64,000 bases of DNA from a virus: the IMG/VR virus record IMGVR_UViG_3300027541_000073, positions 25,993 to 89,992 of that record, one strand, 5' to 3'. Positions 1 through 64,000 of the stretch are shown one piece after another. A program made the position numbers and the translations under genes. Position 1 is the stretch's first letter; each line of letters starts with the position of its first letter. The notes beneath the pieces were generated by a model, which saw nothing but the letters and a program-made list of their open reading frames with translations, was not told the DNA's origin and ran no database searches.

Positions 1-3000
1 CAACAAAAATGCCCTTGCTGTAGTAAGAACGTGCGGCTACCTGTGTTGCTAAATTGCCACCGTAGGTTAAGTCATATACCAATGCGTCTACAATATAACC
101 AACATCTCGTTCGCAGGCTGTTTGTCCTGCGCCGCCGTATGTAAATCCAACGAATGGAGAGATGTTTCCAGAAATCTGTGCATTAATCCATGCACTAACT
201 TCAGACTGAATAAATGATTTGTTAGCAAGAATTAATCTTGCGGCATTGTAATAATCTGCATCATAAGCATTACCTGTTCCACCAGTTGGTGTTGGGTATA
301 CAAATGCTGGAACAGAACTTAGGCCGTTTTCTAAAATTGCTTTGATTGATGCAATATTAGTTGTTACAGAATCTAATGCAATAGTTTCTGTGACATTAAA
401 CATAAACTCTTGTGTTGCTGTGTTGCCTTCTGTTGGCACAATAGAGTTGTTTGCTACTAAGTTTGGTGCAACTGCCTTAATTCTTTCTAGTGCAGAAATA
501 GTTTTTGGCTTGTCATTAACTAAATTTGCAATAGCAGGCTTAGGACTGATAACAGTTGAACGTAGTTCATCACCAACAACTGCGGTATTCTTTGGAAGAA
601 CGATTGGCAACACTTCGTAGAATGTACCAGTCTTAACGCTGATTGTTGTGTTTGAAAATACTGCCGCTGGAATTGCTGTGGATGTTCCTGCTAGGATACC
701 GTCAGTAACAATAGTCAATAATGATTGTGCTGTAGTTACTGTGTCTGCTTCCGCAGTTAATGTACTGTCAATAATCTGAGCTACTGCTGTGTTTAAAGCA
801 ACACCGTTAGCCAATTGATAATTAATTTCTGGTGGGTTGTTGTTTAAAACATCTTCCACTAAATCTTTCATGTAATTGTATGCGGCAACAGTTTGAGTAA
901 TCTGTTGTCCAAAGTTGCTGTTAATATATGCACTACCAGCAGTGGTATAATAGGCCTTGGCTGCTTTAGTTGCTTCTTCATTACCACCGTGGCCGATATC
1001 ATAAATTAGTGCGTCTACTAACAGGCCAACATCGCGTTGGCAGAAATCATAATCGTAGGATAATGATCCAGTCATTGATGCTGTTTGTGTTGTTAGTGTA
1101 GAAACTGTACCACCTTGTGTAGAACTAATTGTAAAGTGTGAGCCGTCTACAACTGTTTTAACAAAATATTTTGTTCCAGCAGTTACACCGCCAACTGTTC
1201 CTGAGAACTCAATAGGCATATTTGCTGTTAAGTTTGTTGTGTCGTCTGCTGTAAATTCATTAGTTGCCGCAGAACTTGCTGTAATTGCTACAGAATATGT
1301 GTTAGTAACCCAGTTACTAACTTCTTTCATAATGAATTGTTTGTTCTTTGCCAACAATTCTGTTGCTTGTCTATTTCTGTAACCTTTTTCAATTTGTTCA
1401 CAAGCATAACGCACAGTCTTCCAAGGCTTATCAATTGTAAGACCTTGGCCATCTTCAAGACTATCTGTTCCCAGTGGAGCAACATATACTAGGTTATTAA
1501 TAACACCGTAGTACGCCCATGTAGGATAGCCACCGCTAACACGCAATATTTGACCTTCTGTGCCCACTGGCAGTCTTGTTGGTCCTGTTGTACCGTAGTA
1601 ATATGTGTCGCCTGCTGTGGTTAGAACTGCTGATTCACTACCAGCAGCCAATAAATTCCAATATGTTGCGGTTGTGTCTGCATCTGGTCTGTTTAATAAA
1701 CTTGCTGTATGCTCTAATACACAGATATAACTGTTTGCACCAAAGAATACTGCATCGCCTTGTACATAATCATGATTCACTGTCCATGTTACAGAATAAC
1801 CGCTTTCAATAATAATATTATCAATTGCGCCAGCAGTTACTCCGTCTACTGTCAATGTTAAATCGTTGGCTGGGCTAATACCACCGACGCTTGTACCAGA
1901 GATAACAATTTGATCTCCGTCTGAATAATTTGTTCCTGTGTTGTTTTTAACAACTGTATAAACAGTTCCTGTACGTGTAATATCGAAAGTTGCGGCCGAG
2001 CCAATGCTTGGGCTAACTGATGTTCCAGATACTCCAGTATATGTTGTTGACACATTGGTCCACTTAATACCTGTGTTTAATCTGTTCCAATAAGTTAAAT
2101 TTGGTGGCTCTTGATTTGTGTTGTCTGCTATTGCCAGGTAAGTATAACTTCCTAATCTTACAACATCGCCTACTTTATAAGCAGTAGACGAAACCCAATC
2201 ACCGTTAAAATTAAATCCAGTAGTATAGACGTCCCAGTATGCTGTCGCTGTACTTGGATTTTGATTTGTATGATTTTGTGTGGCAATATATGAATAACCA
2301 CCATATGTTACCACATCGCCTTCTTGGTAGACTGTAGAAGAACTCCAAGAATCTTCAAATTGAAGACCTTCAACAAATACTCCCCACTTAGTATCATCAA
2401 AAGTTGTGCTGGAAGTGTGTTGTGTTGTACAGATCCAAGTGTTGGCGCCGTACTTAACGATATCATTAATTTTGTAGCGTACAGAAGAATTCCATACACC
2501 TAGATATTCTAAGCCACTGTTGAATACAGTCCACTTACTTTGGTCTGCTTCGAGACCTAATGATGCTGTGGCAGCAGATGTGTGTGCTGTATTACAAATA
2601 TATGTAATACCGCCATACGAAACAAAGTCATATACGCGGTAACGAGTCGAGGTTGCCCACTCGCCTGTCCAGTAAAACGATTCTGCAAATGCTTCCCACT
2701 TGCTTTGATCTGCTTCTAAGCCCAGTGTTGTGGTTGCCGCAGATGTATGAGAAGTTAAACAAATATAAACTAAGCCGCCGTACTTAACTTGGTCGCCTTT
2801 ATTATAATAAGTAGAAACGTCCCAGTCGCCCTGCCAACTAGTACCGTCACTGACTAGATTCCATTTTGGTGGATTTGCGTCACTATCAGTGACAAATAAA
2901 CTTGCTGAAGTATGATTTATAACACAAATATAACTCTTACCACCGATGTTGACTACGTCGTCAACTACGTAAGAAGTACTTGGTGTCCAATCACCTTTCC

Positions 3001-3037
3001 AAACAAATTTAATTCTACCTAATCTAAATTCTGCCAT
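1..3037 (-). CDS. Large tail-fibre/adhesin protein A (3' end outside window)
   Basis: Minus-strand frame open from ATG at 3037 to the window edge, at least 1012 residues; AGAGGATGA lies just upstream of the start. The N-terminal half holds about seven repeats of roughly 45-50 residues with the pattern W-x-x-x-T-x-Y-x-x-x-D-x-V-x-Y-G-G-x-x-Y-x-C-x-x-x-H-T-S, resembling chitin/carbohydrate-binding modules of the CBM5/12 type. A DKPWKTVRYACEQ segment follows, then one of the Y-Y-V repeats also seen in neighbouring genes, then two copies of an RDVG..VDAL.YD segment, and a beta-rich part with GDELRSTVISPK. The order matches the downstream paralogue (3086-11097), so this is a tandem duplicate. Probable virion surface protein for host attachment. 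Repeat architecture is seen; sugar binding is inferred from the module resemblance; no enzyme motif is visible. Confidence 0.8.
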   Translation of the reverse strand, partial: MAEFRLGRIKFVWKGDWTPSTSYVVDDVVNIGGKSYICVINHTSASLFVTDSDANPPKWNLVSDGTSWQGDWDVSTYYNKGDQVKYGGLVYICLTSHTSAATTTLGLEADQSKWEAFAESFYWTGEWATSTRYRVYDFVSYGGITYICNTAHTSAATASLGLEADQSKWTVFNSGLEYLGVWNSSVRYKINDIVKYGANTWICTTQHTSSTTFDDTKWGVFVEGLQFEDSWSSSTVYQEGDVVTYGGYSYIATQNHTNQNPSTATAYWDVYTTGFNFNGDWVSSTAYKVGDVVRLGSYTYLAIADNTNQEPPNLTYWNRLNTGIKWTNVSTTYTGVSGTSVSPSIGSAATFDITRTGTVYTVVKNNTGTNYSDGDQIVISGTSVGGISPANDLTLTVDGVTAGAIDNIIIESGYSVTWTVNHDYVQGDAVFFGANSYICVLEHTASLLNRPDADTTATYWNLLAAGSESAVLTTAGDTYYYGTTGPTRLPVGTEGQILRVSGGYPTWAYYGVINNLVYVAPLGTDSLEDGQGLTIDKPWKTVRYACEQIEKGYRNRQATELLAKNKQFIMKEVSNWVTNTYSVAITASSAATNEFTADDTTNLTANMPIEFSGTVGGVTAGTKYFVKTVVDGSHFTISSTQGGTVSTLTTQTASMTGSLSYDYDFCQRDVGLLVDALIYDIGHGGNEEATKAAKAYYTTAGSAYINSNFGQQITQTVAAYNYMKDLVEDVLNNNPPEINYQLANGVALNTAVAQIIDSTLTAEADTVTTAQSLLTIVTDGILAGTSTAIPAAVFSNTTISVKTGTFYEVLPIVLPKNTAVVGDELRSTVISPKPAIANLVNDKPKTISALERIKAVAPNLVANNSIVPTEGNTATQEFMFNVTETIALDSVTTNIASIKAILENGLSSVPAFVYPTPTGGTGNAYDADYYNAARLILANKSFIQSEVSAWINAQISGNISPFVGFTYGGAGQTACERDVGYIVDALVYDLTYGGNLATQVAARSYYSKGIFV

Positions 3038-3057
3038 TTTATATCATCCTCTGATAG

Positions 3058-3065
3058 TATTTATC
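3058..3065 (-). promoter_or_regulatory. Putative late promoter for adhesin A
   Basis: The minus strand reads GATAAATA, one base from the T4 late consensus TATAAATA, about 20 bases upstream of the ATG at 3037 and followed by a good ribosome site. It lies in the short gap after the stop of the upstream gene, next to a weak CCC/GGG hairpin. Assignment is by resemblance and position. Confidence 0.55.
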
Positions 3066-3085
3066 TAAACCCAAAAAATGGGATT

Positions 3086-6000
3086 TTATATTGCTCCTGG
3101 GCGGTTCCATGTGTTAACAAAGTAAGAATACGCCATACCGTCACCGTCCCACCCGCCAAATTGTCCGTCAACTGTTACCTTTGTTGGCATATTAACCACT
3201 GCGCCTGTTAAGCCTTCCGGAATAGTGCTGGCAATTCTGTCTGCGCCACCTACTAAAACTGTACCAGCAATCAACTGTCCAGTAAATGTATTAGCACCAC
3301 CTTGACTCAAACGTCCAGTTAAGTATGCCTTAATTGCTCTCTGTGTTGGAATAATATTATTACTGTTAGCAATAAATGTTTCGTCTGTGCTAAACTGTCT
3401 AATAACCACACTTGATCCACCAACTGCAATACCGCCCAGTGATAGTGTTTCTAGACCTGTTAGTCCGAATTGTGTAGCACTTAAAGTAACAATACCAGTT
3501 GCTTGTTCAACACCAAACAAATCACCAACTTTAAAGTTACCGTCTTGGTCAGTACTAGTATAGAACACACGACCAAAGTTAACTTCAACTGCCTGATCCT
3601 GTGGAGCAAGAACTGTATCTTCTGGTAGGTTAGGATAGTTACTTTGAATAGCGTTTCCGTAGCCCACATTTAAGAAATCGTGTCCTGTTAATCTTGCCTG
3701 GCTGTATTTTGTTCTAATAATAATATTTGCTTCGTGTGCTGGACTTAATTCCACGGTCATATCTGGAGAAATTTCAATATTTGCTTCAATATTTGGTGCT
3801 GTTGTTCCATACACAGGGGTAGCATTTGTTACTTTATAAATTTTACTGTTTCCTGAAATAACCAAGTTATCACCAGGAGCAGGTAGTTTAGATAAATTCT
3901 TAACTATTAATGTTAATCCGGTTTGGAATGTATCAGCATAGCCACTGCCATTAATTGTAATAATTGTAGAGTTAGTATTATAATCTTGTCCTCTGTTTAC
4001 AAAAGTTGGATTTCCTAGTGTACCGTTGCTAATTCTTAATGAAGTAGTTGCAGACACAGTAACGTTTGGATCTCTAAAAGTTAATAATGGAGTACTGGTA
4101 TAACCTGACCCTGGCTCCCATAAACTAATAGATGTAATAGTTCCTGAAGTAATAACTGCACGACCTTTAGTTCTGCAACCTGTTTCAATAATACTACCAA
4201 CAGTTTGAGCCGCCACTGTAACAAATTTTCCTTGGTCGTTGTTTGTGCCTACAAACGCAAATTTAATAGCACCATATCCGTCATCCGATACTGTGCGTTC
4301 TGTCCATGCGTAGCCGTCTTCTGATGTATATGCAACTCCAGCAGTGCTAGATAGAGCTAAAAATACACCCTGACCATATTCAATTTTGTTTACACCTGAG
4401 ATAGTATATGGAGATTGTGTCCATGTTATACCATCTCTACTGTAAGCAGGTTTAGCACTACTGCTAGAAACTGCAACAAACAAGCCATTACCATAAGCAA
4501 CGTCGCTCCATGTTGTAGAGCTAGGTAATGTTGCTGATGACCAACTTGTTCCGTTTGAACTGTAAGATGCAGTAGTACTTACTGTTGAACTAGCAGTTCC
4601 TGAAACAGTAAATGATGTAATAGCGCCGCCAATAGCCGCTACGCCTGTTACAGTAATTGTAATATCGTTTGCTGTGGTTGCTCCGCCAACTGCTGTACCT
4701 AAAACACTAACTATACTAGATGTTGTATAACTAGAACCACCACTATTAACTGTTACTGTATAGCCACTGCTTCTAGCGGTTACATTAAATGTTGCCCCAG
4801 ATCCACCGCCTGAAGTAGTAGACGATGTAACACCTGTATAGGTAGTTCCATCGGATACTGCAACAAATTTTCCGTTACCAAACGTTAGTCCAGTCCAACT
4901 TCTTGCAACTAGTCCTGTACCGCTAGACCATGTACCGCCATAGTTTGAACTGTATGCAGAGCTAGTAGTTTCAGCGGCTATAGCGACAAATTTTCCGTTG
5001 CCGTACGCAACTTTACTCCAAGTAGTCAACGAAGGCAATGTAGTTGTTCTCCAACCTTCTCCGTTGTTAATAGAATATAGTGCAACTGAACCTGGATCTC
5101 CAAGGGCGCCACCGCTGGAAATTACAACCCAGCGATTGTTACCGTAGGCAATATCTGTCCAAGTTTTTGGACTTGGCAAAGGTATTGCGTCCCAGGTTGC
5201 GCCACCGTCTGTCGATTTTCCAGCAATAGCATTACCACTTGGTAGAGCAATAAATGTGCCATCGCCATAGGCTAATCCTATCCAACTAGTGCCCGGAGCC
5301 AATGTATTAGTTGTCGATGCTGTTTGTGTCAAACTAGGAGCAGATATTGTAACTCTTGGTTCAACATAGTAAACGGTTGAATTATCTAATAACGCTTCTA
5401 TAGTAGTTCCTGGATTCATATGATCCCAACCTACTGCCGCAATGTTCATAGATCCGGTATCTGTTTTTAATGTACTTGCAGTGCCGCCAGGTGTACCGCT
5501 GACTGTAAATGTTGAAGTACTATCGATCGTCTTGACATAATATGTTGTTCCAGCAGATACATCTCCAAACAAATTAGTCGAATATGTACCGTTCATCGAA
5601 CCGTAACCAATGGTTAGTGTCGATTTTGCATTTGTAGTTGTTCCTGTCATCGATCCTGATGCTGTAGACAATGTAAATGCTGCCGCTGTTGTTTTACCCA
5701 ATACTTCTCCGGTAGCAGTTGAAAGGTTTAGCGCACTACCTCCAGGAGAAGAACTAATTGTAAATGTTGTTGCATCATTAACGGCTAGAATATAATATGT
5801 TGTTTCGTTGACAATACCGCCAAATGTATTTCCTGTAAACTTAATTGGATTGTTTGCAACAAATCCTGCTGTTGAGTCAACAGTAATTAAGTTTGTTAAA
5901 GTTTCTGTTTCTGTTACAGTTACAGAAATAACTGTATCTGTAACTGTAAATGTTGAAGAGTTAACAATCTTATTAACATAATACTTTGTTCCAGCAACAA

Positions 6001-9000
6001 TTCCTCCAAACACAACGCCTGTAAATTCTATTGGATTTAATGGCACTAGCGATGCTGTTGAAGATGTTGTAATGTAATTTGTAGCCGCAGTAGTTGCTGT
6101 GGCAGTTATACTTACTAATGTTGTCGATATTGTAAATTTGGATGCTGAAATAACATCATTAACATAATATGTTGTACCTACTGCAATGTCTCCTATTGAG
6201 GTTCCAGTAAACTGAACAGGCATGTTAATTTTCATATCATTAGTTTGACCTAATACATAACTGTTATAACCTGGGAACGACATAGTCATTGCACCTGTGT
6301 CAGAATTTAACAGCCATGCTGTTCCAAAAGGTTCAGTACTGATAGTTATTGTCGTACCATCGATAATTTCTTTAATGTAATAAGTGTAAGAGTCGGTAAC
6401 GCCGCCAAAAACTGCGCCGCCAAACTTAACTTGCATATTAACACTTAATTTTGCAGTACTAGCCAACGTTAACGTATTAGTTGATCCGCCAATTGTTTCA
6501 ACAACGTTGACGAAATCAACAGAAGTATTAGTTACAGTGGTACTGTAATATGTAGGAATAAATTGTACTGGTTGATTCAAATACAATGTATCTGTGGTAT
6601 AGTCTCCGTCTAAAGTAAGTATTCCTGTACTGTTATTTGTAGAAATAATGTTCAACGGTTCAAAAGATTCTTTAAGAATCTGTGCTACTTTAGTGCCCTC
6701 GTCATATGACGAAATATATCCGTATTGTCCTGCTCCTGTTCCGCTGTTAAGGAACACTCTCATACCAATGTAGTTACTTGCAGTTTTTGTATCTGATCCT
6801 GCTAAAGTAATAGTTTCTTCGTCTCCTGCTTGAGCATTATTAGATGACACTAAGTAATTTCTTCCGCCAACTGCACTACCTGTATCTGTAATACGTGCCT
6901 GGAATACTGCGTTGGATCTAATTTCGTCTCCAATTAAGCGAGCATTAGTACCTGCACCTACTATAGAATAATTTGCATAGGCAGTATATTGATCATTCTC
7001 TGTCTCAAGGTAGAACGTAGGATCAGAATTAATCTGAACTTGTGCTCCGTAGAAGCGTGTATTTCCGCTTAGACCTGCTCGACCTCTTGGATAAATTCTA
7101 AATTGAAGATTATTATTCAATCCAACATTGTCGTACACAGTCATCCATATTCTATACCAACCTTCAGTTAACTCTAGTTTACCGTATGAAACTGGAACTG
7201 CGCCGCCAGATGCTGTAGATACTGCAAGACCTTTAGTGCTAAATGTAAATTCTAAATAAGAATATACTGTTGATGAACCACTGTATATTGCGGCGATGTC
7301 AAATGTTGCAGATGATCCTTGTTTTGCGTAGATGCTAAATGTGTAATTTAAATCGCTGTTTGTTGGAACAACTCCTGAAACAGTGGCGGATAAAATAGAA
7401 CTTCCCGATAGAGTTGCTACAGTTAAGAAGCAATCATTTGTTCCGTCTTCGCCGCCCAACGAGCTACCTGGAATTCTTAATTCGTTACCAGTAACGTAGC
7501 CGCTACCTCCAGCATTGACTACTGCTGAGTAACCTGTAGCACCCACAGTAATATCGAATGTAGCACTATTACCTGAACCAGTCACATTAACTGTTTCTAC
7601 TGCTGTGTAAACTTTACCAGGAGGTAATACAGAAATATTTTGATAGATATAACTTGAATCGCTACCAGATGTTGCACCTGTCAGTGTCCATGCATCTGAT
7701 TGTCCAAATGGAGATGTTGTATTCTTCTGAATAGTAACATTACCGTCTGTAGTCCATGGACTAGTTGAAAATTTATTACTGTATTGTAATAAGTTTGTTG
7801 TGTCTGCAACGTAGTTAGAGCCAGCATTACTAAATTGTATTGCTAATAATTCAGCATTAGTACCAAATGCACTTTGTACACTGGCCTGTACTTGGCTAGA
7901 TCTGTTGTCAATTTTTCCTGAGATAGGAACTTCTGTATTATCGTAACCTTCAGCAATAACACCATATGTACCATATGAGCTGTTACCGTTGGTAGCACGG
8001 ATTCTACCGCCGTCTTCGGCAAAATATCCAGCATAATTGTAGTAACCGAATACTGACACGCACTCAGTTAATGAATTAGAACCAGTACACCATACACCAA
8101 TACCATCACTGATGATTTGTGTAAAGTCATTACAAGTTATTGAACGATTGCCGCCGTTGTGTAGTGTTCCATCGATTTTTAATCCGGTGCAACCGACACC
8201 AAAGTTGGTAACGTTTTGAATGTAAGGGCTTCGACGAATAATCCAAGTTCTAGTATCGTCAGGACCATTACCTGGATCTAGACTTACATAGGCACCACCC
8301 GTTGGTCTGCGTGTGCCAAAGCCGTTTGGACTTGTTAAAGATCCTGCTAGACCTGTTAATGTCATGTTACGAATGCCTGTAGCATTACGTACATAGAACA
8401 TATCTTTCAAACAGTCTCCAGCATACACTGTCATAAATCCTGTGCCAGTTGTTAGTGCAACTACTGAACCTCCTACTGTTTCTGAAATAGTAATTTGACT
8501 GCCTACTATTTCTTTAACATAATATGTTTGTCCTAGAGTAACTCCACCAAAATCATCATTTGTTGTTGCCGCAGAAAATTGAATAGGCATATTAACTGTG
8601 ACATTTTTAATAGATCTCAGTGTAAATCTATTAGTTGAGCTACTTGAGCTAGAAGTTGATGTATAAACAGTTACTTTAGGTTGTACCACAGTTCCACGAA
8701 GTTCGTCACCGATTAGAGCAGTATTATCTGCAACTATGATCGGTAGTTCTTCAGAATATGTTCCTGTTTTAATCATGATAGAAGTTGTCTGACCTTGATT
8801 AATTAAAGGAACATTTTCTGTGCTGGCATTTTGTATTGCATCGATTACAATGTTCATCAGGCTGGTAATTTCAAGATACGCACCAGACTCTAAAGTTAAT
8901 CCATTGTTGATATACTGTTGTACTGTCGGGTCTGCTATTACTTCCCAATTTTGATTTCCAACGGTTTCTGGATTGTTATCGATATTGCCATCAATTAAAC

Positions 9001-9127
9001 TCTTATAAAATATTTCGTTCCAATAGACAATGTCGTTAGTGACATAAGTTTCTGTAGCGTCCCAAACAATATTTTCAACTTGATAGTTAACATCTGGGTT
9101 AGAGTTTTGATAGACATAACCAATCAA
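3086..9127 (-). CDS. Adhesin B, C-terminal part after a frameshift
   Basis: 2013 residues from a TTG that is unlikely to be a real start; the frame stays open upstream to about 9290, where it meets the 3' end of the gene at 9235-11097. Contents in order: a GDELRGTVVQPK segment, Y-Y-V type beta repeats (at least six over the whole protein), a beta-helix-like stretch with a YAGYFAEDGGRIRATNG segment, a region with IYPRGRAG, a block of Y-Y-V repeats at about 5460-6490, then a run of W-x-x-V/I-A-Y-G-N-G-x-F/W-V-A-V blades at about 4200-5330 suggesting a BNR/Asp-box-like beta propeller. The C-terminus has an FYTSTDQDGNFKVGD segment and ends RPGAI. Probable virion adhesin; no catalytic residues recognised. 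Paralogy to 1-3037 shows it should be joined to the 9235-11097 frame. Confidence 0.75.
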   Translation of the reverse strand: MIGYVYQNSNPDVNYQVENIVWDATETYVTNDIVYWNEIFYKSLIDGNIDNNPETVGNQNWEVIADPTVQQYINNGLTLESGAYLEITSLMNIVIDAIQNASTENVPLINQGQTTSIMIKTGTYSEELPIIVADNTALIGDELRGTVVQPKVTVYTSTSSSSSSTNRFTLRSIKNVTVNMPIQFSAATTNDDFGGVTLGQTYYVKEIVGSQITISETVGGSVVALTTGTGFMTVYAGDCLKDMFYVRNATGIRNMTLTGLAGSLTSPNGFGTRRPTGGAYVSLDPGNGPDDTRTWIIRRSPYIQNVTNFGVGCTGLKIDGTLHNGGNRSITCNDFTQIISDGIGVWCTGSNSLTECVSVFGYYNYAGYFAEDGGRIRATNGNSSYGTYGVIAEGYDNTEVPISGKIDNRSSQVQASVQSAFGTNAELLAIQFSNAGSNYVADTTNLLQYSNKFSTSPWTTDGNVTIQKNTTSPFGQSDAWTLTGATSGSDSSYIYQNISVLPPGKVYTAVETVNVTGSGNSATFDITVGATGYSAVVNAGGSGYVTGNELRIPGSSLGGEDGTNDCFLTVATLSGSSILSATVSGVVPTNSDLNYTFSIYAKQGSSATFDIAAIYSGSSTVYSYLEFTFSTKGLAVSTASGGAVPVSYGKLELTEGWYRIWMTVYDNVGLNNNLQFRIYPRGRAGLSGNTRFYGAQVQINSDPTFYLETENDQYTAYANYSIVGAGTNARLIGDEIRSNAVFQARITDTGSAVGGRNYLVSSNNAQAGDEETITLAGSDTKTASNYIGMRVFLNSGTGAGQYGYISSYDEGTKVAQILKESFEPLNIISTNNSTGILTLDGDYTTDTLYLNQPVQFIPTYYSTTVTNTSVDFVNVVETIGGSTNTLTLASTAKLSVNMQVKFGGAVFGGVTDSYTYYIKEIIDGTTITISTEPFGTAWLLNSDTGAMTMSFPGYNSYVLGQTNDMKINMPVQFTGTSIGDIAVGTTYYVNDVISASKFTISTTLVSITATATTAATNYITTSSTASLVPLNPIEFTGVVFGGIVAGTKYYVNKIVNSSTFTVTDTVISVTVTETETLTNLITVDSTAGFVANNPIKFTGNTFGGIVNETTYYILAVNDATTFTISSSPGGSALNLSTATGEVLGKTTAAAFTLSTASGSMTGTTTNAKSTLTIGYGSMNGTYSTNLFGDVSAGTTYYVKTIDSTSTFTVSGTPGGTASTLKTDTGSMNIAAVGWDHMNPGTTIEALLDNSTVYYVEPRVTISAPSLTQTASTTNTLAPGTSWIGLAYGDGTFIALPSGNAIAGKSTDGGATWDAIPLPSPKTWTDIAYGNNRWVVISSGGALGDPGSVALYSINNGEGWRTTTLPSLTTWSKVAYGNGKFVAIAAETTSSAYSSNYGGTWSSGTGLVARSWTGLTFGNGKFVAVSDGTTYTGVTSSTTSGGGSGATFNVTARSSGYTVTVNSGGSSYTTSSIVSVLGTAVGGATTANDITITVTGVAAIGGAITSFTVSGTASSTVSTTASYSSNGTSWSSATLPSSTTWSDVAYGNGLFVAVSSSSAKPAYSRDGITWTQSPYTISGVNKIEYGQGVFLALSSTAGVAYTSEDGYAWTERTVSDDGYGAIKFAFVGTNNDQGKFVTVAAQTVGSIIETGCRTKGRAVITSGTITSISLWEPGSGYTSTPLLTFRDPNVTVSATTSLRISNGTLGNPTFVNRGQDYNTNSTIITINGSGYADTFQTGLTLIVKNLSKLPAPGDNLVISGNSKIYKVTNATPVYGTTAPNIEANIEISPDMTVELSPAHEANIIIRTKYSQARLTGHDFLNVGYGNAIQSNYPNLPEDTVLAPQDQAVEVNFGRVFYTSTDQDGNFKVGDLFGVEQATGIVTLSATQFGLTGLETLSLGGIAVGGSSVVIRQFSTDETFIANSNNIIPTQRAIKAYLTGRLSQGGANTFTGQLIAGTVLVGGADRIASTIPEGLTGAVVNMPTKVTVDGQFGGWDGDGMAYSYFVNTWNRPGAI

Positions 9128-9234
9128 AACTAATAGTCGTTCAAGTGCGGCAACAATATATGGCTGTGCCGCATCTGTTTCTGTGTTAAAGAAAGTAGTA
9201 GTGCTACCTTCAGCAAAGAATGCCTTAGTAGCAA

Positions 9235-11097
9235 TTACTGTTCTACTATTACTAGCTCTAGTAATGTCATAAGAAAGTGCGTAATAATTAATTCTGCATC
9301 TCGTCTAGTCGAGTATTCTTGGAATTCCGATGTTGGGCTAAATGGAGAATTACTATTTGCTTTTTGATATAGCATCCACTGATACATTTCTTCAACTAAG
9401 AAATCTTTGTTCTCAGTTAATAATGTATTGGCATTCTGGAAATAAAATCCGTTCTCAACTTGTTGACAAGCATACGCAATAGTTTTCCAAGGTTTATCCC
9501 ATGTCTGACCGTGATCTGCATCGTCTACACCGTCGTTAGATACGTAGTACAGATCTGGAATAACAAACATTTTTTTCCAGTTTGGTTGTCCGTTAGAAAT
9601 GTGGAAGTGATAATCTTCTGTATCTCCGGCAGCACCGCCTTGTGGAATAATTGGAACAGCAACAGTTGATGTTCCGTCAAATGTAACAATGTCGCCTTGA
9701 GTATTACCTGCGTTTTCTTTTGCATGAACTACATATACTACCCAGAATGCGTTAGCAACATCTAGGTCAGGTCTAAAGAACGAACTAGATGTATGATTTC
9801 TAATACAACGATATGTGCAGTTTTCCCAGATTACTAAGTCGCCGATAATATAATTTGTGGTGTTAGTCCAGAAATTAGTCCATCTAACTGATGGAACAAC
9901 CAACTTCCATTTAAGATAATTGACACCTACAAAGTCAATATTGTCCCCATTGGTCAATGAACCGTTAGGAACTTCGCTGATAATCAATGTTGTACTGTCA
10001 TTTACAGATACCACAGTCTGGCCTTGCGTAAATGATGGGTTAACTAAAACCATGCCCTTTGTAATGCCAGCCGTTGAAACTACTTTTAAAGTTGTTCCAG
10101 AACTTCCTGTGTCCACATAAGAACCAGTTACTGCATAACTTGTTGGATCTTGGCCTGCGCTATCTATCACGGCTGTGAATAATTGTCCGCCTCTGCGTAC
10201 AACATCACCGACTCTATATTGAGCACCCGAACTCCACTCGTTCATCATTCTATAACCTTGGGTTATTAGTTCCCAAGCAGATGACGAGTCTTCAGCATTA
10301 ACTGAAGGAATGATATTTAAGTTATTGTTGATTAAACTTACGTAAGTGTAACCGCCATAGATAACAATGTCGCCTTTTTGATACAATGCTGAACTGGTCC
10401 AGCCATTTTCAAATTGTGTACCTGGTAGCCAAACATTAAATGTAGTTGTATCAAATGTAGTAGTAGAAGTATGTCCTTCTGTACAAATATAAACATCTGC
10501 TCCTAGTTTAACAAGGTCGTTTAATTTATATCTTGTCGATGCAGTCCAAGCACCTTTGTATTCGATACCATTGTTTACTACTTCCCATTTGTAGTTGTCT
10601 GCTTCGCGGCCGTCTGTAATATTGTCAGCAGATGTATGATCTTCAACGCAACGATAAACTATACCGCCATATTTTACAATATCTCCAAAACCATAGACAG
10701 TAGAAATAGCCCAAGCAGTATTCCAGTTATCGAACTGTGCGTATGTGTCCCATTTGGTTAGGTCAATGGTTGTTAATCCACTGGTATGTGCCTCGGTACA
10801 AATATAAACAACACCACCAAATCTAATGATATTGCCGATTGAATAAAATGTGCTCGGTGTCCATTCTTCTCTCCATGCTCGACCATCAATCATTAGTTCC
10901 CAGCGAGGAGTGCTTGCGCCACCGCCTGTTACATAATATAAGTCGTCGTAGAAATTACTAGAGGATGTGTGCGGCTCTTTACATACGTAAGTTTTACCTT
11001 CGTATTGAGATACAGCGTCTCTGTTGTAGAACACGCCATCGTTCCATTGTCCTTTCCAGGTATATCTTAATCTACCAATTTTAAATTCTGCCGCCAT
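9235..11097 (-). CDS. Adhesin B, N-terminal part (carbohydrate-binding-like modules), frameshifted at its end
   Basis: 620 residues from ATG at 11097 (AAGGATT upstream). About seven CBM5/12-like repeats with Y-G-G-x-x-Y-x-C-x-x-x-H-T-S signatures fill most of the protein, then a DKPWKTIAYACQQ segment homologous to the one in 1-3037. The last 13 residues after RRDAELII are out of register: in the paralogue the equivalent motif continues as ..DALIYDIGHGG, and here the matching ALSYDITRASN lies in the frame of the 3086-9127 ORF. Adding one base near 9283 would restore RDAELIINALSYDIT and one protein of about 2670 residues. Treat as the 5' half of one gene broken by a mutation or an assembly indel. 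Confidence 0.78.
   Translation of the reverse strand: MAAEFKIGRLRYTWKGQWNDGVFYNRDAVSQYEGKTYVCKEPHTSSSNFYDDLYYVTGGGASTPRWELMIDGRAWREEWTPSTFYSIGNIIRFGGVVYICTEAHTSGLTTIDLTKWDTYAQFDNWNTAWAISTVYGFGDIVKYGGIVYRCVEDHTSADNITDGREADNYKWEVVNNGIEYKGAWTASTRYKLNDLVKLGADVYICTEGHTSTTTFDTTTFNVWLPGTQFENGWTSSALYQKGDIVIYGGYTYVSLINNNLNIIPSVNAEDSSSAWELITQGYRMMNEWSSGAQYRVGDVVRRGGQLFTAVIDSAGQDPTSYAVTGSYVDTGSSGTTLKVVSTAGITKGMVLVNPSFTQGQTVVSVNDSTTLIISEVPNGSLTNGDNIDFVGVNYLKWKLVVPSVRWTNFWTNTTNYIIGDLVIWENCTYRCIRNHTSSSFFRPDLDVANAFWVVYVVHAKENAGNTQGDIVTFDGTSTVAVPIIPQGGAAGDTEDYHFHISNGQPNWKKMFVIPDLYYVSNDGVDDADHGQTWDKPWKTIAYACQQVENGFYFQNANTLLTENKDFLVEEMYQWMLYQKANSNSPFSPTSEFQEYSTRRDAELIITHFLMTLLELVIVEQ
9276..9290 (-). other. Frameshift site joining the two halves of adhesin B
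   Basis: The reading frame passes from the 11097 frame to the 3086-9127 frame here. No X-XXY-YYZ slippery heptamer is present in the incoming frame, which argues against programmed frameshifting. One missing A/T in the short run at about 9282-9284 explains the break and restores an Asn-Ala-Leu segment equivalent to Asp-Ala-Leu in paralogue 1-3037. Confidence 0.7.
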
Positions 11098-11134
11098 TTT
11101 TAATCCTTAAATTATCATTAAACTCATGTACTTA

Positions 11135-11500
11135 TCACACTATAGAATCGACTGGATAAACATATTCTTTGTTTAGACGTACAACAAATTCGCCGTTGTC
11201 GTTGATATAGTAAAACATACTTCTGCTGTCCCATCTATACTGATCCCACTCTAAATTTGAGTAAGGACGACTATGGTCGAGTTCTAATCTACCTTCAAAG
11301 AAATCAACACCGTATTGAAAATCCGTAAAGTCGTTTTCTGTTAAACCTGGATTGTTGATAGTAATATCGTCTTCATCTTTTAAACCGTCAACTTTAATAA
11401 AATAAAGCATTCCGTTGTCATCTCTTCTTAGCCCGTAGAAAAAACGTATGCTAAGGTCACCTGCTAGGTCTGATGGTTGTGTTCCAATATAGTATGTCAT
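11135..11500 (-). CDS. Small conserved-type virion protein, function unknown
   Basis: 121 residues, ATG at 11500 with AAGGAA upstream, in the fibre gene run between the 109-residue protein and adhesin B. Soluble and acidic, rich in aromatic residues (FFYGLRRD, QYGVDFFEGRLELDH, WDQYRWDSRSMFYY); no signal peptide or membrane segment. The compact beta-like composition and tight spacing with fibre genes suggest an adaptor or minor tail-fibre component; this is inferred from context only. I do not recognise the family. Confidence 0.7.
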   Translation of the reverse strand: MTYYIGTQPSDLAGDLSIRFFYGLRRDDNGMLYFIKVDGLKDEDDITINNPGLTENDFTDFQYGVDFFEGRLELDHSRPYSNLEWDQYRWDSRSMFYYINDNGEFVVRLNKEYVYPVDSIV

Positions 11501-11510
11501 TATCTATTCC

Positions 11511-11840
11511 TTATGATATTTCAACATAACTCATGATGCAGTCTAATGCCGCTTCTTGGCTAGCAGAAATATGAATTGCGTTATTTGGTGCTAAAATTAA
11601 TTTTTCGCCACCGTTAACAACACGTAAACTTGAATTTGGTGCTATAATAATATCTTTAATAAAATAACCTACAGTACTAGCATCGTCTGTAACGGTAATA
11701 CTGGCTAAAATATTACTGCCTGTTAAATTTGCCAGACTTAAACCAATGACTGTACCTCTGGTACTTGGTCCAAATTCTAAAACTTGTATAGGAGTTGTTC
11801 CTATTTCGTTAACTACTTTGTTCTTAAAAAAGTTTGCCAT
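11511..11840 (-). CDS. Small beta-rich virion protein, function unknown
   Basis: 109 residues starting MANFFKNKVV at 11840 with AGGA upstream, 4 bases after the stop of the 1404-residue fibre gene, so probably translationally coupled to it. The sequence alternates hydrophobic and polar residues (VIGLSLANLTG, ASITVTDD, IIIAPNSSLRVV, LILAPNNAIHISAS), as in a small beta sandwich. It shares plan and size with the 111-residue protein at 20385-20720, which has a similar AGETF..EKIVLGSEERIWA segment, so the two may be distant paralogues, each sitting in a cluster with a large fibre gene. Role inferred as fibre-associated structural protein. Confidence 0.7.
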   Translation of the reverse strand: MANFFKNKVVNEIGTTPIQVLEFGPSTRGTVIGLSLANLTGSNILASITVTDDASTVGYFIKDIIIAPNSSLRVVNGGEKLILAPNNAIHISASQEAALDCIMSYVEIS

Positions 11841-11844
11841 GTTC

Positions 11845-14800
11845 TTATCCTAATATCAGTGCGTAGGTGATTGCAATATCTTCAGCAGTGGCCGCATTAA
11901 TACCACCACCAGCACCTGCGGCAGAGTCCCAAGTAGTTCCATTAAAAATTTCTAACTGTTTTAGTTCTGAGTTGTAACGTGTCATACCGACTACAGCGTA
12001 TGCTGGACGTTCTGAGCTAATACCTGTTGGAACTACGAAACCATTTGTACCTGCAATTTTAAAATATCCAGTTCCGGACTGAGTAATTGTTGTTATTGCT
12101 CCAGAAACTGTGTTTGTTATAGTATTATCTTTAATAGCAAAGTTGGCCAGTTTGATACTGCCTGTACCTGTGGCATTAAAAATAATGTCTGTGTTTGTTG
12201 TACTGCTAATTGTATTGCCGTCAATAATAATGTTGTCAACTTCAACACGTGGCACTTGTAATCTAGCACTGGTTAAATCTGCTGTTACAACATTATTGTT
12301 GTAAAATCTAATAGTATCATCATTTGCGCCAGGTGTTAGTTCTGCTGTGATACGTGTTGTATCATCCAAGTCGCCGACACCACTTAGTTTAATCCAGTTA
12401 ACTCCGTCATAGCCTTCATAACGACCCATCTGGCTATTGAAACGAATCATACCAGACTGTGCTGTTGGACGCTCTGCTGTGTTACCCACAGGAATTATTA
12501 AACTTTGATTTGAATTAATGCTTACTAGTTTATTAGTTCCTGGTTGGATTACAATGTCGCTGGCAGAATTACTGCTGATAACGTTTGCGTTAACATTAAA
12601 TTCTTCTAGAACAATGTAGCCTGTGCCATTAGCACGTAGTTCTAAATTACTGTTGGATACTGTTGTGGCAATGTAATTGTCTTTGACAATTATGTCACCT
12701 GTATAAAATTCTTCTGCTGTAACTCTGTTACTGGCCAATGCGTTTGTTGAACTGACGTTTCCGCTGACAGTTAAATTCTGTCCCAATGAAACGTTGTTAT
12801 ATGGCATTGTAATAATGCCTGTACCGGCTGCGCTTAATTCTAAATTACTGTTAGAAAGTGTTGTTTTAATTGTGTTGCCAGCAATTTTAATATTTTGAAA
12901 TTGTGCATCGCTGCCAACTGTTAATGTGCCCGAAACGCTGTAGTTACCAGTCTGTGTTACGTTACCAGTTTGAATAATATTACCAGTGTAGGTAACTGTT
13001 CCGGTAATATTTGTATTACCTAATGTAGATGTTCCTAGTACTGTTAGGTCGTTGTTAATTAAAACATTGTCACTAGGTACATAAATTCTTCCTGTGCCGT
13101 TAGCACGTAATTCTAAGTCAGCATTTGAGTCAACGGTTTTAATTACATTGCCGTCGATATTAATACTGTCAACGTGTAAATTACCAGTGTATAAATTTGC
13201 CCACTGTAGTCCGTTAGTTCCTAGTGTATAAGTTTCTGTTACGCCTGGAGTGATATTGCTGGTAATACCGGCAACAATGCTAATAGTGTCAGTGGGCTGA
13301 TCACCTAGTGTAATATTTCCGCCAACTGTTACGTTACCAGTAACATCTAAATTACCAGTAATGTTTACATTATTTTGTAGATTAATTTCATCGTTGGCAC
13401 TTAGAACGTTAACTACACCGGTAGTGCTTTCAATAGTGTTGCCACTGATTTTAATATTACCAGTGCTAACTTCTGTACCATCAATATAAGTTGTGTTTAC
13501 GCCATCAGTAAATGTTACACCAGTTAAAGAACTAATGTTAAAACTTGTTGTGGTAAATTCTACTGTACCAGAGGCCTGGTTAACATAAAATAAGTCGCCA
13601 ACTCTAAAGTCACCTTTATGGTCGACGCTGGAATAATAAATCTTTGCACCGTTTAGTTCAACAACTTCGTTAGCCTGTACTACATACGTTACATCATTAT
13701 CTGTTCTGTGTAGTACACCAATATAGGCTAAGTTCTGTCCAATTAAGTAAGCAACAACACCTAGTCCGTCGCCATAGATACCATAGTTACCATAAACTGC
13801 GGCAGATCCAATACTACGAACTTCTGCACCAAAGTCTGAATAATCAACTAGACTAAATGCTGTGGCTGTGCCTCCTGCATTAGTTCTAATGTCCTGTGGC
13901 AATAGAACATCGTCTACAAAAACTGTAGAAGTATCTGCGCCGTCAAAGTGCGCTAACAATACGCTGTAAGAATCGTTTGGTAGTGCAGAAGAAGGAGCAG
14001 TAAACGAACTAGTGTGTCTAGCAGTTCCTTTGCTCACTCGGACATCGTCTACATATCCAACAAAATTTGCAGATCCGCTACCATCAGAACCTATTCTAAA
14101 TGAACCATTATTGCCTACATCTCCTGCAACAGTATCAGTTGTTCCTAATAAAGTTCCGTTGACAAATGCTCTGATAGTTGAACCACTTCGTGTAAATGCG
14201 ATGTGTGTCCATGTGTTAATAGATATTGTGCCGCCAAAAGTAACAGTACTGCTTCCGTAAAAGTTTCCTTTTAGTGTACCGTTTTCAATCATTGTGGTGT
14301 ATCTGTCGGCTGCTTCACCACCGATGGTAAACAATGAAAATGTGCCAGTTACGTTTGTTGGATAGAACCAACCTTCTAATGCGAAATCTGCATCGAATAC
14401 AAAGTCAGTTAAACTGTTTACAGTTACATAATCGCCTGTACCGTCTAGATACAGACTAGCAGTTCCAAATTTTTTCTGTGCTGTTTTAAGTTGTGCATCT
14501 CCATTGGCTGTAATAGTTTTACCGCCACGTTCTGACTGTGTTTCTAATCCTGTAACTTTACCTGTTAGATAAATTTTACCGTCTGTACCAACTTCGTCGA
14601 TTGTACCTGAGCCTAGAACAGTAACTCCGTCTGTGTCATAGTAACTTAGTGTGTTGCCCACAGCAAATGTACCGGAGTTGCCAGTAACTCTAACTTCTGT
14701 TCTACCCTGTCCAGCAAATCCTTCGCTACTGCTGTACAAATACATACCTTTATCAGCAAAGTATGTAAACGAGTTTAACCATTCAATTCTTGCACCGTTT

Positions 14801-16059
14801 GTAGCAATTAATGTTTCAGCCGCTGGTGTGATAAATGTCACTGCGTGGAATAACATGGCCGCTTCAATGCTGTTTGCATTGACAATGCTACCGTCTAAGA
14901 ATGCACCGTGACCTGCATCACCTGCGGCATATCCGCGAGGGTCATCTGCTGTGGCTGTACCCAGTCTTACACTACTACCAAAGGTTAAAACTGTAATATT
15001 TTTTACATAAGGACTGCGTGTACTAACAGTCATACCTGGAGCAAATGTAAATGCGTGTCCAGTGTTGCCAATTGGCTCGTGCTCAAAACCTGTAATTGTA
15101 AAGTCTTGAATGGTAGTTTCGCCATTCATCTTGAAACAGTCTTGTTGACGTGTTGCCGCTGTAGGACGAATTGTTACAGAACGCAGGTTAGCACCAACAA
15201 TCGCAACGCCCTGTGGTACTGTTAGTGGAAAAATTTCTTCGTAATCGCCAGGGTACACATAAACAGTATCGCCTGTAGTTGCTTGGCTAAGAGCATGTTT
15301 GATTGTTAAGAACGGATCGTTTTGGTGTGTGCCGCTGTAACTGTCACTGCCGTTTACAGCAACGTACCAAATGTTCCCCTGACGTAGGTTTAAGTTAATG
15401 TTATCTACAACTAAATCACCAGTATCGATTACATCAGCAAATAAGTTGTTAGTCCATACGTCTGCCCAACGTTTGCCACTTTCACCTAATGTGTAAGTAT
15501 CGTCTTGATCTGGAACAATGTTGCTGGCTACATCTGCGGCAAAAGTAATATTATCTGTATTGGCATCACCTAATGTAATATTGCCGTCTGCTGTGATATT
15601 TCCAGTAGCATGAATATTTCCGTAAACATTAGTGTCGGCAAATACTTCTACTGTGCCTGTGCCATTTGGACGTAGTTCAAGATTGGTGTTTGTGCTGTTT
15701 GTGCTGATAACATTGTTTTCTATGTCAATGTCGTCAACACGTAATTTTGCTTGATATACTACTGGACTTGCACCGCTAGGTAGCAAGGATAATACATCTT
15801 GTGTTGTGGAAATTGTTGTAGCAGAAATGCTAATGTCTGCAATTTCTGCTAGAGTATCTACTAGTAAGTTAGTAGTTCTAGTTGTACCATTTACGTGTAA
15901 AGTATGTGTAGGGTCGTTAGTCTTTATACCAACTCTGTGGTTGGCGGAGTCTGGATCAGTAACTTTTAAGTAAACAAGGTCAGTCTCAAAGGCTAAATCC
16001 ACACCCTGGCGTAGAAGGTTGGCCTTTAAGAGCGGACCGGAAATTCGACCAACGGCCAT
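11845..16059 (-). CDS. Large tail-fibre protein with beta-helix and inserted LamG domain
   Basis: 1404 residues from MAVGRISGPLLK, start supported by AGGAG upstream. The N-terminus (GRISGPLLKANLLRQGVDLAFETDL) is shared with the 1144-residue neighbour and looks like a virion-attachment segment. A pectin-lyase-like right-handed beta helix begins near residue 230 (WYVAVNGSDSYSGTHQNDPF, GDTVYVYPGDY). Around residues 510-706 lies a concanavalin/LamG-like domain (FGTASLYLDGTGDYV, FALEGWFYP, WTHIAFTRSGS, GYVDDVRVSKGTARH) absent from the paralogue. The C-terminal half repeats N-T-I-x-T-T-x-S-N-S-N-L-E-L-R-A-N-G-T-G units, then two RP..G..R(F/Y)N...E.Y/F.G..W motifs and the ending EDIAITYALILG. Likely a host-range fibre; LamG suggests glycan binding. 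Functions are inferred from folds. Confidence 0.82.
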   Translation of the reverse strand: MAVGRISGPLLKANLLRQGVDLAFETDLVYLKVTDPDSANHRVGIKTNDPTHTLHVNGTTRTTNLLVDTLAEIADISISATTISTTQDVLSLLPSGASPVVYQAKLRVDDIDIENNVISTNSTNTNLELRPNGTGTVEVFADTNVYGNIHATGNITADGNITLGDANTDNITFAADVASNIVPDQDDTYTLGESGKRWADVWTNNLFADVIDTGDLVVDNINLNLRQGNIWYVAVNGSDSYSGTHQNDPFLTIKHALSQATTGDTVYVYPGDYEEIFPLTVPQGVAIVGANLRSVTIRPTAATRQQDCFKMNGETTIQDFTITGFEHEPIGNTGHAFTFAPGMTVSTRSPYVKNITVLTFGSSVRLGTATADDPRGYAAGDAGHGAFLDGSIVNANSIEAAMLFHAVTFITPAAETLIATNGARIEWLNSFTYFADKGMYLYSSSEGFAGQGRTEVRVTGNSGTFAVGNTLSYYDTDGVTVLGSGTIDEVGTDGKIYLTGKVTGLETQSERGGKTITANGDAQLKTAQKKFGTASLYLDGTGDYVTVNSLTDFVFDADFALEGWFYPTNVTGTFSLFTIGGEAADRYTTMIENGTLKGNFYGSSTVTFGGTISINTWTHIAFTRSGSTIRAFVNGTLLGTTDTVAGDVGNNGSFRIGSDGSGSANFVGYVDDVRVSKGTARHTSSFTAPSSALPNDSYSVLLAHFDGADTSTVFVDDVLLPQDIRTNAGGTATAFSLVDYSDFGAEVRSIGSAAVYGNYGIYGDGLGVVAYLIGQNLAYIGVLHRTDNDVTYVVQANEVVELNGAKIYYSSVDHKGDFRVGDLFYVNQASGTVEFTTTSFNISSLTGVTFTDGVNTTYIDGTEVSTGNIKISGNTIESTTGVVNVLSANDEINLQNNVNITGNLDVTGNVTVGGNITLGDQPTDTISIVAGITSNITPGVTETYTLGTNGLQWANLYTGNLHVDSINIDGNVIKTVDSNADLELRANGTGRIYVPSDNVLINNDLTVLGTSTLGNTNITGTVTYTGNIIQTGNVTQTGNYSVSGTLTVGSDAQFQNIKIAGNTIKTTLSNSNLELSAAGTGIITMPYNNVSLGQNLTVSGNVSSTNALASNRVTAEEFYTGDIIVKDNYIATTVSNSNLELRANGTGYIVLEEFNVNANVISSNSASDIVIQPGTNKLVSINSNQSLIIPVGNTAERPTAQSGMIRFNSQMGRYEGYDGVNWIKLSGVGDLDDTTRITAELTPGANDDTIRFYNNNVVTADLTSARLQVPRVEVDNIIIDGNTISSTTNTDIIFNATGTGSIKLANFAIKDNTITNTVSGAITTITQSGTGYFKIAGTNGFVVPTGISSERPAYAVVGMTRYNSELKQLEIFNGTTWDSAAGAGGGINAATAEDIAITYALILG

Positions 16060-16075
16060 ATATCACTCCTGATAA

Positions 16076-16186
16076 CCCCGTGTTTCACGGTTAACCAAGT
16101 TCTCATCCCTTGCGGGCTCTTTGCTGGTTTACCACAGTTTAATCATACAAGAAATTGGTCGTTCCTTGTAATCAGTAGTATTTAGC
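16076..16186 (-). promoter_or_regulatory. Structured leader and putative late promoter of the LamG fibre gene
   Basis: The minus strand carries GCTAAATA at 16179-16186, the same variant found before the 140-residue gene at 22289-22296. Between it and the ATG at 16059 are about 120 untranslated bases holding hairpins, the clearest being CCGTG-TTT-CACGG at about 16078-16090. An ACAAG/CTTGT pairing lies near 16147-16170. The leader is longer than almost all others here, which suggests mRNA stabilisation or translational control; this is inferred. Confidence 0.5.
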
Positions 16187-16197
16187 CGTTTGTATTT

Positions 16198-19100
16198 TTA
16201 ACCTAGTATTAGGTTCCAAAGATAGGAAATGTCTTCCATATATTGTTGCGTAACAGTTTCGCCCTCACCGCCAGCATTACCCCATTTTGTACCAGTCCAC
16301 ACTTCAACAACACTTTCTTCAATGTTGTATCTAGTTTCACCGACTTCTGGGGATGAAGGTTGTTCTGCTGTAGTTCCGTAGGGAATTACTAGACCATTAG
16401 TTCCAGTAAATTTAATATATCCTAGCCCTGTAGATCCAAGTGTTATTGCAGAATTTAACTCGTTTCTAATATCAGATCCATCTGGGGTAATATTTTCAAT
16501 TCTATTAAGTCCGGTTCCATTGGGTGCAAATGTTAGATCATTGTTAGTTGTAGTAACTGTGTTAACATCAAATAATGTATTGTCTACTAGTAATCCGTTA
16601 GTACGTAATCTTGTGGAAGTAATATCCATTGTTAGGATATTATCTGCTTTAAAGTTTATTTCTTCACTAGAACCAGCAGTTACAGATGTTTGTCTATCTG
16701 CTGAATATACTCCGCCAAATGCCGCGCCATAGCCTTCAAAAATTCCAGTTGTGGTATTAAATCTAACATCACCTTGTTGGAATGTTGGGCGATTTGCCGT
16801 GGTACCTTTTGGAACTATTAATGCCGCAGTAGTATCAAATTTTAAATTTTTACCAGTGTTGGGCTGTAGTACAATGTCATCTGCATTAGAAACAGTACTT
16901 CCAGTAAATTTTGTAGTTTCTAAAAATACTCCGCCTGCAGAGTTTCCTCTTAATTCTAAATTTGAGTTACTGGTAGTTGTAGAAATGTAGTTGTCTTTGA
17001 TTAAGATATCTGCATTATAAAATTCTTCAGCAGTATATCTATTGCTGGCTGTGATATTTGTTGTGTAATAATCACCAGAAATGCTAAGACTTCGTGTAAT
17101 GCTAACATTATCTACTGGAATTTGTATAATGCCGGAAGCGTGTGCGCTTAGTTCTAAATCACTGTTTGAATCACTGGTGAAAATTCTATTATTAACTATC
17201 TGAACATTGTCAAAATATGCGCTAGATCCTACAGTTAATGTTCCGCTAATGTCTAAAAATCCTGTGTTAGATTTATCACCAGCGAGTACTACTGCACCGG
17301 TATGATTTAAAGTTCCTATAACATTTACAGATTTTACAGTAGTTAATCCGCTGACAGTAAGATTTTGGTCGAACGCCGCATAATCTTTTAAGTTTACGAT
17401 TCCTGCAGAATTAGCACGTAGTTCTAAGTCACTGTTTGACACAGTAGTTTCTATTACATTTCCTCTAATTCTAATATCGTTAATATTTGCTTCTGATGTA
17501 TAAGTATCTCGCCATACTTTTGTACTTGAACCTAAGTTGTAGGTTTCTGTTACATCTGGTTCAAAATTTTGATTTAATGTTTGTTTGAATGTTACGGTAT
17601 CTACTGTTTGATTACCTAAAATTAATTGTCCACCTAGACTAAAATCTCCGGTGATATCTAAATTCTTAGCAACATTAACATCTAAAGTTAGGTTAGTTTC
17701 TCCGCTGGCTGATAAAATGTTTACTTCGCCAAATAAAGATTCAATTGTATTTCCTGCTATTTTTAAATTGCCTGTATTAACAAAATCTTTTGTAATTGTT
17801 GTTACGTCTGCGCCCGTGGTAATAGTCAAACCAGTTGCACCTGTTGATGCTAATCCGCTGGCGTCAAAACTAACTGTACCATTTTCAAAATCGACATAAA
17901 ATTGATCGCCTACACGGAATGTACCTTTGTGATCCTGACTTTGATAGTAAACTCTACCGCTGTTTAATTCTACTGTTTCGTTAGTTTGTACAACTAGTGT
18001 GTCATCATTAGTAGCATCTTTGCCTGTACCTATATAGGCAAAGTTGTGCTGAATTAGATACATTAATGTATCTGCACCGTCTGCTACTGCTCCATAATTT
18101 CCGTAAACGTTTGCTGAACCAATACTACGAACTTCTGCACCATAGGCCAGTGTGCTACCATCTTCAGTTAATCTACCTGTGCCTTGTATAGCATATAGAG
18201 CTCTATTAGCAAAATATGTAAATGAATTTAACCATTCAACACGCACACCGTTGGTCATTGTCAATGCATCTACACCAGGTGTGATAAATGTCACAGCATG
18301 GAACAACATACTTGCTTCTTTAGTTAAGTAGTTTGTTTCACTACCGTCTACTAGGGCACCTTTACCCGCATCGCCACTGGCAAAACCTCTTGGATCATCG
18401 GCTGTAGTTGTTGTACCTTGTGTTATAACTGATACATTTTGAATGTAAGGACTGCGACTAGTTACCTGCGCATTTGGAGCAAAACGGAAAGCATAACCTT
18501 TGTCGTTAATACTGTCATAGTAAAAGTCTTTGATTGTTAAGTTATTAACTGTGGTTTCACCATTTAAATGAAATACGTCTTCGCTTTGACTGGCTGTGTC
18601 TGGAACAATGGTAACGCTTCTTAATTCTAATCCACTTACAGCAACACCTGCCGGAACAACTAATGGTAATAGTTCTGCATAAGTTCCTGGATATATTTTA
18701 ATTGTGTCACCGGCAGTGGCCACGCTTAATGCTTTTTCAATAGTAGCATACGGTGCGTTTTCGTGATTACCTTGATTTAAGTTATCGCCATTTTCAGCAA
18801 CAAACCATGTTTTGCCCGGACGAAGAGCATAGTTAACTCCACTAGGAGTTGATAAACTGCTAGTAGTTACTTGTTGCCCGTTGACTAGATTTGTGTACAG
18901 GCCGTTCCATCTATTAGATGATGATGTTCCTAAACTATAAAATGCATCTGTATCTGGAACAATGTTACTGGCTATGTCTGCATTAAAATCTACAGCATCG
19001 TTTTGATCTGAACCAAATGTAATCGTGCCGTCTAAGGTAATATCGCCGGTAGAGTGTAAATTACCAGTAATATTAAACTCGTTGTAAACTTCTAACGTGC

Positions 19101-19617
19101 CTGATCCGTTTGGTCTAATTTCTAAGTTAGTATTAGATGAACTTGCTGTCAAGGCGGCATCGCCCAAATCGATAACATCATCAAATGTTGTTGTAGATGC
19201 TAGTCCTAAGTCTAAGAAGAAATCCTGTCCGCCGCTGGCTGGACCACCGTCTAATTGATCTAATAAAATACTGCTAGTAGTGGCAATAATATTATTGTTA
19301 ATAAAAATATCGTCTGTAGATATAGCAGATGCAACTACACGATTAACTGCGGTAATGTTTAACGATCCTAATGCTGTAGTAATTCTAGAGAAATCTACAG
19401 TAATATCGTTATTAGTAAAATTTGTTGATAGTGTATTGGTACTGCGTGTTGTACCTAATACTTCTAATTCTGTGTTGGGAGAATTAGTTTTAATGCCCAA
19501 GCGGCTAGTGCCAACATCGAAGTATATTAAATCGGTTTCAAAGGAAAGATCAACACCGTCTCGCAACAGGTTGTCTTTAAGCATTCCACCGGAAATTCGG
19601 CCAATATCTACAGGCAT
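16198..19617 (-). CDS. Large tail-fibre protein with beta-helix core (paralogue of the LamG fibre)
   Basis: Start chosen at ATG 19617 (MPVDIGRISGG) because GGAG lies 8 bases upstream; a longer frame from a TTG at 19632 would place that GGAG inside the coding region. About 1139 residues. The N-terminus GRISGGMLKDNLLRDGVDLSFETDL matches the 1404-residue protein. A pectin-lyase-like beta helix follows (TWFVAENGDNLNQGNHENAP, GDTIKIYPGTY, SPYIQNVSVITQGT), then NSFTYFANRALYAIQGTGR passing directly into GAEVRSIGSANVYGNYG, precisely where the paralogue carries its LamG insert. Later come repeated S-N-S-D/N-L-E-L units and the ending EDISYLWNLILG. Role: trimeric fibre or spike, by fold and context; no catalytic residues are claimed. 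Confidence 0.82.
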   Translation of the reverse strand: MPVDIGRISGGMLKDNLLRDGVDLSFETDLIYFDVGTSRLGIKTNSPNTELEVLGTTRSTNTLSTNFTNNDITVDFSRITTALGSLNITAVNRVVASAISTDDIFINNNIIATTSSILLDQLDGGPASGGQDFFLDLGLASTTTFDDVIDLGDAALTASSSNTNLEIRPNGSGTLEVYNEFNITGNLHSTGDITLDGTITFGSDQNDAVDFNADIASNIVPDTDAFYSLGTSSSNRWNGLYTNLVNGQQVTTSSLSTPSGVNYALRPGKTWFVAENGDNLNQGNHENAPYATIEKALSVATAGDTIKIYPGTYAELLPLVVPAGVAVSGLELRSVTIVPDTASQSEDVFHLNGETTVNNLTIKDFYYDSINDKGYAFRFAPNAQVTSRSPYIQNVSVITQGTTTTADDPRGFASGDAGKGALVDGSETNYLTKEASMLFHAVTFITPGVDALTMTNGVRVEWLNSFTYFANRALYAIQGTGRLTEDGSTLAYGAEVRSIGSANVYGNYGAVADGADTLMYLIQHNFAYIGTGKDATNDDTLVVQTNETVELNSGRVYYQSQDHKGTFRVGDQFYVDFENGTVSFDASGLASTGATGLTITTGADVTTITKDFVNTGNLKIAGNTIESLFGEVNILSASGETNLTLDVNVAKNLDITGDFSLGGQLILGNQTVDTVTFKQTLNQNFEPDVTETYNLGSSTKVWRDTYTSEANINDIRIRGNVIETTVSNSDLELRANSAGIVNLKDYAAFDQNLTVSGLTTVKSVNVIGTLNHTGAVVLAGDKSNTGFLDISGTLTVGSSAYFDNVQIVNNRIFTSDSNSDLELSAHASGIIQIPVDNVSITRSLSISGDYYTTNITASNRYTAEEFYNADILIKDNYISTTTSNSNLELRGNSAGGVFLETTKFTGSTVSNADDIVLQPNTGKNLKFDTTAALIVPKGTTANRPTFQQGDVRFNTTTGIFEGYGAAFGGVYSADRQTSVTAGSSEEINFKADNILTMDITSTRLRTNGLLVDNTLFDVNTVTTTNNDLTFAPNGTGLNRIENITPDGSDIRNELNSAITLGSTGLGYIKFTGTNGLVIPYGTTAEQPSSPEVGETRYNIEESVVEVWTGTKWGNAGGEGETVTQQYMEDISYLWNLILG

Positions 19618-19635
19618 GTGATTAGTCTCCAATAA

Positions 19636-19643
19636 TATTTATT
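19636..19643 (-). promoter_or_regulatory. Putative late promoter for the 1139-residue fibre gene
   Basis: The minus strand reads AATAAATA about 20 bases upstream of ATG 19617, with GGAG between. It fits the late 8-mer family of this genome and supports the downstream start. Confidence 0.55.
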
Positions 19644-19671
19644 GGATCCTGAATTATTAAAAGTGTTGAGA

Positions 19672-20385
19672 TTAACGGTCGAAGCCGTGAATGACAGTGA
19701 CTGGTTTACCGTAAGGAACAGCACTTGTGAACTCTACAAAACGTCCAACTCTTGTTACAGTAACGCTAACAGTTCCAGATCCGCTAGCATTTGTGTTTAG
19801 TGTTAAACTTACGCCAGGACTTACACCTGTTACAGTCCCAGAAACACCAGATCCAGATACAGTTGCACCGATCATACTGTCAGTGGCTTCTGAAGTAATT
19901 AATGTTGGGTTTCCGTCTGTCTTTGCTACAGAAATAGTACTTGCGGGCGCATCTACTAGTGTGTAGTTTGTTGTAGAAATTTGATAAACGTTTTCAATTA
20001 ATACGAATAAGTTCTGTGGGTTTGTTAGTTCTGGATATGGATAATCAGCATACCCCGAATCCAACGGGCCAAAATAAACTTCGGCAGCGTCACCGTTACC
20101 TAGATTTTGTTGTGTAATTAGTGCTGGTTCTTTAAATCTAAATTTGCGCCATGCCGCTGGAGTTCCTTGACGTCCTTCAAATTCTTGGTCCGTTGTGTTA
20201 TAACGAATATGTCCTTCGACTGGACTAGTTACTGTGCCAGATTCGCCAGGACGACTAGTAGTAGGTCCGTTGGGAATTAACAATACGTTTTCAGTATCTA
20301 ACTTAACTTCGTCTGTAATTTCAACCGCAATACGATTGTCTTTTACATTACGACTGTTTAATTGATTACGTTTTAAAAACTTCAT
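19672..20385 (-). CDS. Fibre-associated structural protein
   Basis: Start chosen at ATG 20385 (MKFLKRNQLNSRNV), giving 237 residues; the stop of the 111-residue gene overlaps this start as TAATG and GAGAG lies just upstream. A longer frame reaching 20448 would run into the preceding gene. It contains SRPGESGTVTSPVEGHIRYN with EFEGRQGTPAAWRKF, the same RP..G.IRYN...E...G..W motif seen in the large fibres, followed by a segment like a phage tail-needle/fibre beta domain (FVLIENVYQISTTNYTLVDAP) and a short G/S/T-rich beta repeat. It ends with PYGKPVTVIHGFDR. Probably a short fibre or connector; inferred from shared motifs and operon position. Confidence 0.72.
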   Translation of the reverse strand: MKFLKRNQLNSRNVKDNRIAVEITDEVKLDTENVLLIPNGPTTSRPGESGTVTSPVEGHIRYNTTDQEFEGRQGTPAAWRKFRFKEPALITQQNLGNGDAAEVYFGPLDSGYADYPYPELTNPQNLFVLIENVYQISTTNYTLVDAPASTISVAKTDGNPTLITSEATDSMIGATVSGSGVSGTVTGVSPGVSLTLNTNASGSGTVSVTVTRVGRFVEFTSAVPYGKPVTVIHGFDR

Positions 20386-20720
20386 TAACTTACTCTCATT
20401 GAAGTTAGAGATACACTTAGTCGTGTATTTGCATCTGCTGTTGCCCAAATTCTTTCTTCTGAACCTAGTACAATTTTTTCTGTATCAAATGTAAATGTTT
20501 CACCTGCTGGTATTGTTAAGTTATGAATAACTTTAGTAGTGTTAGCAATAGTAGCCGGTAAAGGTGCTAATAACCAAAGATTTAAAACAACATCCGATGT
20601 TGAATAATTGCAAAACATCATGCAGGTCACAGCATATTCTCTGTCATCAGAACCAACAGTGCCAGGGGCAGTATAAATTGCACTGCCTAGTGTAGTTACT
20701 AAATTGCTTGTGATTGCCAT
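20385..20720 (-). CDS. Small beta-rich virion protein
   Basis: 111 residues from MAITSNLVTTLGSAIY (AAGGAT upstream). It overlaps the next gene by one base (TAATG), indicating coupled translation. Alternating beta pattern with LTIPAGETFTFDTEKIVL and RIWATADANTRLSVSLTSMRVS; this plan recalls the 109-residue protein at 11511-11840. No enzyme motif, signal peptide or membrane helix. Candidate minor fibre or head-tail decoration protein; inferred. Confidence 0.7.
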   Translation of the reverse strand: MAITSNLVTTLGSAIYTAPGTVGSDDREYAVTCMMFCNYSTSDVVLNLWLLAPLPATIANTTKVIHNLTIPAGETFTFDTEKIVLGSEERIWATADANTRLSVSLTSMRVS

Positions 20721-20729
20721 GTTCTATCC

Positions 20730-21746
20730 TTAAAATATCATACTGTAAACGATTGCTTTACGTTTACTTATTAATTCATCTTGCTTGTTCTCTGAGTTTA
20801 CAAAGAACAATCCTGTGCCACCTTGGGCTTCATTCTTAGCATAAAGTTTTACACCATCGGCTACGCTTCCTGGATCTTCTGTTTGTAGGTATAATTTAAA
20901 ATGGTCATCGACACCTACGCAACCTGTACCGTCACTGCGTAAAACTAAATCTTCGTTACTTAATCTACTTTCAATAGTAGCATTATAAAACTTTAAATTC
21001 TGTACTTCAAATCTGTCTACAAACCAAGCGGCATTAATTACATTATCTAAAGTTAATGTTAAATTACTTGGGCCACCATCTGCTTCAAAGTCACTAATTT
21101 CCAAATAAGAATCATACAATACTGTTACGCCGCCAATCTTAGCACTATCTTGTAATTTGTAAGGCGGATTTAATGTAAAGTAACTACCTACATAATCTGT
21201 AACTGCTTGAATGTTAGGAATAATATCTGGATCAATCGGAGGAAGGCCAGGTGCTGTATAATCTAAAACTTGTTCTTCATAGTTTACTGTGCCAGTAACG
21301 TTAACTACAGCCGTTCCTGTTCCTAACAAGTTTAAATTATATCCAGCAGTAGTAATGGAATTAGTCTGTATTCCAATTAAATCATCAGTTTCATTTTTAG
21401 CAACAAACAGTCCGCTACGTGTTGTACCAGATTGTGTATCTAACCAGTTTTTTGATTCATCAAAAACTAAAAAAACATCAGGTCTTGATCCGCGAGATAT
21501 TTGAATACCCGCTTCTCCTAGTCCTGTTGGACTAATACCTGCGCCGCTTTCGCCTCTGTTTAATAGAATAATTTTATCTTCTATTTCAACGTTGACTGTT
21601 TGTATGGATGTTGTATTACCTAATACAGTTAAATCACCGGTGACAAGAACCGTACCAATTTGATCACCAGTATTCAGCGTAATTGTTCCGCCAGAATTAA
21701 CTGATATCTTATAATCGGTGTCTTGTACTTTAACTATTCTTGCCAT
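20730..21746 (-). CDS. Fibre-type structural protein with S-N-x-D-L-x-L repeat motifs
   Basis: 338 residues from MARIVKVQDTDYKISVN, AAGGATT upstream. Contains VLVTGDLTVLGNTTSIQTVN, EIEDKIILLNRGESG, and ATIESRLSNEDLVLRSDGTG, which is the same repeat type as in the 1404- and 1139-residue fibres (S-N-x-x-L-x-L-R-x-x-G-T-G). It lies in the same transcription unit as the small proteins 20385-20720 and 19672-20385. The GDLTVLGN motif is typical of long repetitive phage fibre shafts. Probably a shorter fibre or an adaptor for the large ones; inferred from repeats and location. Confidence 0.75.
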   Translation of the reverse strand: MARIVKVQDTDYKISVNSGGTITLNTGDQIGTVLVTGDLTVLGNTTSIQTVNVEIEDKIILLNRGESGAGISPTGLGEAGIQISRGSRPDVFLVFDESKNWLDTQSGTTRSGLFVAKNETDDLIGIQTNSITTAGYNLNLLGTGTAVVNVTGTVNYEEQVLDYTAPGLPPIDPDIIPNIQAVTDYVGSYFTLNPPYKLQDSAKIGGVTVLYDSYLEISDFEADGGPSNLTLTLDNVINAAWFVDRFEVQNLKFYNATIESRLSNEDLVLRSDGTGCVGVDDHFKLYLQTEDPGSVADGVKLYAKNEAQGGTGLFFVNSENKQDELISKRKAIVYSMIF

Positions 21747-21759
21747 GTGTAATCCTTAA

Positions 21760-21779
21760 TAAGGGACCTAAGTCCCTTA
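21760..21779 (-). terminator. Intergenic hairpin (attenuator-like)
   Basis: Perfect 8-base stem TAAGGGAC / GTCCCTTA with a four-base loop, directly after the stop of the 140-residue gene (21782). No long U-tract follows on the minus strand, so it is more likely an mRNA 3'-end stabiliser or a partial terminator between the 140-residue gene and the 338-residue gene. Confidence 0.5.
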
Positions 21780-21781
21780 TA

Positions 21782-22204
21782 TTAAACTGCAATCAATACT
21801 AATACGTCTGCTGACGAATCGTTATCTAAATACCACTTGTACTTGTTACCGCTAAAGTCATAAGCAAGGCGCTTAGTTAATTTAGCAATAGCAGTAGTAC
21901 CAGGAGTTTGACCAGTTGTAGAACCTAAAATACGAATTTCACCATTGGCTGCTGGTGTTCCAGAAACTAGTTTACCAACTTTTAAGTTAGTACCTGTAAT
22001 AGAACTGATGCTTTCTGCTTCAGTAAATGCATCATCGGATGTTTTTAAAACAACGTATGTGCTCTTGCCACGTTGTTTAACAATTTGATAGTCACTGGCT
22101 AATGAACCGCCGAAGTAACCTTGAACTAAAATACCTGCTTGTGATGTAGTAAATGAACGAGTAACTTTAGTACCGTATACATCTTTCTTTAATGGACGTC
22201 CCAT
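21782..22204 (-). CDS. Virion protein next to the major capsid gene (possible head decoration)
   Basis: 140 residues from MGRPLKKDVYGTKVTRSF with AAGGAG upstream. Small, beta-rich, no membrane segment; ends SADVLVLIAV. It has its own putative late promoter (22289) and a structured leader after the gp23 terminator, which suggests strong, separately set late expression. A MGRPLxK N-terminus is familiar from structural proteins of marine T4-like phages, but I cannot name the family. Candidate capsid decoration or neck protein, by location only. Confidence 0.72.
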   Translation of the reverse strand: MGRPLKKDVYGTKVTRSFTTSQAGILVQGYFGGSLASDYQIVKQRGKSTYVVLKTSDDAFTEAESISSITGTNLKVGKLVSGTPAANGEIRILGSTTGQTPGTTAIAKLTKRLAYDFSGNKYKWYLDNDSSADVLVLIAV

Positions 22205-22238
22205 TTGTTTTCTCCTTATGTTGACGTTTTAGGTCTAC

Positions 22239-22296
22239 GCAGAGGGATTCTGCATAAGTTCGCTAATGCGAATATAATTTAGACATTGTATTTAGC
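22239..22296 (-). promoter_or_regulatory. Late promoter and two-hairpin leader of the 140-residue gene
   Basis: The minus strand reads GCTAAATA at 22289-22296. The leader then holds two hairpins: TTCGC/GCGAA near 22258-22271 and GCAGA/TCTGC near 22239-22253, before the ribosome site AAGGAG. Position directly after a terminator supports a real new transcript start. Confidence 0.55.
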
Positions 22297-22305
22297 CACA
22301 AAAGA

Positions 22306-22329
22306 AAAAGGACTCCGAAGAGTCCTTTT
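22306..22329 (-). terminator. Intrinsic terminator of the gp23 transcript
   Basis: Ten-base stem AAAAGGACTC / GAGTCCTTTT with a four-base loop; on the minus strand the loop is TTCG, a very stable tetraloop, and the 3' arm continues into TTTTTCTTTT. It lies about 25 bases beyond the gp23 stop codon. Confidence 0.85.
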
Positions 22330-22353
22330 CTTGTTACACTTGTTAAGTGTTGA

Positions 22354-23529
22354 TTACTGGAATGTAGCGTTAGAGATACTAACTGTACCTAAGTAATCAG
22401 CCGCGTTACCAAGAGATGATGCTGTGTTGTTCAACTCAACATATCCATAACGAGTCATGAAAGACACGACTGGTTCGAATGATGTTGGGTCTAATACAAC
22501 GCCAGAGCTCATCAATGGAACGTATGGGCAGTAGAAAGCGGCTGCGTCAGATTCGCTAGAACCTTTGTAACCAACTAATACTGATGCGCTGTCAGATGCG
22601 TATGTGTTAACATAGATCTTCATAGCATTGTTCAATGTACCAACAAACTTAGTGTTTGTAGGTGCTTCGAAAGTACCTTCTGTTGTTCTTGCGAACGCAG
22701 AAGTTGTTGCACTTTGAAGGATTGTTAATGCGTATGGGCTAACAACGGCCCAGTTACCAGCACCACGACGTGTACGTTGTGCGATAACGTTAGCGGCACG
22801 GTTGATTAGAACTGCCAAAGCGGCGTGTTCGTCACCAACGAATGTTGCTGTACCAGATACTGTTGCCTGGTCAAATGCTTGGTTGTTACCGTTAGATGTT
22901 GCAAGAGTTGCTAGGGAACCTAGAACTTCTTGGTCGATTTCAGCAGTGATTTCTTGAGCAAGAGCAGCCATGATTTCTGCTTCGATGTCAATACCTTGTT
23001 GGGCTTGTGCATCTTGAGCAGCCTCGAATGTCCAACGTGCAGACAATTTACGAGTCTTGGCTTCAACTGTTTGCTTCAAGATTTGGATGCTCATACGCTT
23101 ACCAGCAACACCTTCTAATGCGGCAGTTGCGGCGGCTGTAGTAGCAGATCCGTTATTTGCAGAATAACCTTCTGCAATCTTGAATGGGCTTAGAGCCTCT
23201 TCACCAGCGGTAGCACCATATGTACCACTTAGTGTATCGCTGTAGCGAACACGTAGAGTATGGATTTGACCAACTGGACCAGTCATTGGTTGTACACCAA
23301 CTAATTCGTTGGCAATAACTGTTGGCATAACACGACGGATCACTGGAAGGATCACGCGGTTAAGGGTTGCGACGTTACCGGCAGAAGTAGCACCAGTTGA
23401 CGCAGATTCTGAAAGATACTTACGAGTATTCTCTAAAGTAACTCCCATTACGCTACGCTTGGTACCTTGAAGGCCTTCTAATAGTGCCTCTTTAGTTTCT
23501 TGCCAGCGGCTTTCTAGTAGTTCTGACAT
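22354..23529 (-). CDS. gp23: Major capsid protein gp23
   Basis: 391 residues, AAGGAG upstream. Forms the hexameric shell of the T4-type head. Recognised from the N-terminal half: LNRVILPVIRRVMPTVIANE, LVGVQPMTGPVGQIHTLRVRY, followed by FKIAEGYS, the helix KRMSIQILKQTVEAKTRKLS, ARWTFEAAQDAQAQQG and the C-terminal FMTRYGYVELN. It is shorter than T4 gp23 (521), as in other marine T4-likes. A gp21-type cleavage motif (hydrophobic-x-Glu) occurs as YLSE at residues 38-41, suggesting removal of a short propeptide; the motif is seen, cleavage is inferred. It follows gp22 after 11 bases and is ended by a strong terminator. Confidence 0.97.
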   Translation of the reverse strand: MSELLESRWQETKEALLEGLQGTKRSVMGVTLENTRKYLSESASTGATSAGNVATLNRVILPVIRRVMPTVIANELVGVQPMTGPVGQIHTLRVRYSDTLSGTYGATAGEEALSPFKIAEGYSANNGSATTAAATAALEGVAGKRMSIQILKQTVEAKTRKLSARWTFEAAQDAQAQQGIDIEAEIMAALAQEITAEIDQEVLGSLATLATSNGNNQAFDQATVSGTATFVGDEHAALAVLINRAANVIAQRTRRGAGNWAVVSPYALTILQSATTSAFARTTEGTFEAPTNTKFVGTLNNAMKIYVNTYASDSASVLVGYKGSSESDAAAFYCPYVPLMSSGVVLDPTSFEPVVSFMTRYGYVELNNTASSLGNAADYLGTVSISNATFQ

Positions 23530-23540
23530 TTAAATTCTCC

Positions 23541-24632
23541 TTATTTTAATCCAGCAAGGCGACGGATGTCAATTACATCGGCCTGGCTATTAGCACTACT
23601 AATGCTATGGGTTTCTTTGTTGCCTGTGATTTCTTTTGCCTCTACAAGAGCCTTCTTCTTCTCCGGTGTGCTACCACTCAATACTGCTGGTAAGTACTTG
23701 TCGAAACTAGTACGTAGTTTTGCAGTTTGCACACTTTCTAGTAACTCGCTCATGATGTCTTTTTGGTCCTTGTTTAGAGGATTTAGAAGTTCACTCATTA
23801 CTTCTTTACGTTCAGCGGCTTCTTGTGCGCGAGCAACTTCTTGCTCTTTGCTTTCTACCAACTGTTGCTTTTCAGAAATAATGCTCTGTGCTTCTGCGAG
23901 TTTTTGTTCTTTTTCTGCGATTACTTTGAGTAACTTGCTTGTCTCTGATTTCTCGTTCAACAAACTAGATTGATACTCAGTTGTAAATGCTTCAAAAATC
24001 TTACGTCCAAAGTCGTTTTGACGAGCTTGGTCGATATCTTCTTTAAGTTGAGTAATCTCTTTCTCAAGACCTTGTTTTACAACAGATTCAACTAATTCTG
24101 CTGAAGTCTTTACAAACTTGCTCTTAAGTTGAGCAAATTGTTCTTTTGCTTCTTTAACAAGTTTAACTTTGGTTTCTGCCAAGTCTTTCTTGTCATCATA
24201 GAAGTCTGCAATTTCCTTAGCCAATGCTTCGACTACAAACTGCTCTAACTTACTAAAATTCTCAGCCATTACTTTCTGATCTTCGTGAAGTTCAGAAATT
24301 TCTCTAGCAAGAGAAGTCAATACAAACTCGTTAAGTTTACTTGAGTGTTCGCGAATAGCAACAGCATACTTGGCTTTCGCCTCTGCTAGTTGTGCGCGAT
24401 CTTCTGTAAACTCTTGGATTTCGACAGATAAACGATCTTCAATCATGTTATTGATTGCGTCGACCATTACTTGTTTGTCATGTTCGTATTTTTGCGCGAA
24501 TTCTTCGCGTAGTTGTTGAGTAGCCTGTTCGCGGTTTTCAGCGATTCTGGCGTTCCAAGCAGACTCGATGTCTGCTTTGATTTCTTCGGAAATCACGTTG
24601 TTTTCAAATAATGATTTAAGTGCATCCAACAT
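23541..24632 (-). CDS. gp22: Prohead core scaffolding protein gp22
   Basis: 363 residues (T4 gp22 is 269). Highly charged, nearly all helical, with long heptad-like stretches over roughly residues 40-280 (for example EQKLAEAQSIISEKQQLVES), as expected of the internal scaffold around which gp23 assembles and which the gp21 protease destroys. The C-terminal section NPLNKDQKDIMSELLE.. and SFDKYLPAVL is the conserved part of the family. Lies between gp21 and gp23 in the canonical order, 15 bases from gp21, with AAGGGAG before the start. Confidence 0.93.
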   Translation of the reverse strand: MLDALKSLFENNVISEEIKADIESAWNARIAENREQATQQLREEFAQKYEHDKQVMVDAINNMIEDRLSVEIQEFTEDRAQLAEAKAKYAVAIREHSSKLNEFVLTSLAREISELHEDQKVMAENFSKLEQFVVEALAKEIADFYDDKKDLAETKVKLVKEAKEQFAQLKSKFVKTSAELVESVVKQGLEKEITQLKEDIDQARQNDFGRKIFEAFTTEYQSSLLNEKSETSKLLKVIAEKEQKLAEAQSIISEKQQLVESKEQEVARAQEAAERKEVMSELLNPLNKDQKDIMSELLESVQTAKLRTSFDKYLPAVLSGSTPEKKKALVEAKEITGNKETHSISSANSQADVIDIRRLAGLK

Positions 24633-24647
24633 TGTGATTCTCCCTTG

Positions 24648-25280
24648 TTATTGGAGTCCGCCTATTATTTTTAATAGGCTTTCTTTTAAGTATTGCTGTG
24701 CCTTTGCGTCGCCTTGTACTTCTTGTGCTATTCTTAGTGCCTTATATCCGCCCTTACTATTCATGAGATGCTCATAAATGGGCGTTGGATACGCACCCGG
24801 GGCTGATGGTTGAGCTACTACATCAACTGTAATAATCTCGAAATCTGACACTTCACCGGATCCGTCTTCTTTGACGTTTCCGGATCCGCGCGAACTAACT
24901 CCTAACTTAACACCACTTTCCAACATAGTTTTCACTAATTGTCCCATTGGGGTTGGAAGAATCTTAAGTTTACCGTAACCATTTGGGCCATCCATCCACA
25001 TTTCTGTAATCATATGGCTTACACGGTCTAGGTTAATTTTTAAGTCGTCTGGATGATCTACTTCGCCAAGAACTGAATATCCACCAGTGATCTGGTCGTT
25101 TAGTGTTTTGACAGCCCTGCCGATTTCGCTCACAGGATACACACGCTGATTTGCGTTACGAATGCCGCCCTGGATACAAATACCCTTCATATAAAGGTTT
25201 TTGCCTCCGTCGCCATCCGACTCCACAACCATTCGGGCTTGGTCGAATGTTAGGTTCTCACGTAAGTAGAAATTACTCAT
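24648..25280 (-). CDS. gp21: Prohead core protease gp21
   Basis: 210 residues (T4 gp21 is 212). Serine protease of the herpesvirus-assemblin/T4 gp21 type that processes the prohead. The family motifs are visible: GGYSVLGEVDHPDD with the likely catalytic His76, and GVKLGVSSRGSG with the likely catalytic Ser129 or Ser130. The N-terminal MKGICIQGGIRNANQRVYP is also characteristic. Its targets would be gp22, the acidic core protein and the gp23 N-terminus, at hydrophobic-x-Glu sites. Gene order core protein-gp21-gp22-gp23 is the standard one. Confidence 0.95.
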   Translation of the reverse strand: MSNFYLRENLTFDQARMVVESDGDGGKNLYMKGICIQGGIRNANQRVYPVSEIGRAVKTLNDQITGGYSVLGEVDHPDDLKINLDRVSHMITEMWMDGPNGYGKLKILPTPMGQLVKTMLESGVKLGVSSRGSGNVKEDGSGEVSDFEIITVDVVAQPSAPGAYPTPIYEHLMNSKGGYKALRIAQEVQGDAKAQQYLKESLLKIIGGLQ

Positions 25281-25296
25281 CTAGATTAGACCCTAA

Positions 25297-26079
25297 TTAA
25301 CCTTTGCTACCAATGATACTCTTGGTATCAGCGCCGCTTTCGCCTGCGCCTTTCTTCTCTGCGCCATGACCTTTGCTTTGAGCATTAAGTTTTGTCGCAT
25401 TTTTTGAACCAGGCACATTAACGTTACCTGAATTCAAATCCTTTGTTGATGGATTTGCTAAACCACCTTGTGTACCACCTTTGTTGCTTTCGCCGCCTTT
25501 AGCGATATTAGCAACTGTGCCACCCATATCGTTCTTACCGGCTACGATTGACTTAGTGTTAGCACCGTTGTCACCGTGCTTTGGAGCACTTACTTTTTCT
25601 ACGTATTCTACAACGTAGTCTTCTTTAGTTTCTTCTTCTTCGCCGCCTTCTTCGCCTTCAGGTGCTTCTGGACCTTCTTCTGATCCACCTGCTGGGAATT
25701 CGTCGCCGCCTTCTTCACCTTTGTCACCACCCATCATTTGTTCAAATTCTGCGGTTAGTGCATCGATAATGTCTTGTTTCATTAGGTCTAGGTCGCCTAC
25801 AGTTGCTGGCTCTTCATCGCCACCTTCGCCACCGTCCATGTCATCTTCTGGTTCATCGGCATCGATATCGCTTAGTAAATCGGCTGCTGGCTCGTCTTGA
25901 GCTTCTAAACCAAATGCTTCTTCTGCTGGTTGATCAAATTGTAGATCATCGTCCAACAAGTTTTCGTAAATTTCGCGAGATTTTGCTACCACTAGTTCGT
26001 GGAACAATTCTTCGGCTTTTTGTTTGTCTTCATTAATTAGATATTCAAGCATCTGCTCGAACTTTGCGCGATCAGTCAT
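25297..26079 (-). CDS. Acidic prohead core protein (position of T4 gp67/gp68)
   Basis: 260 residues, AGGAGAA upstream. The N-terminus (MTDRAKFEQMLEYLINEDKQ) is a helix likely to pack in the core; residues about 55-155 are extremely acidic and Gly/Glu-rich (GGEGGDEEPA, EGEEGGEEEE), and the tail has repeated GA-x-TKSI motifs (GANTKSIVAGK, GADTKSIIGSKG). Sits directly before gp21, as T4 gp67/gp68 do, and the composition fits an internal core protein cleaved into acidic peptides. The duplicated TKSI motif is odd. Function is inferred from location and composition, not from alignment. Confidence 0.75.
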   Translation of the reverse strand: MTDRAKFEQMLEYLINEDKQKAEELFHELVVAKSREIYENLLDDDLQFDQPAEEAFGLEAQDEPAADLLSDIDADEPEDDMDGGEGGDEEPATVGDLDLMKQDIIDALTAEFEQMMGGDKGEEGGDEFPAGGSEEGPEAPEGEEGGEEEETKEDYVVEYVEKVSAPKHGDNGANTKSIVAGKNDMGGTVANIAKGGESNKGGTQGGLANPSTKDLNSGNVNVPGSKNATKLNAQSKGHGAEKKGAGESGADTKSIIGSKG

Positions 26080-26131
26080 TTATGTTCTCCTATATATGTG
26101 ATGGGGTTATTCACCCGCAAGGCTGTCGATG

Positions 26132-26139
26132 TATTTACT
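26132..26139 (-). promoter_or_regulatory. Putative late promoter for the core protein-gp21-gp22-gp23 unit
   Basis: The minus strand reads AGTAAATA about 55 bases before the start at 26079 and just downstream of the 26153-26170 terminator. It deviates more from TATAAATA than the others, so support is mainly positional: the head operon needs a promoter after the terminator. Confidence 0.45.
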
Positions 26140-26152
26140 ATGTATATAAAAA

Positions 26153-26170
26153 AACCGGTGCAAACCGGTT
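26153..26170 (-). terminator. Intrinsic terminator after the Rossmann-like gene
   Basis: The minus strand reads AACCGG, loop TTTGCA, CCGGTT, followed by five further T residues. It lies 15 bases past the stop at 26185 and separates the tape measure-portal transcript from the capsid transcript. Confidence 0.82.
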
Positions 26171-26184
26171 CAAAATACGAAATT

Positions 26185-26760
26185 TTAATAAAATATCACA
26201 GACTTAAACTCATCATAAGTCATTGTACTATAATTTTTGTATTTCTGCCACCCGAACTCTAATGCACCAGGTTCAGTAATTCTAATGTATTTAGTATCAG
26301 TAAATTCTTTAATAACAGATTCGGTTTGACGTTGCCAGTTACCATGAAATGTAGCAGGTTCTGTACTGCGTCTGTAGTTAGGAGTATCCGAGTAAACGTT
26401 GTTTAGTTTATCGTTGATTCCTTTATAGTCAAAGCCTAGAATATAGATTGTATCGTAGCCGTGTGTACTGGCCAGCCATAGTGCTGTAGGCCCACTACTC
26501 CAGCCTTTTGACGGGTTAAAAAAGTTTAAATCGTAGATATTTTTAAGTTTTGTATTGACGTTAGTCCATACTGGGATACGCCTGTGTACTGCTTTATCTG
26601 TGATTTCCAATACCATTTTGGCATCTACTGCCACTAGATAATCTGGGTCACAGTCCCTGTACAATGCGTTACAGCCGTATAATTTGCCAAGAGCTTTTAG
26701 TCTGTTAGGTTCAATGGCCATACGGCTACGACCATTGCCTAACACAAAGGCGTGATTCAT
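26185..26760 (-). CDS. Rossmann-like protein of the MAF/DUF115-MptE type, accessory gene
   Basis: 191 residues starting MNHAFVLGNGRSRMAI. The opening beta strand plus glycine turn (FVLGNGRS), then DPDYLVAVDAKMVLEI and GPTALWLASTHGYDTIYILGFD, match my recollection of the motility-accessory-factor / 6-hydroxymethylpterin diphosphokinase-like and sialyltransferase-like superfamily, where an LGNGPS loop binds a nucleotide or nucleotide-sugar. It has no clear ribosome site and starts 11 bases beyond the 79-residue gene, so it probably depends on upstream translation. A structural module is an unusual place for an enzyme; it looks like an inserted cargo gene. Role could be glycan or capsid modification. 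Fold recognition is by motif, substrate unknown. Confidence 0.6.
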   Translation of the reverse strand: MNHAFVLGNGRSRMAIEPNRLKALGKLYGCNALYRDCDPDYLVAVDAKMVLEITDKAVHRRIPVWTNVNTKLKNIYDLNFFNPSKGWSSGPTALWLASTHGYDTIYILGFDYKGINDKLNNVYSDTPNYRRSTEPATFHGNWQRQTESVIKEFTDTKYIRITEPGALEFGWQKYKNYSTMTYDEFKSVIFY

Positions 26761-26771
26761 GTATTAATTTA

Positions 26772-27011
26772 TCAAGCGGCTGGTGGAGGTGCCGCGTACA
26801 TTCGAGCGATAAATTCTAGCTCTGCTTGAGTTTCTTTGACGTGTTGGTCGGATGCTCTACGTAACTCGTTGATTTGACCAAGAGTTAAACGAGTCTTGCG
26901 TGTGTCTTCTAAACCATTAAGGACATCAGTATCACGTTTAGCCATGTACTTGTCGTCCTGCTCTAGTTCAGCAGTTTCACGATTAAAATAAAATAGTTCG
27001 CGTAGGATCAT
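26772..27011 (-). CDS. Small protein downstream of portal (position of T4 gp67)
   Basis: 79 residues, MILRELFYFNRETAELEQDDKY.., 8 bases from the portal gene, charged and helical with a Pro/Ala tail (AAPPPAA). In T4 the portal gene is followed by gp67, an 80-residue prohead core protein, so place and length agree, but the sequence is less acidic than T4 gp67 and I cannot claim homology. The upstream ribosome site is weak, suggesting coupling to gp20. Confidence 0.65.
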   Translation of the reverse strand: MILRELFYFNRETAELEQDDKYMAKRDTDVLNGLEDTRKTRLTLGQINELRRASDQHVKETQAELEFIARMYAAPPPAA

Positions 27012-27019
27012 ATTATTAT

Positions 27020-28729
27020 TTATGCTGGTGGAGCGGCTGGCGCGGGAGCGGCACCTGGTGCTGGCGCACCGCCTTCTGCTCCTGCTTCAGGTGCCATACC
27101 TTCGGGTGCTGGTGTTTCTCCTGCCATAGCACTAGCATCTGCGGCAATGCCCGTTGGGCTTACACCTGCTGTACGCAATTCTCCTGCGGCATCCATTGCG
27201 TTAGACTTGGCCATACCGCTTTCTTCTTTCCACAGACGTTCGTTTTCTGCTAAGTCTTCGTCTGTCATACCTAAGAAACGTTTTAGTGCAAACCGTTTAG
27301 CAATAAATGGCAATGCTACTACCTGTGCAAAAGTACTGATACGTTGATTGTCTAACTCTGCTTGACGATATGCGGCAAAGTTTTGTGGACTTTGGAAACG
27401 AATATCAAACAAACTAAAGTCAATGTTTACACCTTTGTTATACAAGAATAATTTAAATTCTGTATCAAATGTACTGATCATTAACGTTTGTAAACGCTCG
27501 CAATATTTGTTAAAACGTAGTTCTTGAATGTATGCTGTACCTACACGTCCATCATTAAATGCCGCTTGACTGTCATCTGCGCCTGTAGGCAAGTAACTGC
27601 TAGGAATACGTAGAGCTCGCATTAACTTGTTAGTAAAATACTTTAAGTCGTCGATTTCGCCCAGGTTAGTACCGCCCGGTAGCGTTTCAACTTTACTTCC
27701 ACGACCTTCTGCTGTCTGTGGAAAGAAGTAGTCTTCATTGATAGACAACGGATTGTAAGCACTATCAATAGCACTGCCACCGCCTGTACTACTAGGAATA
27801 CGTCTTTGATGAATCTCATTTTTAACTCTTTCAACAAAGCTCATGGCCAAGTGACTAGGCATATTGCCTACGTCAATGTAGAAAATTCTACGCTCTGGAG
27901 CACGTTGAATACGATAGATAATAATAGCATCTTCCAGTAATTCTTTCTGTTTGTAAACTTTAAAAACAGATTCTAACAGCGAATTACCAAAAGGATAATT
28001 GTTGTCTAAGCCTTCACTTAGACTAAGATGTACAACGTGTTTAGCATCAATAGCAAATTCATTTTGACTTTTGCTAAAACGTGTTCCTGACTGCTGAGGA
28101 TATGATCCTGTCATACCGCGAGCACCGCTGCCGCCTTGTGTATAAGCGGCACCACCAGGCTGTTGATTTTGTGTATTAGGATTAATCTGTGTTACAACTA
28201 AATCCTGTAAATTAATGTTTAAGTCGCGGATAACGTATTGTTCTGGCTTCTTGCCTTCGCTTTCGTTAACAATAATCTTTACAACTTTACCCGGATCAAC
28301 GTAATACCATTTTTGTGTTTCTGGATCGCGTACAAAGAATCCGTCGCCGTATTTGAACAAGTTACGTGCAATACGGAACATACGTGTATCAAGTTTTTGT
28401 AACTTAGTCCACTGTTGTAGGTATTCCTTTAAAATTTTAATTTCAGAATTTGTAGCACGATTTCTAAATTGTAATGTAAACGGTGTACCGTTTTCTTTAT
28501 TTTTCTGTGTGCAAAACTCTGCTAGAATGTCCAATGCGGCATTAACTTCGCTGTCCCAATCCATGGTGTCGTACTGCATATAACGCTCAACACGATTTGG
28601 ACTACCAGTGTAAACATCTGGAAGATAGGAACTATAGTTGGATCGTGCAGGACCAGGCTTTCCGCCTGCGCCGGATATCGGGCTAACGTTGCCTGTTGTT
28701 ACTGGAGAGAAATGTCTTTTCCAACTCAT
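27020..28729 (-). CDS. gp20: Portal vertex protein gp20
   Basis: 569 residues (T4 gp20 is 524), AGGAAT upstream. Dodecameric portal through which DNA is packaged and to which the tail joins. Recognised by YSSYLPDVYTGSPNRVERY, DWDSEVNAALDILAEFC, LFKYGDGFF, YYVDPGKVVKI, EGLDNNYPFGNSLLESVFKV with IIYRIQRAPERRIFYIDVG, and the PQTAEGRGSKVETLPGGTN loop followed by DLKYFTNKLMRALRIPSSYL. A Pro/Ala/Gly-rich C-terminal tail of about 45 residues is disordered. In the middle, a QPGGAAYTQGGSGARG loop (about residues 180-200) is an insertion of low complexity. Standard position before the core proteins. Confidence 0.96.
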   Translation of the reverse strand: MSWKRHFSPVTTGNVSPISGAGGKPGPARSNYSSYLPDVYTGSPNRVERYMQYDTMDWDSEVNAALDILAEFCTQKNKENGTPFTLQFRNRATNSEIKILKEYLQQWTKLQKLDTRMFRIARNLFKYGDGFFVRDPETQKWYYVDPGKVVKIIVNESEGKKPEQYVIRDLNINLQDLVVTQINPNTQNQQPGGAAYTQGGSGARGMTGSYPQQSGTRFSKSQNEFAIDAKHVVHLSLSEGLDNNYPFGNSLLESVFKVYKQKELLEDAIIIYRIQRAPERRIFYIDVGNMPSHLAMSFVERVKNEIHQRRIPSSTGGGSAIDSAYNPLSINEDYFFPQTAEGRGSKVETLPGGTNLGEIDDLKYFTNKLMRALRIPSSYLPTGADDSQAAFNDGRVGTAYIQELRFNKYCERLQTLMISTFDTEFKLFLYNKGVNIDFSLFDIRFQSPQNFAAYRQAELDNQRISTFAQVVALPFIAKRFALKRFLGMTDEDLAENERLWKEESGMAKSNAMDAAGELRTAGVSPTGIAADASAMAGETPAPEGMAPEAGAEGGAPAPGAAPAPAAPPA

Positions 28730-28741
28730 TATTAATTCCTA

Positions 28742-31111
28742 TTATGCACTATTATTTGAAGTTTGTCTAGTGTATTTGGCTGTCTTGCTCAAATAATCCA
28801 CAGCGTCTGATTGATGTGAGACTAATTGACTCATATTCATATTTAACTGATTTAACAGGTCTACCATCTCTTTGCTGGACGCATCGGATACTTTTACGTT
28901 TCCAGGTGCTCCTTCTTTTTGCTCAGACTTCATAGAGCTCTTGATGGTTTCGCTTAATTTATTAATGTTATTATTCAGTTGATCTAAATTAGTGTTATTC
29001 AAATCTTTAAATGCACTAGTTGTTGTAGTAATTTCTTCTCTAAGATTTTTTAATTTAATAACACCTGCATCGATACTTGAACCCACTGCCTCTGGGAACA
29101 TTAATTTTGAATAATCTACATCCTTTAATGCCGTTTTAAGTGCATTAACTTCTTGATTTAACTTTGCTACAGGTTCGGCAGCATTTGTCTCTGGAGGTTT
29201 TGGTGCATTTGCTTTTGGTATTTCTGCACCAGGTACTGTATTTTTAGTATTTTCCGTTTGTGCATTAGCGGCCGCATTTGTTTTTGTCTTTAAAAAGTCT
29301 GGAGTTAGAAAATCAACAACTTCATCTTTATAAATGATTAATCCTGCTGTTGTTGCTATTGCCCAGGCCCATGGATTCTTTATAGTGGAAACAATTTTTT
29401 CTAGTTTTCCGGCTTTTGCAACATCTTCTGCGGCTTCTGCGGCTGCTCCTGGCTTAACTGGTTCTCCTTTAGGAGTTTTAGGTTCACCACCTTTAGGTTC
29501 ACCGCCACCTTTTTTCATTTCTTCATATTTTTTATAATCCATGCCAGCGGCTTTTGCACCAGCATAACCTATTGCAGTACCTACACCAGCCTTAATAAGA
29601 GCATCTGCAATCTCTTTACCTAGTGCGGCTCCAAACAATACTGGAATTCTTGCGGCTGGATCTAACTTAGCAAATTTTTCAGCGGCTGCTTCTGCACCAC
29701 TTGCCGCCGATTTTAATCCAGTTGCGGTTAAATCTAGTACGCCACTTTCAATAAATGACTTCTTAAATGAATTTTGTACATTAGTTAATGTCTGATCTAA
29801 ACCTGCTACTGCTCTTGTTGGGTCTGTCTTAGATGCAGCCAGACGTTTTTCTTGTTCTTCCTTGGCCATTGCGGCTGCTTTTTGCGAGTCGCCCATGCCT
29901 TGTAATACTGCTTTACCTAACATTGGAGTCATTTGACCCATAGTTGCCATTGCGGCGGCTGTTCTTCTTTCGCCTTCGCTGATATTTTCGCTGGCTTTGG
30001 CGGCTTTACTAAATCCAGCGTTCATATCGTCGACAGCAGACTTAGATCCGTTAAAAATTTCTCGGCCCATTTTACTAGCATCAACGCCTGCACTTTGCAT
30101 TGTCAATGCAAATTGTCTTGCTTCAGCAGTTACAGCAACACCACCGCCAGCAATAATATCTTTAAAGCCTGCGGCCATTTTACCAGTTGGATCTAGTTGT
30201 TCTAACTGTTTAATTTTAGCATTAACTGCCGCCTGTTGGTCTGCATCTAATTTGCCTAATGCTAATTTCATTCTAGCATCACGTTGAGATGATTTATTGG
30301 CTTCATCTATCTGTTGTCTAGATAATCCTGTTGCCTTTGATAGTCTGTCTAGTTCTTCGTTATATTTTTCTTGACCTGCAACAATTTCATCAGTGCTCAT
30401 CTTTGACAAGCGACCGTTGCGTTGTTGTTGTTCCATGTAACTAGCATTATATGTTGCTAGTTCATCCATACTAAATCCAAGCGCGGCAAATTTTTGACCG
30501 CTCTGTGCCATAAACTTGCCTTGTGTTTCAGCAAACTTAGTAGCACCAGCAGTGGCAGATCCAAACGCCATAGCCAGCGATTGGCTGTTTTCTTTTACAG
30601 TTTTTCCAAAAATTTCTAAAGGAAGTCTTGCTTCACCTGCTGATAGTTGTGCTTGTAACAATGAATCACCTAAGTCAATACCAGATCCACTTAGTGTTCT
30701 AAAAATTTGTATTTGATCTTCTAATGTTCCGCCAAATTGCTGAACTACATCGCTAACGCCCTTGATGTTTGCGCCGGGCATTTGTGCCAGTACACCAGAA
30801 AAATCTTTAATTGTAGGAGTAGTATTTGAAAATGTTTTAGCAAATGAGTCTGCACCAAGAGATACAGCATCTCCTGCTAGTTTCATTCGTGCCTTATATT
30901 CTTTTTCAGTTTCAGCACCTTTTCGCATTTGCTCAGCCCGAGCATCATTGTCTCCTGCGCCACCGCCACCGCCGGGCGTGGCACCAGGTTTTCCGCCTGC
31001 AGGTATTCCGCTTTTATTAATTGCCGCAAGTATCTGTCTAAGAGTCGAGTCTTCGGCAGCGTTTTCTACAATAACTGTTCCTACTCCAGGAACTATGGCT
31101 TTTACTGACAT
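28742..31111 (-). CDS. Probable tail tape measure protein (gp29-like role)
   Basis: 789 residues, GGAAAA upstream of ATG 31111. Predominantly helical and Ala/Lys/Glu-rich, with low-complexity Gly/Pro linkers near residues 40-55 and 525-550. Two hydrophobic stretches are visible: IADALIKAGVGTAIGYAGAKA and PWAWAIATTAGLIIY, as often found in tape measure proteins that contact the host membrane. The C-terminus (SKEMVDLLNQLNMNMSQLVS, AKYTRQTSNNSA) resembles tape-measure ends. The gene is 74 bases from and divergent to the gp26-type gene whose -1 frameshift product resembles a tail chaperone pair, which supports the assignment. Not proven by alignment; the alternative is another internal head or tail protein. 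Confidence 0.65.
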   Translation of the reverse strand: MSVKAIVPGVGTVIVENAAEDSTLRQILAAINKSGIPAGGKPGATPGGGGGAGDNDARAEQMRKGAETEKEYKARMKLAGDAVSLGADSFAKTFSNTTPTIKDFSGVLAQMPGANIKGVSDVVQQFGGTLEDQIQIFRTLSGSGIDLGDSLLQAQLSAGEARLPLEIFGKTVKENSQSLAMAFGSATAGATKFAETQGKFMAQSGQKFAALGFSMDELATYNASYMEQQQRNGRLSKMSTDEIVAGQEKYNEELDRLSKATGLSRQQIDEANKSSQRDARMKLALGKLDADQQAAVNAKIKQLEQLDPTGKMAAGFKDIIAGGGVAVTAEARQFALTMQSAGVDASKMGREIFNGSKSAVDDMNAGFSKAAKASENISEGERRTAAAMATMGQMTPMLGKAVLQGMGDSQKAAAMAKEEQEKRLAASKTDPTRAVAGLDQTLTNVQNSFKKSFIESGVLDLTATGLKSAASGAEAAAEKFAKLDPAARIPVLFGAALGKEIADALIKAGVGTAIGYAGAKAAGMDYKKYEEMKKGGGEPKGGEPKTPKGEPVKPGAAAEAAEDVAKAGKLEKIVSTIKNPWAWAIATTAGLIIYKDEVVDFLTPDFLKTKTNAAANAQTENTKNTVPGAEIPKANAPKPPETNAAEPVAKLNQEVNALKTALKDVDYSKLMFPEAVGSSIDAGVIKLKNLREEITTTTSAFKDLNNTNLDQLNNNINKLSETIKSSMKSEQKEGAPGNVKVSDASSKEMVDLLNQLNMNMSQLVSHQSDAVDYLSKTAKYTRQTSNNSA

Positions 31112-31135
31112 AATTTTTCCGTCAAAAACTGCGTA

Positions 31136-31143
31136 TATAAATA
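31136..31143 (+). promoter_or_regulatory. Late promoter for gp26/frameshift gene
   Basis: Exact T4 late consensus TATAAATA, 42 bases upstream of ATG 31185, in the 73-base gap between divergent genes. GGAG ahead of the start is a good ribosome site. Confidence 0.75.
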
Positions 31144-31161
31144 TAATGACACAGCAGTATA

Positions 31162-31169
31162 TTATTTAG
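31162..31169 (-). promoter_or_regulatory. Possible late promoter for tape measure-portal transcript
   Basis: The minus strand reads CTAAATAA, a looser match, about 50 bases upstream of ATG 31111. It is the only late-like element found for this transcript; the call rests on need and position. Confidence 0.3.
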
Positions 31170-31184
31170 TTGGAGTAAAAACAC

Positions 31185-32051
31185 ATGGAAAATCAAGTAG
31201 CAGTACCGCAAAACCCGTTGAAGAAGTACTTTAGACAACCGAAGCTCTATGTTCGTTTGCCTAGTTCTGGTAATTTTTATCCACCAGGCACGTTAGAACC
31301 TACACAAAATATGGAGTTTCCAGTTTATGCTATGACTGCTAGAGATGAAATTTCTATTAAAACACCAGACGCATTGTTAAATGGTCAAAGTACTGTTGAT
31401 GTTATTCAAAGTTGTATGCCTAATATTAAAAATGCCTGGGCAATTCCTAGTATTGATATTGATGCTATATTAATTGCTATTCGTATTGCAACATATGGCG
31501 AACAAATTGATGTAGATATTGCTATTCCAAACATATCAGAAACAAAAACGTATACTACTGACCTACGATTAGCGTTAGATAAACTGTTAGATGCTACATT
31601 TGATCCAGAAGTTCGAATTAATGATGAATTAACTGCATTTTTACGTCCATTATCCTATGAAGAATTTACTAAAAGTTCTTTAAAAAGTTTAGAAGAACAA
31701 CGAATTTTTACTATTGTTAACAGTCAAGAACTAACAGAAGAACAAAAGATTGCTCAATTTAATAAGAGTTTTAAAGCATTAACTGAAATTACCATGAGAT
31801 CAGTGGCCAATGGATTAGTCAAAGTTGTTACGCCTGAAGGCGAAGTAAGTGATCCAGCATTTATTAAAGAGTTTATCGATAATGCTGACAAAGAATTTTA
31901 TACTAAAATCATCGATCACTTGGAAAAACAACGCATTAAGTTTCAAATGCCGTCGTTTAAAATTCAAACTACAGCAGAAGAGCAAGCTCAAGGTGCTCCT
32001 GCTGAATTTGAAACTCCTATAGGACTAGACGCTTCAAATTTTTTCGCGTAA
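31185..32051 (+). CDS. gp26: gp26-type baseplate hub/tail assembly protein
   Basis: 288 residues: MENQVAVPQNPLKKYFRQPK, then VRLPSSGNFYPPGTLEPTQN, the conserved opening of the T4 gp26 (T4_baseplate) family, and a helical middle (SYEEFTKSSLKSLEEQRIFT). TTGGAGT upstream. In T4, gene 26 lies directly before 51 and 27-29 in the hub cluster. Here it ends in SNFFA at TAA 32051, but an out-of-frame coding region lacking a start codon overlaps this end and can be reached by a -1 slip (see the fusion entry). The main product is probably the short form, as for lambda gpG relative to gpGT. Confidence 0.85.
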   Translation: MENQVAVPQNPLKKYFRQPKLYVRLPSSGNFYPPGTLEPTQNMEFPVYAMTARDEISIKTPDALLNGQSTVDVIQSCMPNIKNAWAIPSIDIDAILIAIRIATYGEQIDVDIAIPNISETKTYTTDLRLALDKLLDATFDPEVRINDELTAFLRPLSYEEFTKSSLKSLEEQRIFTIVNSQELTEEQKIAQFNKSFKALTEITMRSVANGLVKVVTPEGEVSDPAFIKEFIDNADKEFYTKIIDHLEKQRIKFQMPSFKIQTTAEEQAQGAPAEFETPIGLDASNFFA

Positions 32052-32275
32052 AGCTCTTCAGCCTAACACTCGAAGACGCACTAAGAGTAGTTGAGGGGCT
32101 AGATAAAGAAGCAAAGTCCATAAGAACCGAATTGTTTAAATTGTGCTGGTATATGAGAGGTAGCATCACCATAGATGACGCATTTGCATTATCCTATGAA
32201 GATCGTGAAATCATATCGAATATTATCAAAGAGAATTTAGAAACTACTAAGAAATCAGGATTACCCTTTTTCTAA
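31185..32275 (+). CDS. gp26-gp51-like fusion made by -1 frameshift
   Basis: The frame ending at TAA 32275 encodes LFSLTLEDALRVVEGLDKEA..CWYMRGSITIDDAFALSYEDR..LETTKKSGLPFF. It is open only from 32012 and has no ATG, GTG or TTG until TTG 32132 and ATG 32153, too late for the conserved-looking start of the domain. It lies in the -1 frame of gp26. Two overlapping slippery heptamers, A-AAT-TTT and T-TTT-TTC, sit in the gp26 frame at 32036-32045, just before the gp26 stop. Either slip yields the same 363-residue protein (287 of gp26 plus 76). It occupies the place of T4 gene 51. Frameshifting is inferred from sequence, not measured. Confidence 0.75.
32036..32076 (+). promoter_or_regulatory. -1 ribosomal frameshift signal
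   Basis: Heptamers AAATTTT (32036-32042) and TTTTTTC (32039-32045), both in X-XXY-YYZ phase with gp26. The gp26 stop follows 3 bases later. About 10 bases downstream is a small stem TCTTC/GAAGA (32055-32059 with 32072-32076) with a 12-base loop that could act as a modest stimulator. Confidence 0.7.
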
Positions 32276-32718
32276 TACTTCAAGATTCACTGCGTTCATC
32301 TGTTCATCGCTTCGCTCGAACTATTTGTTTTATTTTAATTATAGAGCATTATTAAGTGCGAAGCACTTTAGCATTATCCAGATTGTTCAGTCACACTTCG
32401 CCCGCACAGGGCAAAGTTAAAAACATTATCCGAGTTGCACAATGTCACACAGCGTTAGAGCATTACAGTGGCGGTTGTCCGGTACCACGAGCTCCGTCTT
32501 ATCACAACGGCGGTAAACAAATATACGCTATCATACTTGCTTACGTGAGGTTTTTCTCCTCTCCTTGAGCCTTTTCTTCTTAAAACAGCAAAACCGCGGC
32601 AATTTGCGATCCTCGTCCTGTTAAGGATAGTTGCTGAGTACTCTTAACGGCAAGAGAATTCCGTCCCTGCGACCCGAGGTCCAGGTATAGAGCGCACGAA
32701 TTTAGCCTGCGCTAGCCA
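32276..32718. other. Non-coding, GC-richer, hairpin-rich region between convergent genes
   Basis: 443 bases with no convincing gene, flanked by the ends of the gp26 fusion (plus) and the GIY-YIG gene (minus). Clear hairpins: AAGTGC-GAA-GCACTT (32354-32368), GCCC-GCACA-GGGC extended by CTT/AAG (about 32396-32415), GTTAAG/CTTAAC (32620-32647), GACC-CGA-GGTC (32671-32681), AGCGCA/TGCGCT (32691-32713). The base composition from about 32396 on is noticeably richer in G and C than the coding DNA around it. I could not fold it into a tRNA, tmRNA or known ribozyme. Candidate structured RNA of the phage, or a remnant of a mobile intron given the adjacent homing-type nuclease. Confidence 0.5.
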
Positions 32719-33168
32719 TTAACCGTTTGATTTTGCCTGTGCTTGTTCTAATAAACGCTGTCTTAGTATATTTGATCCGCCTACTCTAACATTAATAATA
32801 CCGTTATAGTAGTCGTCAGTTTCTAAAACCCTACGTTCGAACTGCTCTCTTGCCTCTAGATAAGACATTTCTGCCTTGGATTTGCAAAAATAAAGTATTT
32901 CTCTTGTGAATTTTTCTGGACCTAGTGCGTGGACGTCTGCTTGTAATCTCTCAGATGAGCCCCAATATTCGCGCCAATCGCTTTCTACTGTGCTACGTCT
33001 TTTGAGTTTTTTGCCTTTGAGTGGTGGTTTTGTACGCTTAAACTGTGCTAGTTTTTTGCCTATATATTTCTGTCCAGATTGGTTGTTAGTGATGAGATAA
33101 ACAAAGCCTATAACGCCTTCGGGTATTTCTTCAACTAATACATTTTGATAGTGCCACGACATGCACAT
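32719..33168 (-). CDS. GIY-YIG family endonuclease (homing-type, free-standing)
   Basis: 149 residues (or 147 from the second Met). The GIY-YIG core is recognisable: GFVYLITN at 21-28 and QKYIGKK at 33-39, followed by PPLKGKKLKRRSTVESDWREYWGS, and then EAREQFERRVL with the likely metal-binding Glu and a C-terminal YYNGIINVRVGG. Single-domain architecture, as in Seg-like and other phage free-standing nucleases; it would nick or cut DNA and could promote its own spread. Lies at the 3' end of the recombination operon, 9 bases after the 75-residue gene, next to the structured non-coding region. No intron is evident in adjacent genes. Confidence 0.82.
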   Translation of the reverse strand: MCMSWHYQNVLVEEIPEGVIGFVYLITNNQSGQKYIGKKLAQFKRTKPPLKGKKLKRRSTVESDWREYWGSSERLQADVHALGPEKFTREILYFCKSKAEMSYLEAREQFERRVLETDDYYNGIINVRVGGSNILRQRLLEQAQAKSNG

Positions 33169-33177
33169 ATATACCAG

Positions 33178-33405
33178 TTACTCTGAATCATCTTGTGTCG
33201 TTTTGGCCTTTTTGTTTAATCGCCGCTGTGCCTGTATTTCCATTCGCCTTTTTGTGCATAAATCGCGTATGTCTCGCAGATATTCGCGAGCCTGTTGACT
33301 GGATGCAAAGTATCCATAACGTTCAAATCGTTCGTTCCAGCGTGAATATTCGATAAACGCTTTAACTAACTGGTCGTGAGTGTCGTCTTTGATGTCGTCA
33401 GTCAT
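33178..33405 (-). CDS. Small helical protein coupled to gp46, function unknown
   Basis: 75 residues, MTDDIKDDTHDQLVKAF... The ATG lies inside the last codons of gp46 (8-base overlap), a sign of translational coupling. Highly charged and helical (REYLRDIRDLCTKRRMEIQA with a basic tail RRLNKKAK). A small basic/acidic protein follows gp46 in other marine T4-like genomes as I remember, but no function is known to me. DNA-binding is possible from charge but unproven. Confidence 0.75.
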   Translation of the reverse strand: MTDDIKDDTHDQLVKAFIEYSRWNERFERYGYFASSQQAREYLRDIRDLCTKRRMEIQAQRRLNKKAKTTQDDSE

Positions 33406-35179
33406 AAACTTCTATGTCGTTAGCATAACTTGTGAACCCGTTTTCTTTTATTACCTTGAGCACGTTGTTCACTCGACCCACTAATTCATCCCTATGAGAA
33501 ATTAGATAGATGTTCTTATTACGTTCTCTGCCCATTTTCTTCAAAACACCCAGAGAGTTTTCAACGCCATTGGCGTCCATACCGCTATCGATAAGTTCAT
33601 CTATGAATAAGAGATTAATGTTCTGGTATAATGATTCCCAGACATCGCGGAACGCCCACGACAATCCTAAGATTAAGCGATTCCTTTCTCCTCGTGACAG
33701 GTTATCAAAATCTAAGTCCTGCCCGAGTTGGGTTATTTCTACCGTTAGGTCATTTTGGAATACAACGGTGTGAGGTAGACCCACCTTATCAAGGTAATAA
33801 GTCAGACGGTTATTCAAGTAAGCAAGATTTTGATCTATAATCTTCTTACGAATAAACGAATCTTTTGAAGTTAACAGTTTTAATAAAAACTCTTGATGCT
33901 CTTTCATTAGATTTAAACTGTTAACAGAGTCCCACGCTACTTCTTGAAGTGCAGTATTCTCTAATTCAGTAATCTGCTCTTGGTAAGTATCGCGTTCTTC
34001 TTGTTTATTTTTTAATTGTACAGCAAGGCTATCTAAATTAGACCTATGATTATAGGCTTCGTTTAGTGTGTCATAGAAAGTCTGTGGACGACCGTTGATG
34101 TCTCCAATAGACTCAAGTTCCTTTATAATCAACTCGAGATCTCCCGCTACCTTGGACAAGTATGTATCTGCATCAGCGAGATTTTTCTCTGCCGCTTTAA
34201 TCATTTCTTCATGTTTATGATCGTGCAGTTCTTGTTCACACGCAGGACAAGTCTTGTGTTCTAGTCGTTCTACTTCTTTCTGATACTTTCGTACAGTTTT
34301 ATCAGCCTGCATCACAGCAGTTTCTAAGGTAGCCTTTTCTTTGTTAAGACTTTTAATTCTAGCCGCTTGTTCGTCATATACTTTTAACTTTTCATGCTGT
34401 GCAATTTCTGCATCAATATCCACGCCAGCCAGCTCATCTATGGCTTTTTGTATTTTACTAATGTCTGCATCTTTACTACGTTGCCAAGCCGCTTGTTTTA
34501 ATTTTAAACTGTCGATGCTTTCTTGAATTTTATCATTGCTTTTCTTTACAGCATCAATTCTAGCACTTTCCTGTGTAATTTCTTCTTTAGTAATACGTAC
34601 TTGCTCTTTGAGAGTTTCTGCTTTTTCACTTAAAAGTGTAATACCTAGTAATTGTTCAATAATTACACGCTGGTCGTTGGCCCGCATACTAAGAAATGGC
34701 TCAGTATAAGTGTTCAATGCAACAATGTGCTTGAACATATCATGACTCATGCCTAGTAATTCATCAATATCTTTCTGTGTTTCTCGACTATCGCCTTGAC
34801 CTTCGTCATCTACATCTGCATTTTCTTGTTCTTGCTCGTCGACATAGAATTTTAATATGTTAGGTTTGCGCCCACGTTCGATTCTGTATAAACGTCCGTC
34901 TTTTTCAAACTCAACAGTAACTAACATATTCTTAGAATTAATCTTGTTAATAAGATTATCCTTCTTAATGTTAGTCAACGCCTGTCCGTAAAGCCCATAA
35001 CTTAGTGCATTTACGATAGTGGTCTTACCCGTGCCGTTTCGAGAGCCGGAATCGTCACCTCCTTGGTCCAAGTTCTCGCCTAAGACGAGGGTAAGTTGTT
35101 CTTTACCAAAATCTACTGCCTGTGTAGCATTACCTACACTCATGAAATTTTTAACTGTTAAGTCTTTTATTCTAATCAT
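33398..35179 (-). CDS. gp46: Recombination endonuclease subunit gp46 (SbcC/Rad50-like ATPase)
   Basis: 593 residues (T4 gp46 is 560). ABC-type ATPase that with gp47 resects DNA ends for recombination-dependent replication. Visible: Walker A GSRNGTGKTT (residues 45-54), long coiled coil, zinc-hook CPAC near residue 313, signature LSRGERNRLILGLSW near residue 493, Walker B LLFIDELIDSG near 525, and the H-loop SHRDE near 565. It overlaps gp47 by 4 bases (ATGA) and the downstream 75-residue gene by 8 bases. Expressed from the sigma70-like promoter upstream of gp47. Confidence 0.96.
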   Translation of the reverse strand: MIRIKDLTVKNFMSVGNATQAVDFGKEQLTLVLGENLDQGGDDSGSRNGTGKTTIVNALSYGLYGQALTNIKKDNLINKINSKNMLVTVEFEKDGRLYRIERGRKPNILKFYVDEQEQENADVDDEGQGDSRETQKDIDELLGMSHDMFKHIVALNTYTEPFLSMRANDQRVIIEQLLGITLLSEKAETLKEQVRITKEEITQESARIDAVKKSNDKIQESIDSLKLKQAAWQRSKDADISKIQKAIDELAGVDIDAEIAQHEKLKVYDEQAARIKSLNKEKATLETAVMQADKTVRKYQKEVERLEHKTCPACEQELHDHKHEEMIKAAEKNLADADTYLSKVAGDLELIIKELESIGDINGRPQTFYDTLNEAYNHRSNLDSLAVQLKNKQEERDTYQEQITELENTALQEVAWDSVNSLNLMKEHQEFLLKLLTSKDSFIRKKIIDQNLAYLNNRLTYYLDKVGLPHTVVFQNDLTVEITQLGQDLDFDNLSRGERNRLILGLSWAFRDVWESLYQNINLLFIDELIDSGMDANGVENSLGVLKKMGRERNKNIYLISHRDELVGRVNNVLKVIKENGFTSYANDIEVYD

Positions 35180-36180
35180 AGGTTATTATAAATCGCGAGT
35201 AATACTTTAGGATCGTATGTGTCGCTTTGTATGCTGGCAATTTGATTACTAACAATTTGATCTACACTTTCAAACTGTTGGACATCAAGGTTAGTGTTAA
35301 TTTCTACGTCTTTCTTCTCAGGAATTAATGTAAGTTCTCTGATATTTTCCTGAGCCATAAATGTTTCTTTAATAAAACTGGCTTCTTCGAAACTAATATC
35401 AATATCAATACCTACACGTAGATATGTTTTAGGAAGAATTAGTGTTTCGGATTCGTCAATAAGTTGACTCAGTTTTACAGTCTTAAACTTAGGAGCATCG
35501 TTCCAAACTTTATACACAGGCTTCTTTCCGTGTTCTAAAATCATCATGCCTCTGTCGTCGTCCCAAGCATCTGCATAGTTGTGCGGAAACGCATTACCAA
35601 TGTAAACAATATTTTCTTTTGCTTGGCGTTTATGAAAGTGCCCGCTGAATACATATTCAGGGTTCTTAAAGTTGCTGGCCTGTAACTCACCGTGGTCCGG
35701 CATCTGCACCATTGCGTTCATCATAAACAACGGAAGTTCAAAGTGTCCAAACACATAACGACTTTTTAACTTTTCCATCTTTTTCCACTCATCGCCTACT
35801 AACCAAGGAACTAGTGTAACATCATCTATGGTAGTAATTTCGCTGATAACAGTTACTCCTGGAATATGTCTGCCCCAGTCAACTGAGTGTACATCACGCT
35901 TATCCTTATAGTATAAGTCGTGATTGCCTGGAAAGAAGTAAAACTGATCAAATGCCTTGCCCAGTTTTTCTAAACAGCGGATTGAACTGTGCATAGTCAA
36001 CATATTAAGACTGTTTCGATTGTGATGCCAATCGCCTAGGAAGATGCCAGTATCACATCCTTCCTTTTTAGCCTCAGCAATAAACCAATCTACGAATTCT
36101 TCGCAGTCCTGATTATGTGTACTAGAGTTCGATTTTAATCCAAAGTGTATGTCTGTAAAACACGCAACTTTTTTAAACAT
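35176..36180 (-). CDS. gp47: Recombination endonuclease subunit gp47 (SbcD/Mre11-like)
   Basis: 334 residues (T4 gp47 is 339). Calcineurin-like phosphoesterase: metal ligands visible as D10-I-H12 (TDIHFG), GDWHHN at 49-54, GNHD at 85-88, then FGHFELP and SGHFHKRQ with the last histidines. With gp46 it forms the nuclease that processes broken DNA ends and host DNA. AAGGATT before the start; the leader predicted from the -10 box is only about 10 bases. Confidence 0.96.
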   Translation of the reverse strand: MFKKVACFTDIHFGLKSNSSTHNQDCEEFVDWFIAEAKKEGCDTGIFLGDWHHNRNSLNMLTMHSSIRCLEKLGKAFDQFYFFPGNHDLYYKDKRDVHSVDWGRHIPGVTVISEITTIDDVTLVPWLVGDEWKKMEKLKSRYVFGHFELPLFMMNAMVQMPDHGELQASNFKNPEYVFSGHFHKRQAKENIVYIGNAFPHNYADAWDDDRGMMILEHGKKPVYKVWNDAPKFKTVKLSQLIDESETLILPKTYLRVGIDIDISFEEASFIKETFMAQENIRELTLIPEKKDVEINTNLDVQQFESVDQIVSNQIASIQSDTYDPKVLLAIYNNL

Positions 36181-36197
36181 TATAATCCTTTTTGGTT

Positions 36198-36227
36198 ATT
36201 ATAGCAAAAATACAACAGCCGTGTCAA
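36198..36227 (-). promoter_or_regulatory. sigma70-type promoter for gp47-gp46
   Basis: On the minus strand TTGACA (36227-36222), an 18-base spacer, TATAAT (36203-36198). Both hexamers are full E. coli consensus. The -35 element overlaps the gp55 stop codon. It implies host-polymerase (early/middle) expression of the recombination genes, unlike the structural genes. Confidence 0.8.
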
Positions 36228-37054
36228 TCTTCTGCGGCCGGTGTATTCTCTCGTTTCATTGCGTTATCGTATTCTTGATTAATCATACGGGTGTAACTTG
36301 GGTTCATACCATTTTCTTGCAAGATATCGTCTCGGATGTTTTGCATTTTCTTTTCGATATTAATGACACGGACAAACGAATTCGTGACTGCCGCGGTAAA
36401 ATATGCGAAAGGGTTATCACTTTTGCTTTCATCAAATTGTAATCCTATTTGTGTAAGTTGAAGGATTGCTTGACCCTTCATTTCGTCATTGTAAGTATAA
36501 CCTCTAACGTTACCTCTGGTAGCATATCGTTCGCAGAGTTTGATATACATACGGGCTAGTGTGTCTGTAATTTGACCATGATCTTTACTGAACTTGCCCT
36601 TAATCATTCCGCCCTTCCAGTGGCTTTTACCTACACATATTAGTTCGTCATTGTCGTCAAATTTCCAGTGCTGGAACGCTGGAAAATTTACTTTCTCTCT
36701 ATGATCCGCCTGACTTTTTGGTGTACGTTTACGCCCAGGTTCTAGCGGAATGTGATCGTAAGTCATAATTCTAAAAACTAAATCAGTTTTTTCAATTTTC
36801 TTATAATCTACTTCAAACTCGGCTACTTTAACTTTGGGGTTTACGGCTTTAGCCGCTTCAAATGCTTGTTGTTGCTGTCGTTTAGCCTTAACTCTTTTGG
36901 CTTCTGCGATGGTTCTAATGTTAATTTTTTCTAAACTTGGTAGTATTAAGTCGTATTGATGGTACTCTGGCTTAACAAAACTACAGTAAGAGTTCTTACT
37001 TTTGTGTATCTCGGATAACAAATCTTTGTTATTCAGGTAGTTAACTTTTTTCAT
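36224..37054 (-). CDS. gp55: Late sigma factor gp55
   Basis: 276 residues; T4 gp55 is 185. Binds host RNA polymerase and recognises late promoters such as the TATAAATA-like elements in this window. N-terminal VNYLNNKDLLSEI corresponds to T4 YNYVNNKELLQAI; the core is GYTYNDEMKGQAILQLTQIG, then FDESKSDNPFAYFTAAVTNSF, against T4 [20 protein letters not shown] and [21 protein letters not shown]. The C-terminus RDDILQENGMNPSYT follows. Between the two matching blocks are about 150 extra residues with HREKVNFPAFQHWKF and SHWKGGMIKGKF, absent from T4, perhaps extra polymerase or co-activator contacts. GAGGAG lies 12 bases upstream; the promoter is at 37079-37107. Confidence 0.9.
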   Translation of the reverse strand: MKKVNYLNNKDLLSEIHKSKNSYCSFVKPEYHQYDLILPSLEKINIRTIAEAKRVKAKRQQQQAFEAAKAVNPKVKVAEFEVDYKKIEKTDLVFRIMTYDHIPLEPGRKRTPKSQADHREKVNFPAFQHWKFDDNDELICVGKSHWKGGMIKGKFSKDHGQITDTLARMYIKLCERYATRGNVRGYTYNDEMKGQAILQLTQIGLQFDESKSDNPFAYFTAAVTNSFVRVINIEKKMQNIRDDILQENGMNPSYTRMINQEYDNAMKRENTPAAED

Positions 37055-37078
37055 TATAATTATGACTCCTCACTATAA

Positions 37079-37107
37079 ATTATAAACTATGCACTTAATA
37101 AAGTCAA
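37079..37107 (-). promoter_or_regulatory. sigma70-type promoter for gp55, overlapping a late promoter
   Basis: Minus strand: TTGACT (37107-37102), 17-base spacer, TATAAT (37084-37079). The -35 box overlaps the plus-strand late 8-mer at 37106-37113. Confidence 0.78.
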
Positions 37108-37113
37108 TAAATA
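37106..37113 (+). promoter_or_regulatory. Late promoter for baseplate operon
   Basis: AATAAATA, 22 bases before ATG 37136, followed by AAGGATAA as ribosome site. It shares bases with the gp55 -35 box on the other strand. Confidence 0.6.
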
Positions 37114-37135
37114 TGTTTAACAAGGATAACCAAAA

Positions 37136-38023
37136 ATGCCATTAGACTTAAACAATTTTGTTAGCGGTGCTAGATCTATTGCTGGCTCTGTAGCCGGTAC
37201 ATTGGGTACTATCGGGAATACGGTAAACACATTAAAAACGGAAGGGTTTGGCGCGGCATTACGTAGCGTTAATTTACTCCCGGGCGGAGAAACAGGCGCA
37301 AAAAGTAATCCAGCATCTGCAATTTTTAGTTCATCTGCAAGTAGAGATTGGAGAGTGCGTTTAAGCCTCCCAACTAACCCAGCATATAAATCTAGTTCTA
37401 TTATGCGTCCGTTGATAGAAACCAATGGTATGGTGTTTCCTTTTACGCCCTCAATACAGATGCAACATACGGCAAACTACCAGCCAATGACACCTGTACA
37501 CAATAATTATCCTTTCTTGTCTTATGAAAACAGCAAAGTTGATGCAATGACAATTACAGGACAGTTTTTCTGCGAAGATGCTGTGGAAGCCGCATACTGG
37601 ATTGCCGCAGTACATTATCTAAAATCAGTAACAAAGATGGCATTCGGTTCTGACACAAATGCAGGAGCACCTCCTCCAGTATTAAAACTTAACGGATACG
37701 GAGATTATGTATTCAAAGATGTGCCTGTGGTAGTTACAAACTTTTCAATAGAATTACCTAATGATTGTGATTATATTTCTACAGGACTATCTGCCGGCGC
37801 ACCTAGTGCAGGTGTAGTATCAAAGGCAGCATCTTTAGTTGGAATTAACATTCCAGGATCCAGCGTAGGACAAGGTGTCGCGTGGGCACCAGTTAAAAGT
37901 ACAATTACAGTTACAGTACAGCCATTGTACAGTAGAGAACAAGTTAGAAACTTTAGCCTTGATAAGTTTATCAAAGGAGACTATGTACTTGGTTCAGGTA
38001 ACAATAAATCAGGATTCATTTAA
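37136..38023 (+). CDS. Baseplate/tail-tube initiator-type protein (gp48/gp54-like role)
   Basis: 295 residues starting MPLDLNNFVSGARSIAG, AAGGATAA upstream. N-terminal low-complexity helix of about 55 residues, then a compact beta-rich domain beginning SASRDWRVRLSLP with TPSIQMQHTANYQ, a VDAMTITGQFFCEDAVEAAYW helix, a GYGDYVFKDVPVVVTNFSI strand pair and the end REQVRNFSLDKFIKGDYV. This plan matches tube-fold proteins at the tail tube-baseplate junction (T4 gp48 and gp54), and the gene sits directly before gp53 in a tail cluster. Which of the two it corresponds to cannot be told from sequence by eye. Its stop overlaps the gp53 start (TAATG). Confidence 0.65.
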   Translation: MPLDLNNFVSGARSIAGSVAGTLGTIGNTVNTLKTEGFGAALRSVNLLPGGETGAKSNPASAIFSSSASRDWRVRLSLPTNPAYKSSSIMRPLIETNGMVFPFTPSIQMQHTANYQPMTPVHNNYPFLSYENSKVDAMTITGQFFCEDAVEAAYWIAAVHYLKSVTKMAFGSDTNAGAPPPVLKLNGYGDYVFKDVPVVVTNFSIELPNDCDYISTGLSAGAPSAGVVSKAASLVGINIPGSSVGQGVAWAPVKSTITVTVQPLYSREQVRNFSLDKFIKGDYVLGSGNNKSGFI

Positions 38024-38322
38024 TGGTAACGTATAACAATAAAAGCCCGTGGTTTAAAACACAAGAACTTCCAGGATTTCTTGCACCTATCAATGTGCGC
38101 CCAGTTAGTGCAGAGCCAGACGATTGGGTTTATACAATTGAACCGCAGTACAATCACAGACCTGATTTATTAGCATATGACTTGTATGGCTCTACTAAAT
38201 TATGGTGGGTGTTCATGCAACGTAATATGGACACTATAAAAGATCCAATTTTTGATTTTAGATCTGGAGTAAAAATTTACATTCCTAAAAAATCTAGTTT
38301 ATTCGATGTGTTAGGATTATAA
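38023..38322 (+). CDS. gp53: Baseplate wedge protein gp53
   Basis: 99 residues (T4 gp53 is 196, so about half length). LysM-like core typical of the gp53 family: TIEPQYNHRPDLLAYDLYGS with TKLWWVFMQRNMDTIKDPIFDF and GVKIYIPKKSSL. Part of the wedge that anchors to gp6/gp25. Start overlaps the preceding stop as TAATG, so translation is coupled. Confidence 0.88.
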   Translation: MVTYNNKSPWFKTQELPGFLAPINVRPVSAEPDDWVYTIEPQYNHRPDLLAYDLYGSTKLWWVFMQRNMDTIKDPIFDFRSGVKIYIPKKSSLFDVLGL

Positions 38323-38323
38323 T

Positions 38324-40759
38324 ATGCCTTTAACAGACAGTATCGGTATTAAACGAAATGTACTGGAAAAATTTTCTTCCTATAACAGCATTTTTACAAT
38401 TAGTGCTTTAACTAGTGAACAAATAAATTTTCCAGAATCATCTACAAGTTATAAAAATAATCAACTAGGACAGATTATTTTACGTAGCGGTGCAGGCAGA
38501 CCCGACAACAGAGTTATGACTGCATATACTTCAGCGGCAAACCCAACAGGAAAATACGACTTTTATATTGACAACATTGAAATAGGTAGTTTAATAACCT
38601 ACGATAAAAGAACTAAAGGAACAAACTCTACAAATATAAGTTTTGAAATATTTGAACCTTATAGTTTAGGAATGTTTTTACAGACATTACAATTAGCCGC
38701 CGCCGCACAATCGGATCAAGGTATGATGGTTAACTATACAGAAATGCCTTTTTTGTTAACCATAGAATTTATTGGCTATGACAGCGCAGGAAATATTATT
38801 CCTGTAGACGACGTTTTAAATCGACACATTCCTTTTACTTGGGGACAGATAGAAATGGATATTTCTGCCTCTGGTTGTCGATATAAATGCACAGCCATTC
38901 CTTACAACGAATCTGCACTGTCAGACGAAGTAAACACATTAAAATCAGATATAAAAATCAGCGGCACAACAGTTCAGGAAATATTACAGTCGGGTACTAA
39001 TAGTCTGCAAAGATGGGCCAATGAGCGTACAAAAGAAATGGCCAAACAAGGAAGTGAAACAGGCAAAGAAGAATATGTTCCAGACGAAATTGTTATAATC
39101 TTTCCTAAAGACGGCGCACAGATATCATCTACAGAAATTCAAGATGATGCTGGACAATCAGCAACAGTTAATCCATCGTCGGAATCAAAAGATAAAAAAG
39201 TTCAAGAAAAATTAACATTAAACAAAAGTAGTAACTCTGTGGGCGGCACAGCAGGATCTGTAAAAATGCTCGTGCAGAATTCAGAATCTTTAAACGATAT
39301 AGGTAAATCAAAAATGGGATTTGACCTAGACACTGGCGGAGACAGTCAATTAAAACCTAAAGATCAAATACAAAAAGACCCAGACAAGCCTAACTCTAGA
39401 AAAGACAACGTCTACGATCCTAAGGATAAAGTTTTTAAATTTGGCCAAGGCACAACAATAGTTAATGCTATTACAGAAGTATTGTTGATGAGCGAATTTT
39501 GTAAAACAAACACAACGGCGCCTTCAGACAAAATGGGATTTAAAAAATGGTTTAGAATTGAAACACAGGTATTCAATTTAAAGCCACAGCCTGGAAACAA
39601 TAACAGGGCAAAGATTCCTAAACTTTATGTTTTTAAAATTGTTGAATATCTTGTACACGAGCACAGATTTAAACCTCCAGGCGCACAGCCACAGGGTTAC
39701 GATGAATTAAAAAAGAATGCAGTTAAAGAATACAATTACATTTACACTGGCAAAAACGTAGATATTCTTACTTTTAATATTCAATTAAAAGCAGGATTGT
39801 TTACAACGGCTTATGCAGATAAAAACGCACTATCCGGCGCGGTGTACCCGCAAATTAATGGCCAAGGCGTAGGTTCCGCAGGACAACCGACCAACGACGA
39901 AGCAAACAAAAATGCTGTTGAAAAAGGTGCTCCAGTTGTTCCTGTAGGCGAAACATTTAGAAGATATAAAAATGCTGGTGGCGGTCCAAACGATGACTAT
40001 CGTAGTTTAGTTGCTAAAAACTTTTACGAAGCATTACTAAACAGTCAAGCAGATTTAATGACAGCAGACATAGAAATACTAGGAGACCCTTACTATATTG
40101 CCGATAGTGGTATGGGAAATTTCAGTGACATTCCTGCAAACTTTAATGAAACATCCAGTGGCGCAATGAATTATCAAAGTGGCGAAGTCGATGTTATCGT
40201 TAATTTTAGAACACCATCGGATTATAATTCTATCACCGGAAACATGGACTTTATGTCTGGTGTTCAAAATGCAGGATTTAGTGGGTTGTATAATGTTCAA
40301 GAAGTTACAAACGTCTTTAAAGGCGGAAAATTTACACAAACATTAAAAGCAATACGCAGACCAATACAAGAACCAGTTAAAGAAGCACCGGCTGAAACTA
40401 AACAAGATGTTAAAAAACAAGAAGTTCCTGTAGCAGAACAAGCAACAAACAAACCTGAACCTCCAAAACAACAAACGTTTGCACAGGCATTTGCATCTGC
40501 AAGAAAGAGTGCAGGAAATAGCGGCGGCAGATTTACTTGGACAGATCCTAAGACAGGTAATACTGGAGTTTATCATACTGGATATAAAGGTGAAAATGTA
40601 TTACCGCCTAACACAGACGAAGGTAAATCATTAACACAACGTCCAGGAGAAACTGCTAAGAAGTCAATCGATTCTGTTTCTAAAGGATCGAGAGAAAGTC
40701 AAGTTGAATACACTAATACAGGAATACCAATTCCAGGAAGACCAAGAGGCGGCGCATAA
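38324..40759 (+). CDS. Large baseplate hub protein, gp27-like in context
   Basis: 811 residues, AGGATTA upstream. Beta-rich N-terminal domain (KYDFYIDNIEIGSLITYD, NISFEIFEPYSLGMFLQTLQ, TWGQIEMDISASGCRYKCTA), a Lys/Glu/Asp-rich linker about residues 255-375, a second structured half (FKFGQGTTIVNAITEVLLMS, FRIETQVFNLKPQ, YIYTGKNVDILTFNIQLKAG, GDPYYIADSGMGNF, YNVQEVTNVFKGGKF), and a disordered Pro/Gln/Gly tail. Lies directly before the gp5-like spike with a TAATG overlap, as gp27 partners gp5 in T4. The order hub-gp5-gp25-gp6 supports a hub role. T4 gp27 has 391 residues and no sequence similarity is evident by eye, so confidence in the name is low. Confidence 0.55.
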   Translation: MPLTDSIGIKRNVLEKFSSYNSIFTISALTSEQINFPESSTSYKNNQLGQIILRSGAGRPDNRVMTAYTSAANPTGKYDFYIDNIEIGSLITYDKRTKGTNSTNISFEIFEPYSLGMFLQTLQLAAAAQSDQGMMVNYTEMPFLLTIEFIGYDSAGNIIPVDDVLNRHIPFTWGQIEMDISASGCRYKCTAIPYNESALSDEVNTLKSDIKISGTTVQEILQSGTNSLQRWANERTKEMAKQGSETGKEEYVPDEIVIIFPKDGAQISSTEIQDDAGQSATVNPSSESKDKKVQEKLTLNKSSNSVGGTAGSVKMLVQNSESLNDIGKSKMGFDLDTGGDSQLKPKDQIQKDPDKPNSRKDNVYDPKDKVFKFGQGTTIVNAITEVLLMSEFCKTNTTAPSDKMGFKKWFRIETQVFNLKPQPGNNNRAKIPKLYVFKIVEYLVHEHRFKPPGAQPQGYDELKKNAVKEYNYIYTGKNVDILTFNIQLKAGLFTTAYADKNALSGAVYPQINGQGVGSAGQPTNDEANKNAVEKGAPVVPVGETFRRYKNAGGGPNDDYRSLVAKNFYEALLNSQADLMTADIEILGDPYYIADSGMGNFSDIPANFNETSSGAMNYQSGEVDVIVNFRTPSDYNSITGNMDFMSGVQNAGFSGLYNVQEVTNVFKGGKFTQTLKAIRRPIQEPVKEAPAETKQDVKKQEVPVAEQATNKPEPPKQQTFAQAFASARKSAGNSGGRFTWTDPKTGNTGVYHTGYKGENVLPPNTDEGKSLTQRPGETAKKSIDSVSKGSRESQVEYTNTGIPIPGRPRGGA

Positions 40760-42153
40760 TGTCTAATGAAAATAATAGAAGTAATGAAGTAAGCGGTGGA
40801 AGAGTTGATCCAGGCCCTCACTTGGCAAGAGTAGTTAGAAATGAAGATAACAAATATATGGGCACACTCCATGTACAGTTATTGCGTGATGTTGGTAATA
40901 TACCAAACAGTGAAGGTAGCACATATCCTGTACAGTATCTAAGTCCATTTTATGGTGTTACTAGTTTAGAGCATGTGGGAAAAAATAATACCTATGACGA
41001 CACACAAAAAAGTTACGGTATGTGGATGGTGCCGCCAACTGAAGGAGGAATAGTTGTTGTTATTTTTATTGAAGGCGATACTAGCAAAGGTTTCTGGCTA
41101 GGCTGTGTTCAGGATGAATACATGAATTTTATGATTCCTGGAATTGCCGCAACGGAATTGAATACAAAAATTCCTCCAGCAAAAGAACCTGTAGCAGAAT
41201 ACAATAAAAAACTTAATACAGGAAATCAACCTGATGCTACACAAATTAAAAAACCTGTACATCCGTTTACAGGAGTATTAAGCACACAAGGTTTACTAAC
41301 AGATGAAATTAGAGGCATAACAACTAGCTCTGCTCGCAGAGAAAGCCCAAGTAATGTATTTGGTATTAGTACCCCAGGGCCTGTAGATAGATTATCTGGA
41401 CAGGCACGCGGTACAGTTGGAACAAAAGAAAATCCTGTTAAAGGAGCCTTTGTTAGTCGTTTAGGCGGCACAACTTTAGTAATGGATGACGGCGATGAAA
41501 ATTATCTACGAACAGGACATGCTTCAGAAACTGCTTCTAATTATGTGTCTGTAGATGACAAAGGCGGCAGCAAAGATATACCTCACAATGAATTATTTCG
41601 TATTAGGACAAGAACTGGACATCAGATTCTTTTACACAATAGTGAAGATTTAATTTACATAGGTAATGCTCGAGGTACTACTTGGATCGAATTGACTAGC
41701 AACGGAAAGATAGATATTTTTGCCGAAGACAGCATTAGTATCCATACTAAAAACGACCTAAATATTACAGCAGACAGAGATATTAATATGAAAGCCGGTA
41801 GAAATATAAATTTAATTGCCGGAGAAAAAATGCACACGGAAACGGGTGCAGACTGGTTAGTGTCTGTAGGTGCAGACAGCAAATTAACAGTTAGCGGACA
41901 GAGCAATATCAGTGCCGGCGGCAACCATGTTGAAACAGCCAGCCAAATTCATATGAACGGCCCTGCGGCATCGACCTGCGGATCGGCTAGTGCGCCCAAG
42001 CGAATTCCACAGCACGAACCGTGGTCAGGACATGAAAATTTAAATCCAGCAGGCCATACTCCTGCTAAAACAGACTCTAGTTCTAGTGCAAGTGTAACAG
42101 ATGGAACACAGTCTAAAATCGTTGATACCTTCAAAAAGATATCAAAAAAATAA
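40759..42153 (+). CDS. gp5: Baseplate central spike gp5-like, without lysozyme domain
   Basis: 464 residues (T4 gp5 is 575). N-terminal OB-fold about residues 20-135: LARVVRNEDNKYMGTLHVQL, WMVPPTEGGIVVVIFIEGD, KGFWLGCVQDEYMNFMIPG. The C-terminal part about 250-400 is a triple-beta-helix needle with TGHQILLHNSEDLIYIGNA, NGKIDIFAEDSISIHTKNDL, NITADRDINMKAGRNINLIA and IHMNGPAA. The lysozyme domain that lies between OB and needle in T4 gp5 is missing; instead there is a linker (VDRLSGQARGTVGTKENPVK). Spike for membrane puncture; no peptidoglycan hydrolase residues are seen in this protein. The ORF starts in the stop of the preceding gene. Confidence 0.88.
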   Translation: MSNENNRSNEVSGGRVDPGPHLARVVRNEDNKYMGTLHVQLLRDVGNIPNSEGSTYPVQYLSPFYGVTSLEHVGKNNTYDDTQKSYGMWMVPPTEGGIVVVIFIEGDTSKGFWLGCVQDEYMNFMIPGIAATELNTKIPPAKEPVAEYNKKLNTGNQPDATQIKKPVHPFTGVLSTQGLLTDEIRGITTSSARRESPSNVFGISTPGPVDRLSGQARGTVGTKENPVKGAFVSRLGGTTLVMDDGDENYLRTGHASETASNYVSVDDKGGSKDIPHNELFRIRTRTGHQILLHNSEDLIYIGNARGTTWIELTSNGKIDIFAEDSISIHTKNDLNITADRDINMKAGRNINLIAGEKMHTETGADWLVSVGADSKLTVSGQSNISAGGNHVETASQIHMNGPAASTCGSASAPKRIPQHEPWSGHENLNPAGHTPAKTDSSSSASVTDGTQSKIVDTFKKISKK

Positions 42154-42155
42154 GA

Positions 42156-42163
42156 AATAAATA
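42156..42163 (+). promoter_or_regulatory. Possible late promoter immediately before gp25
   Basis: AATAAATA, just 7 bases before ATG 42171. If used as in T4, transcription would start at or next to the ATG, giving a nearly leaderless mRNA; no ribosome site is visible. It could also be coincidence. Confidence 0.35.
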
Positions 42164-42170
42164 TTAAACT

Positions 42171-42614
42171 ATGGCAACTTATAACTCAGTCTCAGGTAGA
42201 AGTGTAATCCCTCAAAACGGAATACCAGATGCCGTTCCAACGGGCCGAGCGTACCGCGGACTAAGCACAATTAGCAACCCAACAGGTAGTTTTACACTAT
42301 ATGATTTAAGTCTAATCAAGCAGGATATTGTGAATCATCTACATATTAGACAGGGTGAAAAATTAGAAAATCCTGAGTTTGGTTGTATTATTTGGGACCT
42401 TTTATTCGATCCTTTAACAGAAGAATTAAAAGATATTATTGCAGAAAACGTTACACAGATAATGAACTACGACCCTAGAGTTAAAGTAGATAGCCTTATA
42501 GTAAGCCAATATGAAAGCGGCATTCAAGTAGAATGTAACTTAACTTATTTGCCTTATAATATTTCTGAACAACTACGCTTCAGATTTGACGAAGAAAATA
42601 ACATCCTCAGTTAA
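42171..42614 (+). CDS. gp25: Baseplate wedge protein gp25
   Basis: 147 residues (T4 gp25 is 132). Recognised by DLSLIKQDIVNHLHIRQGEK with LENPEFGCIIWDLLFDPLTEE and DIIAENVTQIMNYDPRVKVD, the gp25/lysozyme-like family fold that forms the sheath-polymerisation nucleus of contractile tails. The first about 35 residues (VSGRSVIPQNGIP..) are an extension. No clear ribosome site upstream. Confidence 0.94.
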   Translation: MATYNSVSGRSVIPQNGIPDAVPTGRAYRGLSTISNPTGSFTLYDLSLIKQDIVNHLHIRQGEKLENPEFGCIIWDLLFDPLTEELKDIIAENVTQIMNYDPRVKVDSLIVSQYESGIQVECNLTYLPYNISEQLRFRFDEENNILS

Positions 42615-42637
42615 TAATCTACCCACTTTTTAGACTT

Positions 42638-42645
42638 GATAAATA
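42638..42645 (+). promoter_or_regulatory. Late promoter for gp6 and following baseplate genes
   Basis: GATAAATA 18 bases before ATG 42664 with GAGGG between, in the only real gap of the run (42615-42663). Confidence 0.6.
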
Positions 42646-42663
42646 TAATATCGAGGGCTGATT

Positions 42664-45600
42664 ATGGCAAGTGTAGATAGACAAAATAAACTAATAGCGG
42701 CAGAAGACTGGAAACGAGTATACCAGAGCTTTAAAAACGCAGACTTTAAATCGTACGACTTTGACAACCTTCGTCGTACTATGATCACGTATCTACGTGA
42801 AAATTATCCAGAAGATTTTAACGATTATATTGAGTCAAGTGAATACTTGGCCCTTATTGACCTTATTGCTTTCTTGGGACAAAACCTAGCATTTAGATTT
42901 GATTTAAACGCTCGTGATAACTTCCTTGAACTAGCAGAACGTCGTGAAAGTGTGCTACGTCTAGCACGTTTACTATCCTACAACCCTAAGCGCAATCAGC
43001 CAGCCAACGGACTTTTAAAGTTCACTTCTATATCTACAACAGAATCTGTTATTGACAGCAACGGCAGAGATTTATCCAATCAGACTATTGTATGGAATGA
43101 CAGTGCTAACAGCAATTGGTACGAGCAGTTTATTAAAGTAATCAATGCTTCGTTGCCAGAAACCAGCCAATTTGGAAAACCAACAGACAGCGCAACAATT
43201 AGTGGTGTTCCTTGCGAACAATATCGATTCAACGCATCAAATACTGAAGTGCCTATCTACGGATTTAGCAAAAATATTGATGGTAGAAATATTGATTTCG
43301 AAGTAGTATCTACATCATTTTCTGGAGCAAACTTTATCTATGAAGAACCTCCGTTTCCAACAAACAGTCTAGCATTCTTATACAGAGATGATGGCGGCGG
43401 TCCTCCTAGTAGTAACACAGGTTTCTTTGTACATTTCCGTCAAGGTACATTACAAGAAAGTACATTTACAATTGAACGACCAAGCACTAGTGAAACATTA
43501 GACATTGACAGTCCTAACGTAAACAACACAGACGTGTGGTTATACGGACTTGACAGTATTGGTTTTGAATCCACACTATGGACTAAAGTTGATTCTGTTG
43601 AAGGCAACAACATCATTTACAATAGTCTTTCTAAGAATATTAGAGATGTTTACTCTGTGCTTACACGTTCATTGGATCGTATTAGATTAATCTTTTCTGA
43701 TGGAACTTTTGGAAATTTACCACAAGGTAATTTTAAAGTTTATTACAGAACAAGTAATGGACAGTCTTATTCTATTAATCCAGCAGATATTAAAAACGTT
43801 ACCATTGATATTCCTTACATCAGTCGCTCAGGAAAGAAGGAAGTTGTAACCGTTGCATTAGGATTAAAATATACAGTTACTAATGCGACTATTGCAGAAA
43901 CATCTGACGAAATTAAAAACAATGCTCCTGCAACTTATTATACACAGAGTCGAATGATCACCGGTGAAGATTATAATATTCTTCCACTAAGTGTTAATCA
44001 AGAAGTTGTTAAAATTAAATCTGTTAACAGAGTTAGCAGTGGTATTAGCCGTTATTTTGACCTAAAAGATTCTACAGGAAAATACAGCACGACTAATTTG
44101 TTTGGTACAGATGGAGTTATCTATAAAGAACCGATAGTAGATATTTTTACCTTTAGCGTAAGCACACGTTCTGATATCGAAAATGTAGTATTAAATCAAA
44201 TAGAGCCTATACTTGCTCTTAGAAAAACTATTGATTTTTATCTTGACAGATATCCAACAGTTACACTAGCACCTAATTATAGTGCATTTTATCAAAAGAC
44301 TAATGCAGTTAATTTGTCTACAGGTTATGTAGGCGACATTGAAAATGCAGCCACAAAGAAGTTAGGATCTTTTACCAGTTCTAATTTGAGATACTTAATT
44401 CCAGGTGCCCTTGCAAAATTTATTCCACCGACAGGAAAAGTATTTGATGCAGATAATAATATTATAGATGCAACAGCGGCAGATGAAAATTCAAAAACAT
44501 ACATTTGGAGCAAAGTAATTAATGTTATTTCTGATGGTACTGCTTCAAATACAGGACAATTAACTGACGGAACCGGACCGGTTATCCTTAACGATGTTAT
44601 TGCTACCGGATCATACATAGATTCTATATTACCTAAATTTGTAACAGGTTTAGAATCTAGCGTAATTACCAGAATGGTTGATTTAATATTTGCTAATAAA
44701 GAATTTGGTTTACGTTACGATGCTAATCTTACTACATGGAAAATTGTTACAGACACCAACGTCGATAAGAAAAACGATTTTAGTTTAGGTAAAGCAGGAG
44801 ATGTAAGTAACCAACAATTAGACGCCAGTTGGATTATTTTATTTGAAACTAACGGTGAAACTTATACTGTTACAAGTCGCGGCACTCGCTACGTTTTTGA
44901 AAGCGAAAAAGAAATTAGATTTTTCTTTGATAGTTCAGACAAAGTATACGACACTAGTACAGGAAAAATTGTTAGAGACAAAATTTCTGTATTAGGAATC
45001 AACCCAGAACCAGATGCCACAACACCGATTAATCAAGATGTTAATTGGGAAATTGTTGACGAATATAAAGGATCTGACGGCTACATCGATAGTAAAAAGA
45101 TTTCAATTAGTTTTTACGATCAGGACGAAGACGGTGTAGTTGACAACCCAGAAATTTTTGATGTTATTGTTGCACCAGATGTTAACCCAGAACAAAAATT
45201 TATTTTTCAAAAGAGCAGAGTTAGTATCGATGGTATAACAGATTACTATTATATTAAGAATGAAAATAATCTAATTAAAATTTTTACGACACAGGGTGTA
45301 GTAGACAGCAATCTGTTAGACAACCAACAATTAATCTATATTATGGATGAAAACGTTGTTAAAGTTTTCTATAAAGAAAGTGTAAGTTTTGTAATCACTA
45401 CAGAGTACAGAGCATTTGTGGGCAGAGACATGTTAAAATTCCAATACGTACACGCCGCAGATGAAAGTGCAAGAATAGATCCGGCAGCAACAAATATTAT
45501 TGATGTATTCATGTTAACAAAAAACTATGACACGCAATATCGCTTGTGGCTAAACGGTGACATAACAACCAAGCCACTGCCTCCAAGCAGTGATGCACTA

Positions 45601-46095
45601 TTCATTAATTTTGGTGCAGAGTTAGGAAAAATTAAAGCAATTAGCGACGAAGTAATCTATCATCCTGTAAAATATAAAAATTTATTTGGATCTAAAGCAG
45701 ATATTAGTCTACAGGCAACATTTAAAGTTGTTAAAAATAGTTCATTAGTAGTCAGCGACAATGATATTAAGACTGGAGTTGTTAGCGCAATTAAGGAATT
45801 CTTTTCTATAGATAACTGGGACTTTGGAGATACATTCTACTTTGGAGAATTAGCAACCTATATCATGAACAGAATGAGTCCAAGAATTGCAAATATTGTT
45901 TTAGTTCCTAAAAATCAAAACTTGTCATTTGGCAGTCTTTATGAAATTAAAGCAAATCCGGATGAAATATTTGCCAGTTCTGTGTCTGTAGATAATGTTG
46001 AAATTATTTCAGAAATTACAGCGGCAAGATTAAACACAACAGGAGTTGTGCTAACATCTAGCACCACTTCAGCAAACGGCATAGTAAGTAACTAA
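42664..46095 (+). CDS. gp6: Baseplate wedge protein gp6 (long form)
   Basis: 1143 residues against 660 in T4. The N-terminus is diagnostic: MASVDRQNKLIAAEDWKRVY, RTMITYLRENYPEDFNDYIE, SSEYLALIDLIAFLGQNLAF, DLNARDNFLELAERRESVLR, LARLLSYNPKRNQPANGLLK. Forms the wedge dimer that makes the baseplate ring. The extra length lies in the C-terminal half, with beta-rich inserts (FYDQDEDGVVDNPEIFDV and NEPVIDYYY-like strands) before the gp6 end domain near residues 1000-1120 (SLQATFKVVKNSSLVV, NWDFGDTFYFGELATYIMN). Preceded by a late promoter and followed after 10 bases by the giant gene. Confidence 0.93.
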   Translation: MASVDRQNKLIAAEDWKRVYQSFKNADFKSYDFDNLRRTMITYLRENYPEDFNDYIESSEYLALIDLIAFLGQNLAFRFDLNARDNFLELAERRESVLRLARLLSYNPKRNQPANGLLKFTSISTTESVIDSNGRDLSNQTIVWNDSANSNWYEQFIKVINASLPETSQFGKPTDSATISGVPCEQYRFNASNTEVPIYGFSKNIDGRNIDFEVVSTSFSGANFIYEEPPFPTNSLAFLYRDDGGGPPSSNTGFFVHFRQGTLQESTFTIERPSTSETLDIDSPNVNNTDVWLYGLDSIGFESTLWTKVDSVEGNNIIYNSLSKNIRDVYSVLTRSLDRIRLIFSDGTFGNLPQGNFKVYYRTSNGQSYSINPADIKNVTIDIPYISRSGKKEVVTVALGLKYTVTNATIAETSDEIKNNAPATYYTQSRMITGEDYNILPLSVNQEVVKIKSVNRVSSGISRYFDLKDSTGKYSTTNLFGTDGVIYKEPIVDIFTFSVSTRSDIENVVLNQIEPILALRKTIDFYLDRYPTVTLAPNYSAFYQKTNAVNLSTGYVGDIENAATKKLGSFTSSNLRYLIPGALAKFIPPTGKVFDADNNIIDATAADENSKTYIWSKVINVISDGTASNTGQLTDGTGPVILNDVIATGSYIDSILPKFVTGLESSVITRMVDLIFANKEFGLRYDANLTTWKIVTDTNVDKKNDFSLGKAGDVSNQQLDASWIILFETNGETYTVTSRGTRYVFESEKEIRFFFDSSDKVYDTSTGKIVRDKISVLGINPEPDATTPINQDVNWEIVDEYKGSDGYIDSKKISISFYDQDEDGVVDNPEIFDVIVAPDVNPEQKFIFQKSRVSIDGITDYYYIKNENNLIKIFTTQGVVDSNLLDNQQLIYIMDENVVKVFYKESVSFVITTEYRAFVGRDMLKFQYVHAADESARIDPAATNIIDVFMLTKNYDTQYRLWLNGDITTKPLPPSSDALFINFGAELGKIKAISDEVIYHPVKYKNLFGSKADISLQATFKVVKNSSLVVSDNDIKTGVVSAIKEFFSIDNWDFGDTFYFGELATYIMNRMSPRIANIVLVPKNQNLSFGSLYEIKANPDEIFASSVSVDNVEIISEITAARLNTTGVVLTSSTTSANGIVSN

Positions 46096-46105
46096 AGGAC
46101 AGTAA

Positions 46106-49100
46106 ATGGCATTTACTAAAGATCAAAAAGAACCAAGTCTGCCAATCGGTACAGATACAACTAGAAGCGCGGTTAATTTTTTACCTAGATATTTTAGAAC
46201 TAGTACCAATCAGAAATTTTTAAACGGAACATTAGATCAGTTAATTTCTGTTGGCAATGTTGATAAAATTAATGCGTATATTGGTAGAAAAAATAGCAAA
46301 GCCTATGTGCCTTCGGACAACTATGTTGATGAAATATCTGTAGAACGTTCTGCCTACCAACTTGAGCCAGCAATTATTGTCAAAGATAGTTTAGAGAATG
46401 TAACATTCTTCAGTGATTATAACGACTATATCAACCAACTTGTATATTTTAATTCTTCTGCGGTAGACCATAGCAAGATTAACAGTCAAGAGTTTTATAG
46501 TTGGAATCCTAATATAGATTGGGACAAATTTGTTAACTATAGAGAATATTACTGGCTACCAAAAGGTCCGCAGTCTATTGCAGTTAAAGGACAATCTCGT
46601 AGTATTATTAGCACATATACTGTGACTACTGTCAGCGATGTTGACAATATTGCCTATGTTTTCAGTCCAGACGGATTAACTCGCAACCCAAGTCTAAAAT
46701 TGTATAGAGGTCAAACTTATAAGTTTGATATTAATTGTCCAGGTAATGCAATCGCATTTAAGACAATCAGAGATATGGCCGATTCTTATATCTACACTGA
46801 TGGGGTTATCAGCGATACTCCTTATGTAGAAGTGGGAACTATTACTTTTACAGTTCCAGACGATGCACCAGATTTATTATATTACGTTAGTGCTAACAAT
46901 ATTAATACATCTGGATTCTTTAAAATTTATGATATTGCCGAGAATACATTTATCGATGTCGAAAAAGAAATACTAGGAAAGAAAACATATAATATTGACG
47001 GTACAACAGAGTTGTCCAACGGTATGAAAGTTTATTTTATAGGTAATGTTACTCCGGCGAAGTATGCTACAGACAACTGGTATGTTGAAGGTGTAGGTGA
47101 TAAAATTAGATTAATTGCAGAGTTTGATTTACAAACTCCATCATCTTTTGCCTTAGACAGCGACATCGAATTTGATACAGAAAACTTTGATACACAAGGT
47201 TTTGATGTTAATAGTAACTATCCTGCGGAAAAAGATTATATCACTATCAGCAGAGCAAGCAGAGATAGAAATCACTGGTCGAGATATAACCGCTGGTTCC
47301 ATCGTTCAGTCATAGAAGCCAGTGCAACATATAATAATCAACCTGTTGAAATAGATCAGACTGCTAGAGCTAAACGACCTATTATTGAATTTAAACCAGA
47401 CTTACAATTATGGAATTTTGGACGTCAGGCAAAGCGTAGCGTTGATTTAGTTGACTTGTATACTAAAGATGCGTTTTCGACTGTTGAAGGTAGTATAGGT
47501 TATAATATTGACGGTGTATTATTACTAGAAGGCATGCGTGTTCTGTTTGCCGCTGATACTGATGCCATTGTAAATGGTCGTATTTTTAAAATTGGATTTA
47601 TTACACACCTTGGTGTTAAGAGAATTACACTATTAGAAGAAACAGATACTACTCCTATTGACGGTGAAACTGTACTAGTTACAGACGGCGACAATTTTAA
47701 AGGAAAAATGTTCCACTATTCTAGTGGTGCGTGGGTAGAGAGTCAGGACAAAACAGCAGTTAATGTTGCACCATTGTTTGATGTAGTTGATGTAAACGCC
47801 ACAAGTTTTGGAGATAGAACAACTTATATTGGTTCTTCATTTATCGGATCTAAAGTTTTTAGTTACCAGCCAGGCGACACATATGATAATATTTTAACAC
47901 AAAATATTTCTTATAGAAACATTGGTAATATTGGAGATATTGTTTTTGACTTCAATTTACAAAAAGATTCATTTACCTATCAAGGCGAAGTTGAACTTAT
48001 CACACGAGTGCTTGACCGAGGGTATCTTCGAATTAATGATAGTCTTTCAGACTATAGACTTGTTAATGGATGGGTCAAATCTGAGTTTCAAACAAAACAA
48101 CCGGTTATACGACAAATCAATGTCCAGGCAGATTTGTTAAATTTATTCCCTATTGACGTCTATGCAAAGAGCGGAATGTTAGACGACTTAGATGTTAAGG
48201 TTTTTGTTAACAATAAGAAACGTACAGATTATGAAATTTACAGACAAAATAGTATTGCTTACATTCAGTTTACCGCAGATTTAACTGTAGACGATGTTGT
48301 AGTTATAGAAACAATGTCTTCTGCTACTAAATTAGATAACATCGGATATTATAAATTCCCAAGTAATCTTGAAAGCAACCCGCAAAATTTAAGTTTAGAA
48401 GATTTGACCTTAGGTCAAATTTCTAATCATTTAAAAACTATTTCAGAAAATTTTGTTAAGTTTGAAGGTAACATTCCAGGCATTAGTAATCTGCGCGACC
48501 TAGGAAACATATCAGGATATGGTACACAGATAGTTCAGCATTCTGGACCTTTAGCACCAATCATGTATAGTTTTACAAATAAAAACGTTAACATTATTAA
48601 GAGTTTGCGTTATGCCAGAGACGAATATTCTAAATTCAAACGTAATTTAATTAGAACTGCAACTACATATGGTTACGATGGTATAACTCGTACACATTTA
48701 GATTTGGTGCTTAAAGAAGTAACCAAAGATAAAACAGTCGAGTCTCCATTTTATCTAAGCGACATGGTTCCGTTTGGAGTTAATTTTGTCTATGAACAAG
48801 AAGTTATTGATAATTCCTTCACTGATTATCCACTGACATTCGATTTTAATTTAGACGAAGCAAGTTCTAAAGCAGTAATGGTATATGTCAACGATGATCT
48901 TTTACTGCACGGCAGAGATTACATTTTCGTCAATACAAGTTTTGTTAGAATATTATCTGCAATACAAACTGGCGATATATTAAAAATTTATCAATACGAT
49001 CAAACTGCGGGCTGTTGTGTTCCACCGACTCCTACTAAGTTAGGATTGTATCCATTGTTTGAACCAAAGATTTTTGTCGATAACACTTATGTTACTCCTA

Positions 49101-52100
49101 CAAAAGTTATACAAGGTCACGACGGTAGTATTACTGTTGCATTTTCAAAACCAGATGAGCCAAATGAATTTAGAGACGAGTTATTACTAGAATTAGAAAC
49201 ACGTATCTATAATAATATTAAAATTCGTTACAATCCAGAATTGTTTAATCTTGATACATTAATGACTGGATATTTTAGAAATGCCGATATTACTGTTGAC
49301 GAATTGAATTCTACACTAAGACAAGAGTTCTTAAACTGGACTAGTTTAATCAACGACGATTATACTAAACACAGTTTCTTTGATAGAAACGAGCCGTTTA
49401 CTTATAACTATAAGTCATTTGCTGACCCGCAAGGAAATCCGTTGCCAGGTTTCTGGAGAGGAATATACAAATATTTCTACGATACAGATCGTCCGCACAC
49501 ACATCCATGGGAGATGTTAGGATTCAGTATTAAACCAAAATGGTGGGAGACTACCTACGGTCCAGCACCTTATACTAAAGATAATTTATTACTATGGAAT
49601 GACCTAGCAGAAGGCCTTGTAAGAGCTCCGGGTCAGTTACCAACACGAAACAGTTTATATGCTAGACCTGAATTGTTAAAATATGTACCTGTTAATGCGT
49701 CAGGAGAATTAATTGACCCACTAACTGTTGGACTAGTTTCAGATTTTGTTTCAGTCTTTACAGAAAAAGAATTCACTTTTGGCGATCAAACACCTATTGA
49801 AACAGCGTGGAGACGTAGCAGTCATTACGCATTTTCTTTAATTACTGCACTTACTCTATTACGTCCTGCAAAAATGTTTGCTTTAGGATTTGATAGAATT
49901 CGCCAGTACAGAGATCAAACAGGACAAATTGTTTATAAACTTCCTACAGGTAACTTGAGATTTAATACCACAAATATGGTATTCCCAAGTACTGTTAAAG
50001 ACAGCACAAGAGTGTTTACCAGCGGACTAGTAAACTATTTGTCAGACTATGGTATTAGCAAATCGTTTGCAATACTTGACAATTTTAAATCAGACTTAAC
50101 TTCTTTACAAGTAAAAATTTCCAGCAAATTAGCCGGCTTTACTACTAAAGAAAAATTTAAATTAATTTTAGATAGTCGTAGTCCTTTGAATGAAGGCAAT
50201 GTATTCATTCCTCAGGAAAACTATAACATTATTTTAAACTCTAGCACACCAGTTACTACTATTAACTATAGCGGTGTAATTATTGAAAAAACAACCAGCG
50301 GCTTTGTTATTAAAGGTTACGATAAATCTATACCAGAATTTAAGTATAAAAAAGCTCTGGATACAGTATCGGACCCGATAATCAATGTGGGCGGAATCTC
50401 TGAAACTTATATTGACTGGAATTCAAATAAATTCTACAGCAAAGGTCAAATTGTTAAGACAGATCAAAACTATTTTAGAGTTACTGTAGCGCATACAAGT
50501 ACTACGGCATTTGAATCAAAGTATTTTGTTAAACTGCCATATCTACCAATTGTTGGCGGACGTCAGATTGTAATAAGAAGAAATTTTGAAAAATCTGTAA
50601 GCACATTACACTACGGCGCAGAATTAAGAACAGTACAAGAAGTCGTTGATTTCTTATTAGGTTACGGAAAATATCTAACAGATGCAGGTTTCACATTTGA
50701 ATATTTTAATCCTAATTTAAAAACAGTCACAGACTGGCAAACCAGTGCCAAAGAGTTTGCGTTTTGGACTACACAAAACTGGGCCGAAGGTTCGATTATT
50801 ACTGTAAGTCCTGCCGCAGAAGAATTGATTTACAGACAAGATTATGCTGTAGTTGACAGCATTTACGATCCTTTCTATGAATATAGCCTATTCAAACAAG
50901 ACGGCGTAGAATTAGAACCAAGTTTTACTAATAGCATTCGTGAAAATAATAGTTTTAGTCTGCGACCAAAAAATACAGCAGACGGTTTATATCATGCTAC
51001 ATTGAATCTTGTACAAAAAGAACACGTTTTAATTTTAGATGACACTACAATTTTTAATGACATTATCTACGATCAAGTACAGGGCTATAGACAAGAACGT
51101 ATTAAAGTAGTTGGATATAAAATTAGCGACTGGACAGGCGACTTTAGTATTCCAGGGTTTGTCTACGACCGTGCAGTTGTTTCAGAATGGACAGCATGGA
51201 AAGACTATGCCTTAGGTGAAACTGTAAAATACAAAGAATTTTATTATAGTGCCAGAACAAATGTTCCAGGTACAGAATTGTTTGACGACAATAATTGGTA
51301 CAGACTAGATGGAAGACCACAAAGTAAATTAATTCCTAACTGGGATTATCGTGCTACACAGTTTGAAGATTTTTATGATTTAGATACAGATAGTTTTGAT
51401 GTTGACCAACAAAAGTTTGCTCAACATTTAATCGGCTATCAAAAGCGCCAATACCTTGAGAATATTATTAATGATGATGTAAGTCAGTACAAGTTCTATC
51501 AAGGTATGATTCAAGAAAAGGGTACACAAAACAGTTTATCTAAATTGTTTGACGCACTAAACTATGCAAACACAGATAGTTTAGAATTCTTTGAAGAGTG
51601 GGCAATTCGCTTAGGACAATACGGTGCCAGCGGTGGCTACGAGGAAGTAGAATATATTCTTAATGAAGAAAAATTCTTAATTAACCCACAGCCAATTGAA
51701 TTAGTAAATGCAGTTCCGTTTGGAGTGAACGATTTTGTTTATAGAATTACTCAGGATCAAGTTTACTTAAAACCTGACGACTATACACACGAGCCGTTCC
51801 CAGTACTAGCATCTCAGAAAGAATATATTAGAACTGCGGGCTATGTTAACTATGAAGACGTTGACTACATTATTTCTTCTAAAGATGAATTCGCCAACTA
51901 CAATATTAAAAATCTTGTAGAAGGTACATATTTCTGGTTAGGATTTGATAACAGTTCTTGGAATGTTTATAGATTTACTAATTTCGCTAAGTCTGTTAAG
52001 AGTGTATCAGAAGGTACTAACTTAAGAATTACTCTTAATACTAAACTACCTGTAGATATAGAAGTTGGATCTTATATTGGAATTAATAATACTAATGCTT

Positions 52101-55100
52101 CGTTAGAAGGCATTAAACAAGTATTAGATACAGGCTTAAACTGGTTTGAAATAACCATGCCTGCTAATTTAGATACTGCGGCAATTGCAGAAATTAATTT
52201 ATTTTTAAACATTAATTTGTTTAAATTTACTCCACAACGACTATCGTCAATTAACGATTTAAATTCCTTGCCTGTTTCTGCTAAGAAAAATAATGAAATA
52301 GTATGGACAGACGGAGTCAACAATGCTTGGAGTGTCTGGAAGTTTGCTAAAACATACACTAGCACAAAAATCACTAGTGAAGAAAATTATTTTGGAAAAG
52401 TTATTGCGGTTGATAACACAGAAACAGTATTGGCAGCAACATCAACAAATGCAGTTTTGTTCTACAGCAGACCTACATCGACATTTGGATGGGCGTTCCA
52501 GGATTCTATTTTCCCATTATCGACAGAAACATTTACCGACACTAACGGAAGTTTCGGTGATAGTTTATGCTTTAATGCCGACGGATCTTACTTATTTGTA
52601 GGCGCACCGCGTTACGGTATTACATCTGAACCAGGTGCTCTACCAACAGATCCTCCAATCATTACAGAAGTGGATATTGGTTATGTGGCACAGTACACAA
52701 AAAATATCTACGGCAGTTACGAATTTACAAGAGTAATTCAAAGTGCTACACCAACACAGTTCCAATATTTTGGACAGAAGATACAGGTAAATGGAAATGT
52801 ATTATACATTGTTTCTAAAGGCAATGGATCTTCAGTTCCAGCAGCCGTGTCTGCGTATAACTTAACAACAAACACTTTCCTAGCAACACTAACTCTACCA
52901 ACAGGTATTAGTATAACTGACATAGATATTAGTTCGAGCAATATTGTAGCAATATCTAAAAATGACGAATCTGTTTTAGTTGTTCGTTTAGCAGGAACAG
53001 CCTTTACAACAGTACAAGAAATCAATGTTAGCGATTTTACATCACTAGAAGTTTTAGAAACAGGTAGTAATTTTGGCACATCTGTAGCAATTACAAAAGA
53101 TTCAACTTTTGTTGCTGTTGGTGTACCAGGGTATTCAGGCGTAGCATCTAATCAAGGAGCAGTTGCACTATTCAAATTAAATGCTTCAACATACGTTGCT
53201 GATGATTTTATTACAAGTCCGCTAAACCAAGACAGTGAAAAATTTGGATATAGAGTAAGATTTAATCTAGACAATGATAGATTAGTAATTTATAGTTACG
53301 GTGGTAGTCAAACAATTGAAACAATAATTGACTCCGGCGAAACAACATTTGATTTAAATGTAACTACATTTATCGAAGAACAAGAATTTACTGGCAGTGT
53401 TCGTGTTTATGAAAAATACGACGCCAAGTTCTTAATCGGCGACGAATTAGAACCAACAGCAGTTTCTGGAATTAACTACGGCGATGCGTTTGTTGTAGCA
53501 AGAAAAATTTATATTAACGATCAAACATCGATTAACGGATCATTCCATGAGTTTTCTGGAAGCACTAAATCTTGGACTAAGTTCCGCGAACCGGAACCTA
53601 GTGTTAACTTATCTAAGATTAAATCATTGTTCTTATATAATACAAGAACAAACAGCGTAGTTGCCAACTTAGATTTTATCGATCCAATTACAGGAAAGAT
53701 TTTAGGAATCGCTGAACAAGAATTAACATTCAAAACATACTACGATCCAGCAATATATACAGTTGGTGTAGAATCTGTAGTAGTAGATTTACTAATGGGA
53801 TGGACAACACCTCATGTTGGTAAATTATGGTGGGATCTCAGCACTATTAAATTTGCTAATCCCCTACAAGGATCTATTGTATATAAAGCCAACACTTGGA
53901 ATAATGTCTACAATGATTCCACTGTGGATATCTACGAATGGGTAGAATCTGAATACACACCGAGCGAATGGGATTCGTTAGCAGATACTGAAACTGGACT
54001 AGCATTAGGTATTAGCGGAACATCTAAGTACGGCGACCTTGCATACAGTATTAAACAAAAATATGATACTATAAGCAAAACATTTACCAACACTTATTAT
54101 TTCTGGGTTAAAAATAAAACTACAGTACCTGACGTTACCTTTAGAAAAACGTCTGCCAGCGATGTTGCAAATTTAATATCCAATCCTAAAGGTCAGGGCA
54201 TTCAGTATGCTACTTTATTAGGTAAAAATCAATTTGCATTAGTGAACTGCAAAGGATTAATCACAGGCAAAGATGTTGCACTAAATGTTCGTTACTGGAC
54301 AGTGAATAATACTGAAAACAATATTCATGCACATTATCAGTTATTAGCAGAAGGAAACACTAATAAAAAACTTAACAAGTATGTTGAACAGAAATGGTTT
54401 GACAGTTTAATCGGTTACGATATCAACGGCGCAGAAGTGCCAGATCCTAGATTGCCTGCTAAATTGAAATACGGTATTCTAAACAAACCTCGTCAAGGTA
54501 TGTTTGTTAACAGACTTGAAGCTCTAAAACAATTTATAGAGCGTGTTAACTCTGTATTAATACAACGTGCAATTATTGACGACTTTGATTTTACAGCATT
54601 AAACTCTAAAGAAGAACCTCCGACTGAATTATCAGGAAAGTACGATATTGCAATCGACAGTCAAAGTCAAATACGTTTTGTTGGCTCTACAGGATTTATT
54701 CAAGCCACTGCTGTTCCGGTAGTAGAAGCAGGAAAGATTGTACGTGTTGTAGTTACAAATCCAGGCCGTGGATATAAAATTGCTCCAGAAATTATAGTTA
54801 ATGGTGCAGGCACTGGCGTAAAATTAACAGCAAAGATTAACACTATTGGCGAAGTTACTGGTGTAACAGTTGATAACTTTGGCCGAGATTATTTAGATTC
54901 TACTACATTGTATATTAGACCATTTACAATTTTAGTCAACAATGATGAAACAGCGGCTAATAAATGGAGTTTATACATTTGGGATAGTGTCAAAGGCGAC
55001 TGGTTCAGATCAAAAACTCAAATTTATGATGTAACCAAGCATTGGGATTATGCCGACTGGTATGCCGATGGCTACAGCGCATTTACTAAAGTTGACCATT

Positions 55101-58100
55101 TAGTTGACTTCTCATATGAAATGAGTTTCATAGATATTGCTGTAGGCGATTTAGTAAAAATTAAAAATGAAAAATCTGGTGGTTGGATTCTTTTAGAAAG
55201 AATTAATACACTAGTTACAGATAACATTTCTTTAAATTACACAACAGTAGGTCGTCAAAACGGAACAATCCAATTCAATAGTAATTTGTACAAGTTTACA
55301 AATAGTAATATTGGATTTGATAGTTTTACCTATGATGGCGATGTATACGACGACGAACCAAAAGAAGAATTAAGAATTATTCTCGATGTCATTAAAAATA
55401 ATTTATTAATAGACGATTTAGAAGTAGAGTATAATAAGTTATTCTTTGCAAGTCTGCGTTACGTATTCTCAGAACAAACATTTGTTGATTGGGCATTTAA
55501 GACTTCGTTCGTTAAGAGTCAACACAACCTTGGCGAATTAAAACAAAAAGTTAATTATAAAAATGACAATCTTGCTAGTTACGAAGAATACATTAATGAA
55601 GTAAAACCTTACAGAACTAAAGTTAGAGAATTTATCAGCAATTACACAGCAACTGATAATACATATACAGGAACTACAGACTTTGACCTTCCAGCACGTT
55701 ATGATACTGAAGAAGGAAAAATTCTTCCGTTTGATGTAAAAGTCAATAATTCTGTAATTACATATAACTCATCTGCAATATTAAATGCACCATACAGTGA
55801 TTGGTTAGATCATGCTGGATATCGTGTTACAGAAATTGTTGTTGTTGACGGTGGCTCAGGATACCAAGCCGCACCTGCTGTTGAAGTAGTTGGTGTGTGC
55901 AAAACTAAAGCCACTGCTAAAGCGTATATTTCACAAGGATCAGTAACAAAGATTGCAGTAGAAACTAAAGGAGAAGGTTACCTAACTACACCTACTATAG
56001 TTATTAGCGGATCAGTTGGCGCAAGCGGAGTAACAGCCAAGGCTACAGCAATTCTTGGAGAAGGCGTTACAAGAACAAACACCATTGGTGTTAAATTTGA
56101 CAGAATTATTCCGGAGTATCAAGTAAGTTCTATTACAATGTCGCAGACATTCGATGGTACAGGATCTAGAACATTGTTCCAGTTAAACTGGCCTATTGAT
56201 ATTAGAACAAACAAGACTGCGGTAACAGTATCTAACGAAGAATTATTGTCTAGTGATTTTACAGTTTATAATAAGAAAGATACTTCGTTAGGATATACAC
56301 GTTATATTGGTATATTAGAGTTATCTACTGCGGCAGAAGTTGGCAGTTCTAATATTACTGTAACTTATACTAAAGATATAAGACTTCTTACAGCCGCAGA
56401 TAGAATTCAATATTACTATAGTCCAATAACAGGACAGATTGGTAAAGACCTAGGACAGTTAATGTCTGGAGTTGACTACGGCGGCGTTGAAATTACAGGG
56501 CTAGGATTTGAAATAAGTTCTGGTTGGGACGGACTTCCATGGTTTACTGCTGGCTGGGACGACTTCGATGAAGATTATACAGACTTTTTAGTTGTATCAG
56601 ATGGTACAACACGTTCTTATAATCTGCCATATATTCCTGCAGATGGAGAACAGATTAACGTTTATATTAATGGTGTAAGAATTGATGACATTAATTATGA
56701 CGTTTACACCAGTGCCGAAACTGCATATAATACCGCAGCCGCATTATTAGAAGTTTATACTGCTGAAGAGATTGCTCTACAAGCAGATAAAGACGCTAAA
56801 GAAATAACAGTTAATTCTCTAACACAAGAGCTTATTGATACACAGGCAGTTATTGCTGACTTACAAGCACAGTTAGAAATTACCTCCCCAAGCGATCCTT
56901 TATACTTTGCTTTACAAACTACATTGGCAGAAAATCAAGCACAGGAAACACAGTTAATTTCAGACTTGACCATTGCCCAAGGCGAACTAGACGATGCAGA
57001 AGCATTACTAACAGCCAAACAAGTACAAGTGGCTAACAAAACTCTTGATGTTGCCGCAAAGTTAGCAACATTAAATGCAACCGATGAAATTACAAATCCA
57101 GATGCACAGATGCAGACATTTGTAGGAGACGGAAGCACTGATACTCCTATAGTCATTCCTGCATACGTAGATGTAAACAGCGGAGATACTATTATCTTCC
57201 GTAAGAGTACCAGCGATGGTAGTTTTAGACCAAACCAGCAATATTTAGACTCTGAAATCAGCGGCGGAGATTTTACATATACTACTGCCCGAGGCATTCG
57301 TGCAGAAGACATCAATCTTGACGGCGACAATTTTGTAACACCAACTAACAGCCATGCACCGGAAGAAGTAGTTACGGGACAGGTTGTAGACTCTGTAGCA
57401 ATTACAGTCTACCATACTGTAGAAGACGGTACACCTATTATTGTCACAAGACATTATATAACAACAGAGCCAGAAAACGAGTTCTTAATTGGACAGCGTC
57501 CAAACAGCACTCAAGCGGCAGTTGTTAAATTAAACGGATTAATTAAAAAGCAAGATGTAGATTATACACTAAATTACGCTATGCAAAAAGTTGTGTTCCC
57601 AACTAACTTGCCTGTGGGCAGTGAAGTTGTGATTACTTCTATGAGCAAAAACGGTACAAGCATTCTTGATTCCGATTCATTTACTGGCGATGGTGTTTCT
57701 GTAGATTTTGTAACAGTAGCACGTTGGGATGGAGATTATTCTGCACTAGTTACTGTTAACGGTGTACCAGCCACAGTAACAACATTTGTAACAGATAATA
57801 CTTACAGCGAAGTTGGAAACATTGGAATTAGATTTGCTACAGCACCAGTCAATACGGCAATTATCGACTACACGATTATTGGTACAGCATTAAACACAGT
57901 AAGTCGTGTTTCAACAGAAACTGTTGTTTATGACGGCACAAGTCAGGTGTATAGTTTAACAAATACACCGGCCAACTTACGTCCGTTTGATAATAACGTA
58001 TTAGTTGAATATGCTGGAAGAATTTTACGTCCGGCAGATACTGTTTATTTTGATGTCGTAGGAACAGTTCGTACTTACACAGTAAGCACAGTTGACTATG

Positions 58101-60190
58101 CTATTAATACCATTGATGCAAACAAGGTTAGAGTTTTCTTAAACGGCACCGAACTAGCAATTTCAAGACAATTTACTTGGAAGTCATCTAGCAATCAGTT
58201 AACAATTAAGCGTGGAGTTGCTAAAGTTGGCGATAAAATTGCATTGGTAATTTTAGAAAATGCAGAATACTACATTGACGAAGACTCAACAGGTGCTCAA
58301 TTGCGCTTAGTAGATAGTTACTCGGTTAACGATAAATTTGCAGTTACTACATTTACTAATCACGATATTTTAGATATCGAACGTAATAGTGATTATATTA
58401 CATCTGCAAGTATTGTGACTGAAGGAACTACCGACTACTATAGATTAAATCAATTATTAGCAGGACGCATCCAACTTAGAAACCCTGCGTTGGGCGCACA
58501 GTATATTTGGTTAGCATTGAACGGAGAATTGTTAACTCCTGAAATCGATTATATCTTAGAAGATAATTTAACTTATATTCAAATTGATAGAAACAGAGTG
58601 TTAACATCTACAGATGTAATAGACCTTATTGTATTCAGTAGCGATGTAACTACTGGTAGACCTTTTGGTTATAGAATATTCAAAGATATGTTAAACAGAA
58701 CAATCTATAAGAGATTAGATTCTGAAGCATCGGCAGTATTAGCACAGCCATTAAATTATTATGATACAACTATTGTGTTAGAAGATGCCAGCGGCTTAGT
58801 TGAACCATTGCGTAGTCAGAATCAAGCAGGTATTGTTCTAATTGATAAAGAGCGTATAGAATATCTTGAAAAAGATGGAAATACATTAAAATATCTACGC
58901 AGAGGTACACTAGGAACTGGAGTTCCTGAAGTGCATCCAGTAGGAACAGCAGTACTTGATGCAAGTACAAACCAAACTGTTCCTTATAAAGATGAAACAG
59001 AAACTGTTGTTTTAGTTGCTGGCGGATACTCACAGGCATCTGAAATATATGAAAACAGTTTTGGTATCAATGTTACTTCAGTCAAGTATAATTTTAACAA
59101 TACTACAGCGTTCCCATTAGGCGGACAAGTTGTGACTGTAAAAGGAACTGGATTCAAGGAAAACGTTGAAGTTGTTATCGGTGACCCTACACTAAAAACA
59201 ACATTTGTAGCCACAGAAGTTAATTCTGCCAATGAAATAATTGTTAGCAACATCGATAGATTATTTGTAGGCAAGGAAGTTGTATTCAGCGGCGCAGTTT
59301 TTGGCGGTATTGATTCTTCTATTTCTTATTATATTTTAACTTATGGACAGGATGTAGTTACAGAAGAATATTATATTACAGTTAGCGAAACAGTAAACGG
59401 CAGTCCGGTGTCATTATCAGTAAGTACTGGCGAAATGACCGGTTCTCATATGAGAGCTAAGTGCAACACTACTTATGTAAGTAGTACTGAATTGACATTT
59501 ATCAGTCAAGCAGAAGTAGTTGGTGCGTACGATTTAGTAATAGTAAATCCGTCGTTTAGTGTTGGACCAGTTACAGTGGCACAAACTAGTTACGTAGCAC
59601 CAGCGGCTATAAAATATGTACAAATCTTGTTACCGTTTAGCCCAATAGTTAATACTATTACCACAAGAAACCCAGCAGAAACTGGTGAGTGGTATAAGGA
59701 AACTGCCGAAATTAGTGTGGCAAATATTCAAGTAGGAAGAGGTTATAAGATTAAAACCATTGGTACAACAGATTACATGAGTATCGGCGCAAGTTCTAAC
59801 ACAATTGGTACAGAATTTATAGCAACAGCAGTGGGTTCAGGCACAGGTACAGTATTAGACTATACAAGTATTCCTTTAGAATACTGGGAAGGTTTGGATA
59901 TTGAAGTGTTTGTAGCAGGCCGCCGCTTGCGTAAAAATCCAACATCAGTATGGGACGAAAGTTTAGGCCCAGATAGCCCAAGTGGTGACAAACAATTACA
60001 AGCAGAATTTGCAGTAAACAAGAATGTGGGTGCTTATGTACGTTTAACAGAGCCTCCAACAAATGGCGCAAAAGTTATTGTACAGAAGAAAGTGGGTCAA
60101 GCGTGGGTAGCACAAGGTCAGAGCCTTGTTGATGCACAAACTGACCAAGCAAAATTCGTTCGTGCAAAGACTGCGAATTTGCCTCGATAA
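46106..60190 (+). CDS. Giant 4694-residue baseplate/tail protein (gp7-like position)
   Basis: Single unbroken frame of 14 kb, AAAGGACAGT upstream. Follows gp6 as gp7 does in T4 (1032 residues), so a wedge-peripheral role is likely, though I see no clear gp7 homology. Parts: conserved N-terminus PRYFRTSTNQKFLNGTLDQL; a cupredoxin-like domain near residues 170-285 (LKLYRGQTYKFDIN, GTITFTVPDDAPDLLYYVSA) whose usual ligand His positions are not evident; an FG-GAP-like propeller near 2090-2410; two GxGYxxxPxIxxxG beta units near 2880-2940 and 3245-3320; a coiled coil near 3535-3665; a Y-Y-I beta repeat; and IGASSNTIGTEFIATAVG-type repeat near 4545-4585. Possibly holds receptor-contacting arms. Domain calls are by eye. 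Confidence 0.8.
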   Translation: MAFTKDQKEPSLPIGTDTTRSAVNFLPRYFRTSTNQKFLNGTLDQLISVGNVDKINAYIGRKNSKAYVPSDNYVDEISVERSAYQLEPAIIVKDSLENVTFFSDYNDYINQLVYFNSSAVDHSKINSQEFYSWNPNIDWDKFVNYREYYWLPKGPQSIAVKGQSRSIISTYTVTTVSDVDNIAYVFSPDGLTRNPSLKLYRGQTYKFDINCPGNAIAFKTIRDMADSYIYTDGVISDTPYVEVGTITFTVPDDAPDLLYYVSANNINTSGFFKIYDIAENTFIDVEKEILGKKTYNIDGTTELSNGMKVYFIGNVTPAKYATDNWYVEGVGDKIRLIAEFDLQTPSSFALDSDIEFDTENFDTQGFDVNSNYPAEKDYITISRASRDRNHWSRYNRWFHRSVIEASATYNNQPVEIDQTARAKRPIIEFKPDLQLWNFGRQAKRSVDLVDLYTKDAFSTVEGSIGYNIDGVLLLEGMRVLFAADTDAIVNGRIFKIGFITHLGVKRITLLEETDTTPIDGETVLVTDGDNFKGKMFHYSSGAWVESQDKTAVNVAPLFDVVDVNATSFGDRTTYIGSSFIGSKVFSYQPGDTYDNILTQNISYRNIGNIGDIVFDFNLQKDSFTYQGEVELITRVLDRGYLRINDSLSDYRLVNGWVKSEFQTKQPVIRQINVQADLLNLFPIDVYAKSGMLDDLDVKVFVNNKKRTDYEIYRQNSIAYIQFTADLTVDDVVVIETMSSATKLDNIGYYKFPSNLESNPQNLSLEDLTLGQISNHLKTISENFVKFEGNIPGISNLRDLGNISGYGTQIVQHSGPLAPIMYSFTNKNVNIIKSLRYARDEYSKFKRNLIRTATTYGYDGITRTHLDLVLKEVTKDKTVESPFYLSDMVPFGVNFVYEQEVIDNSFTDYPLTFDFNLDEASSKAVMVYVNDDLLLHGRDYIFVNTSFVRILSAIQTGDILKIYQYDQTAGCCVPPTPTKLGLYPLFEPKIFVDNTYVTPTKVIQGHDGSITVAFSKPDEPNEFRDELLLELETRIYNNIKIRYNPELFNLDTLMTGYFRNADITVDELNSTLRQEFLNWTSLINDDYTKHSFFDRNEPFTYNYKSFADPQGNPLPGFWRGIYKYFYDTDRPHTHPWEMLGFSIKPKWWETTYGPAPYTKDNLLLWNDLAEGLVRAPGQLPTRNSLYARPELLKYVPVNASGELIDPLTVGLVSDFVSVFTEKEFTFGDQTPIETAWRRSSHYAFSLITALTLLRPAKMFALGFDRIRQYRDQTGQIVYKLPTGNLRFNTTNMVFPSTVKDSTRVFTSGLVNYLSDYGISKSFAILDNFKSDLTSLQVKISSKLAGFTTKEKFKLILDSRSPLNEGNVFIPQENYNIILNSSTPVTTINYSGVIIEKTTSGFVIKGYDKSIPEFKYKKALDTVSDPIINVGGISETYIDWNSNKFYSKGQIVKTDQNYFRVTVAHTSTTAFESKYFVKLPYLPIVGGRQIVIRRNFEKSVSTLHYGAELRTVQEVVDFLLGYGKYLTDAGFTFEYFNPNLKTVTDWQTSAKEFAFWTTQNWAEGSIITVSPAAEELIYRQDYAVVDSIYDPFYEYSLFKQDGVELEPSFTNSIRENNSFSLRPKNTADGLYHATLNLVQKEHVLILDDTTIFNDIIYDQVQGYRQERIKVVGYKISDWTGDFSIPGFVYDRAVVSEWTAWKDYALGETVKYKEFYYSARTNVPGTELFDDNNWYRLDGRPQSKLIPNWDYRATQFEDFYDLDTDSFDVDQQKFAQHLIGYQKRQYLENIINDDVSQYKFYQGMIQEKGTQNSLSKLFDALNYANTDSLEFFEEWAIRLGQYGASGGYEEVEYILNEEKFLINPQPIELVNAVPFGVNDFVYRITQDQVYLKPDDYTHEPFPVLASQKEYIRTAGYVNYEDVDYIISSKDEFANYNIKNLVEGTYFWLGFDNSSWNVYRFTNFAKSVKSVSEGTNLRITLNTKLPVDIEVGSYIGINNTNASLEGIKQVLDTGLNWFEITMPANLDTAAIAEINLFLNINLFKFTPQRLSSINDLNSLPVSAKKNNEIVWTDGVNNAWSVWKFAKTYTSTKITSEENYFGKVIAVDNTETVLAATSTNAVLFYSRPTSTFGWAFQDSIFPLSTETFTDTNGSFGDSLCFNADGSYLFVGAPRYGITSEPGALPTDPPIITEVDIGYVAQYTKNIYGSYEFTRVIQSATPTQFQYFGQKIQVNGNVLYIVSKGNGSSVPAAVSAYNLTTNTFLATLTLPTGISITDIDISSSNIVAISKNDESVLVVRLAGTAFTTVQEINVSDFTSLEVLETGSNFGTSVAITKDSTFVAVGVPGYSGVASNQGAVALFKLNASTYVADDFITSPLNQDSEKFGYRVRFNLDNDRLVIYSYGGSQTIETIIDSGETTFDLNVTTFIEEQEFTGSVRVYEKYDAKFLIGDELEPTAVSGINYGDAFVVARKIYINDQTSINGSFHEFSGSTKSWTKFREPEPSVNLSKIKSLFLYNTRTNSVVANLDFIDPITGKILGIAEQELTFKTYYDPAIYTVGVESVVVDLLMGWTTPHVGKLWWDLSTIKFANPLQGSIVYKANTWNNVYNDSTVDIYEWVESEYTPSEWDSLADTETGLALGISGTSKYGDLAYSIKQKYDTISKTFTNTYYFWVKNKTTVPDVTFRKTSASDVANLISNPKGQGIQYATLLGKNQFALVNCKGLITGKDVALNVRYWTVNNTENNIHAHYQLLAEGNTNKKLNKYVEQKWFDSLIGYDINGAEVPDPRLPAKLKYGILNKPRQGMFVNRLEALKQFIERVNSVLIQRAIIDDFDFTALNSKEEPPTELSGKYDIAIDSQSQIRFVGSTGFIQATAVPVVEAGKIVRVVVTNPGRGYKIAPEIIVNGAGTGVKLTAKINTIGEVTGVTVDNFGRDYLDSTTLYIRPFTILVNNDETAANKWSLYIWDSVKGDWFRSKTQIYDVTKHWDYADWYADGYSAFTKVDHLVDFSYEMSFIDIAVGDLVKIKNEKSGGWILLERINTLVTDNISLNYTTVGRQNGTIQFNSNLYKFTNSNIGFDSFTYDGDVYDDEPKEELRIILDVIKNNLLIDDLEVEYNKLFFASLRYVFSEQTFVDWAFKTSFVKSQHNLGELKQKVNYKNDNLASYEEYINEVKPYRTKVREFISNYTATDNTYTGTTDFDLPARYDTEEGKILPFDVKVNNSVITYNSSAILNAPYSDWLDHAGYRVTEIVVVDGGSGYQAAPAVEVVGVCKTKATAKAYISQGSVTKIAVETKGEGYLTTPTIVISGSVGASGVTAKATAILGEGVTRTNTIGVKFDRIIPEYQVSSITMSQTFDGTGSRTLFQLNWPIDIRTNKTAVTVSNEELLSSDFTVYNKKDTSLGYTRYIGILELSTAAEVGSSNITVTYTKDIRLLTAADRIQYYYSPITGQIGKDLGQLMSGVDYGGVEITGLGFEISSGWDGLPWFTAGWDDFDEDYTDFLVVSDGTTRSYNLPYIPADGEQINVYINGVRIDDINYDVYTSAETAYNTAAALLEVYTAEEIALQADKDAKEITVNSLTQELIDTQAVIADLQAQLEITSPSDPLYFALQTTLAENQAQETQLISDLTIAQGELDDAEALLTAKQVQVANKTLDVAAKLATLNATDEITNPDAQMQTFVGDGSTDTPIVIPAYVDVNSGDTIIFRKSTSDGSFRPNQQYLDSEISGGDFTYTTARGIRAEDINLDGDNFVTPTNSHAPEEVVTGQVVDSVAITVYHTVEDGTPIIVTRHYITTEPENEFLIGQRPNSTQAAVVKLNGLIKKQDVDYTLNYAMQKVVFPTNLPVGSEVVITSMSKNGTSILDSDSFTGDGVSVDFVTVARWDGDYSALVTVNGVPATVTTFVTDNTYSEVGNIGIRFATAPVNTAIIDYTIIGTALNTVSRVSTETVVYDGTSQVYSLTNTPANLRPFDNNVLVEYAGRILRPADTVYFDVVGTVRTYTVSTVDYAINTIDANKVRVFLNGTELAISRQFTWKSSSNQLTIKRGVAKVGDKIALVILENAEYYIDEDSTGAQLRLVDSYSVNDKFAVTTFTNHDILDIERNSDYITSASIVTEGTTDYYRLNQLLAGRIQLRNPALGAQYIWLALNGELLTPEIDYILEDNLTYIQIDRNRVLTSTDVIDLIVFSSDVTTGRPFGYRIFKDMLNRTIYKRLDSEASAVLAQPLNYYDTTIVLEDASGLVEPLRSQNQAGIVLIDKERIEYLEKDGNTLKYLRRGTLGTGVPEVHPVGTAVLDASTNQTVPYKDETETVVLVAGGYSQASEIYENSFGINVTSVKYNFNNTTAFPLGGQVVTVKGTGFKENVEVVIGDPTLKTTFVATEVNSANEIIVSNIDRLFVGKEVVFSGAVFGGIDSSISYYILTYGQDVVTEEYYITVSETVNGSPVSLSVSTGEMTGSHMRAKCNTTYVSSTELTFISQAEVVGAYDLVIVNPSFSVGPVTVAQTSYVAPAAIKYVQILLPFSPIVNTITTRNPAETGEWYKETAEISVANIQVGRGYKIKTIGTTDYMSIGASSNTIGTEFIATAVGSGTGTVLDYTSIPLEYWEGLDIEVFVAGRRLRKNPTSVWDESLGPDSPSGDKQLQAEFAVNKNVGAYVRLTEPPTNGAKVIVQKKVGQAWVAQGQSLVDAQTDQAKFVRAKTANLPR

Positions 60191-60193
60191 ATA
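60186..60193 (+). promoter_or_regulatory. Late promoter overlapping the giant gene stop
   Basis: GATAAATA covering the TAA at 60188-60190; 21 bases before ATG 60215. CAGGTGA follows as ribosome site. Confidence 0.55.
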
Positions 60194-60214
60194 TAGAATA
60201 CAGGTGATTTTAAC

Positions 60215-60829
60215 ATGACAACAAAACCAAACGAAAATTCAGGAATCCGAGTACAAGGACATATAAAAATATTTGATCCAACTACTAAGGAAGTCTTTAT
60301 TGATAAGAAAAACGCTATTCACTACGAAAATATGAGTATAGCCCTGGCAGAAAGTCTTGCAAACGCAGGCAAAGGGTTTATATATGAGATGGTGTTTGGC
60401 AATGGCGGCACTTCGGTGGACCCAACAGGAGTTATTACATACCTTACTCCTAACAGCACAGGGTCTAATGCCAGTTTATACAACGAAACATACACTAAAG
60501 TAGTTGATGATAGAAGCACAAATAATTTAGATCCAACTAGAAATAAGATAGAAACACGTCATGTTACTGGTACAAACTACACAGACATCTTAATCACTTG
60601 TTTATTAGACTACGGCGAGCCTAGCAATCAAGACGCATTTGACAACGCCACGTACACAGACGGCGAATATGTGTTTGATGAACTAGGTTTAAGAGGTTAC
60701 GATCCTGCTGGAACAGGTCGTTTACTAACACACGTTATCTTCCACCCTGTACAAAAGAGTTTAAACCGTTTAATTCAAATAGACTACACAGTTAGAGTAC
60801 AGAGCTTAACCGGTTTTAATGAGGCTTAA
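60215..60829 (+). CDS. Virion/baseplate protein, function unknown
   Basis: 204 residues starting MTTKPNENSGIRVQGHIKIF. Beta-rich and acidic, no membrane or signal sequence: FIYEMVFGNGGTSVDPTGVI, YTKVVDDRSTNNLDPTRNKI, GYDPAGTGRLLTHVIFHPVQ, and the end LIQIDYTVRVQSLTGFNEA. The motif IKIFDPTTKEVFIDKKNAIH at the start suggests a tail or baseplate surface protein of a type common in marine T4-likes. Sits 2 bases before the 770-residue fibre gene. T4 gp8 (334) occupies a similar place but no homology is claimed. Confidence 0.7.
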   Translation: MTTKPNENSGIRVQGHIKIFDPTTKEVFIDKKNAIHYENMSIALAESLANAGKGFIYEMVFGNGGTSVDPTGVITYLTPNSTGSNASLYNETYTKVVDDRSTNNLDPTRNKIETRHVTGTNYTDILITCLLDYGEPSNQDAFDNATYTDGEYVFDELGLRGYDPAGTGRLLTHVIFHPVQKSLNRLIQIDYTVRVQSLTGFNEA

Positions 60830-60831
60830 TT

Positions 60832-63144
60832 ATGTCATACCAAGTTAGATATACAGATTCAACAAATTTAGACAAACCAGCATTAACGGTAGAAGATAAT
60901 ACCATTAATGATTCAACATCGTTACAATTTCCAGGTCGTAATGTTACTGGTTATGGCACAATTATTGCAGAAAACTTTTTACACTTATTAGAAAATTTTG
61001 CTAACGACAGCGCACCAACAAATCCAATAGAAGGACAATTATGGTACGATAATACTGCTGGTGTTAACCAACTAAAAGTGTGGGACGGTACTAGTTGGTC
61101 TAGTGCTGGCGGTTTAAAGAAAGGCAACGTTGAGCCAGAATTGGCAACTAGTTTACCAGGAGACCTATGGGTAAACACCGATACACAACAATTATACCTA
61201 TACACAGGTTCAGGTTGGATCTTAGTTGGTCCAAGATTTAGTGAAGGTGCTCGTACTGGTGCTGAACCAGAGTTTATCGAAGACACATTAAGCAACGCTC
61301 AGCCAGTGGTTTCTAACTATATTAATGGTGAGCGTGTTTGTATTATTAGTAAAACAGCGTTTACACCAAAAACTTTAATCACAGGCTTTCAAACAATCAA
61401 AGCAGGTGTTAATTTAAACTCTAACTACAATACATATTGGGGTACTGCTGAAAAGGCAGCGGCGCTGTTAGTAGGTACCACTACAGTTTCTGCATCAAAC
61501 TTCCTAAGAGGCGATGCAACTAGTAATACAACATTTCCAATCAACGTTAGAAATGCAGGCGGTATTGCAATCGGTGAAGATACTCAGTTAAATTTAGGTA
61601 TTGACGGTGCCGCAGGTGTAATTTTTCACAAAACATCTGGTAGTAACTTAGATATTCGTATGAACAACAACGGTGCTATCCGTACAGTTGTTCGTGTTGA
61701 CAGTTCAGAGCGTGTTGGTATTAATAATATTAACCCACAGACTGACTTAGATGTAGGCGGAGACTTTAACGCATCCGGTAACATTACCGCAGACGGTAGT
61801 GCTACATTTGGCGGCGGACTTACAGTAACAGGCGCATTAGATATTGCAGGTGATGTATCGTTTGGTACAGACAATACAAATACAGTAACAGTATCTGGTG
61901 TTATTTTACCAGACGTAAACTTAGGTGCAGATATTGGTACTGTAGATAAAAAGTTTCAAAGAATTTGGAGTTCACGCTTTGACGGTGAATTTTATGGAAA
62001 CGTGTTTGGTTCGTTAACTGGTAATGCCAGCGGATCGTCTACTAAACTAGCATCTCCAACAATCTTTGACTTAGACGGTGACATTACATCTAACGAAGTT
62101 GAATTTGATGGACAAACAGGTACTCCGACACTTAATACTCTAACAGCATCAGGTACAGGCACAGAAGCAACATTGACATTTGTGGCACAGACAGTTGCTC
62201 CGTATCCAACAGGATCTACTATTGTAGTATCTGGTGTTGCTCCAACAGGATATCGCGGAACTTACACAGTTACAGACGGTGGACTAGACTATGTTAAGTA
62301 TGCTAGTACACAAACTGGCCCACAAACATCGGCAGGTGCTGTTTCAAGATTTGGGTTATCAGGAAATAGAAAACGTTTTTACACACAATTAAGCGAAACC
62401 TTTATTGCAGATAAACCAGAAGTTACAAGTATTCAAGAAGGTGATGAATTTGTTGTACAGCGTGGAGCAGAAGGTCTTAAAAAGATTACAAAACAAAGTC
62501 TGTGGACAGCAATACCTGTAACACCTTGCGGAGTAGTGCTACCATTTGCTGGTTTAGTTGCACCTACAGGATGGCTATTCTGCGACGGTTCAGAAGTATT
62601 AATATCGAGCTACCCAGAATTGTTTGATATCATAGGATATCAGTTCGGCGACATTACTACATTATTAGGACTTGGTACTTTCAAACTTCCAGATATGCGA
62701 GGCAGAATGGCTCTTGCTATGGATAGTATGAATAATGGTATTACAGTTCCAAGCAAATTAGATCCAACACAGCAAATTAGCACAGGCGGCGGCGCCGCAA
62801 ATAGAGTAACAGATGCAACTGCTGATATTGTTGGCCAAGGCGGCGGCGTTGAGAAGAAGTTAATTGACACTTCTGAAATACCAGATCACGTACACGATTT
62901 AATCGGCGACGATGAAAACAAATACTATGCGTTTAGAAACGTTCCAGGAGATCCAACTGATACTAATGCTATTAGCGGAGAAGGTTCTACTACTACAGCC
63001 CGAGGACAATACATGTCAGACTCTGGTGGCATTTTAGGATATCCAAAAACTGCTGGCGGCGAATCTATACAATCACAATTCAATGTTATGAATCCATACT
63101 TAACATTGAACTACATTATTAATACTGGACGAAACGTACTATGA
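60832..63144 (+). CDS. Tail-collar fibre (short-tail-fibre-like, gp12-type C-terminus)
   Basis: 770 residues, ATGAGG upstream. The N-terminal about 150 residues carry the unit LENFANDSAPTNPIEGQLWYD..W plus LPGDLWVNTDTQQLYLYTG, also present in the next gene. The middle is a repetitive shaft with a predicted chaperone/collar-like segment (SSERVGINNINPQTDLDVGG, ADGSATFGGGLTVTGALDIA). Around residues 563-623 is a phage tail-collar domain: GVVLPFAGLVAPTGWLFCDG, ELFDIIGYQFG, TFKLPDMRGRMALAMD. The C-terminus has the EIPDHVHDL and NPYLTLNYIINTGRN signatures of that family. Likely a receptor-binding short fibre; overlaps the next start by ATGA. Confidence 0.85.
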   Translation: MSYQVRYTDSTNLDKPALTVEDNTINDSTSLQFPGRNVTGYGTIIAENFLHLLENFANDSAPTNPIEGQLWYDNTAGVNQLKVWDGTSWSSAGGLKKGNVEPELATSLPGDLWVNTDTQQLYLYTGSGWILVGPRFSEGARTGAEPEFIEDTLSNAQPVVSNYINGERVCIISKTAFTPKTLITGFQTIKAGVNLNSNYNTYWGTAEKAAALLVGTTTVSASNFLRGDATSNTTFPINVRNAGGIAIGEDTQLNLGIDGAAGVIFHKTSGSNLDIRMNNNGAIRTVVRVDSSERVGINNINPQTDLDVGGDFNASGNITADGSATFGGGLTVTGALDIAGDVSFGTDNTNTVTVSGVILPDVNLGADIGTVDKKFQRIWSSRFDGEFYGNVFGSLTGNASGSSTKLASPTIFDLDGDITSNEVEFDGQTGTPTLNTLTASGTGTEATLTFVAQTVAPYPTGSTIVVSGVAPTGYRGTYTVTDGGLDYVKYASTQTGPQTSAGAVSRFGLSGNRKRFYTQLSETFIADKPEVTSIQEGDEFVVQRGAEGLKKITKQSLWTAIPVTPCGVVLPFAGLVAPTGWLFCDGSEVLISSYPELFDIIGYQFGDITTLLGLGTFKLPDMRGRMALAMDSMNNGITVPSKLDPTQQISTGGGAANRVTDATADIVGQGGGVEKKLIDTSEIPDHVHDLIGDDENKYYAFRNVPGDPTDTNAISGEGSTTTARGQYMSDSGGILGYPKTAGGESIQSQFNVMNPYLTLNYIINTGRNVL

Positions 63145-64000
63145 CATATAGAATTAACAAAACTGACGGCAATCAATTAACAGATATCCCAGACGGTACG
63201 TTTGATACCAGCACAACATCACTAACGTTAATTGGTAAAAACGTTACAGCATTTGGAGAAGCATACAATGAGAACTTGGTAAAGTTGCTAGAAAACTTTG
63301 CTAGTTCTAGCGCACCAGAATCGGCATTAAAAGGGCAGTTGTGGTACGATACTGGTAGTGGAAGATTAAATGTATATGACGGCAGCGACTTTAGAGCAGC
63401 CGGTGGTCCTATTGTTAGTAACAGAGAACCAACTAATTTAGTTGCAGGAGATTTGTGGATCAACAATGAAACTAATCAGTTATGGTTTTATGATGGCACT
63501 GACTTAACACTTGCTGGTCCTATATACAACAATATTCAAGGTACTACAGGATTTGTAGTAGAAACAGTACTGGACAACTTTAATAGAGGCCATACAGTTG
63601 CAAAATTATATGTGGCCAGCACTTTACTAGGGTTGTTTAGTAAAGATGCATTTACACCTGCACAGCCAATTGTTGGATATGCAGAAGGAATCAAAGATAT
63701 TCAAGTTGGATTTAATGCTGGTTCGTTAACAGACATGAAATTTGATGCTATTGTGACTCGTGCTGAAAATATTTTAACAGCAGTAGGTGATTTAAAATCA
63801 GCAGAACAAATTGTCTATAACGACGAAGATCAGGTTATTGTTGGTAGTTTAACACTACAATCAGATGCAGGGTTAATCATAGGTTCTTCAGAAGACGTTG
63901 ATTTAAAAGTTGATGGCGGAAAATTTACCATTGAGCACAAACTTACAGGACAAGATATTGGTATTAAAATTAAATCACCAACAGGTACTATTGAAGCCAT
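63141..64000 (+). CDS. Tail-fibre paralogue of the 770-residue gene (3' end outside window)
   Basis: At least 286 residues from ATG 63141 (MTYRINKTDGNQLTDIPDGT), overlapping the upstream stop by 4 bases. It repeats LLENFASSSAPESALKGQLW, YDGSDFRAAGG and LVAGDLWINNETNQLWFYDG in the same order as the upstream protein, then DLKVDGGKFTIEHKLTGQDI. A tandem duplicate, probably with its own specificity domain beyond the window. Not listed as complete because it reaches the window end. Confidence 0.8.
   Translation, partial: MTYRINKTDGNQLTDIPDGTFDTSTTSLTLIGKNVTAFGEAYNENLVKLLENFASSSAPESALKGQLWYDTGSGRLNVYDGSDFRAAGGPIVSNREPTNLVAGDLWINNETNQLWFYDGTDLTLAGPIYNNIQGTTGFVVETVLDNFNRGHTVAKLYVASTLLGLFSKDAFTPAQPIVGYAEGIKDIQVGFNAGSLTDMKFDAIVTRAENILTAVGDLKSAEQIVYNDEDQVIVGSLTLQSDAGLIIGSSEDVDLKVDGGKFTIEHKLTGQDIGIKIKSPTGTIEA

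Follow-up and report, generated by a model that had tools for sequence, protein, structure and literature searches.

The window, a 64,000-nucleotide stretch of viral DNA that comprises bases 25993-89992 of an 89,992-base IMG/VR virus record, carries a plus-strand gene ending in AAT TTT TTC GCG TAA and, at -1 relative to it, an open frame that continues beyond its stop codon (Table 1). The protein of this frame-0 gene belongs to the T4 gp26 family by its match to the PF12322 profile (4.4e-8, 33.5 bits, against a curated cut-off of 24.5), and it also matches phrog_150, annotated 'baseplate hub' (3.5e-11). The 89,992-base record, possibly itself a fragment, has no other gene that matches PF12322. 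The first-pass annotation had placed the locus next to a tape-measure-like gene. A gene of 789 codons does adjoin it, though on the opposite strand, and family (profile) searches with its product returned nothing of weight. This neighbour is syntenic with a gene described as 'virion structural / tape-measure-like', for which the RaK2 record carries the note 'similar to Enterococcus phage phiFL4A gp48 tail tape measure protein'; by synteny and this one annotation note it is a candidate tape-measure-like gene.

Table 1. Features of the proposed chaperone locus and its neighbours (positions in the window).
Feature	Position	Strand	Basis or remark
Portal protein, syntenic marker	27020-28729	-	phrog_213, 4.5e-113
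Neighbour gene, 789 aa, candidate tape-measure-like	28742-31111	-	synteny and RaK2 note
Frame-0 gene, proposed tail assembly chaperone short form (TAC-N), gp26 family	31185-32051	+	288 aa and stop
Open -1 frame, stop to stop	32012-32275	+	87 codons, ORF reading
Overlapping second possible heptamer A-AAT-TTT, in phase, not conserved	32036-32042	+	19/57 non-redundant relatives
Slippery heptamer T-TTT-TTC, -1 phase	32039-32045	+	57/57 non-redundant relatives
-1 domain after the slip, proposed TAC-C, predicted helical	32045-32275	+	76 codons and stop
Spacer, 6 nt, with frame-0 stop TAA (32049-32051)	32046-32051	+	sequence
Putative stimulatory stem, 5' arm AGCTCTTCAGC	32052-32062	+	starts 6 nt past the heptamer
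Putative stimulatory stem, 3' arm GTTGAGGGGCT	32090-32100	+	11 pairs with the 5' arm, 27-nt loop

Relatives of the locus were collected from named phages and from viral contigs. In a tblastn search the gp26-like protein matched 61 phage records, none at 60% identity or more. Phosso (35.7%) and Atu_ph07 (35.2%), both giant phages, matched best, ahead of PA5oct-like, 121Q-like and RaK2-like phages. The label 'T4-like phage' given earlier to this DNA needs correcting in that giant myoviruses are its closest named relatives. From the 61, 1275 and 970 records found in all, 25 named records were chosen for spread, with T4 included by accession. A scan of viral contigs supplied the best 80 of 125 matching stretches (42-100% identity), and a second scan, for cyanophage-like loci, the best 80 of 591 matches. 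Automatic parsing of the first set yielded 79 loci; the remaining one, L055, in which the match began before the upstream stop, also carries the heptamer. Collapsing loci of more than 90% nucleotide identity reduced the 79 to 57, and exclusion of L045, which is cut by a contig end, left 56 for the stem and length counts, of which 36 and 35 rows entered the protein alignments of the -1 domain. Absence of the heptamer was never a ground for excluding a locus. The window is represented in these statistics by L001, which encodes the same frame-0 protein as the window and has the same junction.

Two in-phase slip sites, A-AAT-TTT and T-TTT-TTC, had been proposed to produce one 363-residue fusion; translation confirms both positions and the identical product of either slip. 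As a conserved site only the second stands: T-TTT-TTC is present in 57/57 non-redundant loci, and A-AAT-TTT, found in 19/57, was rejected as the slip site. T-TTT-TTC in the -1 phase occurs once among the window's 24 ORFs of 150 aa or longer, 3 codons from the end of frame 0. It is present in all of the best 80 of 125 related viral loci, and its occurrence in every non-redundant locus compares with 8/208 FF pairs in the other ORFs of the same loci (at least 150 codons), a conservation far beyond chance. The run of T is exactly six, followed by CG, in 57/57 loci. The codon preceding the FF pair varies in its amino acid and has a synonymous identity of 1.00 against 0.51 expected, the highest among the columns ranked. 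The frame-0 stop begins 3 nt past the heptamer in 47/57 loci and 12 nt past it in the other 10; in those 10, where the stop lies 9 nt further downstream, the heptamer and the -1 frame are unchanged.

The site extends well beyond the window's own group. In 20/25 named records the gp26 gene has an in-phase T-TTT-TT(C/T/G) close to its end, with an open -1 frame behind it: 12 giant phages (Phosso, Atu_ph07, Paride, Hallingskeid, XacN1, Vibrio 2.275.O, RaK2, 121Q, BF, GAP32, XaC1 and CM1, with a seventh T in the run of XacN1 and CM1), the cyanophages Sf-FS3, S-RIM8 and S-H34, and the Vibrio phages VH7D and V07, Aeromonas phage Aswh_1 and Rhizobium phages IC12 and RHph_Y68. The last of these (L182 3687-3869) has T-TTT-TTG in place of T-TTT-TTC, and its record treats the -1 frame as a gene of its own, a 'baseplate hub assembly catalyst'. 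Among the cyanophage-like viral loci (best 80 of 591), all 52 distinct junctions carry T-TTT-TTC, and an ATG is mostly found a few codons past the slip. In many of these loci (L098-L177) a stretch GGAGGG stands some 10 nt before the heptamer, resembling a Shine-Dalgarno stimulator; a Shine-Dalgarno-like match of at least 4 bases within 25 nt upstream occurs in 74/80 of them, a raw count that includes redundant loci and has no null. The site is absent from 5/25 named records: T4, Acinetobacter phage Stupor, PhiSH19 (Ackermannviridae), Vibrio phage K369 and Pseudomonas phage Cygsa01. The last three (L181 3010-3813, L179 2983-3723 and L097 3072-3809, respectively) have a gp26 gene and a downstream -1 frame and no XXXYYYZ heptamer; they have either an alternative route to a long form or lost that form.

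The -1 frame evolves as a protein under purifying selection. Its median pN/pS is 0.47, versus 0.92 and 1.32 in the other two frames (1538 pairs), the median dN/dS of the -1 domain is 0.36 (405 pairs with dS <1.5), and the domain measures 76 codons in 56/56 untruncated loci. The encoded peptide opens at the slip point with an RxRLL consensus, of which the first R is invariant (36 rows), and mostly ends in PFF. By profile comparison the -1 domains of the window's group and of the named giant phages are clearly related (E 9.7e-20). AlphaFold2 predicts the domain to be helical (pLDDT 91.1); a comparison of this model with BFVD gave nothing at E<=0.001, the names found without significance including a tape measure chaperone (Moogle, E 1.5) and a tail assembly chaperone (BonaeVitae, E 3.3). 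The first-pass annotation had described a 76-codon frame lacking ATG, GTG and TTG in its first 40 codons. This holds for the 87-codon open frame, in which the earliest such codon is a TTG at codon 41; the same TTG is codon 30 of the 76 read after the slip, so that in this part only the first 29 codons lack one.

Could the -1 frame instead be an independent gene, expressed by coupled re-initiation or from a non-standard start, with no fusion made? Codons 1-28 of the -1 domain include an ATG in 23/57 relatives, a separate small ORF is annotated in some giant-phage, cyanophage and Rhizobium phage records, and PhiSH19, K369 and Cygsa01 do without the heptamer. However, ATG is absent from those 28 codons in 34/57 loci, 14/57, including L001, offer neither ATG, GTG nor TTG there, the conservation of the protein begins at the slip codon itself, and an independent gene would leave unexplained both the synonymous constraint and the stem described below. 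Such a gene is therefore very unlikely here. The junctions of relatives, whose comparison had been suggested as a check on the frameshift, keep both the heptamer and the coding bias of the -1 frame (57/57; pN/pS 0.47). Normal start codons and heptamer-less junctions in homologues, named at the same time as evidence against a frameshift, do occur in part: the 23/57 loci with an early ATG nevertheless retain the heptamer, and its absence is seen in three distant named phages and in 0/57 loci of the window's own group.

A further element of a programmed frameshift is a stem-loop downstream of the slip site. Synonymous sites are conserved beyond expectation at -1 codons 2-5 and 23-26 (indices 1-4 and 22-25), and this was the reason to search for a stem. 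With helix starts searched at 3-9 nt past the heptamer, 50/56 loci have an unbroken helix of 10 or more pairs, and 6/56 have none. The 5' arm of the helix is fixed, whereas its 3' arm occupies three main registers, defined by the sum of the arm positions: 79 in 35 loci, 59 or 60 in 15 and 41 in 5, with another register in 1. The longest helix averages 12.0 pairs, compared with 6.2 after synonymous-codon shuffling of the -1 frame, the shuffles giving p<=0.05 in 48/56 loci and p<=0.01 in 34/56. Likewise, the 85 nt past the heptamer have a mean folding z of -3.54, while control windows of the same genes average -0.25; the z of these 85 nt falls below -3 in 35/56 loci. The registers were defined on the same sequences as those counted, and the shuffles ignore relatedness. 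Joint folding of all 56 loci produced no consensus structure, probably on account of the mixed registers, and the evidence for the stem is accordingly drawn from single-sequence folds and register-wise counts.

Covariation was tested on registers 79, 59 and 60, with the 5 loci of register 41 left outside. One alignment (A1) held 36 rows, namely the 35 of register 79 together with L041, whose longest run lies elsewhere; two others, A2 (6 rows, the window replacing L001) and A3 (8 rows), held 14 of the 15 rows of register 59/60, L018 being excluded. In register 79 (36 sequences) 90.2% of cells pair, the covariation score of 0.200 was reached in 0/500 shuffles, and both the paired and the doubly changed cells exceed the shuffles; pairs changed on both sides (196/500) and pair types (59/500) are not above them. 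In register 59 (8 sequences) 93.2% of cells pair, with a score of 0.464 (0/500) and doubly changed pairs at 1/500. Covariation thus supports the stem in two alignments. In register 60, that of the window's clade (6 sequences), all 66/66 cells pair and covariation is not significant (51/500 shuffles as high), and the hairpin of L001 is modest (folding z -1.06, codon-shuffle p 0.033). Given the helices and covariation across the group versus the weak signal in the window's clade, the group as a whole gives good support for a conserved stem-loop, which in the window itself is plausible. Cyanophage-like loci also have a short hairpin just downstream of the heptamer, of 7-12 pairs and in one register in 17/18 non-redundant loci (18 rows: covariation score 0.102, 3/500 shuffles as high; doubly changed pairs 482/500). 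In the enterobacterial giant phages Hallingskeid, RaK2, BF, GAP32 and XaC1, the same search did not find helices of more than 7 pairs.

The position of the stem also bears on whether the ribosome is what slips. RNA polymerase slippage on the six T could add a base and yield the same fusion: the run is conserved in 57/57 loci, and an inserted U would give the same -1 product. However, a run of six T is short for polymerase slippage, its length is exactly six, followed by CG, in 57/57 loci and reaches seven in two distant phages, and the phase of the heptamer together with a stem about 6 nt downstream fits ribosomal slippage. Polymerase slippage is accordingly a shade less probable even than an independent gene. 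That an ancestral gene was broken by a sequencing error or a pseudogene frameshift has nothing in its favour beyond the frame break itself and is already refuted by the identical break at the heptamer in 80/80 loci and 20/25 named records, which leaves this explanation with practically no probability.

Very probably, then, the locus is a single tail-assembly-chaperone gene that uses -1 programmed ribosomal frameshifting to produce a short form (TAC-N) and a long form (TAC-NC). From the sequence we infer the slippage, its efficiency, its stimulation by the stem and the chaperone role as follows. The majority of ribosomes would translate the frame-0 gene to its end and terminate, releasing the short, gp26-like chaperone. 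A minority would slip one base back on T-TTT-TTC, assisted by the hairpin that begins 6 nt downstream; these ribosomes would pass the TAA in the spacer and append 76 residues, giving the long form of 363 aa. Both forms would then coat the tape measure protein and hand it over during tail assembly, the part played in lambda by gpG and gpGT. In this regard, one record describes gp26 and gp51 from a T4-like phage of Acinetobacter as assembly chaperones for the tape measure protein.

The AlphaFold2 model of the short form (pLDDT 83.7) matches predicted gp26-family proteins in BFVD, with a best E of 3.2e-22, and a Foldseek search against the PDB gave nothing at E<=0.001. VIA-align superposes the model weakly on the HK97 tail assembly chaperone gp13 (2ob9_A; Z 5.8, rmsd 4.8, 102/107 residues), which ranks 44 amid unrelated matches; the model is therefore compatible with a gp13-like TAC-N fold, but weakly so. 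Among the weaker BFVD matches of the gp26 fold (E 2.6e-7 to 3.5e-3) are uncharacterised proteins of 507-686 aa from Erwinia phages Special G and phiEaH2 and Ralstonia phages RSF1 and RP12, which are phiKZ-like giant phages; these proteins may be unrecognised tail chaperones.

In lambda, gpG and gpGT are a short and a long chaperone made from one gene by -1 slippage near its 3' end, and the tape measure gene follows this gene immediately, on the same strand. The proposed arrangement in the window resembles it in layout, with one gene, two chaperone forms and a -1 slip near the 3' end, and differs in that the neighbouring candidate tape-measure-like gene is on the opposite strand. The first-pass annotation had likened the locus to the gpG/gpGT strategy, and the conserved heptamer, the coding bias and unvarying length of the -1 domain and the downstream stem-loop all back this comparison (for the lambda frameshift, see Xu et al., 2004, as cited in PMC10885494).

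T4 differs from both. Its gp26 (208 aa) and gp51 (249 aa) each match PF12322 and share 20% identity (E 2e-6), which makes them paralogues, gp51 being a full gp26 paralogue with an extra C-terminal tail. Genes 26 and 51 stand back to back on opposite strands, and the short and long forms are therefore encoded separately, by two divergent genes where the window would obtain both from one; correspondingly, neither T4 gene has an in-phase XXXYYYZ heptamer near its end, in contrast to the T-TTT-TTC of the window gene. Since T4 splits the two forms between paralogous genes, the -1 frame is comparable at best with the tail of gp51. The cyanophage-type -1 peptides match this tail at E 1.1e-4 (probability 57%), and a combined giant-phage -1 profile matches a cyanophage-plus-T4 tail profile at E 2.2e-5 (probability 76%). 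Narrower comparisons did not succeed: the profile of the window's group reaches E 0.068 against the cyanophage-type profile alone and E 0.0028 against T4 gp51 alone, where the alignment falls outside the tail. Homology between the -1 domain and the gp51 tail is thus suggestive rather than firm. The earlier description of the downstream frame as gp51-like is thus only partly upheld: it may apply to the tail, by profile comparison, and fails for gp51 as a whole, which is a continuous gene of its own, whereas the long form here requires a slip.

Frameshifting at this gene is reportedly conserved in several T4-like groups, with T4 itself using genes 26 and 51, and the groups treated by Vladimirov, Gautam and Davidson are said to encode a gp26-family TAC-N followed by a TAC-C in the -1 frame. 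Those groups would share the TAC-N/TAC-C layout and the poly-T site with the window, whose lineage has the giant phages Phosso and Atu_ph07, at 35-36% identity, as its nearest named relatives. As this work is already in print (Vladimirov et al., 2022, via citing papers), a frameshifted T4-like tail chaperone is a known kind of gene. PMC12846349 makes the same frameshift argument for Vandenendeviridae and cites Vladimirov, Gautam and Davidson 2022 (Virology 566:9-15) for poly-T slippery sites in 'TAC-N genes of T4-like phages'; PMC12671138 likewise cites Vladimirov et al. (2022). The literature search, the scope of which did not include the full text of Vladimirov et al. (2022), found no paper on a giant-phage slip site or on stem registers. 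The hairpin with its registers and the breadth among giant phages are what the present analysis adds, having turned up in none of the literature searched.

The distribution of these elements invites an evolutionary reading, according to which a gp26-family cassette, consisting of six T, a C, a short stop-bearing spacer and a hairpin, would be ancestral to cyanophages, Schizotequatroviruses and many giant phages. The giant-phage hairpin would have switched partner repeatedly, keeping its 5' arm fixed while the 3' arm moved among sums 79, 59/60 and 41 within the -1 coding frame, and T4 would later have duplicated the gene into genes 26 and 51, replacing the whole device. The chances of this reading are evenly balanced, given that covariation in the window's clade is not significant and that the covariation tests covered registers 79, 59 and 60. 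More practically, a giant-phage 'baseplate hub' gene with a start-less or mis-started small ORF behind it is indicated to be one frameshifted chaperone gene, so the long form is worth considering when such genomes are annotated. In addition, the locus offers a defined RNA signal suited to reporter testing and a comparative basis for asking how T4 arrived at two genes.

Two further features of the window lie outside the chaperone locus. An open reading frame of 4694 aa (46106-60190, plus strand), with Pfam matches that are sub-threshold only, perhaps encodes a giant structural or fibre protein. Between the -1 frame and an endonuclease-like gene (32719-33168), the gap holds a minus-strand stretch (32583-32717) that strongly matches the Rfam family RF01718, Polynucleobacter-1 RNA (119.3 bits, E 3.6e-27), for which the literature search gave one paper, PMC2864571. 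RF01718 is also found in 6/11 related loci scanned (L011, L012, L013, L026, L031 and L048), and Polynucleobacter-1 RNA therefore occurs in these phages.
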